Positions 1-47,769 of a DNA stretch of 47,769 nt are shown in pieces. A model generated the notes under the pieces. It searched no databases and was not told where the DNA came from. It saw only the letters and a list, made by a program, of their open reading frames with translations. The first letter of the stretch is position 1; each line of letters opens with the position of its first letter. The translations under genes were made by a program, and so were the position numbers. The stretch is taken from IMG/VR virus record IMGVR_UViG_3300031552_000008, positions 1 through 47,769 of that record; one strand, written 5' to 3'. Source of the DNA: a virus.

Positions 1-94
1 CACCAATCACGTCCAGACACAGACACCCCTCCAGATGCGGATGTCTCCTCGCCAACTCTTTCGGATCCTTCACTTTCATTGTAATCGTCTCCAT
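1..94 (-). CDS. 5' fragment of the Cys-containing protein (duplicate of 47458-47736)
   Basis: The ATG at 94-92 opens the same reading frame as the complete gene at 47458-47736. It runs off the left edge after 31 codons. The upstream sequence has a GGGGA-type ribosome binding site and an A/C-rich stretch that resembles the leaders of other genes in this arm. It is not a second gene, only the repeated end of the assembly. Confidence 0.85.
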   Translation of the reverse strand, partial: METITMKVKDPKELARRHPHLEGCLCLDVIG

Positions 95-127
95 TTGTCT
101 TCCCCTTTCATTCCCGTTCTTGGTTTA
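2..127. repeat. Left copy of terminal direct repeat
   Basis: These 126 bases are identical to positions 47644-47769 at the other end of the window; the base before each copy differs (C at 1, T at 47643). The repeat carries the start of one minus-strand gene (ATG at 94-92) and the stop of the next (TAA at 127-125). Gene order reads sensibly across the join: the gene ending at 125 is followed 31 bases later by the ATG at 94. A repeat near 127 bases is what an assembler with that k-mer leaves on a circular contig, so it is more likely assembly overlap than a physical terminal repeat. Confidence 0.9.
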
Positions 128-562
128 GTCCTCGTCTTCCTCCTCCTTTTCCCTCACCCATACTGATAGGGCTTCCTCCACTTTTTCCCTTTCTTCCCTT
201 TTTTCTTTTGCTATTCCCCTCCTATATTTCTTTGTGTCCGTGTTTCCCCTCTCCAAATCCATATCCTCAATGCGCAGGAAGTTCTGGCGGATTGCCCTTC
301 TTACCAATTCCACCACATCCCCCGCGCATTCGATCTCCAGTTCCTCTACCTCTAGCGCATCCGGGTTGTACACCTTCCTCCTTTCTCTGTATCTGATGTC
401 GTCGAAGTTGGTGAAGCGGAGGCAGGAACCGCAGTAGAATAAGCGGTCGAGTTCGGTTGGGGTAAGGGAAAAGGGAGAGAGACCCTCCAGGATTTGGATG
501 ATTGCCACTTTGCATGTTTCCTTGTTTACCCTGCACCCTCGTTCGGTAAGTTTGGCATTCAT
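125..562 (-). CDS. Unknown protein, 145 aa, charged C-terminus
   Basis: I do not recognise a family. The N-terminal half contains a CGSC pair (about residues 44-47) plus two earlier cysteines, which could bind a metal ion. The last third is highly charged (KEKREEREKVEE and an acidic tail), probably helical or disordered. It lies in the minus-strand small-gene block, and its stop codon falls inside the terminal repeat. The ATG at 562 has no clear A/C leader or strong Shine-Dalgarno sequence before it, so the start is less certain than for its neighbours. No function can be assigned. Confidence 0.7.
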   Translation of the reverse strand: MNAKLTERGCRVNKETCKVAIIQILEGLSPFSLTPTELDRLFYCGSCLRFTNFDDIRYRERRKVYNPDALEVEELEIECAGDVVELVRRAIRQNFLRIEDMDLERGNTDTKKYRRGIAKEKREEREKVEEALSVWVREKEEEDED

Positions 563-684
563 GGGGGTGCAGATGACCAGTGGGGTGTTCCCGTCCCAAT
601 GTTGGTAGGGATAAAAGCCGGGGGAGGTTTTGGGGTCCAGTAATCTTCTCTGTCCCCGATTCCTCCTCCCCCGGCTGGGACGGG

Positions 685-1470
685 CTATTCCTGAGGGTCC
701 GCTCCTTCCTCATCGTCCGTGTCCTCCTCCGTGTCAGGGTCCGGCACCGGCTCCGGTTTCTTTTTCCCCTTCCCCTTCCCACCTTCGATCACTTCCGGTT
801 TCTTCCCCGGTTTCGCTTTCCCCTTCCCCGCTCCCTTCCCCGTTTTCGCCTTCTTTTTCTTTTCCGCCTTCAGCACCGGGTCCAGCGCCGCCTGCATCAC
901 CATCGCGTTGCTCATCCCTTCCTTTACCCCTTGTACCATGCCGATGGCTTGGGCGAAGTCGAAATAGGAAAGGGGATGGTCGGTGTAATTGAGGCTCTTG
1001 AAGGCCCGAGCGGCCAGGAGAACGGAAATGGTGGTCTGGATCAGGGCGAGGTCTACCCCCGCTTCCATCCCCTTCACCTCCGTATCGCACATGATCTGCG
1101 CCACTCCCTCATCCGGCTCAATGGCGAAGACGATGCCCAGGGCGGCAAGGTGACGGGCACTCCGAGCGGTGAGGCGTACCAGGGTCTGCAGCATTCCCTC
1201 GTCGCAGTTTTCCAGTTCCACCATCGTCGACCGCACATTTGCCCGAAACCCGCCTCCGATCTCCGGCCCGAAGCTGCAGATCCCGCCTTCCTTGCTGGAC
1301 TTGATCAGGTCTGTCCCCAGCTCCCAGGTCGCCTCCAGCCCCTCCTTCGCGTTACCCGTTACCGAGTCGGGTGCGAGGGCCGATTCCACTGCCTTTGCCG
1401 ATTTGGCATCCAGGCCGTGCAGCACCAGAACCACTTTTCCGCCCATCTTCACTTTTTCTTCTTTTGCCAT
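685..1470 (-). CDS. Unknown 261-aa protein with Lys/Gly-rich and acidic tail
   Basis: The start is ATG 1470, preceded by AGGAGG and the A/C-rich leader ACAACCAACCC. The longer frame upstream has neither and runs over the promoter. Residues 1 to about 180 look globular, with well-spread hydrophobic residues. After that comes a low-complexity linker rich in Lys, Gly and Ala (repeated GKGKxK) and an acidic Asp/Glu end. Such tails suggest contact with nucleic acid or with other proteins, but no domain is recognisable. It is one of two genes in this arm set directly behind a near-perfect sigma-70 promoter (1574-1602), so it is probably strongly expressed, perhaps early. Confidence 0.8.
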   Translation of the reverse strand: MAKEEKVKMGGKVVLVLHGLDAKSAKAVESALAPDSVTGNAKEGLEATWELGTDLIKSSKEGGICSFGPEIGGGFRANVRSTMVELENCDEGMLQTLVRLTARSARHLAALGIVFAIEPDEGVAQIMCDTEVKGMEAGVDLALIQTTISVLLAARAFKSLNYTDHPLSYFDFAQAIGMVQGVKEGMSNAMVMQAALDPVLKAEKKKKAKTGKGAGKGKAKPGKKPEVIEGGKGKGKKKPEPVPDPDTEEDTDDEEGADPQE

Positions 1471-1573
1471 GATGTTTCCTCCTATTATTGGGTTGGTTGT
1501 GGAACGGGGGGCGGGGACAGAAACGGAAGCAGTGTTGGTGTCGGTACCCCCCGGTCCGATTAGTGATGGTACC

Positions 1574-1602
1574 ATTATAGCACAACGGGATCGGGGAGTC
1601 AA
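1574..1602 (-). promoter_or_regulatory. Sigma-70 promoter for the gene at 685-1470
   Basis: On the minus strand the sequence reads TTGACT (1602-1597), a 17-base spacer, then TATAAT (1579-1574). That is five of six matches in the -35 and a perfect -10 at ideal spacing. It would start transcription near 1567, giving a leader of about 100 bases before the ATG at 1470. Confidence 0.8.
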
Positions 1603-1649
1603 GTAACTACTATTTCCCTACCCGACTCCCCACCCCAGGTCGTTTGTGG

Positions 1650-2012
1650 CTAATGGACGGTAGCACCCCCAATTTCGGCTTCCGCATCCTGTATCTTTAG
1701 AATCCTCACCATTTCCATGACTACCATAATTCTGTTCATGGGTGCCAGTTCCCCAAACAGGTTGGTTATGGTATTGGTTATCGTATCCTGCTCGCATGCT
1801 ATAAGAGCCCGGACGTTCCTTTCACCATCCGCTGATTTGCCCTTAACCCCCTTTATGCTGTCCACCAGCAGAATCACCCCCTCCAACCCTTCCGGACACT
1901 GCTCCTTCAGTTTCTCCACGGTGCTGATCAGGGTTTGGTATATGGGATCGTTTCCCATTTCCGGTAACTCCATCCTGATCTCTTCCATTTTCTGATCGTT
2001 TACGTAACCCAT
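1650..2012 (-). CDS. Unknown protein, 120 aa
   Basis: The ATG at 2012 is chosen because GGGAG and the leader AACAACCAACAAC sit just upstream; the longer frame from 2081 lacks a ribosome binding site. The protein is mixed alpha/beta in character, with many Glu and Met residues and no cysteine cluster, signal peptide or membrane segment. I recognise no family. It lies upstream of the promoter at 1574-1602, so it belongs to the transcript coming from further right. Confidence 0.75.
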   Translation of the reverse strand: MGYVNDQKMEEIRMELPEMGNDPIYQTLISTVEKLKEQCPEGLEGVILLVDSIKGVKGKSADGERNVRALIACEQDTITNTITNLFGELAPMNRIMVVMEMVRILKIQDAEAEIGGATVH

Positions 2013-2050
2013 TTTGTTCTCCCTTCTCGTTGTTGGTTGTTCGTTCCTGT

Positions 2051-2386
2051 TTATGGTTTCCCGTTTCCTGCTTTCCACCACTTCACGCTATGGCTGCTCG
2101 GTACGACGCAAACGAATCCTTCCTCCTTGGTGCTCCACACCAGCACCGTTTTCCACCCCTCCAATTCCGGCGCTCCTTTCTTTTCCTCGCCCGTGATGGA
2201 GAACAGATAGACGGTGTTCATGTTGGGTCCGGTCACCCTCCCGTCTTCCTCTCCCGTTTCTGCCATCCAGGTGTAGTAGATTGCCCACCACTTCTCCGCC
2301 TGAAATCTGCCAGGGTTCTTGATCAGACCATGGCGGTCCAACTCCCACCCCGCTGCCAATACCTCTGCCTTCGTTGTTCCTTTCAT
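2051..2386 (-). CDS. Unknown protein, 111 aa
   Basis: The start is ATG 2386 behind AAAGGAGAAGG and a CCAAAAACGGG leader. Upstream codons in the same frame would be Lys/Gly-rich translation of that leader and are rejected. The protein has many Trp residues (EKWWAIYYTW, VKWW) and alternating hydrophobic strands, suggesting a small beta-rich fold. No family is recognised. A large compound hairpin (2530-2588) lies upstream, between this gene and 2597-2800. Confidence 0.75.
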   Translation of the reverse strand: MKGTTKAEVLAAGWELDRHGLIKNPGRFQAEKWWAIYYTWMAETGEEDGRVTGPNMNTVYLFSITGEEKKGAPELEGWKTVLVWSTKEEGFVCVVPSSHSVKWWKAGNGKP

Positions 2387-2529
2387 GTTTCCTTCTCCTT
2401 TCCCGTTTTTGGTCCTTTTTCCTTTTCCGTTCCCTACCAATGGGAACTGCAACTCCCGTGCCATCCACCACTACCACCGGTCGTATTCCCCTATCTTGTT
2501 CCGACCACAACCGGTAGTACTGGACGATG

Positions 2530-2588
2530 GGTCTGTGGCACTCAGGCTAAGAATTCCGTCTCCTAATGGGAATTCAGTGCCACAGACC
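2530..2588. promoter_or_regulatory. Compound inverted repeat (13-bp outer, 7-bp inner stem)
   Basis: GGTCTGTGGCACT (2530-2542) pairs exactly with AGTGCCACAGACC (2576-2588). Inside it GAATTCC (2551-2557) pairs with GGAATTC (2569-2575), separated by 11 bases. The result is a long two-part hairpin with an 8-base bulge. It lies between two minus-strand genes. There is no run of T after it, so it is not a textbook terminator. It may be an RNA processing or regulatory structure, or a protein site. Confidence 0.75.
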
Positions 2589-2596
2589 GGATCGGG

Positions 2597-2800
2597 TCAG
2601 AATCCTAGTATTCTCCTTATCTCGTCCTTGTGCTCGATGATGACCTCCACAATCTCATCCCTCCTAAGTGGTGATATCTCGGTTAGGAGGTCCTGTAGTG
2701 CCTCCCTGATCGGTATGGAGCTTTCCCACAACTCCGCATCCTCCTCCGTTTCGAATCTCATCCCGTCTTCCGCTTCCCAGTACTCTACTTTTTTTGCCAT
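2597..2800 (-). CDS. Small acidic protein, 67 aa
   Basis: ATG 2800 follows a GGGGAAGGA ribosome binding site. The N-terminus (KVEYWEAEDGMRFETEEDAELWES) has the pattern of a beta-hairpin followed by a helix seen in many small phage proteins that begin with a 'what is in this field' type strand-turn-helix, but I cannot name a family. The C-terminal half is predicted helical and charged. No cysteines or membrane segment. Confidence 0.75.
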   Translation of the reverse strand: MAKKVEYWEAEDGMRFETEEDAELWESSIPIREALQDLLTEISPLRRDEIVEVIIEHKDEIRRILGF

Positions 2801-2822
2801 GTTCCTTCCCCTTTCCTTTCTT

Positions 2823-2954
2823 TTATGGTGTTATTTGCCACATTCCCAGCATTACCGCTATTGCCACCGCACCAGCCATCGCCAGTACCCAGAGCACTGC
2901 TTCCCCCAACGTTTCCCTCCAGTTTACCTCTCTCTGCTTCGGCCACTTTCCCAT
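2823..2954 (-). CDS. 43-aa single-membrane-span protein
   Basis: This short frame starts at ATG 2954, behind AAAAGGAGAAGGAAG and a CCCAAAACGG leader like those of its neighbours, and stops at TAA 2823. A basic N-terminus (MGKWPKQREVNW) precedes one hydrophobic helix of about 20 residues rich in Ala, Val, Met and Leu. It is probably a small inner-membrane protein. Such proteins in phages can act on host membrane functions or superinfection, but nothing here shows which. Confidence 0.6.
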   Translation of the reverse strand: MGKWPKQREVNWRETLGEAVLWVLAMAGAVAIAVMLGMWQITP

Positions 2955-3107
2955 CTTCCTTCTCCTTTTCCGTTTTGGGTCTCGGGCACCGTCGCCCCGC
3001 CCCTGTTTGGTGCATTCGTAGGCTACGGGCGTGCGAGGGGAGGCTGGATTCGTCCTCCGCCCCTGCTCTCCCCCTCACGCCCCTGCTCTTAATCTCCGTT
3101 CCTACTC

Positions 3108-3341
3108 CTATCCCATCTCCACCTTGATGGTTCCTGCTGCCAGCACCTCGTCTGTTGGGTCTCCATTTTCGTCCCTCGCCATCATCTGCCAGCACCATTC
3201 CCCGTCAGCCACCTTGTTCACCACTACCTCTCCCCAATCGGTGTCCAGGCCTTGTTCCTTCACCTGATCGTGCAGGTGGTCCAGAGTTGCAGACATGCAG
3301 CGGCTCAACTCTGTTCGTGCACCGTGTTCCTTGCTTTTCAT
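3108..3341 (-). CDS. Unknown protein, 77 aa
   Basis: The ATG at 3341 overlaps the stop of the upstream gene (ATGA, 3341-3338) and has GAAGGAG behind an ACAACCA leader, so translation is probably coupled. The N-terminal half is a Lys/Glu-rich helix (SKEHGARTELSRCMSATLDHL); the C-terminal half alternates hydrophobic residues with turns, suggesting beta strands. No known motif. Confidence 0.7.
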   Translation of the reverse strand: MKSKEHGARTELSRCMSATLDHLHDQVKEQGLDTDWGEVVVNKVADGEWCWQMMARDENGDPTDEVLAAGTIKVEMG

Positions 3342-3541
3342 GACCATTCTCCTTCCTGGTTGTCCCACACCTCCACCGCCACCAATTGCGCATCTTCCAC
3401 CACCACCTCTCCACCACCTTCCAGTACCAGACCTATCGTGCTTGCCGTGCCTTCTCCCACCTCTCGCACGATTGCCTCCGCGACGGCATCGGTCTGCTCC
3501 GTCTCCTCCACCTCGATCTCCATCATGATACAGATCTTCAT
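3338..3541 (-). CDS. Unknown acidic protein, 67 aa
   Basis: ATG 3541 follows GGAAGGAG with the ACAACCA leader. The protein opens with a beta-strand (MKICIMMEIEVEE), then an acidic amphipathic helix (TDAVAEAIVREVGE), then strands. This beta-alpha-beta-beta order and the length are shared with the product of 3633-3806, with which it may be distantly paralogous. It is translationally coupled to 3108-3341. Function unknown. Confidence 0.7.
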   Translation of the reverse strand: MKICIMMEIEVEETEQTDAVAEAIVREVGEGTASTIGLVLEGGGEVVVEDAQLVAVEVWDNQEGEWS

Positions 3542-3632
3542 TGGTCTTCTCCTTCCTGGTTGTGGGGTCTGGGGGCGGTCCCGTTCCCTGTTCCTGGTCC
3601 CGCCCTCTCCCCCCTCCCCCCTGGTTCCTGTC

Positions 3633-3806
3633 TCAGCAGATTTTCTCCACCGACACGATTGCGGATTCTGCACCTTCCGGCATGTCCCAGACCAGATCTC
3701 CGAATCCGTCTCGGACAGATCTGTCGAGCACTTCCTCGTCCAACAGATCTGTGTCCACCAGCACGTCTACTGATATTGTGACAGTCCTCTGCACCCATTT
3801 TCTCAT
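3633..3806 (-). CDS. Unknown 57-aa protein, possible paralogue of 3338-3541
   Basis: The frame runs from ATG 3806 to TGA 3633 and has GGAGGAAG plus the CCAACAACC leader at the expected distance. Its pattern is strand (VTISVDVLVD), acidic helix (LLDEEVLDRSVRDGFGDL), strand (AIVSVEKIC), similar to the adjacent 67-aa protein. The ribosome binding site is the main reason to believe it. Function unknown. Confidence 0.6.
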   Translation of the reverse strand: MRKWVQRTVTISVDVLVDTDLLDEEVLDRSVRDGFGDLVWDMPEGAESAIVSVEKIC

Positions 3807-3854
3807 CGTTGTCTTCCTCCGGTTGTTGGTCTGGGGTCCTCCTCCCCTCCCCTC

Positions 3855-4211
3855 TCAGGCGGCCTTCCTCTGCTCCGCCTGGATCTTCTCCATCCGCCTC
3901 TCCGCTCTCTTCCTCCTCGCCCTCGCGTTCCTTTTCTCCTTGCGTCTCTGCTCCACGCATGGCTTGCACGCGTCCACCTGGAACACATCTCCGGGAGCCA
4001 GCCAGCGGACCTCGCCGCAGATCGGGCAGACCAGGCGGTGCGTGTGCAGCCAGGCGTCGACGCGCTCCGGTTTCCCCTTGTGGTCCTTCTGTGTGTGCCA
4101 GCTCTGCCCCGGTCCGGACATCGTGCCACCCTCCCCGTCGGGCACTCCTGCTTCGTGCTGGGTCTGGTCGGCCACCTGCGCCTCGGTTGTCTTGGTTGTC
4201 TGGTCTGCCAT
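3855..4211 (-). CDS. Zinc-ribbon-like protein, 118 aa
   Basis: ATG 4211 is supported by AAGGAGG and a CAACCC leader. The much longer frame upstream is only a read-through of the C-rich gap. Residues about 60-90 contain CPICG and a later CKPC pair about 20 residues on, the spacing of a four-cysteine zinc ribbon. The C-terminal 30 residues are strongly basic (RRKEKRNARARRKRAERR), suggesting nucleic acid binding. It is the first recognisable gene of the leftward block, next to the C-rich gap. Confidence 0.75.
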   Translation of the reverse strand: MADQTTKTTEAQVADQTQHEAGVPDGEGGTMSGPGQSWHTQKDHKGKPERVDAWLHTHRLVCPICGEVRWLAPGDVFQVDACKPCVEQRRKEKRNARARRKRAERRMEKIQAEQRKAA

Positions 4212-4455
4212 GGTCTCGTCCTCCTTGGGTTGCGGGTGCGGGTCTGGCCGGTTGCCCCTCTGCCCCCGGTCCTTCCCTCGTGCCCGTTCCTGGTCTGTCG
4301 GGGGCTGGCCCCTCGCCTGCCCCCCACCCTTGGAATTGCAACCGGCGTGCCAGCCCGAACGCCCGCCCCGCCCCGCCCCCTTGTGGTCGCCCCGCCCCCC
4401 GACCCCCACCGGTTGTGGTACCACGGCGTGGGATGTGGCACGGAATTCCCACTGG

Positions 4456-4473
4456 TGTGGCACGGATGCCACA
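4456..4473. promoter_or_regulatory. Hairpin in the C-rich gap
   Basis: TGTGGCA (4456-4462), a four-base loop CGGA, and TGCCACA (4467-4473) form a perfect 7-bp stem; CACT and AGTG just outside can extend it past a small bulge. The left arm is part of the repeated TGTGGCACGGA motif. No T-run follows. Confidence 0.55.
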
Positions 4474-4584
4474 GTGCCCACGAGGCCGCGTCGGTCGGGC
4501 GCTTGCGCGGGTGGGGGGTGTGGTCCCGTTGCCACAGTCGCGCTACCCCCCGTGTCGCCCCCTGGCCCCCTGGCCGAACCCGAG

Positions 4585-4710
4585 CGACCGTTCGGTCTGT
4601 CCCCTACCCTTCCCGTACGCGGGTTGCCCCCCCTCCCCTACCCCGCCCCGTCTCGTGCCCCGTCCCCCGCCGTCTCGCGCCCTGCCCTCGTACTTCCTAC
4701 CGAACGGTCG
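4585..4710. repeat. Separated 11-base inverted repeat
   Basis: CGACCGTTCGG at 4585-4595 is the exact reverse complement of CCGAACGGTCG at 4700-4710, 104 bases apart. The right arm overlaps CGGTCGTTAGG, which recurs directly at 4763-4773. These could be paired protein-binding sites in a control region or origin. Confidence 0.55.
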
Positions 4711-4920
4711 TTAGGTGCCCAGCCCTGGTCTCCGGCCCTGGCCTCCGCCTCCGCCTACCTACCGGTCGTTAGGCTCCCTGCCCCAGCCCTGCCGCCGCCC
4801 AGCCCCCCCGCCACCAGCCGCCCAGCCCAGCAGAGGGACCCCCAGCAGCCATCCCCGGCCAGCGCCCAGCCCGCGCGGGTCCTCCTGGGTCCTCTCTGGT
4901 ACTAGACATAGGTGTTTTTC

Positions 4921-4948
4921 TTGCCACAACGCACCTCCGGAATATAGG
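4921..4948 (+). promoter_or_regulatory. Candidate promoter for the structural operon
   Basis: TTGCCA (4921-4926), 16 bases, then TATAGG (4943-4948) is a moderate sigma-70 match, the best I see ahead of the rightward block. It would give a leader of about 120 bases before ATG 5079. Confidence 0.35.
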
Positions 4949-5078
4949 CGGTAGTACCCCCCTCCCCGCCGATAGAGCACCTGCCCCGTTTCCTGTTCCG
5001 TTACCTGCTCCGGACCCCTAGTTTCCTTTTCTACCCCCGTCGCCTTCTGTTATCCTCAACTAAAAGGGGGTGCAGACT

Positions 5079-5567
5079 ATGGGAGTGAGAGGAATTGGAG
5101 ATAGGAAGCCTAAGAAAACGTGGGACCCGAGGGAGAACCTATATACCCACATAGCCGATGCACTATACGAAAGGTTGTTGGGGAAGGATAAGTATGCAGA
5201 ATCGGGGTGGATACTTGGATGGAGGAACACGAGGCCTGGAAAGCAGGGAATACTGGACTATACCGGGATAGCAAGCAAGGATGCAGCAAGGAAATACGAG
5301 CTATACTACGGAATGCCGATTCACCGGTTACTGGATGGTAGACCTCGCGCAATACCATGGGAGCTGGATCTATGGTTGATAAAATTTTCAGAAGCAATAG
5401 AAAGGGCAGCCAATGAAAGTGGAGTGGGGACCAAACAACCTTATTCAGAGCCAGGAGAGCACGGTGTCAACACCAACGGTAAATCCCGCTACGCTGCTCA
5501 AGTACGAGCAACCCTATTTCCGGGAAGACGAGATGATAAAACCGGCGCTGAACAGGAAGACGATTGA
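5079..5567 (+). CDS. Unknown protein at head of packaging operon, 162 aa
   Basis: ATG 5079 is preceded by AAAGGGGG at good spacing; the GTG at 5070 is too close to it. The protein is mixed charge, with several Trp and Tyr residues and no cysteine cluster. The stretch around residues 90-120 (MPIHRLLDGRPRAIPWELDLWLIKFSEAIE) is helical. Its place directly before a small-terminase-like gene and the large terminase suggests a role in packaging or its regulation, but no domain is recognised. The C-terminal 50 codons overlap the start of the next frame, which is unusually long for this genome. Confidence 0.7.
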   Translation: MGVRGIGDRKPKKTWDPRENLYTHIADALYERLLGKDKYAESGWILGWRNTRPGKQGILDYTGIASKDAARKYELYYGMPIHRLLDGRPRAIPWELDLWLIKFSEAIERAANESGVGTKQPYSEPGEHGVNTNGKSRYAAQVRATLFPGRRDDKTGAEQEDD

Positions 5568-5955
5568 AAAGCTGGATGGGTTGGTTAATCTGAGAGCGCT
5601 CGGTGTACAAGCCGGGGAAGAGGTGAAGGATGAAGTAAGGAGGATACTGGAAGAAGAGGGAGTGAGTGTAAGGAAGGTGGCAAAGAGACTAAATGAGGCA
5701 CTGGATGCAAATGAGCAGGAGGCCAAGCTCAATAAGGAAGGGGAGTTCGTATATAGCGTTGAAATGGTGGCACACAAGATAAGGCTGGAGGGGGTGAAAC
5801 TGGCGGCAGATATGCTGGAAATGAAGGAACCGGAAGAGAGCAACAAAACAACGGTGCTGATCGTGGACAGTTTCAATAACAAGGAAAAGAAGGAGGAGGG
5901 GGAAGAGATAGAACTAGGAAAATTAACAGAGGAGGATAACAGATGGGAAAGGTAA
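5413..5955 (+). CDS. Putative small terminase subunit
   Basis: The frame is 180 codons from ATG 5413; an internal ATG at 5533 would cut the 155-base overlap with the previous gene to 35 bases. The body is highly helical and charged (KDEVRRILEEEGVSVRKVAKRLNEAL, then VAHKIRLEGVKLAADMLEM), the style of small terminase and other packaging helix-turn-helix proteins, and it ends in an acidic tail. The assignment rests on position (two short genes before the large terminase) and on composition, not on a clear signature. It overlaps the next gene by 13 bases. Confidence 0.6.
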   Translation: MKVEWGPNNLIQSQESTVSTPTVNPATLLKYEQPYFREDEMIKPALNRKTIEKLDGLVNLRALGVQAGEEVKDEVRRILEEEGVSVRKVAKRLNEALDANEQEAKLNKEGEFVYSVEMVAHKIRLEGVKLAADMLEMKEPEESNKTTVLIVDSFNNKEKKEEGEEIELGKLTEEDNRWER

Positions 5956-6188
5956 AGGTGTTCAGGGGGGTAACGACACTACACATATCACCAAAGAACT
6001 TTCTAATGGGGTGGATGGAAGAGGTGGAGGAATTGAAAGATGTGGTAGTGGTAGCGTGTAGGAAAGACGGGAACATCGCCGTGGGAACCACCTACGACAA
6101 TCTTCAGGACCCGGCTTGGGACCTGGAACGGGCAATCAGGCATTTACACAAACTGGCGGACGAGGAGGAGGTCGACAATGAAAATTAA
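5943..6188 (+). CDS. Unknown protein, 81 aa
   Basis: ATG 5943 lies inside the end of the previous gene, with GGAGG about 10 bases before it. The order strand (VKVFRGVTTLHIS), helix (GWMEEVEELKD), strand (VVVVACRKDGNIAVGTTY), helix (DLERAIRHLHKLADEEE) suggests a compact alpha/beta fold. This pattern is common in small phage proteins that look like regulators of nucleotide or redox state, but I cannot name it. Its stop overlaps the endolysin gene by 11 bases. Confidence 0.7.
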   Translation: MGKVKVFRGVTTLHISPKNFLMGWMEEVEELKDVVVVACRKDGNIAVGTTYDNLQDPAWDLERAIRHLHKLADEEEVDNEN

Positions 6189-6489
6189 ACCCGGTGTTAC
6201 CTTGGTAGGATTACAACTCCCAATGAGAAAGGTGTTGTTGGAGGCAAACCGTATCTGGTCCGAATTGGGGCAGGAGTTGGTTATTACCTCCGGACTCGAT
6301 GGCACTCATTCCCCAGGCTCCATGCACTACTACGGGTATGCATTGGATATGAGGACCCGGGATTTTGCGGACAATGGCCGGGAGGCCTGTTCCCGCCTCC
6401 GCTCTGCCCTATCTCCTGCCTATTTTGTCCAGTTGGAGTCCAACCACATTCACGTTTCCTACCAGTTTGAATATACGGAAAGGAGATAA
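6178..6489 (+). CDS. M15-family peptidoglycan peptidase (endolysin)
   Basis: This 103-residue protein carries the zinc-peptidase signature SMHYYGYALD (residues 48-57: H50 and D57 as zinc ligands) and a second HxH near the end (H90, H92), as in the VanY/L-Ala-D-Glu peptidase M15 group. The length matches compact phage M15 lysins. It probably cuts the peptide cross-bridges of peptidoglycan, either at lysis or, because it sits among packaging genes, as part of the virion. It has no signal peptide, so access to the wall would depend on the holin at 32654. Start ATG 6178 overlaps the previous gene; its stop abuts the terminase start. Confidence 0.88.
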   Translation: MKIKPGVTLVGLQLPMRKVLLEANRIWSELGQELVITSGLDGTHSPGSMHYYGYALDMRTRDFADNGREACSRLRSALSPAYFVQLESNHIHVSYQFEYTERR

Positions 6490-7917
6490 ATGGGAATCTC
6501 TGCCGCCAAATCCCAGCCCATCACTATTCCATATCGCTATACCCCGCGCTGGTATCAGGAAGGTCTATTTAATTGTGTGGCCAATGGGTATAAGAGAGGG
6601 GTAGCCGTATGGCACCGGCGTGCTGGTAAGGATAAAACCATGCTAAACATCGTGGCGAAGGAGATGTTTAAGCGCGTCGGTACCTATTTCTACTTCCTAC
6701 CCACCTATCAGCAGGGTAAGAAGATTATATGGAAGGGGATTGATAAGGACGGCTTTCGCTACATCGACCATATACCCAAGCAGGTAAGGAAGTCAATAAA
6801 CAATACGGAAATGACAATCGAGGCGGTTAACGGTTCCATTTTCCAAGTTGTTGGGTCCGACAATATTGACTCCATTGTGGGAACCAACCCCATAGGCTGC
6901 GTTTACTCCGAATATTCCATCCAGAACCCCGATGCCTGGAACTACATTCGACCAATTCTCATGGAAAATGGTGGCTGGGCTATATTCAATTATACCCCTC
7001 GTGGTCACAATCATGGATATCTCCTTTACAAGATGGCGCTTAAGAATCCCAAGTGGTTTTGCGAACTCTATGACATCCAGGCCACCCGAGTCCTAACTGA
7101 AGAGGATATACAGGAGGAGCGGGACTCCGGTATGTCGGAGGAAATGATAAGGCAGGAGTACTATTGTTCATTCGAAGCCACCATGCCGGGTGCCTATTAC
7201 GGGGAAGAAGTAATGATGGCAAGGAGGCAAAGGAGAGTATGCCCGATACCATACGACTCCTATCGACCTGTTCACACAGCTTGGGATATGGGGGCCGGTA
7301 AATCGGATGATATGGTGATATGGTTCTTCCAACTCGACGGATTTATGGTAAAGTTTATAGACCTGTATTGGAATCATAGCAAGGGATTGGCACACTACAA
7401 GAATATAATGGATGAAAGGGGATACAAGTACGGGACACACCTTGGACCGCATGATATTGAAAGGCCACAGCATACTGGTGGGGAGAATATAAAGACGATA
7501 AGGGAGATAGCGGAAGATGTAGGTCTTTCTTTTGTTAAGGTACCCGTTGTTCCCGACATACGAGTTGGTATTGAATTCGTTCGTTCCAAGTTCTCCAACT
7601 TTTACTTCGACTCCACTCTATGTGAGCACGGGGTTTCTGCTCTTGCCTCATACCGACGAGATTGGGATGCAAAGAACGGAATCTTTCGCCTTGCCCCCGT
7701 GCATGACTGGTCTTCCCATTTCGCAGATGCTCTCCGTACTGCTGCCTGTGGAATAGACTTGATAGAAGATCCGTCAAATGCCACCATTTTATCACCGTAT
7801 GGCAGTTATGAGGAGATGAGAAATAGAATGATAAGAGGGAGGGATCAAGAGTATGGAGGGAACAATGAACCGAGGACTGTAGAAGAATGGATTAAGATGG
7901 GGGGAGACTACTACTAA
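6490..7917 (+). CDS. terL: Large terminase subunit
   Basis: The protein is the ATPase/nuclease motor that packs DNA into the prohead. The N-terminal ATPase has a Walker A HRRAGKDKT (residues 42-50) and a Walker B-like strand CVYSEY with a catalytic Glu near 141, followed by the coupling segment FNYTPRGHNHG. The C-terminal RNase H-like nuclease begins at about residue 262 (TAWDMGAGKSDD) and has further acidic residues (GPHDIE, HFADALR). At 475 residues it is of normal length for the Terminase_6/Terminase_3-like group. ATG 6490 follows GGAG in the upstream stop region. Codon style changes abruptly from CGT-type to AGG-type arginines near 7200 and back near 7540. Confidence 0.93.
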   Translation: MGISAAKSQPITIPYRYTPRWYQEGLFNCVANGYKRGVAVWHRRAGKDKTMLNIVAKEMFKRVGTYFYFLPTYQQGKKIIWKGIDKDGFRYIDHIPKQVRKSINNTEMTIEAVNGSIFQVVGSDNIDSIVGTNPIGCVYSEYSIQNPDAWNYIRPILMENGGWAIFNYTPRGHNHGYLLYKMALKNPKWFCELYDIQATRVLTEEDIQEERDSGMSEEMIRQEYYCSFEATMPGAYYGEEVMMARRQRRVCPIPYDSYRPVHTAWDMGAGKSDDMVIWFFQLDGFMVKFIDLYWNHSKGLAHYKNIMDERGYKYGTHLGPHDIERPQHTGGENIKTIREIAEDVGLSFVKVPVVPDIRVGIEFVRSKFSNFYFDSTLCEHGVSALASYRRDWDAKNGIFRLAPVHDWSSHFADALRTAACGIDLIEDPSNATILSPYGSYEEMRNRMIRGRDQEYGGNNEPRTVEEWIKMGGDYY

Positions 7918-7934
7918 AATTAGGAGGCGCAACA

Positions 7935-8648
7935 ATGGCACTGATTAAAAATTTATGGCATTATCTGCACACAGTTACCGATCCGGTAATGAGGCGGACT
8001 CTTTCCGGAATCTTCGCCTTGTTCCTGGACACCGCTGACCCCCGCCGTATTGTGGTAGGATCTTCCTCTGCCCGCGCTGTTCGGGATGAGGCTGACCTGA
8101 AATTCATGCAAATGTATATCGACAACGGGGCAACCAGTGGGGATAATCGTGCCCTATACCTGAGACTTTACATTACGGGGGCTGGTGGTGGTGGGGAGGC
8201 TGCCAGAATTTTCACCACGGTAGAGGACGTGGCAGCCTCTTCCGCTCATGGTGCTCACATCAGTCTCAATTTCGGGACTTCCGGTACCGTAACCGGTCAG
8301 GGTATTGCAATGAGGGCCACCCTTCATCTTCCTTCCACCGCCCTTGCTTCCAATGTCACCCTTGCCGCTGTCCAGGCCGAAATCTATTCCGATGCGGCGA
8401 CCAGCGATCCGGGTGGCTCCACCCTTCTTTCCTACTTCCGTGCCGTCAACGGTGGGGATGCGACCGGTGGTGCGGATGTGGATGATGATGCCGTTCTGCT
8501 CGAGATCATAGGTACCACTGCCGGCGCCGCTAAGATGTTTGCTACCGGACTGACACCAGCCACTGTTTACGGTAACCTGACCGCTTCTCTCAAGATTCGG
8601 ATCGGGTCCACCATTTACTACATCCCGCTGGCAACAGCCATCACCTAA
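7935..8648 (+). CDS. Probable virion protein, 237 aa
   Basis: ATG 7935 has a strong TAGGAGG site. After a hydrophobic, helical first 35 residues (WHYLHTVTDPVMRRTLSGIFALFLDT), the protein is rich in Gly, Ala, Thr and Ser, with alternating beta-strand patterns, like head decoration or fibre-type structural proteins. It stands between the large terminase and the portal, and is followed by a small hairpin (8671-8688), which suggests separate control of its level. No family is recognised. Confidence 0.65.
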   Translation: MALIKNLWHYLHTVTDPVMRRTLSGIFALFLDTADPRRIVVGSSSARAVRDEADLKFMQMYIDNGATSGDNRALYLRLYITGAGGGGEAARIFTTVEDVAASSAHGAHISLNFGTSGTVTGQGIAMRATLHLPSTALASNVTLAAVQAEIYSDAATSDPGGSTLLSYFRAVNGGDATGGADVDDDAVLLEIIGTTAGAAKMFATGLTPATVYGNLTASLKIRIGSTIYYIPLATAIT

Positions 8649-8670
8649 TCGTTACCTGTTACTGAACTTT

Positions 8671-8688
8671 GGACCTGGGGGTAGGTCC
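8671..8688 (+). terminator. Small intergenic hairpin
   Basis: GGACCT (8671-8676), a six-base loop of mostly G, and AGGTCC (8683-8688) form a perfect stem. It lies 22 bases after a stop codon and 12 before the next ribosome binding site. There is no T-run, so it is more likely a processing or partial-attenuation signal than a full terminator. Confidence 0.45.
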
Positions 8689-8710
8689 CTTCACCTAAAA
8701 GGAGGAAATT

Positions 8711-9040
8711 ATGAAACTTTCAGTCTACGATCGAATTGCACTTCTCTCAATTTTGCCGAAACAGGGAAACATGGAGCAAATGATGGTGACGAAGAGATTA
8801 AGGAATGATCTGGATTTCACCTACTACGAGAAAAAAGAGATCGATCTCACCACCAAACCCAATGGGGAAGTGAGTTGGAAACCTGCTGTCGTGGTGGATA
8901 AGGAGATTCCTTTCTCCGCCTCTGACATTGCTTTTGTCCAACAGCGTCTCAAGTATCTGGATTCCCAGTCCTCTTTGACCGAGGCTCATGTGGAAATCTG
9001 GGACAAATTTGTGTCTTCTTCCCCTGAATTGGAGGAATAA
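8711..9040 (+). CDS. Unknown protein, 109 aa
   Basis: ATG 8711 follows AAAAGGAGG. The stretch of about 50 residues around the middle (DLDFTYYEKKEIDLTTKPNGEVSW, then FSASDIAFVQQRLKYLD) suggests strands followed by a long helix. This helix and the phrase 'LTEAHVEIWDKF' resemble small phage proteins that regulate or sit on tail or capsid proteins, but no name is justified. The stop overlaps the portal ATG (TAATG), so translation of the two is coupled. Confidence 0.65.
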   Translation: MKLSVYDRIALLSILPKQGNMEQMMVTKRLRNDLDFTYYEKKEIDLTTKPNGEVSWKPAVVVDKEIPFSASDIAFVQQRLKYLDSQSSLTEAHVEIWDKFVSSSPELEE

Positions 9041-11181
9041 TGTACTCTCCCGATTACTACGATGGATCTGATCCAGATTCCCCTCCCGTTTCTACCCTTG
9101 AGTCCTTTATTGAGGATGTTGTTCGGGAGGAGATAAAGGATGCTGAAGACTATACAAACCAAGTGGAGTCCAATGACCGGATTCGTCGCTGGAATCGGTA
9201 TTACGGAGGGAAACTCGGAAATGAGAAGGAGGGCCGGTCCAAGTATGTAAGCCGTGATATAATCGAGACGGTGGAGTGGATAATGCCTAACCTTATGTCC
9301 ACCTTTGTATCCTCCGATCCCAAGATTGAGATTTCTGTTGAGGGTCAGCCTGCCTCCGTTGGTAAGGCTCTTATGGTTAAAATACAGGAGGACCTAAATG
9401 ATGACGACGAGCGGTCCCTTTATGTTCTTCTATATCAGTGGTTCAAGGATGCTCTCGTTTCCGATACCGCTTTCGTCGTGATGGATTGGGACTCCGACGA
9501 GTCCAGCGAAAAAGTTCGTATTCCGCTTGCCAATACCCAACAAATGAACATGATGTACAATTCCCCCGATGTGGAGATGGAGGAGTATACAGATAATGGG
9601 GATGGGTCCTATTCCGATGTGGATATTATCGTTACGGAGGTCAAAGACGAAAAGGTAAACGTGGACAATATCCCTCATTGGGATGTAATTGTATCTCGCC
9701 ATACCAAGTTTATTAATGATCAGTACGGTAAGGGATTCAAAACAGTAATGATGTTGGATGATCTCCTATCCATTAATAAGAGGTGGAATGCTGAATCTGG
9801 GGAGGACTTCTTTACTGGTATTGATCGTCTCAAGTCCGTAATTAGTAAGCGCAAGGAGAACTCTTCCGAGAAGGATTCCTATATGGGAGCCGAGGATGAT
9901 GACTCTTCCTCCCCTTCCCTGCTCACCCGCAGTACCCAAGTCGAGGATGGTACCTATTCCAATGCAGACCCCAAGGATCGGGTGGAGGTGTGCCAATGGT
10001 ATACATTCATTGACGTGAACGACGATGGAATACTGGAGCCGATCATTTGTTGGGTGGGGGAAGGGGAGGTTCTTCTGCGTTGGGATCGTAATCCGGATGA
10101 GATGGTGATGATGTCCGCCCTATCCCCAATCTTGGATTGCTACAAGATGTTTGGTATTGCCTATGCCGACTTGATTGAGGATCTCCAGAATCTCAAGACC
10201 ATGATAATTCGCCGTATCCTCGACAATTTCGATTTTGCCACCATCGGTCGTACCTACATTCGTCCCAATGGTCGTGTTCCGATCAAGGAGTTGATGCAAA
10301 ATATTCCAGGGGATGCGATTCTGGCAGATCCCGATTCCGTGCATACCGAATATCCCAAGCCCTTCGATCAGTCCGCCTTGCGTCTCGTAGAGTGGGTGGA
10401 TTCGACTAAGGAGAACAGAACGGGGTCGACTCGTTACAATCAAGGAACGGATGCGGATACACTAAACAAGACCGCAACCGGCATGTCCATGATCCAGACA
10501 GCCAGCCAGAAACGGATAGATATGATTGCCCGTTTGTTTGGTGAAACTGGTATGAGAGATATGTACAAGAAGTGTGTTCTCCTTTATCGCAACAATATGA
10601 CTAGGCCTTTTACCGTAAAGGTGGATGGGATTGATGTAACCGTTTCGCCAGAAATGCTGAAGGGAAAGAAGATAACGTGCAAGGCGAATCTCGGGATAGA
10701 AGCACAGATTGGGATGATGGAGGCGGAAAAGGTTAAAGCGATTTTCGATTTCCTTGCCGGTGTTAATCAGATGTTTCCTGGCATCCTGGGTCCGGAACAG
10801 GTACACAATCTGTGTGTTAAGTTTGTTGCCAATATGGGGAACAAGAATCCGGAATCGTATGTGGCGATAATGGACCAGTTTATGCAGTCCCTGACTTCCG
10901 CACAGAAACAGTCACAGGAATTGCAACAGATTCAGGTTCAGTTGGAGCGAGAAAAGGTGAGGGTGGAATGGGCAAAGGTTCAGGTTGCGGCAAAGGAAGC
11001 GGAAATAGAGTTGAAAGACGTGGAACTGAACTTCCAGGGTCGTATGGAAACCAAGAAGATGGATATAGCCCAGAAGGACCGTGGGGATCAATTACGTTTC
11101 ATTGCTGATATGGCGAAGGTACTGGAACAAAAACGACAAAGGGTAAAATTATCTGGAGGTGCAAATGGAAGAAAACCGTAG
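9040..11181 (+). CDS. Portal protein (P22-like)
   Basis: The portal forms the dodecameric ring through which DNA enters and leaves the head. The 713-residue length, the opening EDVVREEIKDAEDYTNQVESNDRI, the clamp-region sequence ending DLQNLKTMIIRRILDN, and the segment NKTATGMSMIQTASQKRIDMIARLFGETGM match the P22-type portal pattern. The last 120 residues are a long charged coiled coil (QQIQVQLEREKVRVEWAKVQVAAKEAEIE), equivalent to the barrel of P22 portal. It starts on the overlapping TAATG at 9040 and is followed by scaffold and capsid genes in standard order. Confidence 0.9.
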   Translation: MYSPDYYDGSDPDSPPVSTLESFIEDVVREEIKDAEDYTNQVESNDRIRRWNRYYGGKLGNEKEGRSKYVSRDIIETVEWIMPNLMSTFVSSDPKIEISVEGQPASVGKALMVKIQEDLNDDDERSLYVLLYQWFKDALVSDTAFVVMDWDSDESSEKVRIPLANTQQMNMMYNSPDVEMEEYTDNGDGSYSDVDIIVTEVKDEKVNVDNIPHWDVIVSRHTKFINDQYGKGFKTVMMLDDLLSINKRWNAESGEDFFTGIDRLKSVISKRKENSSEKDSYMGAEDDDSSSPSLLTRSTQVEDGTYSNADPKDRVEVCQWYTFIDVNDDGILEPIICWVGEGEVLLRWDRNPDEMVMMSALSPILDCYKMFGIAYADLIEDLQNLKTMIIRRILDNFDFATIGRTYIRPNGRVPIKELMQNIPGDAILADPDSVHTEYPKPFDQSALRLVEWVDSTKENRTGSTRYNQGTDADTLNKTATGMSMIQTASQKRIDMIARLFGETGMRDMYKKCVLLYRNNMTRPFTVKVDGIDVTVSPEMLKGKKITCKANLGIEAQIGMMEAEKVKAIFDFLAGVNQMFPGILGPEQVHNLCVKFVANMGNKNPESYVAIMDQFMQSLTSAQKQSQELQQIQVQLEREKVRVEWAKVQVAAKEAEIELKDVELNFQGRMETKKMDIAQKDRGDQLRFIADMAKVLEQKRQRVKLSGGANGRKP

Positions 11182-11476
11182 CATAAAGGAAGTACTGGAA
11201 CTGGCGGAGTCGGCGGATATATTTCTCAATTCATTGGCCGTACAGGATTTTATTTCTACTCAGACCAATCTTCTGTATGAGAAATTTCTGACTCTTAACG
11301 TTTTATCGACCCCAGGCAGGGAAGAGGCTGCGAACGTGATTCATAAGCAAAATATACTTGCCGAACTCGTAGCCCACATGCGTTACTTGAGACAAATGAG
11401 GGATAAAATAGCTGCAGGAGAGAATTATGAAAAAGAAAAAAGAAACAGGTGGGGCGGAGAAGGAGACCAAATCTGA
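11165..11476 (+). CDS. Small helical protein, 103 aa
   Basis: The ATG at 11165 has GGAGG 8 bases upstream, inside the portal 3' end; a GTG six bases earlier is less likely. The product is almost entirely helical (SIKEVLELAESADIFLNSLAVQDF, then HKQNILAELVAHMRYLRQMRDKI). It sits between portal and scaffold genes and may be an assembly cofactor. No family is recognised. The C-terminal 16 codons overlap the next gene. Confidence 0.65.
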   Translation: MEENRSIKEVLELAESADIFLNSLAVQDFISTQTNLLYEKFLTLNVLSTPGREEAANVIHKQNILAELVAHMRYLRQMRDKIAAGENYEKEKRNRWGGEGDQI

Positions 11477-11651
11477 GGTTCAGATTACGGAACCGGTGTC
11501 CACTCCGAAACTGGTAACCAAAACCAAACCCGGACCCTGTTGTCTTGCTGCTGCCAGTTTAGTGGTTCCGATCAAGCACAAGAGCAGAAACGGGAATTAT
11601 ACCGAGGAATTGAAGGCCCAATACTGTGCCATTTGCGGCAGGGAATTGTAG
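11427..11651 (+). CDS. Small protein with C-terminal Cys motif, 74 aa
   Basis: ATG 11427 has GGAG a few bases before it. The Lys/Thr-rich N-terminal half is probably disordered. The C-terminal half has a CC pair (about residue 39) and a CAICG knuckle near the end, which could form a small zinc site. It is encoded partly within the 3' end of the previous gene and just before the scaffold gene. Function unknown. Confidence 0.6.
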   Translation: MKKKKETGGAEKETKSEVQITEPVSTPKLVTKTKPGPCCLAAASLVVPIKHKSRNGNYTEELKAQYCAICGREL

Positions 11652-11675
11652 GCCGAAAACCAAAGGGGGAATCAA

Positions 11676-12719
11676 ATGGAGAATAAAGACAAAAAGGATG
11701 ATGCGGACGTATTGGAGGACAAAATCTTCGATATGGATATCGAGTCTTTCAACAAGGCTCTGGAATCGGGAGATGTATCACTGATTTCCGGGGACGAGGA
11801 AGAAATCGATACGGATGCAGGGGGGGAAAAGGTAACGGAGGGGGAGGGGGATAGGGAAACCAAGACCAAAATCAAATCCGAGTCCGGTCGTTCCTTTACC
11901 ATAGTCCATAATGGCAAGGAACATGTACTGGATGAGGGCAAGATGATCGAATTGGCCCAGAAGGGGTTCGATTACGATACCAAGGTTGGTCCCCATCGCC
12001 GACTTGTCCAGCTTTTGGACTCCGATCCCCAGGCCCAGCAGCTTCTGAATTCCCATTTTGTGCGGAGATTCAGTGGGGCACCAGCTCCCGTTTCTGTTGA
12101 TGACCCGAACTTTCGTCCCGCGCCTGCCCAGGTTCCTGCCCCGGCCCCTGCTCCGGCCCCCGATTTGAGTTCCGTAAAGCTGAAGAAGCTATCGGAGTTC
12201 GATTCCGAGGCGGAGTGGTTGATGGATAGCTTTCAGCGGATGAATGCGGCAGTCAGACCCGCTCCTGCCCCGGCCCCATCTCCGGCTACCCTAACCCCAC
12301 CCCAAGTTCGGATTCCGTCTCAGCATCAAGGGATTCAGATGGTGGTGAACATGGTTCGGTCCCACGATCCCCTTTCTGCGGACCGCGTCATTCCCCACAT
12401 CGACCAGTATGCGGACCAGTTAACGGTGGAGGAGCATCGAAAGGTTACATCCAGTTTGCCTGAATTTCTTAACTTTTACGACAAGGTAAAAGAGCAGGTG
12501 TTGGGGTCCAATCCTTCCCAGGACTCCAATTCGGGAGAGACATTTACACCAAAGCCCAATAATGGCGACGATGCCAGCAAGGGTGGTAAAAAGAGGCGGT
12601 TTAGCCTAAAGCCGGGGGGCACCGAGAGACCCAGTTCCGGTAAAAAGGGCAAACCGATTAATATTTGGGAACTGCCATCGGATCAATTCAACGCCTTGGT
12701 GGATTCCAAAATCGGCTAA
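11676..12719 (+). CDS. Probable scaffolding protein
   Basis: The 347-residue product is acidic and low-complexity, with Pro/Ala-rich linkers (PAPAPAPAP around residues 150-165 and again near 195-205). The N-terminal 75 residues are strongly acidic and the C-terminus is basic (GGKKRRFSLKPGG). This composition, and its place between portal and major capsid protein, are typical of internal scaffolds that guide prohead assembly and are later lost. No sequence motif proves it. ATG 11676 follows AAGGGGG. Confidence 0.75.
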   Translation: MENKDKKDDADVLEDKIFDMDIESFNKALESGDVSLISGDEEEIDTDAGGEKVTEGEGDRETKTKIKSESGRSFTIVHNGKEHVLDEGKMIELAQKGFDYDTKVGPHRRLVQLLDSDPQAQQLLNSHFVRRFSGAPAPVSVDDPNFRPAPAQVPAPAPAPAPDLSSVKLKKLSEFDSEAEWLMDSFQRMNAAVRPAPAPAPSPATLTPPQVRIPSQHQGIQMVVNMVRSHDPLSADRVIPHIDQYADQLTVEEHRKVTSSLPEFLNFYDKVKEQVLGSNPSQDSNSGETFTPKPNNGDDASKGGKKRRFSLKPGGTERPSSGKKGKPINIWELPSDQFNALVDSKIG

Positions 12720-12744
12720 CCACATTGCTGTTTAAGGAGGAATC

Positions 12745-13773
12745 ATGCCATTAATTACCACAACCTCAGATATCCCCGGTGAATTGCAGGGATTCTATGA
12801 TCGGAACCTTCTGGAGAATGCGACCAGAATCCTGATCTACGACAAATTTGGCCAAAAGCGTCGGATGCCCCCGAACATGGGTACCCGTATCAATTTCAAG
12901 CGCTTTGGTAAGCTGCCCATCAACACCTCCAAGTTGATGGAAGCTGTGACCCCCGATGGGAAGAAACTGTCGGCAGTCACCCTCTACGCGACCCTGTCTC
13001 AGTATGGGGATTACATTACCCTGTCCGATTGGGTCATGCTGACCGGCCTCGATCCCAACTTGCTCGAAATTGGTAAGGAGCTTCTGGCCGATCAGATGGC
13101 GGAGGTGTCCGATACCCTAACCCGAAATGAACTCCTGACCGGTACCAATGTTCGTTACGCAGGAGGTGTGGTAACTACCCGTGCCACCGTCAATTCCGCC
13201 ATTGTCGATGAGGATGTCGATTCCACTCTCCGTTCGTTGGAAAATGCTCGTGCGAAGAAAATTACGGGTATGAACAAACCAGATTCCAGAACGGGTACGA
13301 TTCCGATTCGGCCATCCTACATTGCCGTTACCCACACCGACTCCCGCTACGATGTTGAGCATCTGTCCAACTTCATTGCGGTGGAAAATTACACCAAGCA
13401 GGATGCCCTGTCCATGTATCAGGGTGAACTGATTGAAATCGGTGAAACCCGTGGTATTCGGTGGCTTGCAACCGATATGGCAAAAATCTGGCAGGCGGGT
13501 GGAGCAGCAGTTGGGTCCACCGGTCTCGTTGCCGACGATGACACCAACATCGATGTTTACGGAACCCTGATTTTTGCCCGTAACGCTTATGGAATTGTTC
13601 CCCTGCAGCGCGGTACCATGAAAAACATCGTGAAGGGGTTGGGTTCCGCCGGTACCGAAGATCCCTTGGACCAACGTGCCACCTCCGGTTGGAAAATGGC
13701 CAGGACGGAAAAGATCCTGAACGAAGATTGGCTGTTCCGTCTGGAGCATGGAGTGACGAAACTGAGTTCGTAA
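12745..13773 (+). CDS. Major capsid protein, N4-gp56 family
   Basis: The 342-residue protein forms the head shell. The start TTTSDIPGELQGFYDRNLLENA, then DKFGQKRRMPPNMGTRINFKRFGKLP, followed by SQYGDYITLSDWVMLTG (about residues 90-108), is the diagnostic pattern of the N4-gp56 family of HK97-fold capsid proteins. The rest includes the usual ITHTDSRYDVEHL motif. ATG 12745 has a perfect AAGGAGG. The gene is followed by a stable hairpin (13779-13852) that may protect its message and raise its yield. Confidence 0.93.
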   Translation: MPLITTTSDIPGELQGFYDRNLLENATRILIYDKFGQKRRMPPNMGTRINFKRFGKLPINTSKLMEAVTPDGKKLSAVTLYATLSQYGDYITLSDWVMLTGLDPNLLEIGKELLADQMAEVSDTLTRNELLTGTNVRYAGGVVTTRATVNSAIVDEDVDSTLRSLENARAKKITGMNKPDSRTGTIPIRPSYIAVTHTDSRYDVEHLSNFIAVENYTKQDALSMYQGELIEIGETRGIRWLATDMAKIWQAGGAAVGSTGLVADDDTNIDVYGTLIFARNAYGIVPLQRGTMKNIVKGLGSAGTEDPLDQRATSGWKMARTEKILNEDWLFRLEHGVTKLSS

Positions 13774-13778
13774 TCTAA

Positions 13779-13852
13779 TTTAGTGGGGGGTGCTGGGCTA
13801 CCCGTTACTGTAGAGCTAACCCAGACCTTCATGTGCGGGTGCCCCCACTAAA
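13779..13852 (+). terminator. Long hairpin after the capsid gene
   Basis: TTTAGTGGGGG (13779-13789) pairs perfectly with CCCCCACTAAA (13842-13852). The 52-base interior has weaker internal pairing (CTGGGCT against AGCTAACCCAG). It begins six bases after the capsid stop codon and ends shortly before the next AGGAGG. It could be a terminator or an attenuator that sets the capsid-to-downstream ratio. No U-run follows, so read-through is likely. Confidence 0.65.
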
Positions 13853-13877
13853 CCCTACTCTTTATTAGGAGGTTCAA

Positions 13878-14585
13878 ATGAGAGAATATTATGCAATTCC
13901 CATTATCGCCCAGGGATCCAATGACATCTTCGTTCCGATCGGTTTTTGCCCCGACGTTATCCGTATTACGGAATGGGCTACCGGTTTGGAGATTGTATGG
14001 TGCCGGTGGCAGGGTATTGATACCGCCATCACCATCGTCGCTGCCGGTGACAAGACGGTACAGACCGGTGAGGGTGTGGTACTCGGCTCCATTGCTGAGA
14101 AGGACGGGGTTGCCATGTCCGCCGATGCCGACTTCACCGCCTTTTCCGATTCCAATTGGACGGAGGGGAATCTTACCGCCAATGCGGTTAAACTCACCTC
14201 TGACCTTACCGGGCTTACCGATCATGCCCTGCTGCTTTTCGAAGCCTTTCGCATGAGTGAACCGGTAATTCGTGCCGTTCATGATGGTGGCGACAATTCC
14301 AATACCTACTTCCAGGATTCGTCCATCGATTTCCGTGAGTTAGGTGTTTCGGGTGCCGCCGCTGAGTGTTCCTGGCTCCTGTACAATCTGTCCAACAACA
14401 ATTACTGCTTCATTTCCGATGTGGTACGGCCTTCCGGTCAGGCGAAATATTGCCGACTTATGACCGCCGAAGCGAAGGACGGAACCGCCACCGCCGCCGC
14501 CGATTTTGATGACGACGATGTGGCACTGATCCTTCCGCGTCGCATTGCGCAGTATCCGTTGTCCGATTATGGTTTAATGACGTAG
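13878..14585 (+). CDS. Probable virion protein, 235 aa
   Basis: ATG 13878 follows TTAGGAGG. The composition is Asp/Ala/Thr-rich with regular beta-strand patterns (FVPIGFCPDVIRITEW; DTAITIVAAGDKTV) and an acidic C-terminal third (AAADFDDDDVALILP). It lies directly after the major capsid gene, flanked by two strong hairpins, which suggests its level is set on its own. A head decoration or capsid-associated protein is likely, but no family is recognised. Confidence 0.7.
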   Translation: MREYYAIPIIAQGSNDIFVPIGFCPDVIRITEWATGLEIVWCRWQGIDTAITIVAAGDKTVQTGEGVVLGSIAEKDGVAMSADADFTAFSDSNWTEGNLTANAVKLTSDLTGLTDHALLLFEAFRMSEPVIRAVHDGGDNSNTYFQDSSIDFRELGVSGAAAECSWLLYNLSNNNYCFISDVVRPSGQAKYCRLMTAEAKDGTATAAADFDDDDVALILPRRIAQYPLSDYGLMT

Positions 14586-14607
14586 GCGTCCTCCAGCGCC
14601 TTCCCCA

Positions 14608-14643
14608 GGGCGAGCCGGTCCATCCGCCATCACCGGCTCGCCC
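14608..14643 (+). terminator. 12-bp stem hairpin
   Basis: GGGCGAGCCGGT (14608-14619) pairs exactly with ACCGGCTCGCCC (14632-14643) around a 12-base loop. It starts 23 bases after a stop codon. It is a strong, GC-rich structure but lacks a following T-run. Together with the hairpins at 8671 and 13779 it marks three steps in the head-gene operon. Confidence 0.65.
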
Positions 14644-14688
14644 ATCCTACTTAATAGGGACAATACCTACTAATAAAGGAGAACGAAG

Positions 14689-15096
14689 ATGGCAAAAGAA
14701 AAAGAGCAGGCAAGTGAACGGGATTGGGGTTCAGATAGGGGAGCGATTGACCCAGACAAAGAGTACCTTTGTGTTGTGCATCGGGTTAATACCGAAAAGG
14801 AAAATGCGGATTTTCCCATCATTGTAAATTTAAATGGTAGGAAAAGGAGAGTGGTATCACCAGGGGAAAAAGCGAGGCTGTTTGGTTATCACATACTGAT
14901 TCTGCGAGATTCCGTTAACGAGACGGAGATATCAGTCCCGTCGGAATCGGCAGTATATGAATCCAAAGACCCACTGAAGGCGGCTGAGCAAAATTTTCCT
15001 GGGTTTCGTGCAATTCGCAACGAGGATGATGGGACAATTACTCTCCTACGCCATTCTCCGCGATACTCGGTTGAGGTGATCAGACCGATTAGTTAG
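14689..15096 (+). CDS. Unknown protein, 135 aa
   Basis: ATG 14689 follows AAAGGAGAACG. The product has an acidic/basic N-terminus and then alternating strands (FPIIVNLNGRKRRVVSPGEKARLFGYHILI), with a centre like a small beta-barrel. The position, between capsid and adaptor genes, suits a head-completion or joining protein. No family is recognised. Confidence 0.65.
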   Translation: MAKEKEQASERDWGSDRGAIDPDKEYLCVVHRVNTEKENADFPIIVNLNGRKRRVVSPGEKARLFGYHILILRDSVNETEISVPSESAVYESKDPLKAAEQNFPGFRAIRNEDDGTITLLRHSPRYSVEVIRPIS

Positions 15097-15138
15097 ATCC
15101 ACTGGTCCTTCCCTCAACGATCAACAAGAGGGATAATA

Positions 15139-15804
15139 ATGGACAATCTTACCGCAATCATAAACAAAGCAAGGATTAGGACTCGCACCTCCACCACTCG
15201 TTCCAATTTAATTACCGATGCAAGTTTGTTGGTTTTGGTGGCGGATATACTGGAGGAATGCAGGCTCAAAATGGTGGAGGTTGAGTCCAACCTTGTTTAC
15301 ACAATCCTTCCTATTACCACAGTTGCAGATACCAAAGAATACACAATTTCCGATTACCTTACCAACTTCGATTCCATGATGGAAAATGGAGTTTTTGTTG
15401 ATAATGAGGGGGATTCCCTTGTTGAGGCTTTGGAGGAGGATTCACTTTCATTTGATCTTACCACTACTGATCAACCCACTCACTTCTACCTAACTGAGGA
15501 TAGCAAGATCGGCTTCCTGCCTATTCCCGATGATGCCTATTCCATCTACTGTTACTACTTCCCAACAATTGATGCCCTGGGTACTATAGACGGAGATCTA
15601 GAGGTATGGCGCGGTATTTGGGATTCCTACATCTGTAAGCGTTTGCAGTACGAGATCAACTATATTTATGAACGAGACACATCCACTCTCGCCCTGGAAA
15701 TTATTAGTGAGGAAGACGCTGCAATGCATCGTGTTTCCCGTTATGGCCATCGCGTTCATCGTCGAATTCCCAAATCTGATTTCTTTTCAGTTGCTGGTAT
15801 ATAG
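15139..15804 (+). CDS. Probable head-tail adaptor
   Basis: ATG 15139 follows GAGGGATAAT. The 221-residue protein begins with a helical region (IINKARIRTRT, LVLVADILEECRLKMVEVE), has a strand-rich middle and ends in two helices (YICKRLQYEINYIYERD). Residues VWRGIWDSYICKRL are typical of the helical ends of podoviral adaptor or tubular proteins. Gene order (capsid, two small genes, adaptor, large tail protein) agrees with this. The call is by position and general build, not by a decisive motif. Confidence 0.6.
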   Translation: MDNLTAIINKARIRTRTSTTRSNLITDASLLVLVADILEECRLKMVEVESNLVYTILPITTVADTKEYTISDYLTNFDSMMENGVFVDNEGDSLVEALEEDSLSFDLTTTDQPTHFYLTEDSKIGFLPIPDDAYSIYCYYFPTIDALGTIDGDLEVWRGIWDSYICKRLQYEINYIYERDTSTLALEIISEEDAAMHRVSRYGHRVHRRIPKSDFFSVAGI

Positions 15805-15816
15805 GGGGTAGTGGTT

Positions 15817-18105
15817 ATGGATTGGAAATTGGTGGCAAAATCTGGTGCTGGGCAAAAGCCAAGGCGCAAGTATCGGCAATTTCCGAATTTGGAATTTTCC
15901 GGTTTTCCTGGTGGATTGAATACGAGTATACCCCCAGAACAGTTGGATAAGTCTGAATGTGCTGAATTGGTTAACTTTTCTATCAACAAGGATGGGAGAC
16001 CTGTTACCCGTTCCCCCATCGTTTCTCACACTACTGCTCCATTTGTTGGTAACGCTTCTTTATATGATACCGTTTATTGTCCCATAGATGGAACCATGAG
16101 GGAATTGTTTGTAGACGAGAACGATGTTTTATACTATGGACTTTCTGGTACTCCTATTGGGTCTTTGGAAGGGCCAACCACTCTTCTACCCTTTAATGAT
16201 GTATGCCTCCTTTTGGATGGTAGTTATATCAAGTACCTAGACAACCTCTCCACCATCAAACTTGCCTATGATGATGGTAATGGACTTTCTGGTCACCAGA
16301 CTTACTTTTTGGATGGTATTATTAGTACATATTCCATTCTTGGTACAACTCTGACCCGATTTGCAAATAAGTTTACGTCTCAGTCCTGGACTGCTGGTTA
16401 TACGATTCCACCAACTACTGTTACTGTTTCTCTGGCCCGATACGGGTTAGGTTGGGACCAAGCTTCTTCTGATGATACCCCAATCTATGTTAAGGTGCGT
16501 AAGGTATCCGACGATTCTGTTATTGCATCCAAGATTTTAGTGGATGCCCCAATTGAGGAAAACGTTACAACATCCTACGCGGAATATTCCGTTACTTTTT
16601 CCTCCTCGGATATTACCGCTAATCTTTTACCCTCCACCGATTACTATTTGTCTGTGGAATATGATAACAGTGATGCGTCCAATAATATTCATGTTCCCGC
16701 CATCTTTTATTCCGATGGTACCAGTGGTATTGGTTATCAATATTATCAACCTACTCCTGAATGGGGGGCTATAAGTAATAGAACTTATATAATGGCATTG
16801 CGTCCTGGTCGACCCCCTAAGGGTTCCTTTGGTGCTGCCCATAATCATCGACCCTTTGTTGCTGGTGATCCTGATAACCCCGGATTGGTGTGGTTTGGTA
16901 ACCTAACCCACCTTGATTGGTCTACCATTGATGGTGGTGGTTATGTTGGTGCTGTGGATCCTAGTAGTAATAGTTATCCAGTTGGTGCCATTCTTTCCCT
17001 ATACAATGAGTTATACGTATTTGGTCAGGAATCCCAACCGGTCCTTTGTAAGTTAACTGGCTCCTCCCCTTCTTCCTTTTCCCTGCCAGATATTGCACAG
17101 AAGGTGTGGACAACTCAAAAGGCGAGTGTGGTAACGCCCAACGATTTATGGTTTGCTTCCTCCTCTGTAGTGTCAAACCTTACTGGTGTACAGGAATTTG
17201 GTGATATACGGACTTCCCCGATAGCTGATCCGATTTCGGATAGATTAAAGGACTATTGGTCCACATCCACCGCCCTTATGGCCTATGACGGAAATAGGGG
17301 GGAATTGTGGCTTTGTATGCCCTCCTATCACCGAGTTCTCGTTTGTAGTATTGGCGCTGGTACCCGTGTTGGTAGGAAGTTGCGTTTCCCGTGGTCGGAG
17401 TATGAATTGACTCTTGATATACTAACATCTTCCACTTACAAATGGACAGCCTCCTCTACCTCCAATACGTATTATCTGGAATTAGCCGGTGGTGGTGATC
17501 CCTCCGTTCTTGTTCCCGATGCCCTTTTGATGGATGGGGAATTGATGACAAAGTATACCAGTTCGTGGTTGGATCACTACTGGGATTTTGGTGACAGTTA
17601 CGGTGATACTTTGGGTTATGATACTGTTTATATTCGTGATGATTCCGGTCCTCCATCCACCACCGGTGTAGAGATCCGTAATTGTATGATACCGACAGCC
17701 CTGAAGTTTTCTAATGGAAAGATGCTACTTGGTGCTAGTAATGGACTCGTTTACAAAGTTTCACCCTCTAGCTATGAGGATATGGGTTCCTTTCCGATCC
17801 GTTATGACTTACGGACTCCCTACTCCTTTCCTCATGTAGATTCCGTTATCATTTCCCGTATAGAGGCTAAGGCTGGTGGCGTTTCTGCTTCTGAATTTTC
17901 CTTGTCTTTGTATATCGACAAGTCTTCGGATTCGGTGGTGACCCTTGATTTTGATCAGTCCGCCTCTCCGGATTCTATAATTCTTCAGGGTTGGGTAGAG
18001 GTTGCTTGTTATGGTATCCAATTTCGAATTCACGACTTGGTTCTGTCTGGTGATCCAATTACCATACATTCCATTACTGGCTATATTGAGCCTACGGAGG
18101 TGTAA
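15817..18105 (+). CDS. Large tail hub/nozzle-like protein, 762 aa
   Basis: The start is ATG 15817, 7 bases after AGGGGGT; a GTG six bases earlier is in frame. The N-terminus reads FSGFPGGLNTSIPPEQLDKSECAELVNFSINKDGRPVTRSPI, the opening seen in many podoviral tail proteins of the nozzle/stabilisation group (GGLN.s, then 'E..NF.i...G...R'). The rest is strand-rich with repeated Trp/Gly/Tyr blades (about residues 90-700), consistent with a beta-propeller. It probably forms the distal short-tail tube. Its T-rich codon use is more A+T rich than the head genes. Confidence 0.7.
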   Translation: MDWKLVAKSGAGQKPRRKYRQFPNLEFSGFPGGLNTSIPPEQLDKSECAELVNFSINKDGRPVTRSPIVSHTTAPFVGNASLYDTVYCPIDGTMRELFVDENDVLYYGLSGTPIGSLEGPTTLLPFNDVCLLLDGSYIKYLDNLSTIKLAYDDGNGLSGHQTYFLDGIISTYSILGTTLTRFANKFTSQSWTAGYTIPPTTVTVSLARYGLGWDQASSDDTPIYVKVRKVSDDSVIASKILVDAPIEENVTTSYAEYSVTFSSSDITANLLPSTDYYLSVEYDNSDASNNIHVPAIFYSDGTSGIGYQYYQPTPEWGAISNRTYIMALRPGRPPKGSFGAAHNHRPFVAGDPDNPGLVWFGNLTHLDWSTIDGGGYVGAVDPSSNSYPVGAILSLYNELYVFGQESQPVLCKLTGSSPSSFSLPDIAQKVWTTQKASVVTPNDLWFASSSVVSNLTGVQEFGDIRTSPIADPISDRLKDYWSTSTALMAYDGNRGELWLCMPSYHRVLVCSIGAGTRVGRKLRFPWSEYELTLDILTSSTYKWTASSTSNTYYLELAGGGDPSVLVPDALLMDGELMTKYTSSWLDHYWDFGDSYGDTLGYDTVYIRDDSGPPSTTGVEIRNCMIPTALKFSNGKMLLGASNGLVYKVSPSSYEDMGSFPIRYDLRTPYSFPHVDSVIISRIEAKAGGVSASEFSLSLYIDKSSDSVVTLDFDQSASPDSIILQGWVEVACYGIQFRIHDLVLSGDPITIHSITGYIEPTEV

Positions 18106-18107
18106 TT

Positions 18108-18608
18108 GTGGCAGATTTATTTGGTGGAAATACCTTTTGGAATAATGGGGGACAATCCCAAGGTAGTTTGCCTGTTATGAGTAACGGAAATCAGGCACAA
18201 ACTGGTATTGGTAATGTTGGGAATTTGTTGCAGCCTAATTTGTTTCCATCTTCCTTTTCTGGTATCAATCCAGGCTTTTCCAATAACATATTGACACAAA
18301 TTGCTCCTCTTCTTGCACAGAGTTTAGGTAATGTACCTTCTACATCCGGGAATTTTATGAAATCCCAGGCCGGTGGGGCGCTACAGGATACAATCAATAG
18401 CCTTGCAAGTCGTAATATGCTGAATTCCTCGGTTGCCTCCGATACGTTGGCCAAGACTGCTACCAATTTAGGTGGAACGGCTATGCAGATGCAATCTCAG
18501 GTACCCACCATACTTGGGCAACTTGCAACCAATTTGGGTAGCCAGTCGATGTCTTCTAATCCGTTGGCCCCATACGAATTGTTGTCCAATTTCGTACTTA
18601 ATTACTAG
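18108..18608 (+). CDS. Probable internal or ejected virion protein, 166 aa
   Basis: The start is GTG 18108, directly after the TAA of the previous gene and a GGAGG. The product is rich in Gly, Asn, Ser and Leu and lacks charge, with a helical C-terminal half (ASDTLAKTATNLGGTAMQMQSQVPTILGQLATNLG). Low charge, small residues and the place before two similar genes and the 1446-residue protein suggest one of the small proteins ejected with DNA in podoviruses. No family is recognised. Confidence 0.6.
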   Translation: MADLFGGNTFWNNGGQSQGSLPVMSNGNQAQTGIGNVGNLLQPNLFPSSFSGINPGFSNNILTQIAPLLAQSLGNVPSTSGNFMKSQAGGALQDTINSLASRNMLNSSVASDTLAKTATNLGGTAMQMQSQVPTILGQLATNLGSQSMSSNPLAPYELLSNFVLNY

Positions 18609-18618
18609 GAGGTGATGC

Positions 18619-19659
18619 ATGGCTTGGGGAGCATTAGCAGCACTAGCAGGTAGCCTGTTGGCAGGTATGTTAAACAATAACGATGACGGTAATAATGCCA
18701 GCAGCACCACCACCAATACACCAGCTACTTGGAATGATGTAGCGGGATATAATTGGTCTCAAGGTCTAACAGGAGATTTGCCCTCTACTGCCCGTATCTG
18801 GGACTCCATGATGAATGATATGGCGGGGGTGTATGAGGGAAACCTTGTATGGAATCCAGGTCAAGGTGACAGTTCTGGTACCACTCCCGTTTCACCTCCC
18901 AACATGGATAATTATGGGGGAGAGGGGTGGACCCCTGTATATGATACTACTGGTAATTACATTGTTGGTTATGAACCTGCCGTAACTGGCGGGGAGGGAG
19001 ATTTAGCTACTGGTGCTGGTTCTGGTGGTTATTGGGCACATACACCCTCTGCTGCCGAACAGGAAGTTCCGTACCGTCAGGGACTCATGGCAGATCTACT
19101 CGCTTCTACCCAGGGGCTTGGTGCGGATTACCTTTCCTCTACCGGTCAGGCTACCCAGCAGTACCAGGATACGATGGGTAGGTTAACCCAACCTTCTTTT
19201 AATATTGGATTGGGGGATCAATCCCTGGGTATTGTACCGAAGCGTAATTCCATGCTGGCCGATATGGCAGGAAATATGATGGGGGCAGATGTAAGTCAAG
19301 CTGATCGTTCCCGTAGCATTAATAGCGGTCTCGCTGATATGACATACAATCTCGGTATGGAGAACTCTCCTGTTGCCCAGCAACTTATGGTTATGCAGCA
19401 ACTGTGGCCTTACATGAGTTCGATTCAGAGTATGAGGTTTGGTTTACCCTCATCCACTGATACTGCCACTTACAACCCCTCAGCCCAGGAGACCCTTGGT
19501 AATATAACCAATACTGCTGGTACCCTTATGGATCTGTGGAATTCCCTGCAAAGTTCCGATAATGGAGGAGGAGGCGGGGGAGGGGACAATTACGACTTCT
19601 CCGGCAACAACACTGACAACTCTTGGGAGTATTGGGACTCTAACTGGTCCAATTATTAG
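18619..19659 (+). CDS. Probable internal or ejected virion protein, 346 aa
   Basis: ATG 18619 follows a clean AGGAGGTGATGC. A hydrophobic Ala/Gly/Leu helix (WGALAALAGSLLAGML, residues 3-18) opens the protein, as in other ejection proteins that insert in the host membrane. The middle is Gly/Thr/Trp-rich and the C-terminus is a Gly/Asn/Asp-rich low-complexity tail. Position is in the ejection-protein series. Function is inferred by order only. Confidence 0.6.
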   Translation: MAWGALAALAGSLLAGMLNNNDDGNNASSTTTNTPATWNDVAGYNWSQGLTGDLPSTARIWDSMMNDMAGVYEGNLVWNPGQGDSSGTTPVSPPNMDNYGGEGWTPVYDTTGNYIVGYEPAVTGGEGDLATGAGSGGYWAHTPSAAEQEVPYRQGLMADLLASTQGLGADYLSSTGQATQQYQDTMGRLTQPSFNIGLGDQSLGIVPKRNSMLADMAGNMMGADVSQADRSRSINSGLADMTYNLGMENSPVAQQLMVMQQLWPYMSSIQSMRFGLPSSTDTATYNPSAQETLGNITNTAGTLMDLWNSLQSSDNGGGGGGGDNYDFSGNNTDNSWEYWDSNWSNY

Positions 19660-19668
19660 GAGGATTTT

Positions 19669-20709
19669 ATGGCTGGTGAGGGAGCGATAGCATTACTCGG
19701 AATGCAGCAGCAGGGTAAGCAACAGGGCATGCAAGCCATGCAGGCCTTTGCCGAAAAGATGAGATTGCAGAGCCTTATGCAAAAATTTGCCCAGGCCAAC
19801 GTTTCATCTCCTGAAGACTTTAAGTCCTTTGTTGCTGAGAATGGGGTAAATCCACAAGAGGCTCAGGGATTACTTCAAATTATGTCCTCGTCCAGGGCAG
19901 CATTTAAGCCCGATGTACCCCCCAACATATATTCTTCCTCGCCGCAGGGAATATACAACCAGCAAACAGGGGCCGTCGTTTCCCCTACAGCACCAAAACC
20001 AACTGTACAATATGGATCTGCCGGAAATTCAGTCTACAACAAATTTACCGGCGATGTGGTACACGAGAAGTTTACTCCTGTTGATTACTATAAGGTAAAC
20101 GATGACGGGTCTGTGGTATCCAGAAAGGCAAACAATGCATTGGAGGCAAAAAAGTTTGAGAATCTTGGGTTTGAACGAGGCTCTTACCGTGATAAGGCTC
20201 TCGGTTCTCCCACTCCCTCTTCCACCACCAAACCCATAAAGACATGGGTGCTTCCGGAGGTGGACGAGGATGGTAATCAGCGTACTCCCGAACAGCGCCT
20301 TTGGCATGCCCCTTCTGATCGTACTCCCCCTGCTGGTGCCAAGCCCTATTCGGAAGCTGGGGAACTGGAAAAGCGATTGCTTACCTCTCAGGAATTGATC
20401 AGTATTCGGTCGGACAAAAAGTCCGTGAGGAGGGAGTTGGACAAAGCGATTTCGCTCCCCGAAAACATTTCTATTTACAAGCCCTATAAGGACAGGATTC
20501 CCGCACTGAGGGCAGAACTGAAGGATTTAACGGAGCGGGAGCAGGCGATTCTTTCTGGTGGTAATGACCTGAATCCCCCCTCCTCTTCCTCCCCTCCATC
20601 CCCCCAGATAACGGAGGAGATGAAGACAAAGTATATAGAACTTCGCAACCAGGGAATGACCCCAACTGCTGCTACGGCAGAGGTGATGAAAATGGGAAAT
20701 GGTGGATAA
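19669..20709 (+). CDS. Probable internal virion protein, 346 aa
   Basis: ATG 19669 follows TTAGGAGG. The N-terminal 60 residues are Gln/Met-rich helix (MQQQGKQQGMQAMQAFAEKMRLQSLMQKFAQANV). A Pro/Ser-rich linker and a charged helical C-terminal region (KKSVRRELDKAISLPEN, later ITEEMKTKYIELRNQGMTP) follow. Residue composition is like that of internal core proteins of podoviruses. Its stop overlaps the start of the giant gene by 11 bases. Confidence 0.6.
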   Translation: MAGEGAIALLGMQQQGKQQGMQAMQAFAEKMRLQSLMQKFAQANVSSPEDFKSFVAENGVNPQEAQGLLQIMSSSRAAFKPDVPPNIYSSSPQGIYNQQTGAVVSPTAPKPTVQYGSAGNSVYNKFTGDVVHEKFTPVDYYKVNDDGSVVSRKANNALEAKKFENLGFERGSYRDKALGSPTPSSTTKPIKTWVLPEVDEDGNQRTPEQRLWHAPSDRTPPAGAKPYSEAGELEKRLLTSQELISIRSDKKSVRRELDKAISLPENISIYKPYKDRIPALRAELKDLTEREQAILSGGNDLNPPSSSSPPSPQITEEMKTKYIELRNQGMTPTAATAEVMKMGNGG

Positions 20710-23700
20710 AATGGGAATGGAAGAAGAGTTAGAAAGAGAATACCAAGCTGCCAGTCTGGAATCCGGTTTTCAGGATCAATTGGAGAAGGAGTATAAGGCT
20801 TCCCAACCTGAGCCAAAGCCTGAACCCGGTCCACTTTCCCGTATTGGACAGTCCATGAAGGAAGGCGCAATCCAGACAGCCAAGGATGTCGGTGTTATTG
20901 CTTCCAATCCCTGGTCCATAGCGGAGGCTACCACATCTCTCCTTACCAAGACCCCCGCTTTTGCCGCTGGTTCTCTCCGTTCCATTCAGGAAGGTGCCAA
21001 GACCTTGGTTGCTGGTGGGGATCTTGAGGATGTGTGGGATAATATGGTTTCCGGCTTCCATGACTACTTCTCCAAGACCGAGGATATCATCCCTTCCTAT
21101 GACCCTTCTGATGTTAAGGGGGCGGAGGCAGCAGCCAAGATCTATATGACTCCTTTTCTTGCTTCCCAGGCCCTGTCCGAGGACATCGCCACTCCGTTGG
21201 AGAAGGAACATCCAAATCTAGCTGCCGCCACTCGTATGGCTGGTGTTGTTGCTGGTTTTGCTGCCCAAGGTGGTCTCCATCAGGCTATGAAACCTGGATC
21301 GGCTAAGCCCACATTTCCCCGAGATTTGTTGGATTCGGATGTGCCACTGGATACCACTTATGCCAAGAAATTAGTAGCGGATCGCACCAATATGGAGAAG
21401 GTTAATGTTCCTGGTCGACCCCTTGCTCGATTGTCCAATATCGAAAAGTCCTTGGCTGCAGATAGGGAGACGGTTCCTGGTCCCCGAGTTCGTCAGGCTG
21501 CCGAGACCTTTGAAAAGTCCGACCCCTATCAGACCATGACTCCTGCCGAAAAGTCCGCCTGGGCTATGGAGAATCAGTTCAATGAGAATGTTACCCCTCA
21601 GGCGAGAGAGGGTCTTCTGGACCGAATGGGGAAGCTGAATTACAACAAGCAACTGGAGCAGCTTGCGGAAAGGATGGAAAAAGAAAGACTGGTACGGGAA
21701 CAGGCAAAGAGTCTAGGGGAGGAAGTAGGACCAAAGACACCGACCCGCGACCTGCCGGAAAACCGAAAACCTGTATATGGGGAATTTCCTACGGATGACG
21801 TATTGAAAGTGGCTGCTAAGGACCCAGAAGGTAATCTATATGTTGGCAATAAAGGAGATGTTCATGCCACACTATTTGATAAGGCTGGTTTACTAGACTC
21901 CAAGTATAATTATACTGATATGAAAGATGGGTGGGTTAATAAAAATGGAAATTTTCTTACACAAAAACAGGCTCAGGATTATCTAAAGAAACAGACAGGA
22001 ATAGAGGATAAATTTGGTGTAAATGCAGAGAGGTATAATGACTTTTTATCTGGTAAAGAGGACTCGTATTTTAGTCTTAGCGATGAACAAAGAAAGGTAA
22101 GAAGAAATAATTTACTCAACCTAAACCAGGATATAGTTCTTGAACCGAAACCAAAGGTTGCCCCTGCTCCCGTTCGAAAGGCACCCTCCGGAGAGATGGA
22201 GGTCAAGGGCTTCCTTGTCCCTGAATCCACCCTTCGTTCTATGGATAAGCGTCGTGCTGCCGACATCTTTCGCGATATCAACACTTCCCTTGGTTCTCGG
22301 GGTTCCGTTTCCGGTTCCCTTACTCCCGAACAGGCTGCTGCTCGTGCTCGTCTCGTTAAGGATTTGGACGCTATTAAGCGCAATGCTGCCCGAACTGGCA
22401 AGACCGTCAAGGATTATATGATTGATCTCGGTACTGATCCTGCCGTTGTTGATTCCTTGCTTGGTTCCAAGCCTTCTATGCCTATCACCACACCTCAGCA
22501 GGTGGCGGATTCCCATAACCTTATCTACAACGGGATGCAGGAATTTCCACCCGAGATGAACTATCCTCCTCTTTTTATGTGGACGGATAAAGCTACTGGT
22601 TCCACTTTCACCTCCAAGTCCTTGGAGCCGGTTGAGGTTAAGACTAAGTTACAGAATATGCAGGCCAAGTTTGGGGGCGACCAGCCATCCGGTCCCACCG
22701 CAAAACCCCCCAGGTCCAGGCCGGATCTGGTTGCCCCCGATTCATCCGTAACCTTGGAGCAACTCGTGGCCGATGCACAACGCCAACTCGCTGAGTCGCA
22801 GGCTGCGGAGGGCAAGGGGCACCCTATCTCTGTCCCTTCTCCTGCTCCGGTTGCCCCCATCGAGTCCGTTGTTTCTTCTATGGAGTCGTCTCCCGCTTCC
22901 ACCTCCTTTTTGGGTAAGCTGGTTCGTACTAAGGAAGGATTATCGGAGGCCCTCAATTCTCCGGAAGTGGTATATCGTCGAGATAAGAGCGGGGTGGGAA
23001 ACGAAATCTACAGGACGCTGGACCATTCGGATCAGAGGGGGAATGCATTTCTATGGGAGCAGGGGGAAGAGTTCTCCGGCGCAATAAAGGGAGTGAAAGA
23101 GGGTGGAAAATCGGACCTGAAAATCGGACAGGCATTGGATGGTAAAATTTCCAGATCTGATTTATCCTTGTCCGAACGAAAATCCTATGACTTTTTCCGT
23201 GGGAAATTCGATTACCTATTGGACCGGTTTATTCAGAACTCTGCCTCCTCCGATGCCCAATACAAGAAGATAATAAGGTATGCAGGGAAACCGGAAGCAG
23301 CAGACAAGAAATGGGTTGCCTCCCTTACCGGACCAGACAAGTTTGCGTGGGAGTTGGCTAACAGGAAGGTGTCGGACTACCTTCCACATATTTTTGACCG
23401 GGAATCTATTCTGTTGGAGTTCAAAAACGAAAGGGCACTACTTTCATCCAAATTGAGAACGGCTGTAGATCCAGGGAAGAGAGCAAGATACGAGAGACGG
23501 ATAGCAAAAATCGACTCGGCTATAAATACAATGGCGGGAGGGGATCTGGTGCGATATGACGCGCTGCCCACCTCCCTGCGTATGAGATTTTTTGAACCAA
23601 GGAAGGGAAAAGAGGGATACAACCTATCAGCAATTCGGGCCTATAGAGCGTACCTGAACGGTATAAAGAGAAAAATATACGATGAACCAGCGGTAAGAAG

Positions 23701-25039
23701 GGTAGCAGAGTTACACAAATCCCTGGATCCATCGTTACGGGAATACAATAAGTGGTATGTAAGGAGGTACTTGGGGTGGGATAAAAACAAACTGGATGAT
23801 TTGGCAGGTGCTATTTCCAGCTTTCAGTGGATGAGGACTCTGGGGCTAAATCCACGATCTGCCGTAGTTAACCTTACACAAAGGATAAATACCATAGCCG
23901 ATGCGGGGCTGAAATTTTCATTGCGGGCACAGAAGGAAGCATTTACAAAGGAGGGACAAGAGGCCTTTGATGCAACCGGGTTGGCAAGGGAAATACCACA
24001 AGTACTGATGGAGGGACCTGCCCCTGCCGGTATGGAAAAGGTAAGGGCAATAGTGGGATACTTGTTCAATAAGGTGGAATTGGGGAACAGGAAACACGCA
24101 TTTCTGGCAGGTAGAGCAAAAGCACTAGCCTCTGGTTCATCTCCCGAAGCAGCAGTTCAGGCAGGTATAGATTTGGTACATAAAACCCAATTCCGGTATG
24201 GAAAAGTTGGTATGCCAAAAGCCCTTTCCCATCCTGTTGGTCGTATTGGATTGCAGTTCTGGTCCTATCCCATAAAGCAAACGGAATTAATAGTAGATTG
24301 GGCAAAGAATGATCCAAAGAAACTAATTGCCTATGTTGCAATGGCGGAAGGTGGAAAGGTAGCACTACAAAAGTTCCTGAACGTGGACCTCTCCTCTGCG
24401 CTTGGATTTGGAGTAAATATTGGACAGGCAATAAAGGCGATAAGGGATGTGCCGGATGAGGATTGGAGGGGTTTCTTCCGTCATCTGAAGGTTGCTGCGT
24501 CAGAAGGGGGAGGACTGTTACCGTCTGGCCTTGGTCCTACTGCTTCTGGTCTCCTAAAGGTTATAGAGGGGGCACAGAAGGGGGTGGGGATGCAGGCTCT
24601 GGGTAAGGAACTGACACCAATTTTGGTTGATAGAACGGTTCAGGCGTACAAGGCCGTTATCAAGAGGAACAACAAAAACATGTACCCGATGTATAGCAAG
24701 AATGGGGACTTGATGTACTATCTAACCGGCAAACAACTCCTAATGCGATCCGTGGGACCAAAATCATACACAGAGACGGAGAAGTATACGGGGTGGAAAG
24801 AGGACCAGCTTTTGGATCAGGACTTGAAATCCATACTCCGCGATACGACAAGGGCTATAGTGGATGGGGACAACAAAAAAGCAAACATGCTAATCAACAA
24901 ATACGGGGTAATACCATCGGAGCAGGGGATAGCTAACGAGGTACTTAGAAGAGAGTTGCCCTACGAGGAGAGGCGTGTTATCAATAAAACAAGAAGACAA
25001 GAAGAATTTGAATCCATGATGGAAGGAGAAAATAGATGA
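20699..25039 (+). CDS. Giant ejection/core-type protein, 1446 aa
   Basis: This is the longest gene of the window and the last of the ejection series. N-terminal helices (residues 1-250) are Ala/Pro-rich. Residues about 374-480 form a distinct, A+T-rich insert (GNLYVGNKGDVHATLFDKAG, then NERYNDFLSG). A Pro-rich linker follows. The C-terminal half (about 740-1446) is charged and helical (ANRKVSDYLPHIFDRESILLE; NPRSAVVNLTQRINTIADAG; GRIGLQFWSYPIKQTELIVDW). That C-terminal pattern is like the large polyvalent-type proteins that phages inject with their DNA. No catalytic motif is convincing. Start ATG 20699 is favoured, with ATG 20711 possible. Arginine codons switch from CGN to AGR in blocks. Confidence 0.75.
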   Translation: MVDKMGMEEELEREYQAASLESGFQDQLEKEYKASQPEPKPEPGPLSRIGQSMKEGAIQTAKDVGVIASNPWSIAEATTSLLTKTPAFAAGSLRSIQEGAKTLVAGGDLEDVWDNMVSGFHDYFSKTEDIIPSYDPSDVKGAEAAAKIYMTPFLASQALSEDIATPLEKEHPNLAAATRMAGVVAGFAAQGGLHQAMKPGSAKPTFPRDLLDSDVPLDTTYAKKLVADRTNMEKVNVPGRPLARLSNIEKSLAADRETVPGPRVRQAAETFEKSDPYQTMTPAEKSAWAMENQFNENVTPQAREGLLDRMGKLNYNKQLEQLAERMEKERLVREQAKSLGEEVGPKTPTRDLPENRKPVYGEFPTDDVLKVAAKDPEGNLYVGNKGDVHATLFDKAGLLDSKYNYTDMKDGWVNKNGNFLTQKQAQDYLKKQTGIEDKFGVNAERYNDFLSGKEDSYFSLSDEQRKVRRNNLLNLNQDIVLEPKPKVAPAPVRKAPSGEMEVKGFLVPESTLRSMDKRRAADIFRDINTSLGSRGSVSGSLTPEQAAARARLVKDLDAIKRNAARTGKTVKDYMIDLGTDPAVVDSLLGSKPSMPITTPQQVADSHNLIYNGMQEFPPEMNYPPLFMWTDKATGSTFTSKSLEPVEVKTKLQNMQAKFGGDQPSGPTAKPPRSRPDLVAPDSSVTLEQLVADAQRQLAESQAAEGKGHPISVPSPAPVAPIESVVSSMESSPASTSFLGKLVRTKEGLSEALNSPEVVYRRDKSGVGNEIYRTLDHSDQRGNAFLWEQGEEFSGAIKGVKEGGKSDLKIGQALDGKISRSDLSLSERKSYDFFRGKFDYLLDRFIQNSASSDAQYKKIIRYAGKPEAADKKWVASLTGPDKFAWELANRKVSDYLPHIFDRESILLEFKNERALLSSKLRTAVDPGKRARYERRIAKIDSAINTMAGGDLVRYDALPTSLRMRFFEPRKGKEGYNLSAIRAYRAYLNGIKRKIYDEPAVRRVAELHKSLDPSLREYNKWYVRRYLGWDKNKLDDLAGAISSFQWMRTLGLNPRSAVVNLTQRINTIADAGLKFSLRAQKEAFTKEGQEAFDATGLAREIPQVLMEGPAPAGMEKVRAIVGYLFNKVELGNRKHAFLAGRAKALASGSSPEAAVQAGIDLVHKTQFRYGKVGMPKALSHPVGRIGLQFWSYPIKQTELIVDWAKNDPKKLIAYVAMAEGGKVALQKFLNVDLSSALGFGVNIGQAIKAIRDVPDEDWRGFFRHLKVAASEGGGLLPSGLGPTASGLLKVIEGAQKGVGMQALGKELTPILVDRTVQAYKAVIKRNNKNMYPMYSKNGDLMYYLTGKQLLMRSVGPKSYTETEKYTGWKEDQLLDQDLKSILRDTTRAIVDGDNKKANMLINKYGVIPSEQGIANEVLRRELPYEERRVINKTRRQEEFESMMEGENR

Positions 25040-25401
25040 AAAAGTTACTGGTACTGATCCTGGTGTTGTCCCTTGCACTGATCGGGATTCCGGTTTCCTG
25101 GGCGGCTAACAATCTGTCCGGGGTACCGATAGTGGTAGATACATTCGGGTCGGATGTGGAAATCTTTCCGAATCGCGTAGAGGTGGAAACAATAGTGATA
25201 ACCGCCTACACGAGCGACAAGACGATTACGTTTATAGATAGTGTCAATGGGAATCCGGTTCTGGTGCTGGAGTGTCCGGCAGGGTCTACAATTTCGTGGC
25301 CGGTGGACGGAAAATCAAAGCCTTTTCCCCTTGGTATGGACTTCGACGATAGTGCGAGTGATCTTGCGGCCGGGGACTTCATCTTCATTTGGAGAAAGTA
25401 A
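25036..25401 (+). CDS. Exported small protein, 121 aa
   Basis: ATG 25036 overlaps the previous stop (ATGA). The N-terminus is a textbook signal peptide: KK, a 16-residue hydrophobic stretch, then PVSWAA at about residue 24 as cleavage site. The mature part of about 95 residues is strand-rich (VETIVITAYTSDKTITFIDS). It ends in IFIWRK. No family is recognised. It is the first of seven successive genes with export signals. Confidence 0.75.
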   Translation: MKKLLVLILVLSLALIGIPVSWAANNLSGVPIVVDTFGSDVEIFPNRVEVETIVITAYTSDKTITFIDSVNGNPVLVLECPAGSTISWPVDGKSKPFPLGMDFDDSASDLAAGDFIFIWRK

Positions 25402-25402
25402 A

Positions 25403-25693
25403 ATGAAAAAGTTTCTGATCTTCATCCTATTTTCCTTTCTTGTAATTGGAATAGGAAAAGCAATTGCTGGGATTGGGATCGATCTCGGATTGGTTCTATC
25501 GGCTGGATCAGGATCTGGTAGTGGATCTTCCTCAAGCTCTTATTGGCTTGGCGACACATGGATAGGCGATGAATGGCTCGGAGACACGCACACGGCGAAA
25601 GTTCAAGTTATCCCATATGGTACGATCTATTATGCGGATCACACTCCGATGATCGGCGCGGACGGTGAATATATAGTGGCACAACTTCCCTAA
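25403..25693 (+). CDS. Exported small protein, 96 aa
   Basis: The start is ATG 25403, two bases after the previous stop, with GGAG upstream. Residues 1-22 form a signal peptide (KKFLIFILFSFLVIGIGKAIA, AxA-type cleavage). A Gly/Ser-only linker (residues about 36-46) is followed by a repeat of W-[L/I]-G-D (YWLGDTWIGDEWLGD), and a final strand-rich segment. These repeats and the linker suggest a structural or surface protein. Function unknown. Confidence 0.65.
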   Translation: MKKFLIFILFSFLVIGIGKAIAGIGIDLGLVLSAGSGSGSGSSSSSYWLGDTWIGDEWLGDTHTAKVQVIPYGTIYYADHTPMIGADGEYIVAQLP

Positions 25694-25704
25694 TGAGGTT
25701 TGAA

Positions 25705-27234
25705 ATGAAAAGAATAATTTTGTTTGTTTTGGCTTTTTTCGTCTTGGCCTCATACTCTTTCGCGGCCGAGAATATTGTGCTTTTCACTAATGGGATTCAA
25801 TCAGACGCTCAGATTGACGGAAGTGGTGGGAACTCCCTTGATCAGGTGTCGGAAACTGATATTGATGCCGTGATCACTGCATCTGGGTCTGCGTTTGCTG
25901 TTGGCCCAAATGCTTCAAGTGAAATGACTTTTTGGAAATGGGTTTATGATGACGCTACGGCAGAAGATGCAACGCACGTTTATCCCAACGATACCGATGG
26001 AACAGGGAATTGGCAGCCAGCACCAAGTATCGATGGAGATATGCTCAAATCAGTTTATGACGCCAATGATGACGGTGAGATCGATGATGGGGCTATCCCT
26101 TCCACTATTGCCAGAGATAGCGAACTACATGATGCTGTAACGCTGGATGCTTCAGCAACGACTGGTGGGATGTCTCTTAGTGGACAAGCGATCAGCAACA
26201 GAGCAGCGTCTAACTCACAGACCGGCTATGCCACGGCAGCACATATTCAAGCCATTGAGGCTAACACAGCAAAGACAATAGACGATACTGCCTATAATGA
26301 AGCATCTTGGAATGCAAATACCGATGCCCCAACAAAGAACGCTGTCAGGGATAAATTTGAATCTTTGGGGACTGGCGGTGACATGACCGAGGCCGAATAT
26401 GCGACCAATGGGACCGCTGGCGTTGTGGATAAGGCCGCTGAATTATATCCGGTAAAATCCTCCGGAGTTCCAGGCCACGTCTATCTTTTGGAAGCAAACA
26501 GCACCGATGTCGATTTTGCTGGTGGCATTGGCCCCGCCTCCATGACCGACAATACAAGCTATGTGTTTCGATACCCAAATGCTGGGCCAACCCTGGCCAA
26601 TAGCGTGCTTGCCTGGAATGGGGCTGGTGAGTCCGGAACCGGGACGCCTGCTGATCCTTTTATTTTTCCGACGAGTTTTATCGTTCCGACCGTTGCTGCT
26701 GATTGGGACACATGGGCAGAGCACCCTGCCATGACATCAGCTTATATTCTTGTCGGTAACGGATCAAATCAACCGGCACCAGTGGCAGTGAGTGGTGATG
26801 TTCATATCGATAATACCGGGGCGACAGTGATTCAACCGGCAGTTGTTGCGCCTTCAATGCTGGACACTTCAGCGGACGATGATGCCATAGAATTTGTTAT
26901 CGATGGTGGTGGGACAGCGATCACGACCGGAGTTAAAGGTTTTCTTGAAATCCCATATGCCTGCACGATCAGCAGGGTAACACTCCTTGCCGATCAAAGC
27001 ACAAGCACAGTAGTCGATCTTTGGGTTGATTCTTATGCCAATTACCCCCCGGACAATGATGACTCGATCACCGATGCCGGAACATCTCCAACCATAACCG
27101 CGGCAACGAAGTCACAGGATAGCACCCTCACAAGTTGGACGACCTCTCTTACAAAGGGTCAAATAATTGGTTTTAATGTTGATTCGAATGATAATGCGGA
27201 AAGATTAACCATCAGTATTGGAGTTGATAAATGA
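25705..27234 (+). CDS. Fibre-like protein with signal peptide, 509 aa
   Basis: ATG 25705 is favoured by a TGAGGT site; an ATG at 25693 overlaps the previous stop. A signal peptide covers residues 1-20 (KRIILFVLAFFVLASYSFAA). The rest is fibre-like: Thr/Asp/Ala-rich with TAEDATHVYPNDTDGTGNWQ, a Ca-binding-like loop DANDDGEIDDG, a region near 'MTEAEYATNGTAGVVDKAAELYPV' common in phage tail fibres, and a C-terminal strand-rich domain (TTGVKGFLEIPYACTISRVTLLADQST). A fibre-type domain joined to an export signal is unusual for phage. Confidence 0.7.
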   Translation: MKRIILFVLAFFVLASYSFAAENIVLFTNGIQSDAQIDGSGGNSLDQVSETDIDAVITASGSAFAVGPNASSEMTFWKWVYDDATAEDATHVYPNDTDGTGNWQPAPSIDGDMLKSVYDANDDGEIDDGAIPSTIARDSELHDAVTLDASATTGGMSLSGQAISNRAASNSQTGYATAAHIQAIEANTAKTIDDTAYNEASWNANTDAPTKNAVRDKFESLGTGGDMTEAEYATNGTAGVVDKAAELYPVKSSGVPGHVYLLEANSTDVDFAGGIGPASMTDNTSYVFRYPNAGPTLANSVLAWNGAGESGTGTPADPFIFPTSFIVPTVAADWDTWAEHPAMTSAYILVGNGSNQPAPVAVSGDVHIDNTGATVIQPAVVAPSMLDTSADDDAIEFVIDGGGTAITTGVKGFLEIPYACTISRVTLLADQSTSTVVDLWVDSYANYPPDNDDSITDAGTSPTITAATKSQDSTLTSWTTSLTKGQIIGFNVDSNDNAERLTISIGVDK

Positions 27235-28316
27235 AAAAATTAACCCTGATCGTCGTGCTATTATTAATTAGCACGATAAATGCTTTCGCATTAGTTGTTG
27301 GCTATAGTGGCCCGCCGATCAGTGCTGGCGGTGATCCATGTAACGGAACATCAACGTTTTGTGTAGACACTGATGTTGCCGGTGGCACAGGAGATGGAAG
27401 CTCATGGGAAAACGCCTATATCGGCATTCAGGAAGCTTTGACAGCCGAGGCGACTGATATATCGGCGGTGTCTGGCGGGCATTTTTTTTACTGCCGCAAT
27501 TCAGCGGGGACAGCCGATACTCAGTTTCAAATTCCTGCTGGCTACACGACGGATGCTGATAGTCCTATAACGATAACCGCAGCGACAGGATATAGAGCAG
27601 ATGGGCAGTGGAGCACTTCTAAGTATCTGGTAGAAAACACTGATGGGGTCGGCATAACTTCGGTGGCATTGATAAATAAGCCATATGTTGTTTTGGATGG
27701 TATCCAGTTTTACTCCCATCGAACATCGTATAGCTATAGTGGGATAGGGGTTGGAACTTCTGCCGCTGTTAATTTGGTAACGATAAAAAACTGCATCATT
27801 CGTGAAGCGTCTGATGGTGGTAGTTCAGCCAATGGGATTTACATAACCTATAGCGGAACCTACCTAAACGTAATAAATACAATAATCTGGGGATTTAAGC
27901 AATACGGATACTACGACCAGGGAGGATCGGGGGCCTATACAAATATTTGGAATAGCACAATAACTGGATGCGGATCTGGACTGAATCAGACAACAGCGAC
28001 ATCACGGTTAGTTGCCAAAAATAACGTGGTGTTTAACAATACCGACGATTTCAATAATTGTGGCAGCGCGACCCTTGACTACAATGCGTCTGACGACGGT
28101 GACGGCACCAACGCAGTCGCCTTGAATGAGAACGCTAGCGGGGAATGGACTGCCTCATTTACTGATTACTCGGCCGGTGATTTTTCGGTTAAAGACGCCT
28201 CGGCTCCGATTTATAATGTTTGCAACGGAGACCCATCGAGCGGAGTTTACTCAACCGACATAACCGGTTTTTCTCGTACCGGGAATTGGGATATGGGAGC
28301 TTTCGAACTGCAATGA
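27231..28316 (+). CDS. Exported beta-helix-like protein, 361 aa
   Basis: ATG 27231 overlaps the previous stop. The N-terminus is a signal peptide (KKLTLIVVLLLISTINAFA, cleaved after AFA). The body opens 'GNGTSTFCVDTDVAGGTGDGSSWENAYIGIQEAL', the 'G..W..A..si..A' entry of right-handed parallel beta-helix proteins, then repeated short strands with Asn ladders (IKNCIIREASDG; NVINTIIWGFKQYG; NSTITGCGSG). Such helices occur in polysaccharide lyases and tailspikes. No catalytic residues can be assigned. Confidence 0.75.
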   Translation: MKKLTLIVVLLLISTINAFALVVGYSGPPISAGGDPCNGTSTFCVDTDVAGGTGDGSSWENAYIGIQEALTAEATDISAVSGGHFFYCRNSAGTADTQFQIPAGYTTDADSPITITAATGYRADGQWSTSKYLVENTDGVGITSVALINKPYVVLDGIQFYSHRTSYSYSGIGVGTSAAVNLVTIKNCIIREASDGGSSANGIYITYSGTYLNVINTIIWGFKQYGYYDQGGSGAYTNIWNSTITGCGSGLNQTTATSRLVAKNNVVFNNTDDFNNCGSATLDYNASDDGDGTNAVALNENASGEWTASFTDYSAGDFSVKDASAPIYNVCNGDPSSGVYSTDITGFSRTGNWDMGAFELQ

Positions 28317-30097
28317 TAAAACGTATAGTAATAATTATCATATGCTTAATTTCACTATATGGGGTATCCCATGCCGCCTCCCCGGTTGTGTTTTTCTCTG
28401 ATCTAACTGATGGCCCTACAGACGGCTGGGAGGGGAGTGGGACAAAGGGTGCCGCAGTATCTATTTGGGGATTAAATTTCGGGTCGGCCGCCCATACATC
28501 CTACGTTACTTGTGGAGGTCAAACTCTTTATGCCGATGAGTCTGGCATAGCAGAGTGGGGGGCAACAACCAACCCAACAACGGCCAGGGATCTACAGAGG
28601 ATTACCTTTTATCTCAATTCTTCGATGTCTGCCGGTGCAACAACTATTTCGGTGACGACCACAGAGGGGTCGAGCGGAACGATATCATTTTATACCAGAT
28701 CAACCGGTAATATATACTTTGTGGCCACGGATGGTAGCAACGTGGCCAATGGTCAAACTACATCAACTCCATGGAAAACCCCCCAACAAGCAATCGCAAC
28801 GGTAGCAGCCGGGGATGTCGTTTATTATCGCGGGGGGACCTATTCAGGGGAAGATTTTAGAGATACTTCGTCAACAAACGCAAGTTATTACTGCTATCTA
28901 CATTTTTGGGAAAATAATTTTGCATACGGTACAGCGAATAATAGCATTTCATTTTCTGCCTATCCCGGCGAGCTTCCTGTTTTTGGTGATGGGACAAGCG
29001 GGATTCCATACTGGATACGTCAAGGTGGATATGTTGAGGGTGGAAGCAAGATGGATTATTGGACTCTTTCAAAGTTCAAAATCCAAATTTACGATGGAGC
29101 CTTACTTGAGCAGATGGGGCAATTATCGTCTGCCAATCATATACGATTCGTTGGCGTAGACGCGACTACCACAACAGCCTCAACTGGTCATGGGGTGTGT
29201 TTTTGGTTCTCTGCAAATGATGGGCAAGATGACGTAAAATTCTATGGTAATTATGTCCACCATACCGGTAAACCGTTGGATTGGGTAGCTGAAGATGGTT
29301 CCGGATATCGTGTAGGGCCGATCTATTTTCAAGGGCACGGCACCCACGAGGCAGTTGATGTTGGATGGAATGAATTCGCATATAATAATGGTCAATCTCA
29401 GATTTATGGGCATTATCACACCGACAGTGTTACACTGCTAAAGTACCATGATAATTATGTGCATCACACATCAACTCCGCCCGTTTCTGTTTCAGCCATG
29501 TATGCTGTCTTTGGTGGTGGAGATGATAATCTATCCCCCCAGGAAGAGTACGCTTTTATAACCACAGCTTACATATACAACAACATTTTTGCGAACAACT
29601 ATAGCGGTTTTAGGATGTCTGGAAACGCCTCTGTTTCCCAGGGCTCATGGGGTAATAAAGGCGCTGAAATATACTACTACAACAACACCCATTACCAAAA
29701 TGGAGCATCAAGCTCAACAGAAGTAGTTTTCGGCCAAGAGAATGTGATCGATTTCAGAAACAATATTTTTTATACCGCTGTTTCGACAAATTATTTCGAC
29801 AATGGTGGCCCCGTAACCTCTTTGGCTGGATCGAACAATATTTGGTATGGTTTATCAGCAGGCGTCCCTGCTTGGGATGATAGTGGAACATCTTCTGAGA
29901 CAGACCCATTAATAAATGCTACTACGTTTATTCCCAATACATTAGAATCCCCTGGCGTGAATGCAGGTTCATCAACACCGTCCGGTGTATTTTCTACTGA
30001 TTATTACGGTTTAAGTCGTAGTAATTGGGACATTGGGGCTGTTGAGTATTATACCAACCAAGCAACACCAACAATCAGCGGTTGCTCAATAAAATGA
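28313..30097 (+). CDS. Exported beta-helix-like protein, 594 aa
   Basis: ATG 28313 overlaps the previous stop (ATGA) and places a signal peptide at residues 1-22 (KRIVIIIICLISLYGVSHA). Residues about 24-135 read like an Ig/IPT-type domain (GAAVSIWGLNFGSAAHTSYVTCGG). A beta-helix follows with the entry 'GSNVANGQTTSTPWKTPQQAIATVAAGDVVYYRGGTYSG' and Asn-rich coils (YNNIFANNYSGF; YYNNTHYQNG). It ends like its neighbour, 'STDYYGLSRSNWDIGAVEY'. Two consecutive proteins share that ending (GFSRTGNWDMGAFEL), a sign of tandem duplication. Confidence 0.75.
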   Translation: MIKRIVIIIICLISLYGVSHAASPVVFFSDLTDGPTDGWEGSGTKGAAVSIWGLNFGSAAHTSYVTCGGQTLYADESGIAEWGATTNPTTARDLQRITFYLNSSMSAGATTISVTTTEGSSGTISFYTRSTGNIYFVATDGSNVANGQTTSTPWKTPQQAIATVAAGDVVYYRGGTYSGEDFRDTSSTNASYYCYLHFWENNFAYGTANNSISFSAYPGELPVFGDGTSGIPYWIRQGGYVEGGSKMDYWTLSKFKIQIYDGALLEQMGQLSSANHIRFVGVDATTTTASTGHGVCFWFSANDGQDDVKFYGNYVHHTGKPLDWVAEDGSGYRVGPIYFQGHGTHEAVDVGWNEFAYNNGQSQIYGHYHTDSVTLLKYHDNYVHHTSTPPVSVSAMYAVFGGGDDNLSPQEEYAFITTAYIYNNIFANNYSGFRMSGNASVSQGSWGNKGAEIYYYNNTHYQNGASSSTEVVFGQENVIDFRNNIFYTAVSTNYFDNGGPVTSLAGSNNIWYGLSAGVPAWDDSGTSSETDPLINATTFIPNTLESPGVNAGSSTPSGVFSTDYYGLSRSNWDIGAVEYYTNQATPTISGCSIK

Positions 30098-30143
30098 TAT
30101 CACGGTCAAAAAATGATCAACATCTTGGAAAAGGAATGAGAGG

Positions 30144-30764
30144 ATGAAGAATAAAAAATCGACAATCATCGCCTTAATAGTCGTTGTTTTGCTTGGTTTT
30201 GGATACTTGGCCAGGGCGGACTTGCAGTACCATACCGAGGCGTTGATGAACGCGCTTGCCCTTGCCCTGGACTCCGACCATGATGGCGATTTCACCGACG
30301 AGACGTGGTATATCGCGCTCACTACGCCGACGTGGGCGCTTGCTCCGACTGATGATACCCTACAGGGTGGGATTCAGATATCCGGCACGGCAGGAGAGGA
30401 CTTGGCCCAATGGGACTTAGTGCGCAAGGACCCCACCAATCTCAAATATTATAAATTTATAGCCGCTTCGGCAACCAAGGTTTCCGGAGCGGACACTCCT
30501 TTTGGGATGGTGACAACTGCGGCCAGTGCGGATGCTGCTATCAGCGTGGTTATCGGAGAGTTTATGGTTTATAATGCTGGATGGGGCATGGGTGCTGGGG
30601 CTAATCTTCAGATATTTCCTAACACTTCGACCGCTGGTTTGTTAAATGTTACCGGAACACCAAGTGCAACGTCAGGGGATATAGTATCGGTGGTGGGAAT
30701 GGCAGTCGCGGCGAATAAGATTATGTTCAGACTGCCAGCCATTCCAAGCGTTGAGGTTCCATAA
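30144..30764 (+). CDS. Exported protein with Ca-binding-like loop, 206 aa
   Basis: ATG 30144 has a GAGAGG site. Residues 1-27 form a signal peptide (KKSTIIALIVVVLLGFGYLARA). The mature N-terminus holds ALDSDHDGDFTDE, an EF-hand-like loop (D-x-D-x-D-G, ending in E). The rest is Ala/Thr/Gly-rich, strand-rich and resembles phage capsid decoration or fibre-cap proteins (KYYKFIAASATKVSGADTPFGMVTTAASADAAISVV). It is embedded in the beta-helix cassette. Confidence 0.65.
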   Translation: MKNKKSTIIALIVVVLLGFGYLARADLQYHTEALMNALALALDSDHDGDFTDETWYIALTTPTWALAPTDDTLQGGIQISGTAGEDLAQWDLVRKDPTNLKYYKFIAASATKVSGADTPFGMVTTAASADAAISVVIGEFMVYNAGWGMGAGANLQIFPNTSTAGLLNVTGTPSATSGDIVSVVGMAVAANKIMFRLPAIPSVEVP

Positions 30765-32389
30765 TGAAAAAGACAATTGCTTGGTTCCTAATTTATTGGC
30801 TATCGGCGTTTCAGATAACCTATGCTGCCACTTATTACGTTACCCAGGGAGGGACCGGGGACGGATCAACCTACGCCAATGCAATGAGTGTTGCGTCGCA
30901 TAATGGTGGCTCGTTTTCTCCCGATGATATCATTTATCTTTGCGATACAATCACAAGCGAAGTAACTCCGCCAAGCGATGGAACAAGCGGACACGAGATA
31001 ATATATCGAGGGGATTATGCTTCACACGCTGGCGTGATCGATAGAAGTTCGTCATCAGAACTTGTTTACGGGATCGAGGTAGACGAAAAAGCTTATATTA
31101 AAATCCAGAATGTTGAAATAACGAATTGCGGCCACGGAATAGTTATCCGCGGAGGAGTGACAACAGGCTCACATTATATCTATGTTGATGATTGCGACAT
31201 CCACAATATTGGATATAGAGGCATTTTTACCGTATCCGATTCGGGAACTTCTGATCGCGTAAGCCAAATTTATGTAACAGGATCACGATTATGGGATTGC
31301 GGTACGGTGTTTGCTGGAATGTGCATTATGCTTCAGCGAACAAACTATATGTATGTAAGATATAATGAAATTTATGGAGACACCTACGGCGTTGATGGGT
31401 TCTCCTGTGAGGATTCGAAATATCTGTACATTGAGCGCAATTACTTCCACGATTTTGATAGAGTTCCGGCTCCTTATGCTGAAGATGCTATAGACATCAA
31501 AAAGAGATCAGAATATGTTTACATAGGTGAAAACAGGATTGAAAATTGCCCTGCTTTTTCTGGTATCACTATTCAAATGGATTCTCGGCACGCGAGAATT
31601 TATAGAAACTGGATAAATACTGGGGATTCCCAGGGGATCTTGATAAAAATGGGGACGACTGATTATACGTCCCAACAGGACATGACGGATATTATAGTCT
31701 GGGGAAACATAATCTTTGGAACCAACAGTGGGATCAACTTGCATTCGAATGGATATGGGGACCAAGGATATGGGATTCCCCATGTAATACTTTTTAATAA
31801 TACTCTCGCGCACAATGGCAACATGGCTGATGGAGTTGGTTGCGGTATCATGCTCATGAGGGGTACCGATCACGAAGTTAAAAACAATATCTTTTATAGA
31901 AATCATGGACAAACAGATCAGGATGCGTCTCATCCGTATTTGCAAATTCATTTAGACAATGATGTGACCGGAGAGGATGTTGACTATAATTATTATGACC
32001 ACGAAGGAACAAGCTCGGATGATGTCATAGACCTTGATTATTCATACTATACGTTTACTGAGTACCAAGGAATGAGCCAGGAAGCCCACGGAACTGAGGG
32101 AAGTGCGGGGATGTCCGCACCGGAAAGCAATAACTATGAATTAACGGCGAATTTATCTGGTGTTGATATGGGTGATGGATCATTATACCAAATATATGCT
32201 CATCTCCCTAACATGAGTAGCTCGGACCCATACGATTGGACAAACTTGGGAACGGTTGACATGGACGTTGTTGGCTGGACTGCCGGGGCTATAAAATACA
32301 CTGCTTCTAGCACTGGACCGACGGTGGGTGGTACGAGCGCGGCAATCGTTGGTGGAACAGCGAGTGCAATTGTGGGCGGAACTCAATAA
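30764..32389 (+). CDS. Exported beta-helix-like protein, 541 aa
   Basis: ATG 30764 overlaps the previous stop (TAATG). A signal peptide covers residues 1-22 (KKTIAWFLIYWLSAFQITYA). The body opens with 'TYYVTQGGTGDGSTYANAMSV', followed by beta-helix coils (IQNVEITNCGHGIVIRGG; VYIGENRIENCPAFSGITIQ; VILFNNTLAHNG) as in the pectate-lyase superfold. The C-terminus ends in a short repeat of AIVGGT (VGGTSAAIVGGTASAIVGGT), possibly an oligomerisation or surface-attachment tail. Confidence 0.75.
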   Translation: MKKTIAWFLIYWLSAFQITYAATYYVTQGGTGDGSTYANAMSVASHNGGSFSPDDIIYLCDTITSEVTPPSDGTSGHEIIYRGDYASHAGVIDRSSSSELVYGIEVDEKAYIKIQNVEITNCGHGIVIRGGVTTGSHYIYVDDCDIHNIGYRGIFTVSDSGTSDRVSQIYVTGSRLWDCGTVFAGMCIMLQRTNYMYVRYNEIYGDTYGVDGFSCEDSKYLYIERNYFHDFDRVPAPYAEDAIDIKKRSEYVYIGENRIENCPAFSGITIQMDSRHARIYRNWINTGDSQGILIKMGTTDYTSQQDMTDIIVWGNIIFGTNSGINLHSNGYGDQGYGIPHVILFNNTLAHNGNMADGVGCGIMLMRGTDHEVKNNIFYRNHGQTDQDASHPYLQIHLDNDVTGEDVDYNYYDHEGTSSDDVIDLDYSYYTFTEYQGMSQEAHGTEGSAGMSAPESNNYELTANLSGVDMGDGSLYQIYAHLPNMSSSDPYDWTNLGTVDMDVVGWTAGAIKYTASSTGPTVGGTSAAIVGGTASAIVGGTQ

Positions 32390-32400
32390 GGAGATCAGTA

Positions 32401-32709
32401 ATGCCAACCTGGATGAAGGAATACAAGCACCTATTACTGAGCACTATCGGTGTTCTTGCCACTATAACTGGCGTCATTATCTGGGCTGACTTCCGTGAGG
32501 TGAAAGCTGATACAAGAGCGAATGATAAAAGGATAGATGGGGTGTGTACGAGAACAACCATACTTGAGGAGAATTACAAGGCAATAAAGGAAAACCAGGA
32601 TAAGATGGATGAGAAATTGGATGAAATACTAAATAACCAAAGGAGGGGGGCATATGGCTTTCGATCCAGTTACAGCAGTAGTAGACCTGATCAAGACGGG
32701 ACTCGATAA
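32401..32709 (+). CDS. Membrane-anchored coiled-coil protein (lysis cassette)
   Basis: ATG 32401 follows AAGGAGATC. One membrane helix (LLLSTIGVLATITGVIIWADF, residues about 11-31) is followed by a charged helix (KADTRANDKRIDGVCTRTTILEENYKAIKENQDKMDEKLDEIL). This N-in helix and coiled-coil build is like XhlA-type holin partners and small spanin-type proteins. Its last 18 codons overlap the holin gene. The overlap and place suggest a lysis accessory protein. Confidence 0.7.
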   Translation: MPTWMKEYKHLLLSTIGVLATITGVIIWADFREVKADTRANDKRIDGVCTRTTILEENYKAIKENQDKMDEKLDEILNNQRRGAYGFRSSYSSSRPDQDGTR

Positions 32710-33094
32710 GTTTGTCCCGGACAAGATGGATGAGAAGGACAAAGAGTCTCTTAAACAGAATATGGAAATGTTCGCGGCGAAGGAGGCCCGCGATGAGAAT
32801 AGTCAGTTCCGAGATTTTGTTTTAAAATATGAGGGATCGGCTGCTGACTATGCAAAGATACCCATTGTCGGACCAATCATGATGCTGATACGCGGGCTTG
32901 TACGACCTGGGTTCACGTATGGAACCTTCTACTTTGACTATCTGTTCTTTACCAGTTTAACCGAGTGGCCTGTTGAGAAAGCCAAGCTACTTGCAACAAT
33001 AAACCTTATAGTTCTTTTATTCTGGTTCGGCGAGAAGATACTGGTTAATACAGGTCTGTCAGAGGTGTTATTAAAGGTGTTCGTTAAAAAATAG
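32654..33094 (+). CDS. Holin, 3-TM family
   Basis: The 146-residue product has an acidic amphipathic N-terminal half and then hydrophobic segments (IPIVGPIMMLIRGLV, FYFDYLFFTSL, LLATINLIVLLFWFGEKIL), the layout of the 'holin of 3TMs, for gene-transfer release' family. It probably opens the inner membrane for the M15 lysin. ATG 32654 has a perfect AAAGGAGG and starts inside the previous gene. Confidence 0.85.
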   Translation: MAFDPVTAVVDLIKTGLDKFVPDKMDEKDKESLKQNMEMFAAKEARDENSQFRDFVLKYEGSAADYAKIPIVGPIMMLIRGLVRPGFTYGTFYFDYLFFTSLTEWPVEKAKLLATINLIVLLFWFGEKILVNTGLSEVLLKVFVKK

Positions 33095-33105
33095 GGAGGA
33101 GGATA

Positions 33106-33246
33106 ATGATCAAGAAAACAAAGGATGGATTCAAGGTTGTATCAGAAAAGGGGAAGAACCTGGGCGGTCCTTACCCCTCAAGAAGTCAGGCAGAAAAAAG
33201 GCTGAGGCAGGTGGAGTACTTCAAGCACAAAAAAGGAAAAAAGTGA
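33106..33246 (+). CDS. 46-aa basic protein
   Basis: This frame from ATG 33106 to TGA 33244-33246 follows AGGGAGGAGG. The sequence MIKKTKDGFKVVSEKGKNL, then GGPYPSRSQAEKRLRQVEY and a lysine-rich end, is like the short conserved phage proteins with a strand-turn-'P[ST]-x-x-x-A-x-x-R-L-x-Q' helix. These are usually next to lysis genes; function is not known. Confidence 0.7.
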   Translation: MIKKTKDGFKVVSEKGKNLGGPYPSRSQAEKRLRQVEYFKHKKGKK

Positions 33247-33261
33247 AGTGGGGGGAGGGGG
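33247..33261. other. Convergent junction
   Basis: Only 15 bases separate the stop of the small basic gene (plus) from the stop of the polymerase gene (minus). No terminator hairpin is seen; transcripts from both sides probably run into each other here. Confidence 0.5.
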
Positions 33262-35919
33262 TCATTCGGGATTGTACTTTTTTGTCGTTCCCCAATTCTC
33301 CCCCCCGACTTTCATATCCACCACCAACGGAACTTTCATCTTTCCCCCATCCGCGCTTTCCATTATCCTCTTTTGTTCCTTCAGCACTTCTTTGTAGGAT
33401 CTCTTGTCCTGTTCCGATACTAGATCGTCATGGATCTGGATCAGGGGCACTGTTCTCCTTTTCTTTATCCTTCTCCAGTACACATAGAGCGGTTGAAGGT
33501 TCGCCATTGCCCTCTTCATTACTCCTGCCGCCCCTGACTGTATCGGCGCATTCCCCGCCTGTCTTAATCCTCTTTCTCTTTTCCATTTACTCTTTGTCTT
33601 TGCCCAGGGTACCCACCGAATCCTTCCCCACATATCTACCACTTTGCCGTGTTGCGCTGCATAGTTCCGATTGTTGTCCATGTAGGTTTTTACTCCGGGG
33701 TAGACACTGAACCAAGTATCAATAAGTTCTTGGCATCGATCCACTGGCCAATCTTCCTCATTCGCTCCCCCAACTACCAATTCCCTCTGTAGCCCATGAG
33801 CGGAAATGTCATTCAGGACACCAAAACCAACGCGTTTTGCCGGATATCGATGTTTCATAGAATCCAATCTCGATTCCGGAATCCCGAACATCTCGGAGGC
33901 GGTTTTGGAGTGAATATCCTCACCGCGATGGAAGATGGAACACATACGGCGGTCACCGGATTCGGAGGCGGTAATTCTTAGTTCTACTTGGGAGTAGTCA
34001 GCACAGGAAATAACACAACCATCAGCCGGAATAAACCCTTCCCTTACCCTACGTCCCTCAACGGTTCGAACGGGAATGGCCATCAAGGGGGGATCTTTCA
34101 TGGAAAGTCGTCCGGTTGCGGTACGGGTAACACGAACCGTTGCCCGAATCCGTCCGTCTTCATCTATCATACGGGGCAACTTTTCTACATATGATGTCTT
34201 CAGTTTGCTAAACGCTCTGTATTCTCTTATCCACTTCACCACGGGATGTTTGTCCTCAATTCGGGACAGAACGGCATCCTGCGTCATAGTGGTTGATTTT
34301 CCCTTTGCCATACGAGGATCAACAAATTCGTCCAATCCCAAATCCCCGTAAAGTAGTTCCGATACCTGAAGGGCCGAATCCGGATTAATAGTTTTTCCTG
34401 TGATCCCCGTAATTATAGCTGCGACCTCATTCAATTTCAGGTCAAATACCCCCCTTAGCTCTTCGAACTTGGCTGGATCTACCCTTATTCCAAACCTCAT
34501 CATATCCGCCACCATGGGCATTACCCTCATATCAGTCATGAAGACATCCCACATCCCCTCCGCTATGATACGGTCGCGGAGATACGGCCAGATTTGGTGC
34601 GTGCAATTCGAATCGTCACAGGCGTAGCGGAGAGTAACCTCTGGCGGAGCATCGGAGAGATCTCCGTCCCAGAGTCTACCAATATTGTGTTCAATGAGGG
34701 TGATGTCAGATCTGCCTTTATCTTTTCTAATCTTTTCCCACCGTTGGAAAGGATCAACGTCCTTGGCTGCAACATCCCGGATAATATTGCTCACCAGCCT
34801 ACTTATATTCTGCGGTTTCCTTACATGGGCTTCCCCCTTTTTCCATTCCAGTACTTCTTCCGGATCTGGCCACTCGTACTCCAGTAGCTCATTTAGGTAG
34901 GTTAGCGCTTTCTTGAACCTGTATGGTCTCACCACCTCCGTGTACTCCCCCATCTCTGCCCCGATTATCCTCCATGCCAAATCCTTGAGACCCTGTGGCT
35001 CGGATTGCAGAAGGTAGGCGGCGACCATACTGTCCCGCAGTTTCTCGGTTGGTATTTCCACTCCCATTTGGTACAGAACCGGAAGATCGTAGGCAGCGTT
35101 GTGGATAATAACCTCATCACACTGATCGGAGTTAACCCAGGAGTTCAATTGTTCCAGGTTGTTGCTGTCGTTGGCGTGAATTAGCAACGCGGTGCCAGCC
35201 TCATAGGTATTAGTGGTGCAGAAGGGCCGTCCCTCCGCCCATTCCGTATCGATCGCTATACTACGGGGAGTGTGGGATAGGCTATACTTTCCGCCATGAG
35301 TCAGATTCAGTAGGGGGTCCCAATATCGTCCCTCAACCGGACGAATGGAGGAAAAGCTAATAGGAGGCAGGAGGCGATCTAGGACAGGGCGAATGGTGGA
35401 AAATCCGTAAACCACTTTCACCATATCATCCATATTGCGAAGACCCCAAGACGGGTGAAAGATGGGAATGACCGTTCCCCAATCCGTTTTGAATGGAATC
35501 CCGTTTACCCTTTCCATTGTAACTTCTTCACCAAGAAAGAATCGGGTGGAGAATCGACCCAGAGCTATGATCACCTCTGGCTCTATTTCATCCAACTCTT
35601 GCAACAGAACATACCGGCAAGCATCTATTTGACATTGTGTTGGATTTGCATCATCGGGAGGATGACACTTTAGCATATTGGTCCAGTATACCATGGAGGT
35701 AGGATTTACGCGACTGATTAATGCTAGGTGCCTTGCCTCCGTACCCGCTGCCCCTACCCAGGGACGCCCCTCCTTATCCTCATTGAAACCGGGTGCCTCC
35801 CCCACAACCATCACTCTCGCTCTCTCTGCTCCTCTTCCCCACACTATCCTGGACCTTGTTTCCGATAGTTCGCACCTCTTGCAATTTGCATCCCCCATCA
35901 CTCGCACGATATCCACCAT
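33262..35919 (-). CDS. Uracil-DNA glycosylase/DNA polymerase I fusion
   Basis: The 885-residue protein starts at ATG 35919 behind GGAGGAGG. Residues 1 to about 180 are a family 4-type uracil-DNA glycosylase: CxxC (13, 16), GEAPGFNEDKEGRPWVGAAG, and later Cys residues completing an iron-sulphur site. Then comes a 3'-5' exonuclease with D224-x-E226, NAAYD (D278) and YACDD (about 432-436), so proofreading looks intact. The polymerase has motif A DYSQVELR (D641), motif B K695-R-V-G-F699-G-V-L-N703-D, and motif C IHDD (830-832). In motif B the template-stacking Tyr (Taq 671) is Asn703, and in motif C the usual Glu is Asp. It is the probable replicative polymerase and would have to use Z if the DNA is modified. 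The start was chosen because upstream codons make an untypical Pro/Gly tail. Confidence 0.93.
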   Translation of the reverse strand: MVDIVRVMGDANCKRCELSETRSRIVWGRGAERARVMVVGEAPGFNEDKEGRPWVGAAGTEARHLALISRVNPTSMVYWTNMLKCHPPDDANPTQCQIDACRYVLLQELDEIEPEVIIALGRFSTRFFLGEEVTMERVNGIPFKTDWGTVIPIFHPSWGLRNMDDMVKVVYGFSTIRPVLDRLLPPISFSSIRPVEGRYWDPLLNLTHGGKYSLSHTPRSIAIDTEWAEGRPFCTTNTYEAGTALLIHANDSNNLEQLNSWVNSDQCDEVIIHNAAYDLPVLYQMGVEIPTEKLRDSMVAAYLLQSEPQGLKDLAWRIIGAEMGEYTEVVRPYRFKKALTYLNELLEYEWPDPEEVLEWKKGEAHVRKPQNISRLVSNIIRDVAAKDVDPFQRWEKIRKDKGRSDITLIEHNIGRLWDGDLSDAPPEVTLRYACDDSNCTHQIWPYLRDRIIAEGMWDVFMTDMRVMPMVADMMRFGIRVDPAKFEELRGVFDLKLNEVAAIITGITGKTINPDSALQVSELLYGDLGLDEFVDPRMAKGKSTTMTQDAVLSRIEDKHPVVKWIREYRAFSKLKTSYVEKLPRMIDEDGRIRATVRVTRTATGRLSMKDPPLMAIPVRTVEGRRVREGFIPADGCVISCADYSQVELRITASESGDRRMCSIFHRGEDIHSKTASEMFGIPESRLDSMKHRYPAKRVGFGVLNDISAHGLQRELVVGGANEEDWPVDRCQELIDTWFSVYPGVKTYMDNNRNYAAQHGKVVDMWGRIRWVPWAKTKSKWKRERGLRQAGNAPIQSGAAGVMKRAMANLQPLYVYWRRIKKRRTVPLIQIHDDLVSEQDKRSYKEVLKEQKRIMESADGGKMKVPLVVDMKVGGENWGTTKKYNPE

Positions 35920-36181
35920 AACCCCTCCTCCAGGCATTTAATCTTTCTGCTGCAAACTTGGCCAACAATTTGAGTACCGGAATCAGGACGGAGGCAATTT
36001 TCTCTCCTTTGTCCACCGTCCTGTGTTCCTGGTGCGATCCTATCCTGTTCATTTCCACATCAAAGACTGTGATCTCTGCTACAATATGAAAACGGTCAAA
36101 GTAGGCAGGATTGGAACCGTCCACCTGTCTGATATTTTGGGCCACATTGATAGAATGTTTGGGCCAATCGGAAAGGCTCAC
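35780..36181 (-). CDS. Unknown protein, 133 aa, overlapping the polymerase
   Basis: The frame starts at GTG 36181, which overlaps the TGA of the upstream gene (GTGA), and is well organised for its first 90 residues (strands and a helix: YFDRFHIVAEITVFDVEMNRI; KIASVLIPVLKLLAKFAAERL). The last 140 bases run through the start of the polymerase in another frame and read as Arg/Gly-rich. Either the gene really overlaps, or it was once shorter or is frameshifted. No family recognised. Confidence 0.5.
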   Translation of the reverse strand: MSLSDWPKHSINVAQNIRQVDGSNPAYFDRFHIVAEITVFDVEMNRIGSHQEHRTVDKGEKIASVLIPVLKLLAKFAAERLNAWRRGYGGYRASDGGCKLQEVRTIGNKVQDSVGKRSRESESDGCGGGTRFQ

Positions 36182-36591
36182 AGTCTCACCTCCTCCCACA
36201 CTATTGGTACCCCCGCTGTGTCCGCCATTTCTATTTCCCCCTTCGATCCCGTGCTCTCGTCCAGCCATTTGTTCTTCACCACCGCTGCCAAGTCACACTT
36301 ACAGAGAAGGACAAGGTGACCGGCCATTATACGGTGATCATCCAGGTCCCCATCAAAGGCTCCCCCATTCAGGTGCGGACAGATTACCGCCCATCCATCC
36401 TCCCAATACTTCCTTGCCAACTTCCTTGCCATCAGAATGTTCAGTTCCTGCTGAATTTTGTTCTTGTGTCTGAGTGCCCCAATTATGAAAACGGTAGGTT
36501 GTCTGCCGCTTCGTTTCCCCTCCAGCAATATGTGCCGAATCCCGTCTTTGTCCTTGTCACTTACCCAATCTAACATCGCTCCTTGTGTCAT
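36178..36591 (-). CDS. Nucleoside deoxyribosyltransferase-like (DUF4406-like) protein
   Basis: ATG 36591 follows AAGGAG at good spacing; ATG 36600 is too close. The 137-residue protein has the pattern TVFIIGALR, then LARKYWEDGWAVICPHLNGG, then KNKWLDESTGSKGEIEMADTAGVPIVW. This is the layout of the nucleoside 2-deoxyribosyltransferase superfold, with the 'S.G...E...A....iP' site around the catalytic Glu. It could act in nucleotide metabolism, but no substrate can be read from the sequence. It is coupled to 35780-36181. Confidence 0.75.
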   Translation of the reverse strand: MTQGAMLDWVSDKDKDGIRHILLEGKRSGRQPTVFIIGALRHKNKIQQELNILMARKLARKYWEDGWAVICPHLNGGAFDGDLDDHRIMAGHLVLLCKCDLAAVVKNKWLDESTGSKGEIEMADTAGVPIVWEEVRL

Positions 36592-36605
36592 TGTATTCAT
36601 CTCCT

Positions 36606-37343
36606 TTACCCCCTTGTCCTTAATTGTCGGTAAATTCCCTCCGCTATTGTTTGTCCCACTCCCTCCACTTCCATTATATCAGTCACCGATGCCGCCATCA
36701 ATTCCATCATGGAACCAAAATGGTGGGCGATATCCAGAGCCTTCCTCCCTCCAATACCATCCATCCCAACCAGCATCCGAGCCAGGGTCTTTGGTCTTTT
36801 GAATCCTGGTGCTGCAGGAACCGGATTAACCATCATCGTTTCCGCCGTCCTATGTTTCTTTTTGTTATACCACCTGTGTATGTGGTCTATCCATGATGCA
36901 GTATTGAGGAGATTCGGGGTGAACAGAGTAGGAACGCCAAACAGTTCTCGGACCGAAATTAGGAAGGAGTGTACTTCTTTGCTTCCATACACTCTCTTCC
37001 CATATCGCAACGGCCTGAATCCCTTTCCTTGCCAGATCTCCAGTTCCCCCTTCTTGTTCGTTTGCCATAACCCCTCTATTACAAGGTAGGAACGATCGTA
37101 TTCTTCCCCCATACCCGGCAATTGGTGCGCCACCAGCCTTCCGCTTTCCATGGAGGATATCAGATCCCGTATCCGCTTCCTCTCGATGCCGACCATCACA
37201 TCGCGGGGGTCGGATTCGCCTGGGAGCGTGGTGTGGCCCACTACGACGGCGTCTCCGTAGTCTAGATCGCATACGGAATGGGGGGTGAGCAAGTGCGGAT
37301 GGAGTTCAATGCTACCGACGCGACGATCGAGTAGGAGAGTCAT
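36606..37343 (-). CDS. ERCC4-type nuclease with helix-hairpin-helix
   Basis: The 245-residue protein contains the ERCC4/XPF nuclease signature GIERKRIRD (residues 52-60) after acidic residues near 29, and ends with two helix-hairpin-helix units (LVGMDGIGGRKALDIAHHFG; SVTDIMEVEGVGQTIAEGIY). This is the build of XPF/Mus81-type structure-specific nucleases, which cut branched DNA. Its neighbours suggest a recombination or resolution role. ATG 37343 overlaps the upstream stop (ATGA). Confidence 0.88.
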   Translation of the reverse strand: MTLLLDRRVGSIELHPHLLTPHSVCDLDYGDAVVVGHTTLPGESDPRDVMVGIERKRIRDLISSMESGRLVAHQLPGMGEEYDRSYLVIEGLWQTNKKGELEIWQGKGFRPLRYGKRVYGSKEVHSFLISVRELFGVPTLFTPNLLNTASWIDHIHRWYNKKKHRTAETMMVNPVPAAPGFKRPKTLARMLVGMDGIGGRKALDIAHHFGSMMELMAASVTDIMEVEGVGQTIAEGIYRQLRTRG

Positions 37344-37720
37344 TTGGATTTCCTTCTCGGTTTTGATTGCCCAAGTTCACACTTGTCGCAGGGCCTCTTT
37401 CTGTAACCGCTGTTGGGGGCTGGACCTGCAGAGAAGTGATCACCAGCATCATAGTAATATGAAACATAACCGGTATCCTCACACCTGTCACAGTGGTATT
37501 TCGGCTTCGTTTCCGCTTTTAGTACCGCCATCTTCTCGATTGCCCCCTCCATTACTACTTTCTCTACCAAATTCACGAGATTGATGAGCTTTTCCCCGTA
37601 ATAGGTGGGTTTATCGGGTCGGACGAATCGTACAAGGTCGCCCTCCCTTTTCATAATCAAAGGACCAAAGATGTCGAATCCCGCCTCTCCTATGATCTCC
37701 ATCGCCTTTTTTCTGTCCAT
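37340..37720 (-). CDS. Protein with zinc-binding Cys pairs, 126 aa
   Basis: ATG 37720 follows GGGGAGGGAATC; an upstream frame extension has no site. The N-terminal half is a charged alpha/beta region (KKAMEIIGEAGFDIFGPLIMKREGDLVRF). The C-terminal part has CDRCEDTGYVSYYYDAGDH, then a second CDKCELG, so four cysteines in CxxC pairs as in DnaJ-type or replication zinc fingers. It precedes the ERCC4 nuclease and is coupled to it, so it may be an accessory DNA-binding protein. Confidence 0.7.
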   Translation of the reverse strand: MDRKKAMEIIGEAGFDIFGPLIMKREGDLVRFVRPDKPTYYGEKLINLVNLVEKVVMEGAIEKMAVLKAETKPKYHCDRCEDTGYVSYYYDAGDHFSAGPAPNSGYRKRPCDKCELGQSKPRRKSK

Positions 37721-37737
37721 GATTCCCTCCCCATTTT

Positions 37738-38049
37738 CTAATCGTCGTAGATTTTGACATCTGGTCTTTTGCACCTACCAACCCAAAGGTAAGGATTCAT
37801 TAATTGAACACGATTAATGAACCAGATCTTTCCTCCTCCAGGAAGAAGTAATCGTCTTTCGTTGTGGTGATACTCCCACCCGTTCGTGGTAGATATGATA
37901 GGCAGGAAAAAGTGTTTGATATAGAAATCGAGTATCTGGTGACTCCCGCCTATATAAAGAACCCATTTTCCCTCGCTTGCAAGTTTTAGTGCCTCCAAAA
38001 CCTTCCTAAATGTCTTGCCTGACCGCCTATAGTTGTCGCAAAGACCCAT
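37738..38049 (-). CDS. Small P-loop-like protein, 103 aa
   Basis: ATG 38049 follows GGGGAGGA. Residues 8-13 read RRSGKT, like the end of a Walker A loop, followed by a helix (FRKVLEALKLASEGK) and strand (WVLYIGG) as in the first lobe of helicases or packaging ATPases. No DEAD box or second domain is present. It could be a shortened ATPase or a DNA-binding stub. Function unknown. Confidence 0.6.
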   Translation of the reverse strand: MGLCDNYRRSGKTFRKVLEALKLASEGKWVLYIGGSHQILDFYIKHFFLPIISTTNGWEYHHNERRLLLPGGGKIWFINRVQLMNPYLWVGRCKRPDVKIYDD

Positions 38050-38060
38050 GACTTCCTCCC

Positions 38061-38834
38061 CTATTTCCAGTCTTCTGGATCGTTTCCCATCACCATGCTG
38101 GCAATCCAGGGAAAGCTGATCATCCCCTCCCCCGTTTCCCTATCCGTCTCCAGTACTTCCCCTTCCAGATTTGGATCCTGTGTGCATTTGTCTATCTTGC
38201 AGTAGAAGTTGTCCTTGTCTTTGGTTAGTTCCACCGCCACCTGGACGAGGTATCCCATTTCCTTAAACCCGGCTCGTATCCGCTTTCCGGTAGGGATCGC
38301 CATCGCATCCTTCTTCTTTGGATTTGTATTTATGTACTCGTCCTTCCGTTTGTGAATCAGGATCAGATTCTTGTTGTTGCGCTTGGCGTGGCGAATTAGG
38401 GTACGGAACTCCGCATTAACAGGGCCATAATGGTGAGGTTTCACGTTGTTGATTTTTCCGAATCTCGCCAGACGTACCATTTCCCAGAACTCGGTTCCGG
38501 TATCGAAGACTATGGAGCGAACGACGGAATCAGGGGCGGCAAGACAGGCCTTATACGCTTTTATCATCGCCTCCGTTTTCTTCTCCGCTTCATCGTCCCC
38601 ACCCTCAAGCAGATAGCCGACTTGGTAATGTCGAAATTCACCCTTCTTGAAATTGAACTTTTCCACAATCGGGTCGACGTTATCATCTATATCGAAGAAG
38701 GCAATGGGACGGGGGGCGGTAAGGGAAAGATGTGTCTTGCCACAGCCCTCATCCGCATCAACAGTCATAATAATACGTGGAGTAGCAACAGGAACATCGT
38801 CACCAAAGCCGAGTTTGGTTAGTTGATCAGCCAT
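38061..38834 (-). CDS. Sak4-like RecA-fold ATPase
   Basis: Start is ATG 38834; a TTG three bases upstream gives the alternative. Residues about 27-34 are the Walker A DADEGCGKT, and a Walker B strand SIVFDTGTEFW lies near residue 110. The pattern AAA_24/RecA-like, small size (257 aa) and position next to an exonuclease and an SSB-like gene fit Sak4-type phage recombinases, which anneal or pair strands with help of SSB. It has no zinc finger or N-terminal extension. Confidence 0.8.
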   Translation of the reverse strand: MADQLTKLGFGDDVPVATPRIIMTVDADEGCGKTHLSLTAPRPIAFFDIDDNVDPIVEKFNFKKGEFRHYQVGYLLEGGDDEAEKKTEAMIKAYKACLAAPDSVVRSIVFDTGTEFWEMVRLARFGKINNVKPHHYGPVNAEFRTLIRHAKRNNKNLILIHKRKDEYINTNPKKKDAMAIPTGKRIRAGFKEMGYLVQVAVELTKDKDNFYCKIDKCTQDPNLEGEVLETDRETGEGMISFPWIASMVMGNDPEDWK

Positions 38835-38844
38835 CAATACCCCC

Positions 38845-38913
38845 TTATCTGTTTCTTATGGTGACGGCAAATATAATCACCAGTACGATTAGCCATAGTG
38901 TTTCCTTGTCCAT
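38845..38913 (-). CDS. 22-aa membrane micropeptide
   Basis: The ATG overlaps the stop of the nuclease gene (TAATG, 38915-38911), with GGAGG just before. The product MDKETLWLIVLVIIFAVTIR plus two residues is almost only one hydrophobic helix with a charged start and end. Good ribosome binding and the coupled start support translation. Function unknown. Confidence 0.5.
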   Translation of the reverse strand: MDKETLWLIVLVIIFAVTIRNR

Positions 38914-39473
38914 TATTCCTCCAACATCCCTTCGTTAATGGCAAACTGCCGAATATAGGCCCAGTTCTCGTCTATTTCCTTCTGTGTAAACTCCAGTCGA
39001 TAGGTGAAGTACTGAGGACCGCTCCCCTTATAATCACCAACAACGTATATGATGCGAACGACGGTGACCCGAGTGCCCAGCATTTTGCAGTAGGACTTGA
39101 ATTGGGTGATGTAGTACCAGTTGGACTCGATCGGATTGTTGCTGGACTTCCAGGTAAGCTTGTATTCCTCATTGACGAAGTCTACCTCTCCCCAGGGATC
39201 GTCTCCAACCCCGTCCGGGGAACCAACAATCCCGTCCACAATTATCTCATTTGGCCGGATCCCAAGCTTATCCTTGTATGCCATCTCCAGCGCCCGTTCC
39301 CAGATAAAACCACAATCAGGGGTAAGGTTCATATTCCACTTTACCCCTGTGTAGTCAGTCTGGTCCATGCGCTTGATAATGTCAGTGAGGTGGAGGACTC
39401 CGGTGCCAACGGTCCTGTTCGTTTCGTCAGGAAACCGGCTATATTCTTCTTCTATTAAATCTACTCTCGCCAT
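38913..39473 (-). CDS. RecB/Cas4-like PD-(D/E)XK exonuclease
   Basis: The 186-residue protein has GFIWERALE (E59), then D80, acidic residues near 87-98, E103-Y-K105 in a strand, and QFKSY (residues 124-128), matching the RecB/Cas4 nuclease series E, D, ExK, QxxxY. This is the phage recombination or end-processing exonuclease type. It precedes the Sak4-like ATPase in one operon, so the two probably act as a recombination pair. ATG 39473 follows GGAGG; its start overlaps the 40-aa gene 39439-39561. Confidence 0.85.
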   Translation of the reverse strand: MARVDLIEEEYSRFPDETNRTVGTGVLHLTDIIKRMDQTDYTGVKWNMNLTPDCGFIWERALEMAYKDKLGIRPNEIIVDGIVGSPDGVGDDPWGEVDFVNEEYKLTWKSSNNPIESNWYYITQFKSYCKMLGTRVTVVRIIYVVGDYKGSGPQYFTYRLEFTQKEIDENWAYIRQFAINEGMLEE

Positions 39474-39561
39474 ACCACCTCCTAACTTTAATGTAACGGG
39501 TATAGAGGAAAAGGATCAAGGCTGCAAGGAGAATAAGGAGGGTAACTCGGATTCGGTACAT
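39439..39561 (-). CDS. 40-aa single-membrane-span protein
   Basis: The frame runs from ATG 39561 to TAG 39439 with GGAG upstream. It has a basic start (MYRIRV), a hydrophobic helix (TLLILLAALILFLYT), and a basic end (KVRRW...RRR), so the topology is N-in or N-out with a positive flank on both sides. It overlaps the nuclease gene start by 35 bases. Function unknown; similar tiny proteins occur between replication genes here (38845-38913). Confidence 0.5.
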   Translation of the reverse strand: MYRIRVTLLILLAALILFLYTRYIKVRRWYGESRFNRRRI

Positions 39562-39563
39562 GA

Positions 39564-39935
39564 TCAGCTCCACTTTCCATCTTTCTTTATGGATACTATC
39601 CCCACATCACCCTCTTTTCCGACGTCAATACCAACAGTACTGCTGGGAGAATCCGGGATCGGAACTTGGTCCGAGGTGACATAGGACCCAGGATTGTTCA
39701 GGTCCACGATGTGCCCACACGGCCTCCACCCTTCCCCGCTCTTGTTCTTCACCGCCCCCATACAACAGAAGACCGGATGCTGGACGAACTCCTCCTTGCC
39801 GGTCGGGCTAATCAATGCCGACATCTTCCTCATACGAACTGCAGGCTGGAAGAATACGGAGCCACAGTCAGGGCACAATAGGTCAGGGATGGAAGAGATA
39901 TCGATCCCCCTTCTCATCTTTTTATTTTTTCCCAT
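39564..39935 (-). CDS. Zinc-ribbon-like protein, 123 aa
   Basis: ATG 39935 follows AAAGGAGG and lies inside the end of the MazG-family gene. Residues about 20-25 hold CPDCG; later CC and a C-G-H (residues about 57-75: FCCMGAVKNKSGEGWRPCGH) could complete a zinc site. The C-terminal 40 residues are flexible (PIPDSPSSTVGIDVG) and end in KKDGKWS. No named family. Confidence 0.65.
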   Translation of the reverse strand: MGKNKKMRRGIDISSIPDLLCPDCGSVFFQPAVRMRKMSALISPTGKEEFVQHPVFCCMGAVKNKSGEGWRPCGHIVDLNNPGSYVTSDQVPIPDSPSSTVGIDVGKEGDVGIVSIKKDGKWS

Positions 39936-40449
39936 CTTTTTTCCTCCTTTTCCTCTCCTTTAGTATTTTCTTCCTTTTTTCCTTTACCTTTACCATGTTC
40001 ATTGCCAAAATTTGGCGAATGTCGGGGTAACCGGCTTCGGCAGCGGTGCGGGTCAGATAAAACTGCACATCACCCAATTCCTCAGCCAGAGCGCCTGTAT
40101 CCATTCCCAGGGCCGCTGTATCGATCGCGTTCAGTGCCTCAACCACCGCAGCATTATCCCTAAGCTCCTTTTTCATCGCATTGGAAACCTCACCCGCCTC
40201 CCCAATAAGACCGAGGATACAATAGAGGAGACCAACAAGGCCCCGGTTCTTGCCGGGGTAGATGGCTGCCTCGTCCACAGCACGGGAGTAATTGAGGGTG
40301 GAGGCGCGAGCGGTGATATAGGAGGCACAGTCAAGCAGGACGGACTCCACCACACACTGATTACATACCATACCCGGAGAACAACTGCACTCTCCTGGCA
40401 TTACATTCAGCGCCAGTTCTATCCTTTTTAGCATTTCCGCTTCTTTCAT
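39922..40449 (-). CDS. MazG-family nucleotide pyrophosphohydrolase (MazZ-like)
   Basis: ATG 40449 follows GGAAAGGA and overlaps the upstream stop (ATGA). The 175-residue protein has the MazG core: LGLIGEAGEVSNAMKKEL with E84 and E87 as an ExxE motif, and LAEELGDVQFYLTRTA with E124 and D127 as ExxD, the metal site of all-alpha NTP pyrophosphohydrolases. In Z phages the MazG-type MazZ cleaves dGTP to dGMP, the substrate of PurZ. Here the two are encoded in the same phage, on opposite strands. Substrate is inferred. The N-terminal 60 residues include four Cys (CSC, C, C), unusual for MazG. Confidence 0.82.
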   Translation of the reverse strand: MKEAEMLKRIELALNVMPGECSCSPGMVCNQCVVESVLLDCASYITARASTLNYSRAVDEAAIYPGKNRGLVGLLYCILGLIGEAGEVSNAMKKELRDNAAVVEALNAIDTAALGMDTGALAEELGDVQFYLTRTAAEAGYPDIRQILAMNMVKVKEKRKKILKERKRRKKDGKK

Positions 40450-40763
40450 TTTCTTTTCCTTTCCTTTATTGGCCACGGCTCCAATTTCTCCTCCCCCCAC
40501 CTCTTTCCGCACACAGGGCATTTTTTGCTACTCACCACCACCAATTCTCTCCCACATCCCTCGCACCTTCTCTTTGCATCTGGTGGTATTTGCTTTACCC
40601 AATCCCGATCCTGACAATAATGTATGCAGTAAGGGTGAATACCGATTCGGGTATAGAACCAGCACAACTCCACGTTAACCCTTTCGTCGCCTCGGGCTTG
40701 GCAAACGGTATAGCCAAGGTTTCGGATACCGTCATTCCCGTGATAGACAATTTCTCTTGCCAT
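40446..40763 (-). CDS. Zinc-ribbon-like protein, 105 aa
   Basis: The C-terminal part has CEGCGRELVVVSSKKCPVCGKRWG, a clear two-CxxC zinc ribbon (about residues 68-85). The N-terminal part has further Cys residues (VCQARG, CWFYTR, YCIHYCQD). ATG 40763 is preceded by AAGGAGGG-type sequence. Coupled to the MazG-family gene by ATGA. Such ribbons often accompany nucleotide or DNA enzymes, but no function is shown. Confidence 0.7.
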   Translation of the reverse strand: MAREIVYHGNDGIRNLGYTVCQARGDERVNVELCWFYTRIGIHPYCIHYCQDRDWVKQIPPDAKRRCEGCGRELVVVSSKKCPVCGKRWGEEKLEPWPIKERKRK

Positions 40764-40793
40764 CGCCTGTCCCCCTCCCCCCTCCTTAGATTT

Positions 40794-40825
40794 GGTCCCC
40801 CAGGTTCTCTCCTCCCTGGGGGACC
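40794..40825 (-). terminator. 11-bp stem hairpin between operon parts
   Basis: GGTCCCCCAGG (40794-40804) pairs perfectly with CCTGGGGGACC (40815-40825) around a 10-base loop. It lies between the SSB-like gene and the zinc-ribbon gene on the minus strand. No T-run follows on that strand, so termination, if any, would be partial. Confidence 0.6.
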
Positions 40826-40858
40826 ACCCTTACCACCCTAACCACTCACCCGCCTGGA

Positions 40859-41692
40859 TCAAATGGTCAGTTTGCCATCCGCATAATTCCATGGTTTATC
40901 ATCGGACAGCCACGCGTCCTTGCCAATCAGATTGGAGATCTTGGCCCGGTCCTTGTTCCCCTTCAGTGTCTTAAAAGCGGCACCGATAAGAGCGGCCTTG
41001 GTCATGGACCCGTCATTTTCGGCAAGAAGCGTCATCACGGTTTCGGCTGCAGCGTCGTCGATATCTCCTCCACCTTCACCGCCACCCGCAGGTTTGGTTT
41101 TGGTGTCAGCCTTGGTTTCCTTCGACTTCCCTGCCACCTTTCCCTTTCCCTTACCTCCTTTCTTGCCCGTTTCCTCTTCATCCCAGGGCATTTTGAGGAT
41201 TGCAGTGATGACCGGCACTTCCCTGTTTTTCTTTTCCTTCTTGCCGGTCTTCCGGTCCTTCATATTGGTTTCGACTTCGACCCGATCCACATGGGCGATC
41301 AACCCTTCCAGATCTCCCGCCTCCCCCGTCCATTTGTCCTGGGGAAATCCCTGGAGTGAAGCGGAGGAGATCAGCATACCGAAGTTGGAGCTGGAGTTGA
41401 CACCCTTGGCCTTCCCGACGTTGATCAGGTATTGGCCTTCATCCGCCTCTTCTTCCCCATCCTCGCTGGGTTTCAGATCCTTGTGCCCCACCGACCACAT
41501 TTGGGTCACCTCCTCCTCCGTTTCCTGGTCAATCAGGTCGGCGGAGAAGACAGTGACTTCCTCATCGGATGCCCCGTTGTAATCGGTGATTTCGAATTTG
41601 CAGTTCTTGAACATCACATCGGCGTCATCAATCAGCCCGCCACCCTCGGTCAAGTTTTCTGCTCCCCATGCCACTTTACCTTTTTCTGCCAT
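40859..41692 (-). CDS. SSB-like (OB-fold) protein, 277 aa
   Basis: ATG 41692 follows AAAGGAG with the leader AACCAACCAACAACC. Residues 1-170 are strand-rich with the opening GAENLTEGGGLIDDADVMFKNCKFEITDYNG; residues about 170-220 are a Lys/Gly-rich linker (GKKGGKGKGKVAGKSKETK); the C-terminus is a helical/acidic domain (AAAETVMTLLAENDGSMTKAALIGAAFKTLKG). Phages with a Sak4-like ATPase often encode an SSB, and the composition and operon place suit this. The call is by layout, not by a firm motif. Confidence 0.6.
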   Translation of the reverse strand: MAEKGKVAWGAENLTEGGGLIDDADVMFKNCKFEITDYNGASDEEVTVFSADLIDQETEEEVTQMWSVGHKDLKPSEDGEEEADEGQYLINVGKAKGVNSSSNFGMLISSASLQGFPQDKWTGEAGDLEGLIAHVDRVEVETNMKDRKTGKKEKKNREVPVITAILKMPWDEEETGKKGGKGKGKVAGKSKETKADTKTKPAGGGEGGGDIDDAAAETVMTLLAENDGSMTKAALIGAAFKTLKGNKDRAKISNLIGKDAWLSDDKPWNYADGKLTI

Positions 41693-41726
41693 GTTGCTTT
41701 CTCCTTTGCTACTGGTTGTTGGTTGG

Positions 41727-41782
41727 TTGAGGGTCAGTACTCTACGTTTCCCCTAAGGGTACTCCTGATTCCCGGCCCTCAA
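41727..41782 (-). promoter_or_regulatory. Weak long inverted repeat before the SSB-like gene
   Basis: TTGAGGG (41727-41733) and CCCTCAA (41776-41782) are inverted copies that bracket the leader of the gene at 40859-41692 and overlap the stop of the helicase. The interior has imperfect pairing. It could modulate SSB-like expression; evidence is weak. Confidence 0.35.
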
Positions 41783-43401
41783 ACTGGTCTCGGTTTCGGC
41801 ACATCTTCTTTCATTGGCGTTGATCTCTTTTTCACCCTTACCGTCCGGAAGCTATCCTGAAACCACTTTGGCGCAAACGATTTGTACTTCCTGATAAACC
41901 ATTCTATATTGTTGTCGATGATAAAATTCTCACACCAATCCTCTTTATTCCTCACCCCCCTTCCACACGTCTGAATCAGTCTTTGCATTGCGATATATGG
42001 TGCATAATCCCTATCCATCTGCATCCGTCTTTTTATTATAGGGTCACTGGTATCCGGATAGGCGATCTTGCCAATAATTTGGTACCTTATCTCATCATCA
42101 GGGAAGTCGTATCCTGTCGTCATTACAGGGGAAACAAAAATAGCGGGGGGAGAGGATGACTTGAACCTTTCCACCGTCTCAATTGTGTTGCGGGAATTGT
42201 GTCCTATCATGAATTGGGTATAGTCACTACTTTCCATTATCAGCTTTTGTCTCTTGTAGGATACAGAATGGATGATCCCTTTCCTATCCAATCTATCTTC
42301 CAGAATCTGATCTATCCTCGCCAACCACTTCAGCATTTCCATATCGGTTGTTCGGTAATTTAGTCCTATGGTGTGGATGTAGTTCAGGATTCGGTTCTCC
42401 AATGGAAAGGGGTGATCCACTTCCACCACATCCACATCTTTCTGGTCTATTCCCAGAAGTCCTATGGTTTTTGGTGTAACGGTAGCGGATGTGAGGATCA
42501 CTTTTTCTATTCCCTTAAACAATGTAGATTCGGTGTAGTGGTAGGGCCAAACAACAGAGGAGGTGATTCGATTACCGGATTTATACACTATCATGTTTTC
42601 CGGATCTTCTTCTATCCCGTGATTGATAAAGCTGGTAGATTCCCATAATCGTTGTAGAAAGTGGGCAAGGTCCAGTGTTTCCTTCCCGTAGTCCCCTTCC
42701 TCCTTTATTCTCCAGCTTACATCTTCGTATTGGGAAGATACGGTTTTGTGCCAGTGCCTGATCCACTCCTTTATTCCCGACTTTGACTTCGGAAAGGATT
42801 CCACAATTTCATCCTTTATCCCCTTCCCCTCTCTACTTCCTATTATTTCCTTGGTCAGGAATGAGGATAGGATCTCTGGCAATTCATGTGCTTCATCACA
42901 GATTAGAGTGGAGAACTGGAAGGTGTAATCGTCTCCGTACCCCCAATCCCCTCGGTTCATCCAATAGGCATAGTTGGTGGAGATTATGGGGGCTGCCATC
43001 GCTTTCTTTACCTGATCATAGTATAGGCAACCGTCCTTGACGAAGGGACATCTCATTCCCCAATTGCATGGCCCCTTCCCGCAGGTCGAATACCCCCCCA
43101 ACATTTTGCACGGGTAGTTGTCCTTACCCCTTAGGTCCACTACCACCCCTTCGTGCTCATTTTTTAGTTGGTCCTGCAATGCTCGGGTAGAGGTGAGGAT
43201 TACCGCCCTGGATCCCCCATTGATTAGAGCGGAGACAATATACATGAGGGATTTGCCAAAGCCAGTAGGGCAAACGGGCATAATTAATCGATGTTCTGAA
43301 TCCACCACATGCTGAACCACCATATCCTGGTTCTGTCTCCAGGAATCGAACCGGGAATCAACACCGAATGAATAGGGTGGGGGTAATAGGTCCGCCATCA
43401 T
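41779..43401 (-). CDS. DinG/XPD-type DNA helicase with iron-sulphur cysteines
   Basis: The 540-residue protein has Walker A PTGFGKS (residues 45-51), a five-Cys stretch (C98, C107, C112, C118, C125) where the XPD/DinG [4Fe-4S] domain sits, and the DEAH box at 169-172. Motifs V and VI (TTGYDFPDDE, QTCGRGVRNKED) end the second lobe. It is a 5'-3' helicase by family and probably serves replication or recombination. The tandem ATG ATG start follows GGAGGA; the second ATG (43398) has better spacing. Confidence 0.88.
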   Translation of the reverse strand: MMADLLPPPYSFGVDSRFDSWRQNQDMVVQHVVDSEHRLIMPVCPTGFGKSLMYIVSALINGGSRAVILTSTRALQDQLKNEHEGVVVDLRGKDNYPCKMLGGYSTCGKGPCNWGMRCPFVKDGCLYYDQVKKAMAAPIISTNYAYWMNRGDWGYGDDYTFQFSTLICDEAHELPEILSSFLTKEIIGSREGKGIKDEIVESFPKSKSGIKEWIRHWHKTVSSQYEDVSWRIKEEGDYGKETLDLAHFLQRLWESTSFINHGIEEDPENMIVYKSGNRITSSVVWPYHYTESTLFKGIEKVILTSATVTPKTIGLLGIDQKDVDVVEVDHPFPLENRILNYIHTIGLNYRTTDMEMLKWLARIDQILEDRLDRKGIIHSVSYKRQKLIMESSDYTQFMIGHNSRNTIETVERFKSSSPPAIFVSPVMTTGYDFPDDEIRYQIIGKIAYPDTSDPIIKRRMQMDRDYAPYIAMQRLIQTCGRGVRNKEDWCENFIIDNNIEWFIRKYKSFAPKWFQDSFRTVRVKKRSTPMKEDVPKPRPV

Positions 43402-43408
43402 TCCTCCT

Positions 43409-43945
43409 TTATACCAGATCCGGAAATCTTTTCTTGAATTCTTTTCTGTATCCCGTCTTCCACGGTCCCTCCGGCATCTTCTCTATCAATTCCTTCACTC
43501 TATCCACCATCTGCTTCGCTACTTCCATGCTTCCCTCTCTCCTGTGATACCTTACTCTTTCCTCCAATTGTCCTATGGATAGCATGAATTGTTGGTGGTT
43601 TTCGTCGTCCCTTGCGATTTCGGAAATAGCATCAATTACGAAGATGTTGTTAACTCCGATGTAACCCAAGTCCGTAAGCCAGCGCAAGTGCCGAATTAGT
43701 GCATGGCGATAGAGGTCGGAATCTGTACGGTACGGGAATTGCTTTGTCTGTATTGCCTCCCCTACCATTGCCCTCATTTGCTTCAGTCCCCGAAATTGGA
43801 ACCTTGTCGAATGCCCCTGGGAATCGGAGGTTGGAACGTGGAAGTCCTCTGGATCTATTTTCCTTATATCATCGTCAGGAATAAGATCACCGAATTGTAT
43901 TACTTTCGCGCCCTTGTTGGTGCCCCCCACTTTGCTCTTTTCCAT
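43409..43945 (-). CDS. Unknown protein, 178 aa
   Basis: ATG 43945 follows an AAAGG site. The first 60 residues are polar; from residue 70 it is helical (RGLKQMRAMVGEAIQTKQFPY; LYRHALIRHLRWLTDLGY; EISEIARDDENHQQFMLSIGQLEERVRYHRREGSMEVAKQMVDRVKELI). No known motif. It directly precedes the helicase and may assist it. Confidence 0.7.
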   Translation of the reverse strand: MEKSKVGGTNKGAKVIQFGDLIPDDDIRKIDPEDFHVPTSDSQGHSTRFQFRGLKQMRAMVGEAIQTKQFPYRTDSDLYRHALIRHLRWLTDLGYIGVNNIFVIDAISEIARDDENHQQFMLSIGQLEERVRYHRREGSMEVAKQMVDRVKELIEKMPEGPWKTGYRKEFKKRFPDLV

Positions 43946-44070
43946 ATGCTACCTTTCTCCCCCAAATCCAGATCCGGTCTCATAAAAAAGGAAAGCACCC
44001 AAAGGACTCCGGGTACGTAATCCCATCCATCAACCAGATAAGTAAGCAATCTAATGGTACGGTCTTCCAT
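43900..44070 (-). CDS. Small protein, 56 aa
   Basis: The ATG 44070 overlaps the TGA of the upstream gene, which suggests coupling. The product has one weakly hydrophobic stretch (VDGWDYVPGVLWVLSFFM) and a basic C-terminus. It overlaps the next gene by 46 bases. Function unknown; the coupling is the main support. Confidence 0.5.
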   Translation of the reverse strand: MEDRTIRLLTYLVDGWDYVPGVLWVLSFFMRPDLDLGEKGSIWKRAKWGAPTRARK

Positions 44071-44420
44071 CACAATCCTACAAATCTCGCCGCACATTTA
44101 TACGTGCAGAATACGTAATTTCCATTAAACGTGGCGTGCTCCTCCAATACAGTACTTCCACATTGGTCACATTCATATGTACCGTCAAATTCTGTATACT
44201 CCCCCATTCCTTTAGTCGGGAATTGTTTAGCGGTAGGATCATATATGGTTCCGTCTACCCTTTTGCACCACCAATGAGGTTCCTCTGTATTCCAAATAGG
44301 GTCCCAATAATAACCCCGCACGGCTGTTAGAGTTGGGTCGTCCTTGATTGCCTGTTGGACGAACTCTTGACACTTACCTCTGTACTTTATATAATCCGTT
44401 TGTTCCATCCTGTCTTCCAT
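44070..44420 (-). CDS. Conserved phage protein with Cys-His-Asp and zinc-finger residues, 116 aa
   Basis: ATG 44420 overlaps the upstream stop. Residues C17 (KCQEFV), H49 (PHWW) and D61 (TIYDPTAKQF) are spaced like a papain- or transglutaminase-type Cys-His-Asp triad, within the pattern 'GYYWDPIWNTEEPHWW...DGTIYDPTAKQFP' seen in other phage proteins. A C-terminal four-Cys knuckle (C84, C87, C105, C109) follows. No enzymatic function is established; the triad is an inference. Confidence 0.65.
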   Translation of the reverse strand: MEDRMEQTDYIKYRGKCQEFVQQAIKDDPTLTAVRGYYWDPIWNTEEPHWWCKRVDGTIYDPTAKQFPTKGMGEYTEFDGTYECDQCGSTVLEEHATFNGNYVFCTYKCAARFVGL

Positions 44421-44596
44421 CAATCGCCCCTGTCACTCCACCCGCACACGGGACAGATTAGGCCAGCGTTTGTGCAGGCGCTACAGGGAGGGTTAATGAA
44501 GCAGGTGCATCCTTCGACCTCCTTCAACTCTATCACTCCCTCACACCCGTTCCTGTTGCAAATGTCCCCCTCGTTCCATCCATGTTCCTTTTCCAT
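44420..44596 (-). CDS. Cys-rich zinc-ribbon-like protein, 58 aa
   Basis: The start at ATG 44596 is chosen because GGAGGGTGAA precedes it; a longer frame to 44938 reads across the promoter and lacks a site. It has eight Cys (CNRNGC; CTCFINPPCSAC; CPVCG), enough for two zinc sites. It is third from the promoter at 44822-44850. Confidence 0.7.
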   Translation of the reverse strand: MEKEHGWNEGDICNRNGCEGVIELKEVEGCTCFINPPCSACTNAGLICPVCGWSDRGD

Positions 44597-44606
44597 TTCA
44601 CCCTCC

Positions 44607-44786
44607 TTACCTTTTCCACCAGTCGAATGTTTCCCCCATATATTCCCTGAACCAGGGACACGTCTCTGAGTATTCCTCCGAACAGATCCAGTCTTCTTTT
44701 TCCGTACCCGATATATCCGATCCAGCCTTGCACACCGGATCTTGCCATGGTTTCGGATAAAGGTAACATCTCGTTCTGTTTTCCAT
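44607..44786 (-). CDS. First gene of the replication operon: Cys-containing protein, 59 aa
   Basis: The frame ATG 44786 to TAA 44607 ends 11 bases before the start of 44420-44596. The product MENRTRCYLYPKPWQDPVC and so on has four Cys (residues 7, 19, 35, 43) and several Trp, a likely zinc site. It begins about 30 bases after the expected transcription start of the promoter at 44822-44850. The longer frame on the same strand (44533-44856) is the alternative, but lacks a binding site. Confidence 0.6.
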   Translation of the reverse strand: MENRTRCYLYPKPWQDPVCKAGSDISGTEKEDWICSEEYSETCPWFREYMGETFDWWKR

Positions 44787-44821
44787 TGCCGTCGCCCCCC
44801 GTCCTTTCTCGTTCTGTCCCC

Positions 44822-44850
44822 ATCATACCACCCGCTGTCATACGAGTCAA
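44822..44850 (-). promoter_or_regulatory. Sigma-70 promoter for the leftward replication operon
   Basis: On the minus strand TTGACT (44850-44845), a 17-base spacer, then TATGAT (44827-44822). This is a strong match. It faces left towards 44607-44786 and the replication genes and lies back to back with the plus-strand promoter at 44857-44885. Confidence 0.75.
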
Positions 44851-44876
44851 GGCCACTTGTCACACGGGCCGTGGCC
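44851..44876. promoter_or_regulatory. Operator-like palindromes between the divergent promoters
   Basis: GGCCAC (44851-44856) and GTGGCC (44871-44876) are inverted copies, and CACGGGCCGTG (44863-44873) is a perfect palindrome around one base. The 13-mer ACGGGCCGTGGCC (44864-44876) recurs at 45246-45258 with one change. These lie inside the plus promoter, so a bound protein would block it. Confidence 0.5.
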
Positions 44877-44885
44877 TGATTTAAT
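44857..44885 (+). promoter_or_regulatory. Sigma-70 promoter for the purZ operon
   Basis: TTGTCA (44857-44862), 17 bases, then TTTAAT (44880-44885) points right to the genes at 44926, 45360 and purZ. The spacer contains the palindrome CACGGGCCGTG (44863-44873). It is separated from the leftward promoter by only six bases, so the two may compete or be controlled together. Confidence 0.65.
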
Positions 44886-44925
44886 GGGACCATAACAGAA
44901 AAACAAAGGAAAAGGAGAAAAACAA

Positions 44926-45180
44926 ATGGAGTTACCAAAATTGACGGTTAAGGCTCACACCTACCGCAACCGCAATGGGGAAGGATACGTGACGCAACTG
45001 GTGATCTGCGACGTTACCAACGTGGAACTCATCGACAGGGTGCTGATTAACGACTCCGAAGAGATGAGCGACAGGAAATTCATGGCAGTGGTCAACGATT
45101 GCCTAATGCGGGATCTCGGAATCTTGGTGGACCCGTACATGGGCAAAGTTATTTGGTTGGATGAAGAGAGGAGATCGTAG
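44926..45180 (+). CDS. Unknown protein, 84 aa
   Basis: ATG 44926 follows AAAGGAGAAAAAC and a sigma-70 promoter 41 bases upstream. The product is a small mixed alpha/beta protein (VTQLVICDVTNVELIDRVLINDSEEMSDRKFMAVVNDCLMRDLG). It is the first gene of the operon that carries purZ and could be a regulator or nucleotide-binding subunit, but no family is recognised. Confidence 0.75.
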   Translation: MELPKLTVKAHTYRNRNGEGYVTQLVICDVTNVELIDRVLINDSEEMSDRKFMAVVNDCLMRDLGILVDPYMGKVIWLDEERRS

Positions 45181-45359
45181 TTGTGAAGGGGGTAGGTACC
45201 AGGGACCGGGTCCCGTTGTCTCCTTGTCTCCTGTCTCCGTGTATAACGGGCCGTGACCCCGGTTCCCCCGTTGTCCCGTGTCTCCGTGTATGACGTGTCA
45301 CACCGTATGACGTGTTATGCCCCCCCAAGACGGAAGAAAAAAAGAAAAAAGGAGGAAGT
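45181..45359. promoter_or_regulatory. Repeat-rich control region before the purZ gene pair
   Basis: This 179-base gap holds a palindrome GGGACCGGGTCCC (45202-45214), two near-identical 25-base direct repeats (45224-45248 and 45271-45295; 22 of 25 matches), a TGACGTGTCA half-site pair (45291-45300), a further GTATGACGTGT (45305-45315), and the ACGGGCCGTGACC motif (45246-45258). No clear promoter with 17-base spacing is present. It looks like binding sites for a regulator, or a set of tandem operators. Confidence 0.6.
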
Positions 45360-45659
45360 ATGAGTCACAAAAACAACCGGTACTTTAATTACAAGGAGAA
45401 GGAGAAGAAGGGAGAGTACATCAACCCCGATCGTCCGGCGTGGGTAGACGCTATGGTGAAGGAGGCGGATAAATTTAGCCGTGATATGGATTTGCAGAGG
45501 TCCATGCTGGATGGGAAGGTACCCCACCTCACGCGCAAGGAAAGAAAAAGGTTCGCTGGGAGGATAAAGAGGATGGAAAAGTCCCTCAGTAAAAAAAGCA
45601 AAGAGAGTGGGGTAGGAAAAGTGGCAAGAGAAATACAGAGGTTAACGGAAATCTATTAG
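45360..45659 (+). CDS. Basic protein, 99 aa
   Basis: ATG 45360 follows AAAGGAGGAA; the frame upstream is only Lys/Pro filler. The product is strongly basic (KKKG, TRKERKRFAGRIKRMEKSLSKKSKESG) and helical, so it may bind nucleic acid. It lies 15 bases before purZ in the same operon. No family recognised. Confidence 0.7.
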   Translation: MSHKNNRYFNYKEKEKKGEYINPDRPAWVDAMVKEADKFSRDMDLQRSMLDGKVPHLTRKERKRFAGRIKRMEKSLSKKSKESGVGKVAREIQRLTEIY

Positions 45660-45674
45660 GAAAGGGGAACAACA

Positions 45675-46781
45675 ATGAAAAGAGGAAAATGGAATGTAGT
45701 AATTGGAGGGCAGGCGGGATCAGAGTCGAAAGGGAAGTGCGCCTGCTATCTGGTGCACAAGTACGGGGAGCTGGAGGATGGGATAGAGGCCGTTTCCATG
45801 ACTGCTTCCCCCAATGCCGGTCACACTTATGTCTCCGACTCTGGCAAGAAAATGGTTAGCTATCACCTCCCCATTTCCGGTGTGGTCAATCTGTCCCTGA
45901 ATCGGCGTGCCATTATCGTCCTTGGTCCTGCCTCTCTCATCAACCCCACAATTCTCGCTAAGGAGATCCATGATTTGGGGGTGGACCCGGACCGAGTCTT
46001 CCTTGACCCTCGTGCCTCTATCATTACCACCGAGTGCCTGGAGTCCGAATGCCTTTCCTCCCTCTCCGATATCGGTTCCACGCTGCAGGGGGTAGGGGAG
46101 GCAAGGATGAGGAAGATGATGAGGGGGCACAAAGGGAGAACGGTTCAGGCAAAGGATTCCTCAGCCATTCACCTTCTTGGTCTTCGCCTTCGTCACACAG
46201 ATGAGGTTCTCTATAACCTCCTCCACACCGAACATACCATACTGCACGAAATGACGCAGGGATTCGACCTCGACCTGGAGCACGGCATTTCCCCTCTCCA
46301 CTGTACATCCAAGATGATAAACACGGCGATGGGTATGGCGGAGATGGGGGTTGCCCCGGCCTTCCTTGGTGATGTGTGGGGGGTGATCCGCCCGTATCCG
46401 ATCCGTGTTAGCAATCGGACGGGCTACTCGGGAGGGTACGAGGAAGCCGAGGAAATATCATGGGACACGATCGCGACTCGTGCGGGGGTGCCGGATGGGG
46501 TCAAGATTGCGGAAATAACGACCACAACCAAGCTGCCCAGGAGGGTGTTCGAGTTCTCGTGGGAAAGGTTCATGAAATTCGTGAGGGTGTGTGGGCCAAC
46601 GAGGCTGTGTCTGCAGTTCGGGAACTACCTGGACTGGGAGATCGCGGGGGAGAAGGAGGGTTTATTTTTGGCGTATCCAAAGGTGGGGAACTTCGTGTTG
46701 GAACTGGAAAAGAGGTCCGGTGTCCCGGTTTCCCTAGTGGGCACCGGACCCAAAAATTGCGAGATGATAGAACCTTCCTGA
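45675..46781 (+). CDS. purZ: PurZ: (deoxy)adenylosuccinate-synthetase-like enzyme for 2-aminoadenine
   Basis: The 368-residue protein is a PurA homologue. The nucleotide loop reads VVIGGQAGSESKGK (residues 8-21); PurA has WGDEGKGK, so the catalytic Asp is Ser16, the substitution that marks phage PurZ. NAGHT (47-51) with His50 and the GSTLQGVGEARMRK stretch (134-147) are conserved family motifs. PurZ joins aspartate to dGMP; host PurB then yields dZMP. It is shorter than host PurA (about 430 residues). The ribosome binding site is AAAGGGGAAC. It sits after a basic small gene in an operon with its own promoter. Confidence 0.92.
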   Translation: MKRGKWNVVIGGQAGSESKGKCACYLVHKYGELEDGIEAVSMTASPNAGHTYVSDSGKKMVSYHLPISGVVNLSLNRRAIIVLGPASLINPTILAKEIHDLGVDPDRVFLDPRASIITTECLESECLSSLSDIGSTLQGVGEARMRKMMRGHKGRTVQAKDSSAIHLLGLRLRHTDEVLYNLLHTEHTILHEMTQGFDLDLEHGISPLHCTSKMINTAMGMAEMGVAPAFLGDVWGVIRPYPIRVSNRTGYSGGYEEAEEISWDTIATRAGVPDGVKIAEITTTTKLPRRVFEFSWERFMKFVRVCGPTRLCLQFGNYLDWEIAGEKEGLFLAYPKVGNFVLELEKRSGVPVSLVGTGPKNCEMIEPS

Positions 46782-46783
46782 TC

Positions 46784-47176
46784 CTACTCCTTTGCTGGTT
46801 TGTAGCTCACCGTTAGTGATTCATTCTTCTTCTTGGTGGTGGAGGCGGCAATAGCTTTCTCCACCACCGCCTTTTTCACTCCCGCCATCACCAACCTCTT
46901 TTGCAATTCCTTCTTATCGAACTTGGTAGAGGTGCCGTAGTAGAAGGAGAGGACGCCGCCGTCTCGATCCTTGGCGGAGGAGGGGGAATAGGCAAGGTGA
47001 ATGGGGGCCAGAATCTCCTTCGCGTTCTGTTTCAGTTCCTTGGCACGAGCTTCCCAATCCGCCGCTTCCTGGAGCATGTTTCTCGCCGCCCGTACAGAGT
47101 TTTCCACTTCCTTATCCTCGTAGATGGAGGTATCGGGTTCCACACCTTTCGGGAATTTAAATTCGAATTCAGTCAC
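46784..47176 (-). CDS. Unknown protein, 130 aa
   Basis: Start is GTG 47176 in a coupled repeat block (see 47169-47191). The product has a charged coiled-coil-like helical part (VENSVRAARNMLQEAADWEARAKELKQNAKEIL) and a Lys/Ser C-terminus. The gene converges on purZ, two bases from its stop. It is the last gene of the minus-strand block that crosses the ends. No family recognised. Confidence 0.7.
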   Translation of the reverse strand: MTEFEFKFPKGVEPDTSIYEDKEVENSVRAARNMLQEAADWEARAKELKQNAKEILAPIHLAYSPSSAKDRDGGVLSFYYGTSTKFDKKELQKRLVMAGVKKAVVEKAIAASTTKKKNESLTVSYKPAKE

Positions 47177-47191
47177 TGGTCACCACCTCCT
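47169..47191. repeat. Coupling repeat, copy 1
   Basis: A 23-base sequence identical to 47458-47480. On the minus strand it encodes the last residues EVVTSD and stop of one gene and the GTG start of the next, with a GGAGG inside. It looks like a duplicated stop/ribosome-binding/start module. Confidence 0.8.
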
Positions 47192-47465
47192 TCCTTAATT
47201 GAAATCCATCCCTCATTGCTTCCATTTCCTCCTGCAGTTTTCCGTACTCCCTATCACATTTGGAGCATACGTAGCCCACATTATTAACGTAGCACAGAGG
47301 GTTGTGGTTGTTGGAAGGGGTGGAGCCGTATACACCCCTTAGGGCGTCGGATATATAGGCACCACCAGATAGTCCCCCTCTTGTAACTGTCACCACCTGC
47401 TCTCCACAACGGGGACAGGTGGTGAGAAGGGTAATCTTGCCCAGAACGAATTTCTTGTCAGTCAC
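47169..47465 (-). CDS. Zinc-ribbon-like protein, 98 aa
   Basis: The GTG 47465 start lies in the 23-base repeat shared with the next gene. Cysteines CPRCG (about residue 17-20) and CSKC (about 68-71) form a zinc ribbon. The protein ends with EVVTSD, like its upstream neighbour. It is coupled to both neighbours. Function unknown. Confidence 0.7.
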   Translation of the reverse strand: MTDKKFVLGKITLLTTCPRCGEQVVTVTRGGLSGGAYISDALRGVYGSTPSNNHNPLCYVNNVGYVCSKCDREYGKLQEEMEAMRDGFQLRKEVVTSD

Positions 47466-47480
47466 TGGTCACCACCTCCT
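47458..47480. repeat. Coupling repeat, copy 2
   Basis: This is the second copy of the 23-base module at 47169-47191. It couples 47458-47736 to 47169-47465 in the same way. Confidence 0.8.
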
Positions 47481-47736
47481 CTCCTTCCTTCTTTTCCCAT
47501 CCAAGTTCCGGGTTGCACACCCCGAAGTCCCCGTCCAAGGGTTCCAGTTCGTCCTTCCTCACCATCCAGGTGGCCCCGCATCCCGGCCCTTCCTTTCCCG
47601 GCGGTGTCAGGATTTTGTAATACCGGGGTCGATAGCGGCAGGTACCAATCACGTCCAGACACAGACACCCCTCCAGATGCGGATGTCTCCTCGCCAACTC
47701 TTTCGGATCCTTCACTTTCATTGTAATCGTCTCCAT
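47458..47736 (-). CDS. Cys-containing protein, 92 aa
   Basis: ATG 47736 has a GGGGA site and leader. It has cysteines at CLCLD, CRYRPRYY, GPGCGATW and VCNPE, enough for a metal site. The C-terminus EVVTSD is repeated in the neighbouring gene. Its first 31 codons reappear at 1-94 because of the terminal repeat. Function unknown. Confidence 0.7.
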   Translation of the reverse strand: METITMKVKDPKELARRHPHLEGCLCLDVIGTCRYRPRYYKILTPPGKEGPGCGATWMVRKDELEPLDGDFGVCNPELGWEKKEGEEVVTSD

Positions 47737-47769
47737 TTGTCTTCCCCTTTCATTCCCGTTCTTGGTTTA
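47644..47769. repeat. Right copy of terminal direct repeat
   Basis: This is the second copy of the 126-base repeat at 2-127. Collapsing the two copies gives a circle of about 47,643 bases. This copy holds the promoter-proximal part of the complete gene at 47458-47736. Confidence 0.9.

What the first reader, a model, noticed from the sequence alone, without database searches (positions are those of the whole stretch)
33262..35919. Polymerase O-helix lacks the template-stacking tyrosine
Motif B reads RYPAKRVGFGVLND, where other family A enzymes have NFGxxYG. Taq Tyr671 becomes Asn703 and the next Gly becomes Asp; motif C is HDD rather than HDE. These positions control base selection and fidelity. 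In a phage that must use Z against T, this could be an adaptation.
Basis: partly seen in the sequence, partly recalled or inferred. Interest (0 to 1): 0.7.

Follow-up and report, generated by a model that had tools for sequence, protein, structure and literature searches.

The report
Z-phage DNA polymerase missing checkpoint tyrosine
This uncultured phage carries the gene for making the unusual DNA letter Z (2-aminoadenine), and its DNA polymerase has asparagine where most relatives have a base-pair-checking tyrosine; across 125 polymerases this turned out to be the position most strongly tied to carrying the Z gene, so how polymerases choose Z over A can now be tested at a named residue.

Summary
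Window 33262-35937 (-) encodes an 891-aa UDG + 3'-5' exonuclease + family A polymerase. Its motif B is RYPAKRVGFGVLND. The phage has PurZ with the diagnostic GS[ET]xKG serine.

I compared PolA from purZ+ and purZ- viral records, 125 after dereplication. Column 709 is the most purZ-linked of 393 columns: Tyr in 11/58 purZ+ against 52/67 purZ-, Fisher 3.4e-11. It is also rank 1 in phylogenetic pairs (10.3 concordant, 0.6 discordant). Replacements are Asn, Phe, Thr and rarer residues in several lineages. A close relative lacking purZ at the syntenic site (G036) keeps Tyr.

The link is not absolute. Four purZ- records have Asn, ten have Phe, and eleven purZ+ polymerases keep Tyr. HDD is common without purZ, so that part is ordinary.

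Best reading: a DpoZ lineage outside the two described groups. Dropping the tyrosine that caps the newly formed pair would make terminal-pair stability depend on hydrogen bonds, so a two-bond A:T end would fray into the intact exonuclease while Z:T stays. The association is shown; the mechanism is inferred.

The parts
33262..35937 (-). UDG - 3'-5' exonuclease - family A DNA polymerase, 891 aa (candidate DpoZ of a lineage outside the two described groups)
   Evidence: Pfam PF03167, PF01612, PF00476; phrog_17; AlphaFold2 pLDDT 90.4 and VIA Z 41 to Klenow
35431..35838 (-). uracil-DNA glycosylase domain, residues 34-169 (GEAPG at 46, HPS at 161; CKRC at 19-22)
   Evidence: PF03167 E=3.9e-22; similar in sequence to 1ui0 and TM0511; motif positions
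34951..35262 (-). 3'-5' exonuclease domain, residues 226-329; exo residues D230, E232, D284, and Y438, D442 further on, are present
   Evidence: PF01612 E=1e-9; these columns invariant across 25 homologues; motif positions
33289..34467 (-). polymerase domain, residues 491-883
   Evidence: PF00476 E=1.5e-94
33814..33861 (-). O-helix, residues 693-708, ending just before N709
   Evidence: DSSP on the model
33811..33813 (-). codon of N709 (= Taq Y671 / E. coli Y766 / Bst Y714 / phiVC8 F459)
33808..33810 (-). codon of D710 (= Taq G672 / E. coli G767)
34192..34194 (-). codon of S582 (= E. coli T639), the most purZ-linked column within the UDG-PolA clade
33985..33987 (-). codon of V651 (= E. coli I709, next to the steric-gate Glu), second most purZ-linked column
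33424..33426 (-). codon of D838 in motif C (HDD); not Z-specific
45675..46781 (+). PurZ (2-aminoadenylosuccinate synthetase-like), GQAGSESKGK
   Evidence: phrog_1211 E=1.2e-49; invariant Ser16
39922..40521 (-). MazG-like pyrophosphohydrolase
   Evidence: PF03819, phrog_229
36178..36600 (-). nucleoside 2-deoxyribosyltransferase-like protein (DUF7768), candidate dNMP enzyme, next to the polymerase
   Evidence: PF24963, phrog_355
36606..43401 (-). replication island shared with purZ+ and purZ- relatives: ERCC4/HHH protein, Sak4-like ATPase, two conserved proteins without a family (38913-39473, 40859-41692), DEAD/Helicase_C_2 helicase

Best explanation
The gene encodes the replicative DNA polymerase of a phage that makes 2-aminoadenine (Z) DNA: a UDG-exo-PolA fusion outside the two described DpoZ groups. 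In PolA enzymes the tyrosine at this place (Bst Tyr714) stacks on the newly formed primer-terminal pair and acts as a checkpoint. Replacing it with Asn (elsewhere Phe, Thr or rarer residues) weakens that cap. Whether the primer end stays in the polymerase site would then depend more on its own hydrogen bonds: three-bond Z:T and G:C ends stay, while two-bond A:T ends fray, backtrack and are cut by the intact 3'-5' exonuclease. Shown here: domain make-up, presence of PurZ, position of the residue, statistical link of tyrosine loss with purZ, and a purZ-less close relative that keeps Tyr. Inferred: that the genome contains Z, that this enzyme prefers dZTP, and the fraying mechanism.
For: PurZ present with the Asp-to-Ser signature. 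Column 709 is rank 1 of 393 for purZ linkage (Fisher 3.4e-11; phylogenetic pairs 10.3 for, 0.6 against), and rank 1 of the columns tested when motif-A-selected controls are dropped (2.8e-7). In the UDG-PolA clade Tyr is kept in 1/23 purZ+ and 17/22 purZ-. Close relative: G036 keeps Y709, T582 and E838 and lacks purZ between two genes whose orthologues flank purZ in five relatives; the eight purZ+ members of its 100%-supported group all have N709 and D838. purZ sits at three different places in the same replication island, suggesting repeated acquisition or relocation. In a 50-record sample drawn by motif A, the only purZ+ record was one of the two with Asn. Both known DpoZ clades are reported to share Tyr-to-Phe at this very position (PMC8599892; phiVC8 position confirmed). 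Bst Tyr714 is described as stacking on the new pair and as a checkpoint (PMC6231770, PMC8113479). Exonuclease residues are intact, as the backtracking model of PMC8599892 requires.
Against: Asn or another non-Tyr residue occurs in purZ-less relatives: G022, G052, G056 (N), G041 (M), G025 (F), all 40-56 kb; plus L353 (N) and nine further Phe cases. Eleven purZ+ polymerases keep Tyr, including Streptomyces phage Galactica. Supported-branch sign tests alone are underpowered (4-5 pairs). Within the 48-row clade tree 709 is only rank 5 by pairs. The authors of PMC8599892 judged that no single active-site mutation explains DpoZ specificity. No kinetics; Z content of this DNA is unknown.
Confidence: 0.5

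Rival explanations
1. Relaxed constraint: once every pair has three hydrogen bonds, the tyrosine checkpoint is no longer needed and drifts to Phe, Asn, Thr and other residues. The residue follows Z-DNA but does not cause Z selection, which comes from the nucleotide pool (MazG-like and NDT-like enzymes), as in cyanophage S-2L whose PrimPol takes both A and Z.
For: Replacements are diverse (N, F, T, A, C, G). S-2L's PrimPol incorporates both A and Z (PMC8065100 abstract). The window carries MazG-like and NDT-like genes.
Against: Asn is fixed across long-diverged members of the window group and Thr across another group, which looks like selection rather than drift; a second site (582) changes in parallel.
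Confidence: 0.28
2. Lineage effect or pre-adaptation: the UDG-PolA lineage lost the tyrosine for other reasons, and such polymerases happened to host purZ more easily.
For: Five purZ- records with N, N, N, M and F fall in one well-supported group with the purZ+ Thr lineages; most other features of this clade, such as GFG in motif B, are shared with purZ- members.
Against: Tyr is found in 17 of 22 purZ- members of the same clade, and G036 is a Tyr, purZ-less close relative of an Asn, purZ+ group. The link also holds outside the clade (p = 1.2e-5).
Confidence: 0.15
3. The tyrosine loss changes sugar selection (steric-gate partner), or suits other modified bases, with no bearing on Z.
For: PMC8599892 describes the residue as a steric gate for NTPs; non-Tyr residues occur in some purZ- phages that may carry other modifications.
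Against: It does not predict the purZ linkage.
Confidence: 0.07

Closest known systems
DpoZ of vibriophage phiVC8 (PDB 7pbk; DpoZ-2 / PurZ group)
   Same: Phage family A polymerase with proofreading domain in a purZ phage; O-helix Tyr replaced (F459, same column).
   Different: Only about 26% identical over the aligned part; Phe rather than Asn; no UDG domain; has the O-helix insertion and L455, which this one lacks.
Wayne/Ghobes-like DpoZ (DpoZ-1 / PurZ0 group; Gordonia phage Ghobes, Arthrobacter phage Bennie)
   Same: purZ phage PolA with AKRxNFSLIFG, that is Phe at the same column.
   Different: Separate branch of the tree, no Asn, shorter; Galactica, near this group, keeps Tyr.
UDG-PolA fusions of phages such as SPO1 gp31 or Yersinia phage P744
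   Same: UDG-like N-terminal part followed by exo and PolA.
   Different: SPO1, P744, Lebethron and the Manatee Spring phage keep Tyr at the O-helix; no adenylosuccinate synthetase found in P744, Lebethron or Manatee Spring; P744 and Manatee Spring carry genes annotated for hydroxymethyl-pyrimidine synthesis instead.
Bst/Taq/E. coli Pol I and the Y714S/Y766 mutants
   Same: Same fold (VIA Z 41 to Klenow); Y714S of Bst is solved with a G:T mismatch (3hpo).
   Different: There the change is an engineered mutation; here it is the natural, conserved state.

Membership tests
Family A DNA polymerase (PolA) | PF00476 domain with motifs A, B, C and the catalytic Asp pair | tested here: met
   PF00476 E=1.5e-94; D647 and D837, K701, R697 present
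DpoZ (Z-specific phage PolA) | encoded by a phage with purZ | tested here: met
   PurZ at 45675-46781, phrog_1211, Ser16
DpoZ (Z-specific phage PolA) | intact 3'-5' exonuclease domain | tested here: met
   PF01612; D230, E232, D284, Y438, D442
DpoZ (Z-specific phage PolA) | preference for dZTP over dATP | not testable with these tools
   needs purified enzyme and kinetics
DpoZ-1 or DpoZ-2 clade (the two described groups) | falls inside one of the two described clades | tested here: not met
   groups with UDG-PolA sequences, 45 rows at 98% SH-aLRT, apart from phiVC8-like and Ghobes/Bennie-like rows
DpoZ-1 or DpoZ-2 clade (the two described groups) | Phe at the O-helix tyrosine position | tested here: not met
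   Asn709
PurZ | PurA-like fold with Ser in place of the catalytic Asp (GS[ET]xKG) | tested here: met
   invariant in 20 aligned PurZ; whether it acts on dGMP was not tested
UDG-PolA fusion | UDG superfamily domain N-terminal to exo and pol | tested here: met
   PF03167, PF01612 and PF00476 in one ORF; activity not tested

The most novel reading that the evidence does not exclude
Loss of the O-helix checkpoint tyrosine is a convergent determinant of Z-over-A choice in family A polymerases: several purZ lineages replaced it independently (Phe, Asn, Thr), often with changes at E. coli T639 and I709, turning the polymerase into a counter of hydrogen bonds at the primer end.
Probability: 0.35. Interest if true: 0.85.

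Novelty: new variant of a known kind. Interest (0 to 1): 0.68.

Why it matters
How DpoZ prefers Z to A is unresolved: the phiVC8 structure paper noted the Tyr-to-Phe change shared by both known clades but set it aside. The survey here adds further Z-linked lineages with Asn and Thr, a close purZ-less relative with Tyr, and a column-by-column ranking that puts this residue first. That gives concrete mutants (N709Y, Y-to-N in the G036 enzyme, S582T, each exo+ and exo-) and could guide engineering of polymerases for Z-DNA.

Tried and rejected
(1) HDD as a Z mark: rejected, Asp at 838 occurs in 11/67 purZ- polymerases; phiVC8 has Ser there. (2) UDG fusion as a Z mark: rejected, also in purZ- phages, two of which carry genes annotated for hydroxymethyl-pyrimidine synthesis. 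(3) PurZ as a plain single-protein query in viral contigs found nothing; the alignment query found 516 relatives. (4) Columns 646-655 (motif A) ranked high in the full set, but the controls were chosen by motif A, so I do not use them, except 651, which stays rank 2 when those controls are left out. (5) A weak adenylosuccinate synthetase hit in G023 lies inside a Sak4-like ATPase ORF and was discarded. (6) The first regex count of this residue was wrong; replaced by alignment columns. (7) DmtZ identity of the NDT-like neighbour: no sequence match to any ORF of the purZ phages fetched, PurZ0 ones included, so left open.

Full report
What is there. The ORF at 33262-35937 (-) encodes 891 aa with three domains: uracil-DNA glycosylase (residues 34-169), 3'-5' exonuclease (226-329) and family A polymerase (491-883). 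The closest solved relatives by sequence are Klenow, Taq and Bst for the polymerase, and 1ui0 and TM0511 for the UDG part. AlphaFold2 with 25 homologues gives mean pLDDT 90.4; the O-helix spans 693-708 and ends right before N709. VIA-align puts the exo-pol part on Klenow at Z 41, 2.7 A over 570 residues.

The residue. N709 aligns with E. coli Y766 and D710 with G767 (Taq Y671 and G672). phiVC8 F459 falls in the same column. [quoted passage not shown] Bst Tyr714, the same residue, stacks on the new base pair and is proposed as a regulatory checkpoint that evaluates its geometry (PMC6231770; PMC8113479).

The phage. PurZ lies at 45675-46781 (+) and has the GSExKGK serine, invariant in 20 aligned PurZ from known and new phages. 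A MazG-like gene and an NDT-like gene are also present. That the DNA contains Z is inferred, not shown.

Survey. I collected PolA from three sources: viral records found by polymerase similarity without conditioning on column 709, records found by PurZ alone, and a sample drawn by polymerase motif A. A scan that did condition on the Asn motif was used for exploration; the purZ+ records it brought in that enter the survey were found again. purZ status was read from whole records (polymerases of further purZ+ records); purZ- records had to be at least 25 kb. A few named phages were added. This gave 79 purZ+ and 69 purZ- polymerases, 125 after dereplication at 80%.

Result. In purZ+ polymerases column 709 is N 18, F 16, Y 11, T 10, and A, C, G one each. 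In purZ- it is Y 52, F 10, N 4, M 1. Among 393 columns it has the strongest purZ link (Fisher 3.4e-11, blind to phylogeny). With path-disjoint pairs on the tree it is again rank 1: 10.3 concordant, 0.6 discordant of 17 pairs. Dropping the motif-A-selected controls leaves it at rank 1 (2.8e-7). Second is column 651 (E. coli I709). Within the 45-row UDG-PolA clade the best column is 582 (E. coli T639): Thr in 0/23 purZ+ and 17/20 purZ-; 709 is second, Tyr in 1/23 versus 17/22. Caveats: these p-values ignore relatedness; the supported-branch sign tests have only 4-5 pairs and cannot reach significance, although the discordant count is zero in the typical pairing; the 125-row tree is a quick one with several long branches; and in the 48-row tree 709 is rank 5 by pairs.

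A natural contrast. The eight purZ+ members of one well-supported group have N709 and D838. Their sister G036 has Y709, T582 and E838. In G036 the genes whose orthologues flank purZ in five relatives are 1.3 kb apart with no purZ between them (no hit in the 25-kb record). The two sides still differ by about 38% over the polymerase domain and by 24 columns fixed in the purZ+ group, so this is not a single-mutation pair.

Independent arrivals. The island helicase - 40859 gene - 38913 gene - Sak4 - ERCC4 - UDG-PolA is conserved in purZ+ and purZ- records, but purZ sits at three different positions in it (beyond the helicase end, between Sak4 and ERCC4, or beyond the polymerase). The polymerases at these positions have Asn, Thr and Asn.

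Exceptions. Five purZ- records of 40-56 kb (G022, G052, G056: N; G041: M; G025: F) form one group with the Thr lineages. They may have lost purZ, be incomplete, carry another modification, or show that tyrosine loss can come first. In the motif-A sample 14 of 78 polymerases have Phe, so the Tyr-to-Phe change alone is not a Z mark; Asn was rare (2 of 78), and one of the two was the only purZ+ record of the 50 checked. Eleven purZ+ polymerases keep Tyr, so its loss is not required.

Mechanism. The phiVC8 authors propose that Z preference arises because weak A:T ends backtrack into the exonuclease more often than Z:T ends, but could not place the determinant (PMC8599892). Removing the residue that stacks on the new pair is a plausible determinant. 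This joins two published ideas to the association found here; it is an inference. The main rival is relaxed constraint once all pairs have three bonds.

Known or new. The two described DpoZ groups are DpoZ-1 and DpoZ-2 (PMC12884076). I found no text in the held library describing a UDG-fused PolA in Z phages or Asn at this position (open-licence papers only). I therefore call it a new variant of a known kind.

Noticed in passing
L182:9275-14593; L175:9374-12772; L186:6698-10213: Related UDG-PolA genes carry inteins (Intein_splicing, HNH_3, LAGLIDADG), inserted just before the SQIE of polymerase motif A; L182 (1773 aa) seems to hold more than one. L193, L177, L181 and L187 are also enlarged; L193 gave no intein hit in Pfam.
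   Followed up: partly
L110:556-1995 (-), record G021: PurZ of G021 is split by an in-frame insert with Hint/intein-splicing similarity (below Pfam's cut-offs), so both the Z synthetase and the polymerase of this phage group may be intein targets.
   Followed up: partly
window 36178-36600 (-): NDT-like protein (DUF7768) between polymerase and ERCC4 gene, conserved in three purZ+ relatives (G001, G011, G035) and not found in the purZ- records compared; could be a Z-pathway enzyme comparable to DmtZ.
   Followed up: partly
window 43409-43945 (-): 178-aa protein with no family hit, next to the helicase and the PurZ gene, present in most purZ+ relatives but also in two purZ- records (G041, G056) whose polymerases lack the tyrosine; only a short remnant-like match in G036.
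   Followed up: partly
L262, L275, L286, L294: A separate purZ+ PolA group has NQT or NQA in place of NFG in motif B (the Phe762 position is Gln) together with Thr at the tyrosine position.
   Followed up: no
L005 (Bacillus phage vB_BpsS-140, bases 17071-55091): The annotated phage PurZ closest to the window's (about 36-38% identity) lies in a genome where no PolA was found in the part fetched, so it may copy Z-DNA with another polymerase.
   Followed up: no

Follow-up and report, generated by a model that had tools for sequence, protein, structure and literature searches.

The DNA analysed here, the entire IMG/VR record IMGVR_UViG_3300031552_000008 of 47,769 nucleotides (referred to below as the window), encodes a protein that is strongly predicted from its residues and phylogeny to be an ATP-using PurZ, and neither a host PurA nor a PurZ0. 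It is likely that the phage makes dZTP and builds 2-aminoadenine (Z)-containing DNA through the combined action of PurZ, host enzymes, a set of nucleotide pool enzymes and a polymerase of UDG-exonuclease-family A type (UDG-exo-PolA). An exact direct repeat of 126 bp is present at the two ends of the record:

2..127, no strand: direct terminal repeat copy 1, an exact match to copy 2
47644..47769, no strand: direct terminal repeat copy 2, an exact match to copy 1

The repeat makes it very probable that the record is a complete genome, about 47.6 kb long, so that the absence of a gene from it is informative. Family matches identify a terminase, a portal and a major head protein, and no tRNA genes were found in the window. 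Most of the replication module is on the minus strand, and purZ is on the plus strand. A 1446-aa ORF at 20699-25039 has a short match to a DarB-like antirestriction family (PHROG 10089, E 3.6e-7), and a small protein encoded at 6178-6489, without a Pfam hit, has an HxxxxxxD...HxH pattern that resembles those of M15-type peptidases and is endolysin-like.

The features in and next to the purZ gene are as follows:

45675..46781, plus strand: purZ, predicted ATP-type 2-amino-deoxyadenylosuccinate synthetase (PF00709, PHROG 1211, PDB matches, pocket residues, tree and AF2 model)
45720..45722, plus strand: Ser16 codon, TCA, at the PurA Asp13 position (alignments)
45312..45659, plus strand: small ORF directly upstream of purZ, with 47% identity to a homologue at the corresponding position of the nearest relative (L091/G010)

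The purZ reading frame is open for 368 aa and its ATG start is preceded by a good ribosome-binding site (AGGAAAGGGG). Its product matches the adenylosuccinate synthetase family of Pfam (PF00709, E 5.5e-23) and, among the PHROGs, family 1211, annotated as '2-aminooxy adenylosuccinate synthetase' (E 1.2e-49). The best PDB sequence matches are to the PurZ proteins of phages phiVC8 (E 2e-32) and S-2L (E 6e-24), with an archaeal PurA (8e-22), PurZ0 (1.5e-16) and other PurA enzymes farther down. A first-pass annotation had proposed that Ser16 replaces the catalytic Asp of PurA, and alignment bears this out, with Ser16 falling opposite Asp13 of the Escherichia coli enzyme, the corresponding Ser of phiVC8 PurZ and Ser23 of S-2L PurZ. 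All intact members of the virus clade to which the window belongs carry Ser at this position, which is thus not a chance occurrence. The dGMP pocket of S-2L PurZ is formed by G22, S23, N49, A50, G130, S131, T132, R146, Q190, C204, T205, R240, V241 and R280, together with Y203 (PMC8342488), and when these positions were compared over 89 sequences the window protein was found to retain every one except Y203, where it has His. Its donor-base site carries Asn317, like Asn297 of phiVC8 PurZ, where PurZ0 and PurA have Asp, and ATP rather than GTP is therefore the predicted donor. The window's whole clade also has Gln (Gln314) where other PurZ proteins have Asn305 (S-2L numbering).

In a maximum-likelihood tree of PurZ and PurA proteins built under a mixture model, all of the Ser-type sequences fall into a single clade (100/100), whose sister is archaeal PurA (Pyrococcus horikoshii; P. 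horikoshii). The window lies inside the PurZ side of this clade (40 rows, support 100/99), within a virus clade supported at 100/100 in which it pairs with contig G010 (L091; 100/98); this virus clade is deep, well supported and so far met only in uncultured viruses. The phylogeny that had been suggested as a check on the annotation thus shows no grouping with host PurA, and the identification of the PurA-like ORF as PurZ is upheld by profile, tree and pocket residues alike. An AlphaFold (AF2) model of the protein (pLDDT 93.9) has the PurA/PurZ fold, and its top structural matches are P. horikoshii PurA, which comes first, and the PurZ proteins of S-2L and phiVC8; since these matches mix PurA and PurZ, structure alone does not discriminate between them, and it is sequence and tree that do so. 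The shared fold and the leading match to P. horikoshii PurA are what would be expected of a normal PurA supplying the phage with extra adenine nucleotides, but the change of the catalytic Asp to Ser, the well-supported placement on the PurZ side and the ATP-type donor site make such a role extremely improbable.

Ser at this position is by itself no proof of a Z genome. A genome-wide scan revealed many PurA homologues on bacterial and archaeal chromosomes that share it, often in genomes that also encode a canonical PurA, although the scan pattern favoured Ser and its results therefore say nothing about the frequency of the Ser type. We accordingly rejected Ser as sole proof of PurZ: because the chromosomal homologues have it too, it is necessary but not sufficient for reading the window as a Z genome, and evidence from context was sought for this reason. 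Most of the chromosomal Ser-type proteins have Asp (the GTP type) at the donor site and lie elsewhere in the tree than the window protein; their Ser suggests a (d)GMP substrate. They include L126, L129, L130, L137, L150, L154, L155, L170, L177 and others, from Pseudomonadota, Myxococcota, Actinomycetota and other phyla, and many have N-terminal extensions or fusions. Several genomes that were checked encode a canonical PurA as well, and two from DPANN archaea (L124 and L132; Nanoarchaeota and Aenigmatarchaeota) have a Ser-type homologue only, with no match to canonical PurA in genomes that may be incomplete. Contigs from Clostridia MAGs (L106-L125), possibly prophages, carry purZ-like genes with the motif GSCGKGK that group with Bacillus phage vB_BpsS-140.

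The occurrence of Ser-type homologues beside canonical PurA on chromosomes raises the question of whether the phage protein might have some other (d)GMP-related role, as the chromosomal ones may have, with no Z in the phage DNA. We regard this as very unlikely, given that the chromosomal proteins mostly have the Asp donor site and a different position in the tree, and that in the phage clade purZ is accompanied by a dATP/dGTP diphosphohydrolase and by an altered polymerase, both described below.

About 20 relatives of the window PurZ, with 42-56% identity to it, are encoded on viral contigs; a single-sequence scan of viral contigs gave no match, and these relatives came from alignment-based scans. 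The window and its relatives have in common a module that encodes a helicase, two conserved proteins, Sak4, an ERCC4 nuclease and UDG-exo-PolA. Apart from the polymerase, its components in the window, with the conserved gene at 43409..43945, are:

36606..37343, minus strand: ERCC4-type nuclease with helix-hairpin-helix, shared module (PF02732)
38061..38837, minus strand: Sak4-like AAA ATPase, shared module (PF13479, PHROG 124)
38913..39473, minus strand: conserved shared-module protein, nuclease-like by eye (no family hit)
40859..41692, minus strand: conserved acidic-linker protein, shared module, SSB-like by eye (no family hit)
41779..43401, minus strand: DNA helicase, shared module (PF13307, PF00270, PHROG 2488)
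43409..43945, minus strand: conserved gene found beside the purZ site of most PurZ-positive contigs, and also of the PurZ-less contigs G030 and G037

In G030 and G037 the same module continues as far as the site usually occupied by purZ, past which other genes follow. The purZ gene of contig G018 (L028, 10001-11530) is interrupted just before the conserved CTSK motif by an intein-like insert that starts with Cys and ends in Asn followed by Cys. In 14 of the relatives the next gene downstream of purZ encodes a PF18909 protein (dATP/dGTP diphosphohydrolase); in Z phages both dATP and dGTP are hydrolysed by domains of this type (DUF5664; PMC12884076). After purZ in G013 there is a short ORF with only a below-cut-off match to AAA_lid_12.

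The polymerase of the module is represented by three features:

33262..35919, minus strand: UDG-exonuclease-family A DNA polymerase, proposed Z-DNA polymerase (PF03167, PF01612, PF00476; DNA_pol_A E 1.5e-94)
35431..35838, minus strand: UDG domain, family-4-like, N-terminal in the polymerase (PF03167 E 3.9e-22, alignments)
33811..33813, minus strand: Asn codon, AAT, at the helix-O position (E. coli Pol I Tyr766/phiVC8 DpoZ Phe459; alignments)

The family A polymerase of the first-pass annotation is thus confirmed by its DNA_pol_A match. Its UDG domain keeps the GEAPG and HPS motifs and the four Cys residues of family 4 UDGs, which suggests an active glycosylase fused to a replicative polymerase. 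In phiVC8 DpoZ, Phe459 in helix O replaces an otherwise strictly conserved Tyr, and this Phe is the sole change common to both known DpoZ groups, although no single residue was found to be responsible for the preference for Z (PMC8599892). Phe459 shares an alignment column with Tyr766 of E. coli Pol I, and at this position every readable polymerase of the window's clade that adjoins purZ has Asn, whereas the UDG-PolAs of isolates without purZ have Tyr.

The motif used in the first polymerase scan overlapped helix O, a possible source of bias, and the scan was therefore repeated with the UDG-exonuclease N-terminal half as the query, blind to helix O, and with the residue read only afterwards. 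The readable relatives found in this way comprise 50 with Tyr, 17 with Asn and 1 with Thr (the window and E. coli excluded). The contigs that carry these polymerase loci were then scanned for purZ, and among those of at least 25 kb an intact purZ was found in 11/11 with Asn or Thr and in 0/16 with Tyr, one of the latter having a degenerate copy. Fisher's test gives p values of 8e-8 if degenerate purZ is scored as absent and 9e-7 if it is scored as present, both of which overstate the case because the rows are related; on the polymerase tree all four independent contrasts (4/4) agree, a number with which a sign test cannot go below 0.125. Asn fragments shorter than 25 kb in which purZ was not detected (for example G024, G025, G028 and G113) are incomplete.

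Two of the loci are instructive individually. The single Thr polymerase, in G112, accompanies a purZ that belongs to another lineage (GSEGKG, TFVNY). G090/G091 (L393/L392) combine a Tyr polymerase with a purZ remnant, located between the ERCC4 and PolA genes, that reads GHEGVGD for GSEAKGK and PEHS for NAGH and lacks the TTTTKLPRR loop. This pair appears to represent natural decay of purZ or its acquisition of a new function. Several UDG-PolA genes (L271, L266/L363, L355 and L337) have intein-like inserts, placed either at motif A or inside motif B. In a distinct group of PurZ phages, made up of marine-type viral contigs (L035-L069 and others), PolA has Thr at the Tyr766 position (LLTGAG).

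It is conceivable that the Asn or Thr of these polymerases is baggage of lineage and not an adaptation to Z, which would be compatible with a Z genome all the same. There are only four independent contrasts, and Tyr766 is kept in 15/60 non-control family A polymerases, most of them near a purZ but in other families, so that loss of the Tyr is not obligatory in Z phages. On the other hand, the same site has been changed to Phe in both DpoZ groups, to Thr in the marine PurZ group and in G112, and to Asn here, and the Tyr persists in viruses that lack purZ or have a broken one; we consider baggage the less probable explanation, but one with some claim to attention.

The pool enzymes of the window differ from those of most relatives, and two genes are candidates:

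39922..40449, minus strand: MazG-family nucleotide pyrophosphohydrolase (PF03819 E 1.1e-5; PHROG 229, MazG-like, E 1.7e-20)
36178..36600, minus strand: NDT-fold protein adjoining the polymerase, proposed dAMP-removing enzyme (DUF7768 E 6e-6, PHROG 355)

PF18909 is absent from the window and G010, which have instead a MazG-family gene elsewhere in the module; among the compared contigs these are the only two with such a gene, and the products are 48% identical. The MazG gene, 5 kb from purZ, had been put forward at the outset as a possible source of dGMP, and it is real by both its Pfam and PHROG matches, but it is not recognisable as MazZ. It has no PDB match and no detectable homology to MazZ (the MazG profile also missed S-2L MazZ), and its nearest isolate homologues are in Streptomyces, Gordonia and Mycobacterium phages; an identification as MazZ is thus unsupported. 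Searches of the window and 13 relatives for DatZ (PF12917) and for dUTPase (DutZ) gave no match, with positive results in five PurZ phages taken as controls for DatZ (phiVC8, S-2L, PSA28, Bm1 and Barton) and in four control phages for dUTPase.

A model of the 36178..36600 product (pLDDT 75.7) has an NDT/DNPH1/MilB fold (TM 0.5-0.6). Its S..G...E motif, with the catalytic Glu, is kept in 4/4 relatives, and the position of the catalytic Tyr (DmtZ Tyr6) is Phe in the window and Tyr in three relatives. The protein was also considered as a DmtZ, an assignment that is unsupported in view of this Phe at an essential Tyr and the lack of detectable close homology. The gene lies between those for ERCC4 and PolA in the window, G010, G013 and G020, and the same place in G012, G014, G018, G019, G024, G025 and G028 is occupied by a gene for a protein with an H..HD..H..D pattern; this family has no Pfam match and is putatively of HD type, judging by its conserved residues. 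One or other of the two kinds of gene adjoins PolA in PurZ-positive/Asn contigs, and 0 of the Tyr contigs among those compared have either.

These findings bear on whether replacement of A by Z would be complete. If dATP were not efficiently removed, PurZ could be active and the replacement only partial, with Z as one modification among normal A, and the lack of DatZ and of dUTPase/DutZ in a complete genome would fit this, as would an NDT protein without the catalytic Tyr. Against it, the polymerase change suggests selection favouring Z, MazG-type enzymes may hydrolyse dATP too, and S-2L PurZ takes dATP itself as energy donor and therefore also depletes it (PMC8342488). Partial replacement is in our estimation unlikely.

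The first-pass annotation had overlooked the UDG domain, the helix-O Asn, the adjoining NDT-like gene and the terminal repeat, but its interpretation is supported, on better evidence than it had. The preferred reading is that of a phage with a Z genome, and it is a strong one because PF18909 lies beside purZ in 14 relatives and because an intact purZ is associated with loss of the helix-O Tyr. The pathway would begin with hydrolysis of dGTP to dGMP by MazG, which might perhaps convert dATP to dNMP too. PurZ is strongly predicted to join dGMP and Asp, with ATP or dATP, to give 2-amino-deoxyadenylosuccinate, and host PurB and nucleotide kinases would then complete the route to dZTP, as they are known to do for phiVC8 and S-2L. 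The NDT-fold enzyme or MazG might possibly remove dATP or dAMP in place of the missing DatZ. Finally, UDG-exo-PolA, with its change of the helix-O Tyr to Asn, would prefer dZTP over dATP in copying, a preference that we infer from the association with intact purZ and from the Tyr-to-Phe change in both DpoZ groups. The whole would work like the pathways of phiVC8 and S-2L, with a PurZ of the known family, a polymerase that appears to lie outside the known DpoZ groups and pool enzymes that are apparently not DatZ or MazZ. The evidence inclines us, with some reserve, to see UDG-exo-PolA as a third, independent kind of Z polymerase, in which Tyr766 would have changed to Asn or Thr more than once and have been kept where there is no intact purZ, and which is accompanied by a different pool set (MazG or PF18909, and a protein that has the NDT fold or is putatively of HD type) instead of DatZ and MazZ.

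A partial literature search found no description of the window's PurZ clade or of a UDG-fused Z polymerase. With this clade the probable Z phages gain a deep lineage that is so far uncultured, and the gene content of the clade suggests that unrelated enzymes have once more taken over the dATP/dGTP pool step. Within the UDG-PolA family one helix-O residue separates viruses with an intact purZ from those without, and a single gene module offers matched Tyr and Asn polymerases together with one case of natural loss, so that a preference for Z over A is testable with two or three enzymes. If the reading is right, the family would supply naturally matched polymerases for A and for Z, told apart by a single residue that indicates which base is used.

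The PurZ proteins of phiVC8 and S-2L (PDB 6FM1, 7ODX) share with that of the window the Ser in place of Asp, the dGMP pocket, the fold, the side of the tree and an ATP-type donor site with Asn/Gln. The window protein differs from them in its level of identity (about 33%), its separate 100/100 clade and Gln314 instead of Asn305, and its gene lies outside any datZ-mazZ-purZ cluster. The PurZ0 proteins of phages Ghobes, Moki and Galactica (PDB 7VF6) likewise have Ser for Asp and an SE(A/G)KG loop, not STGKG, and pool enzymes of a related kind (PF18909, NDT fold) occur in the window's clade; the Asp (GTP-type) donor site and the dUTPase-like DutZ of the PurZ0 phages, however, are both absent from the window. 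These phages also provide the DmtZ/DutZ pair (PMC12884076), and DmtZ resembles the window NDT protein as an NDT-fold protein in a Z-type phage, although the essential Tyr of the Ghobes enzyme is Phe in the window, where there is no DutZ partner. The nearest isolate homologue of the window PurZ is the 'adenylosuccinate synthetase' of Bacillus phage vB_BpsS-140 (36-39%), which shares both key residues, Ser and Asn, but belongs to another phage and module, with adk and dut genes, and groups with the Clostridia MAG sequences. The polymerase resembles phiVC8 DpoZ and its VC8-like and Wayne-like groups in being a family A enzyme with a 3'-5' exonuclease and in having lost the helix-O Tyr, but it has an N-terminal UDG domain, Asn rather than Phe, and at most 28% identity over partial alignments, and it falls in neither group, being set apart from both by domain make-up and similarity.
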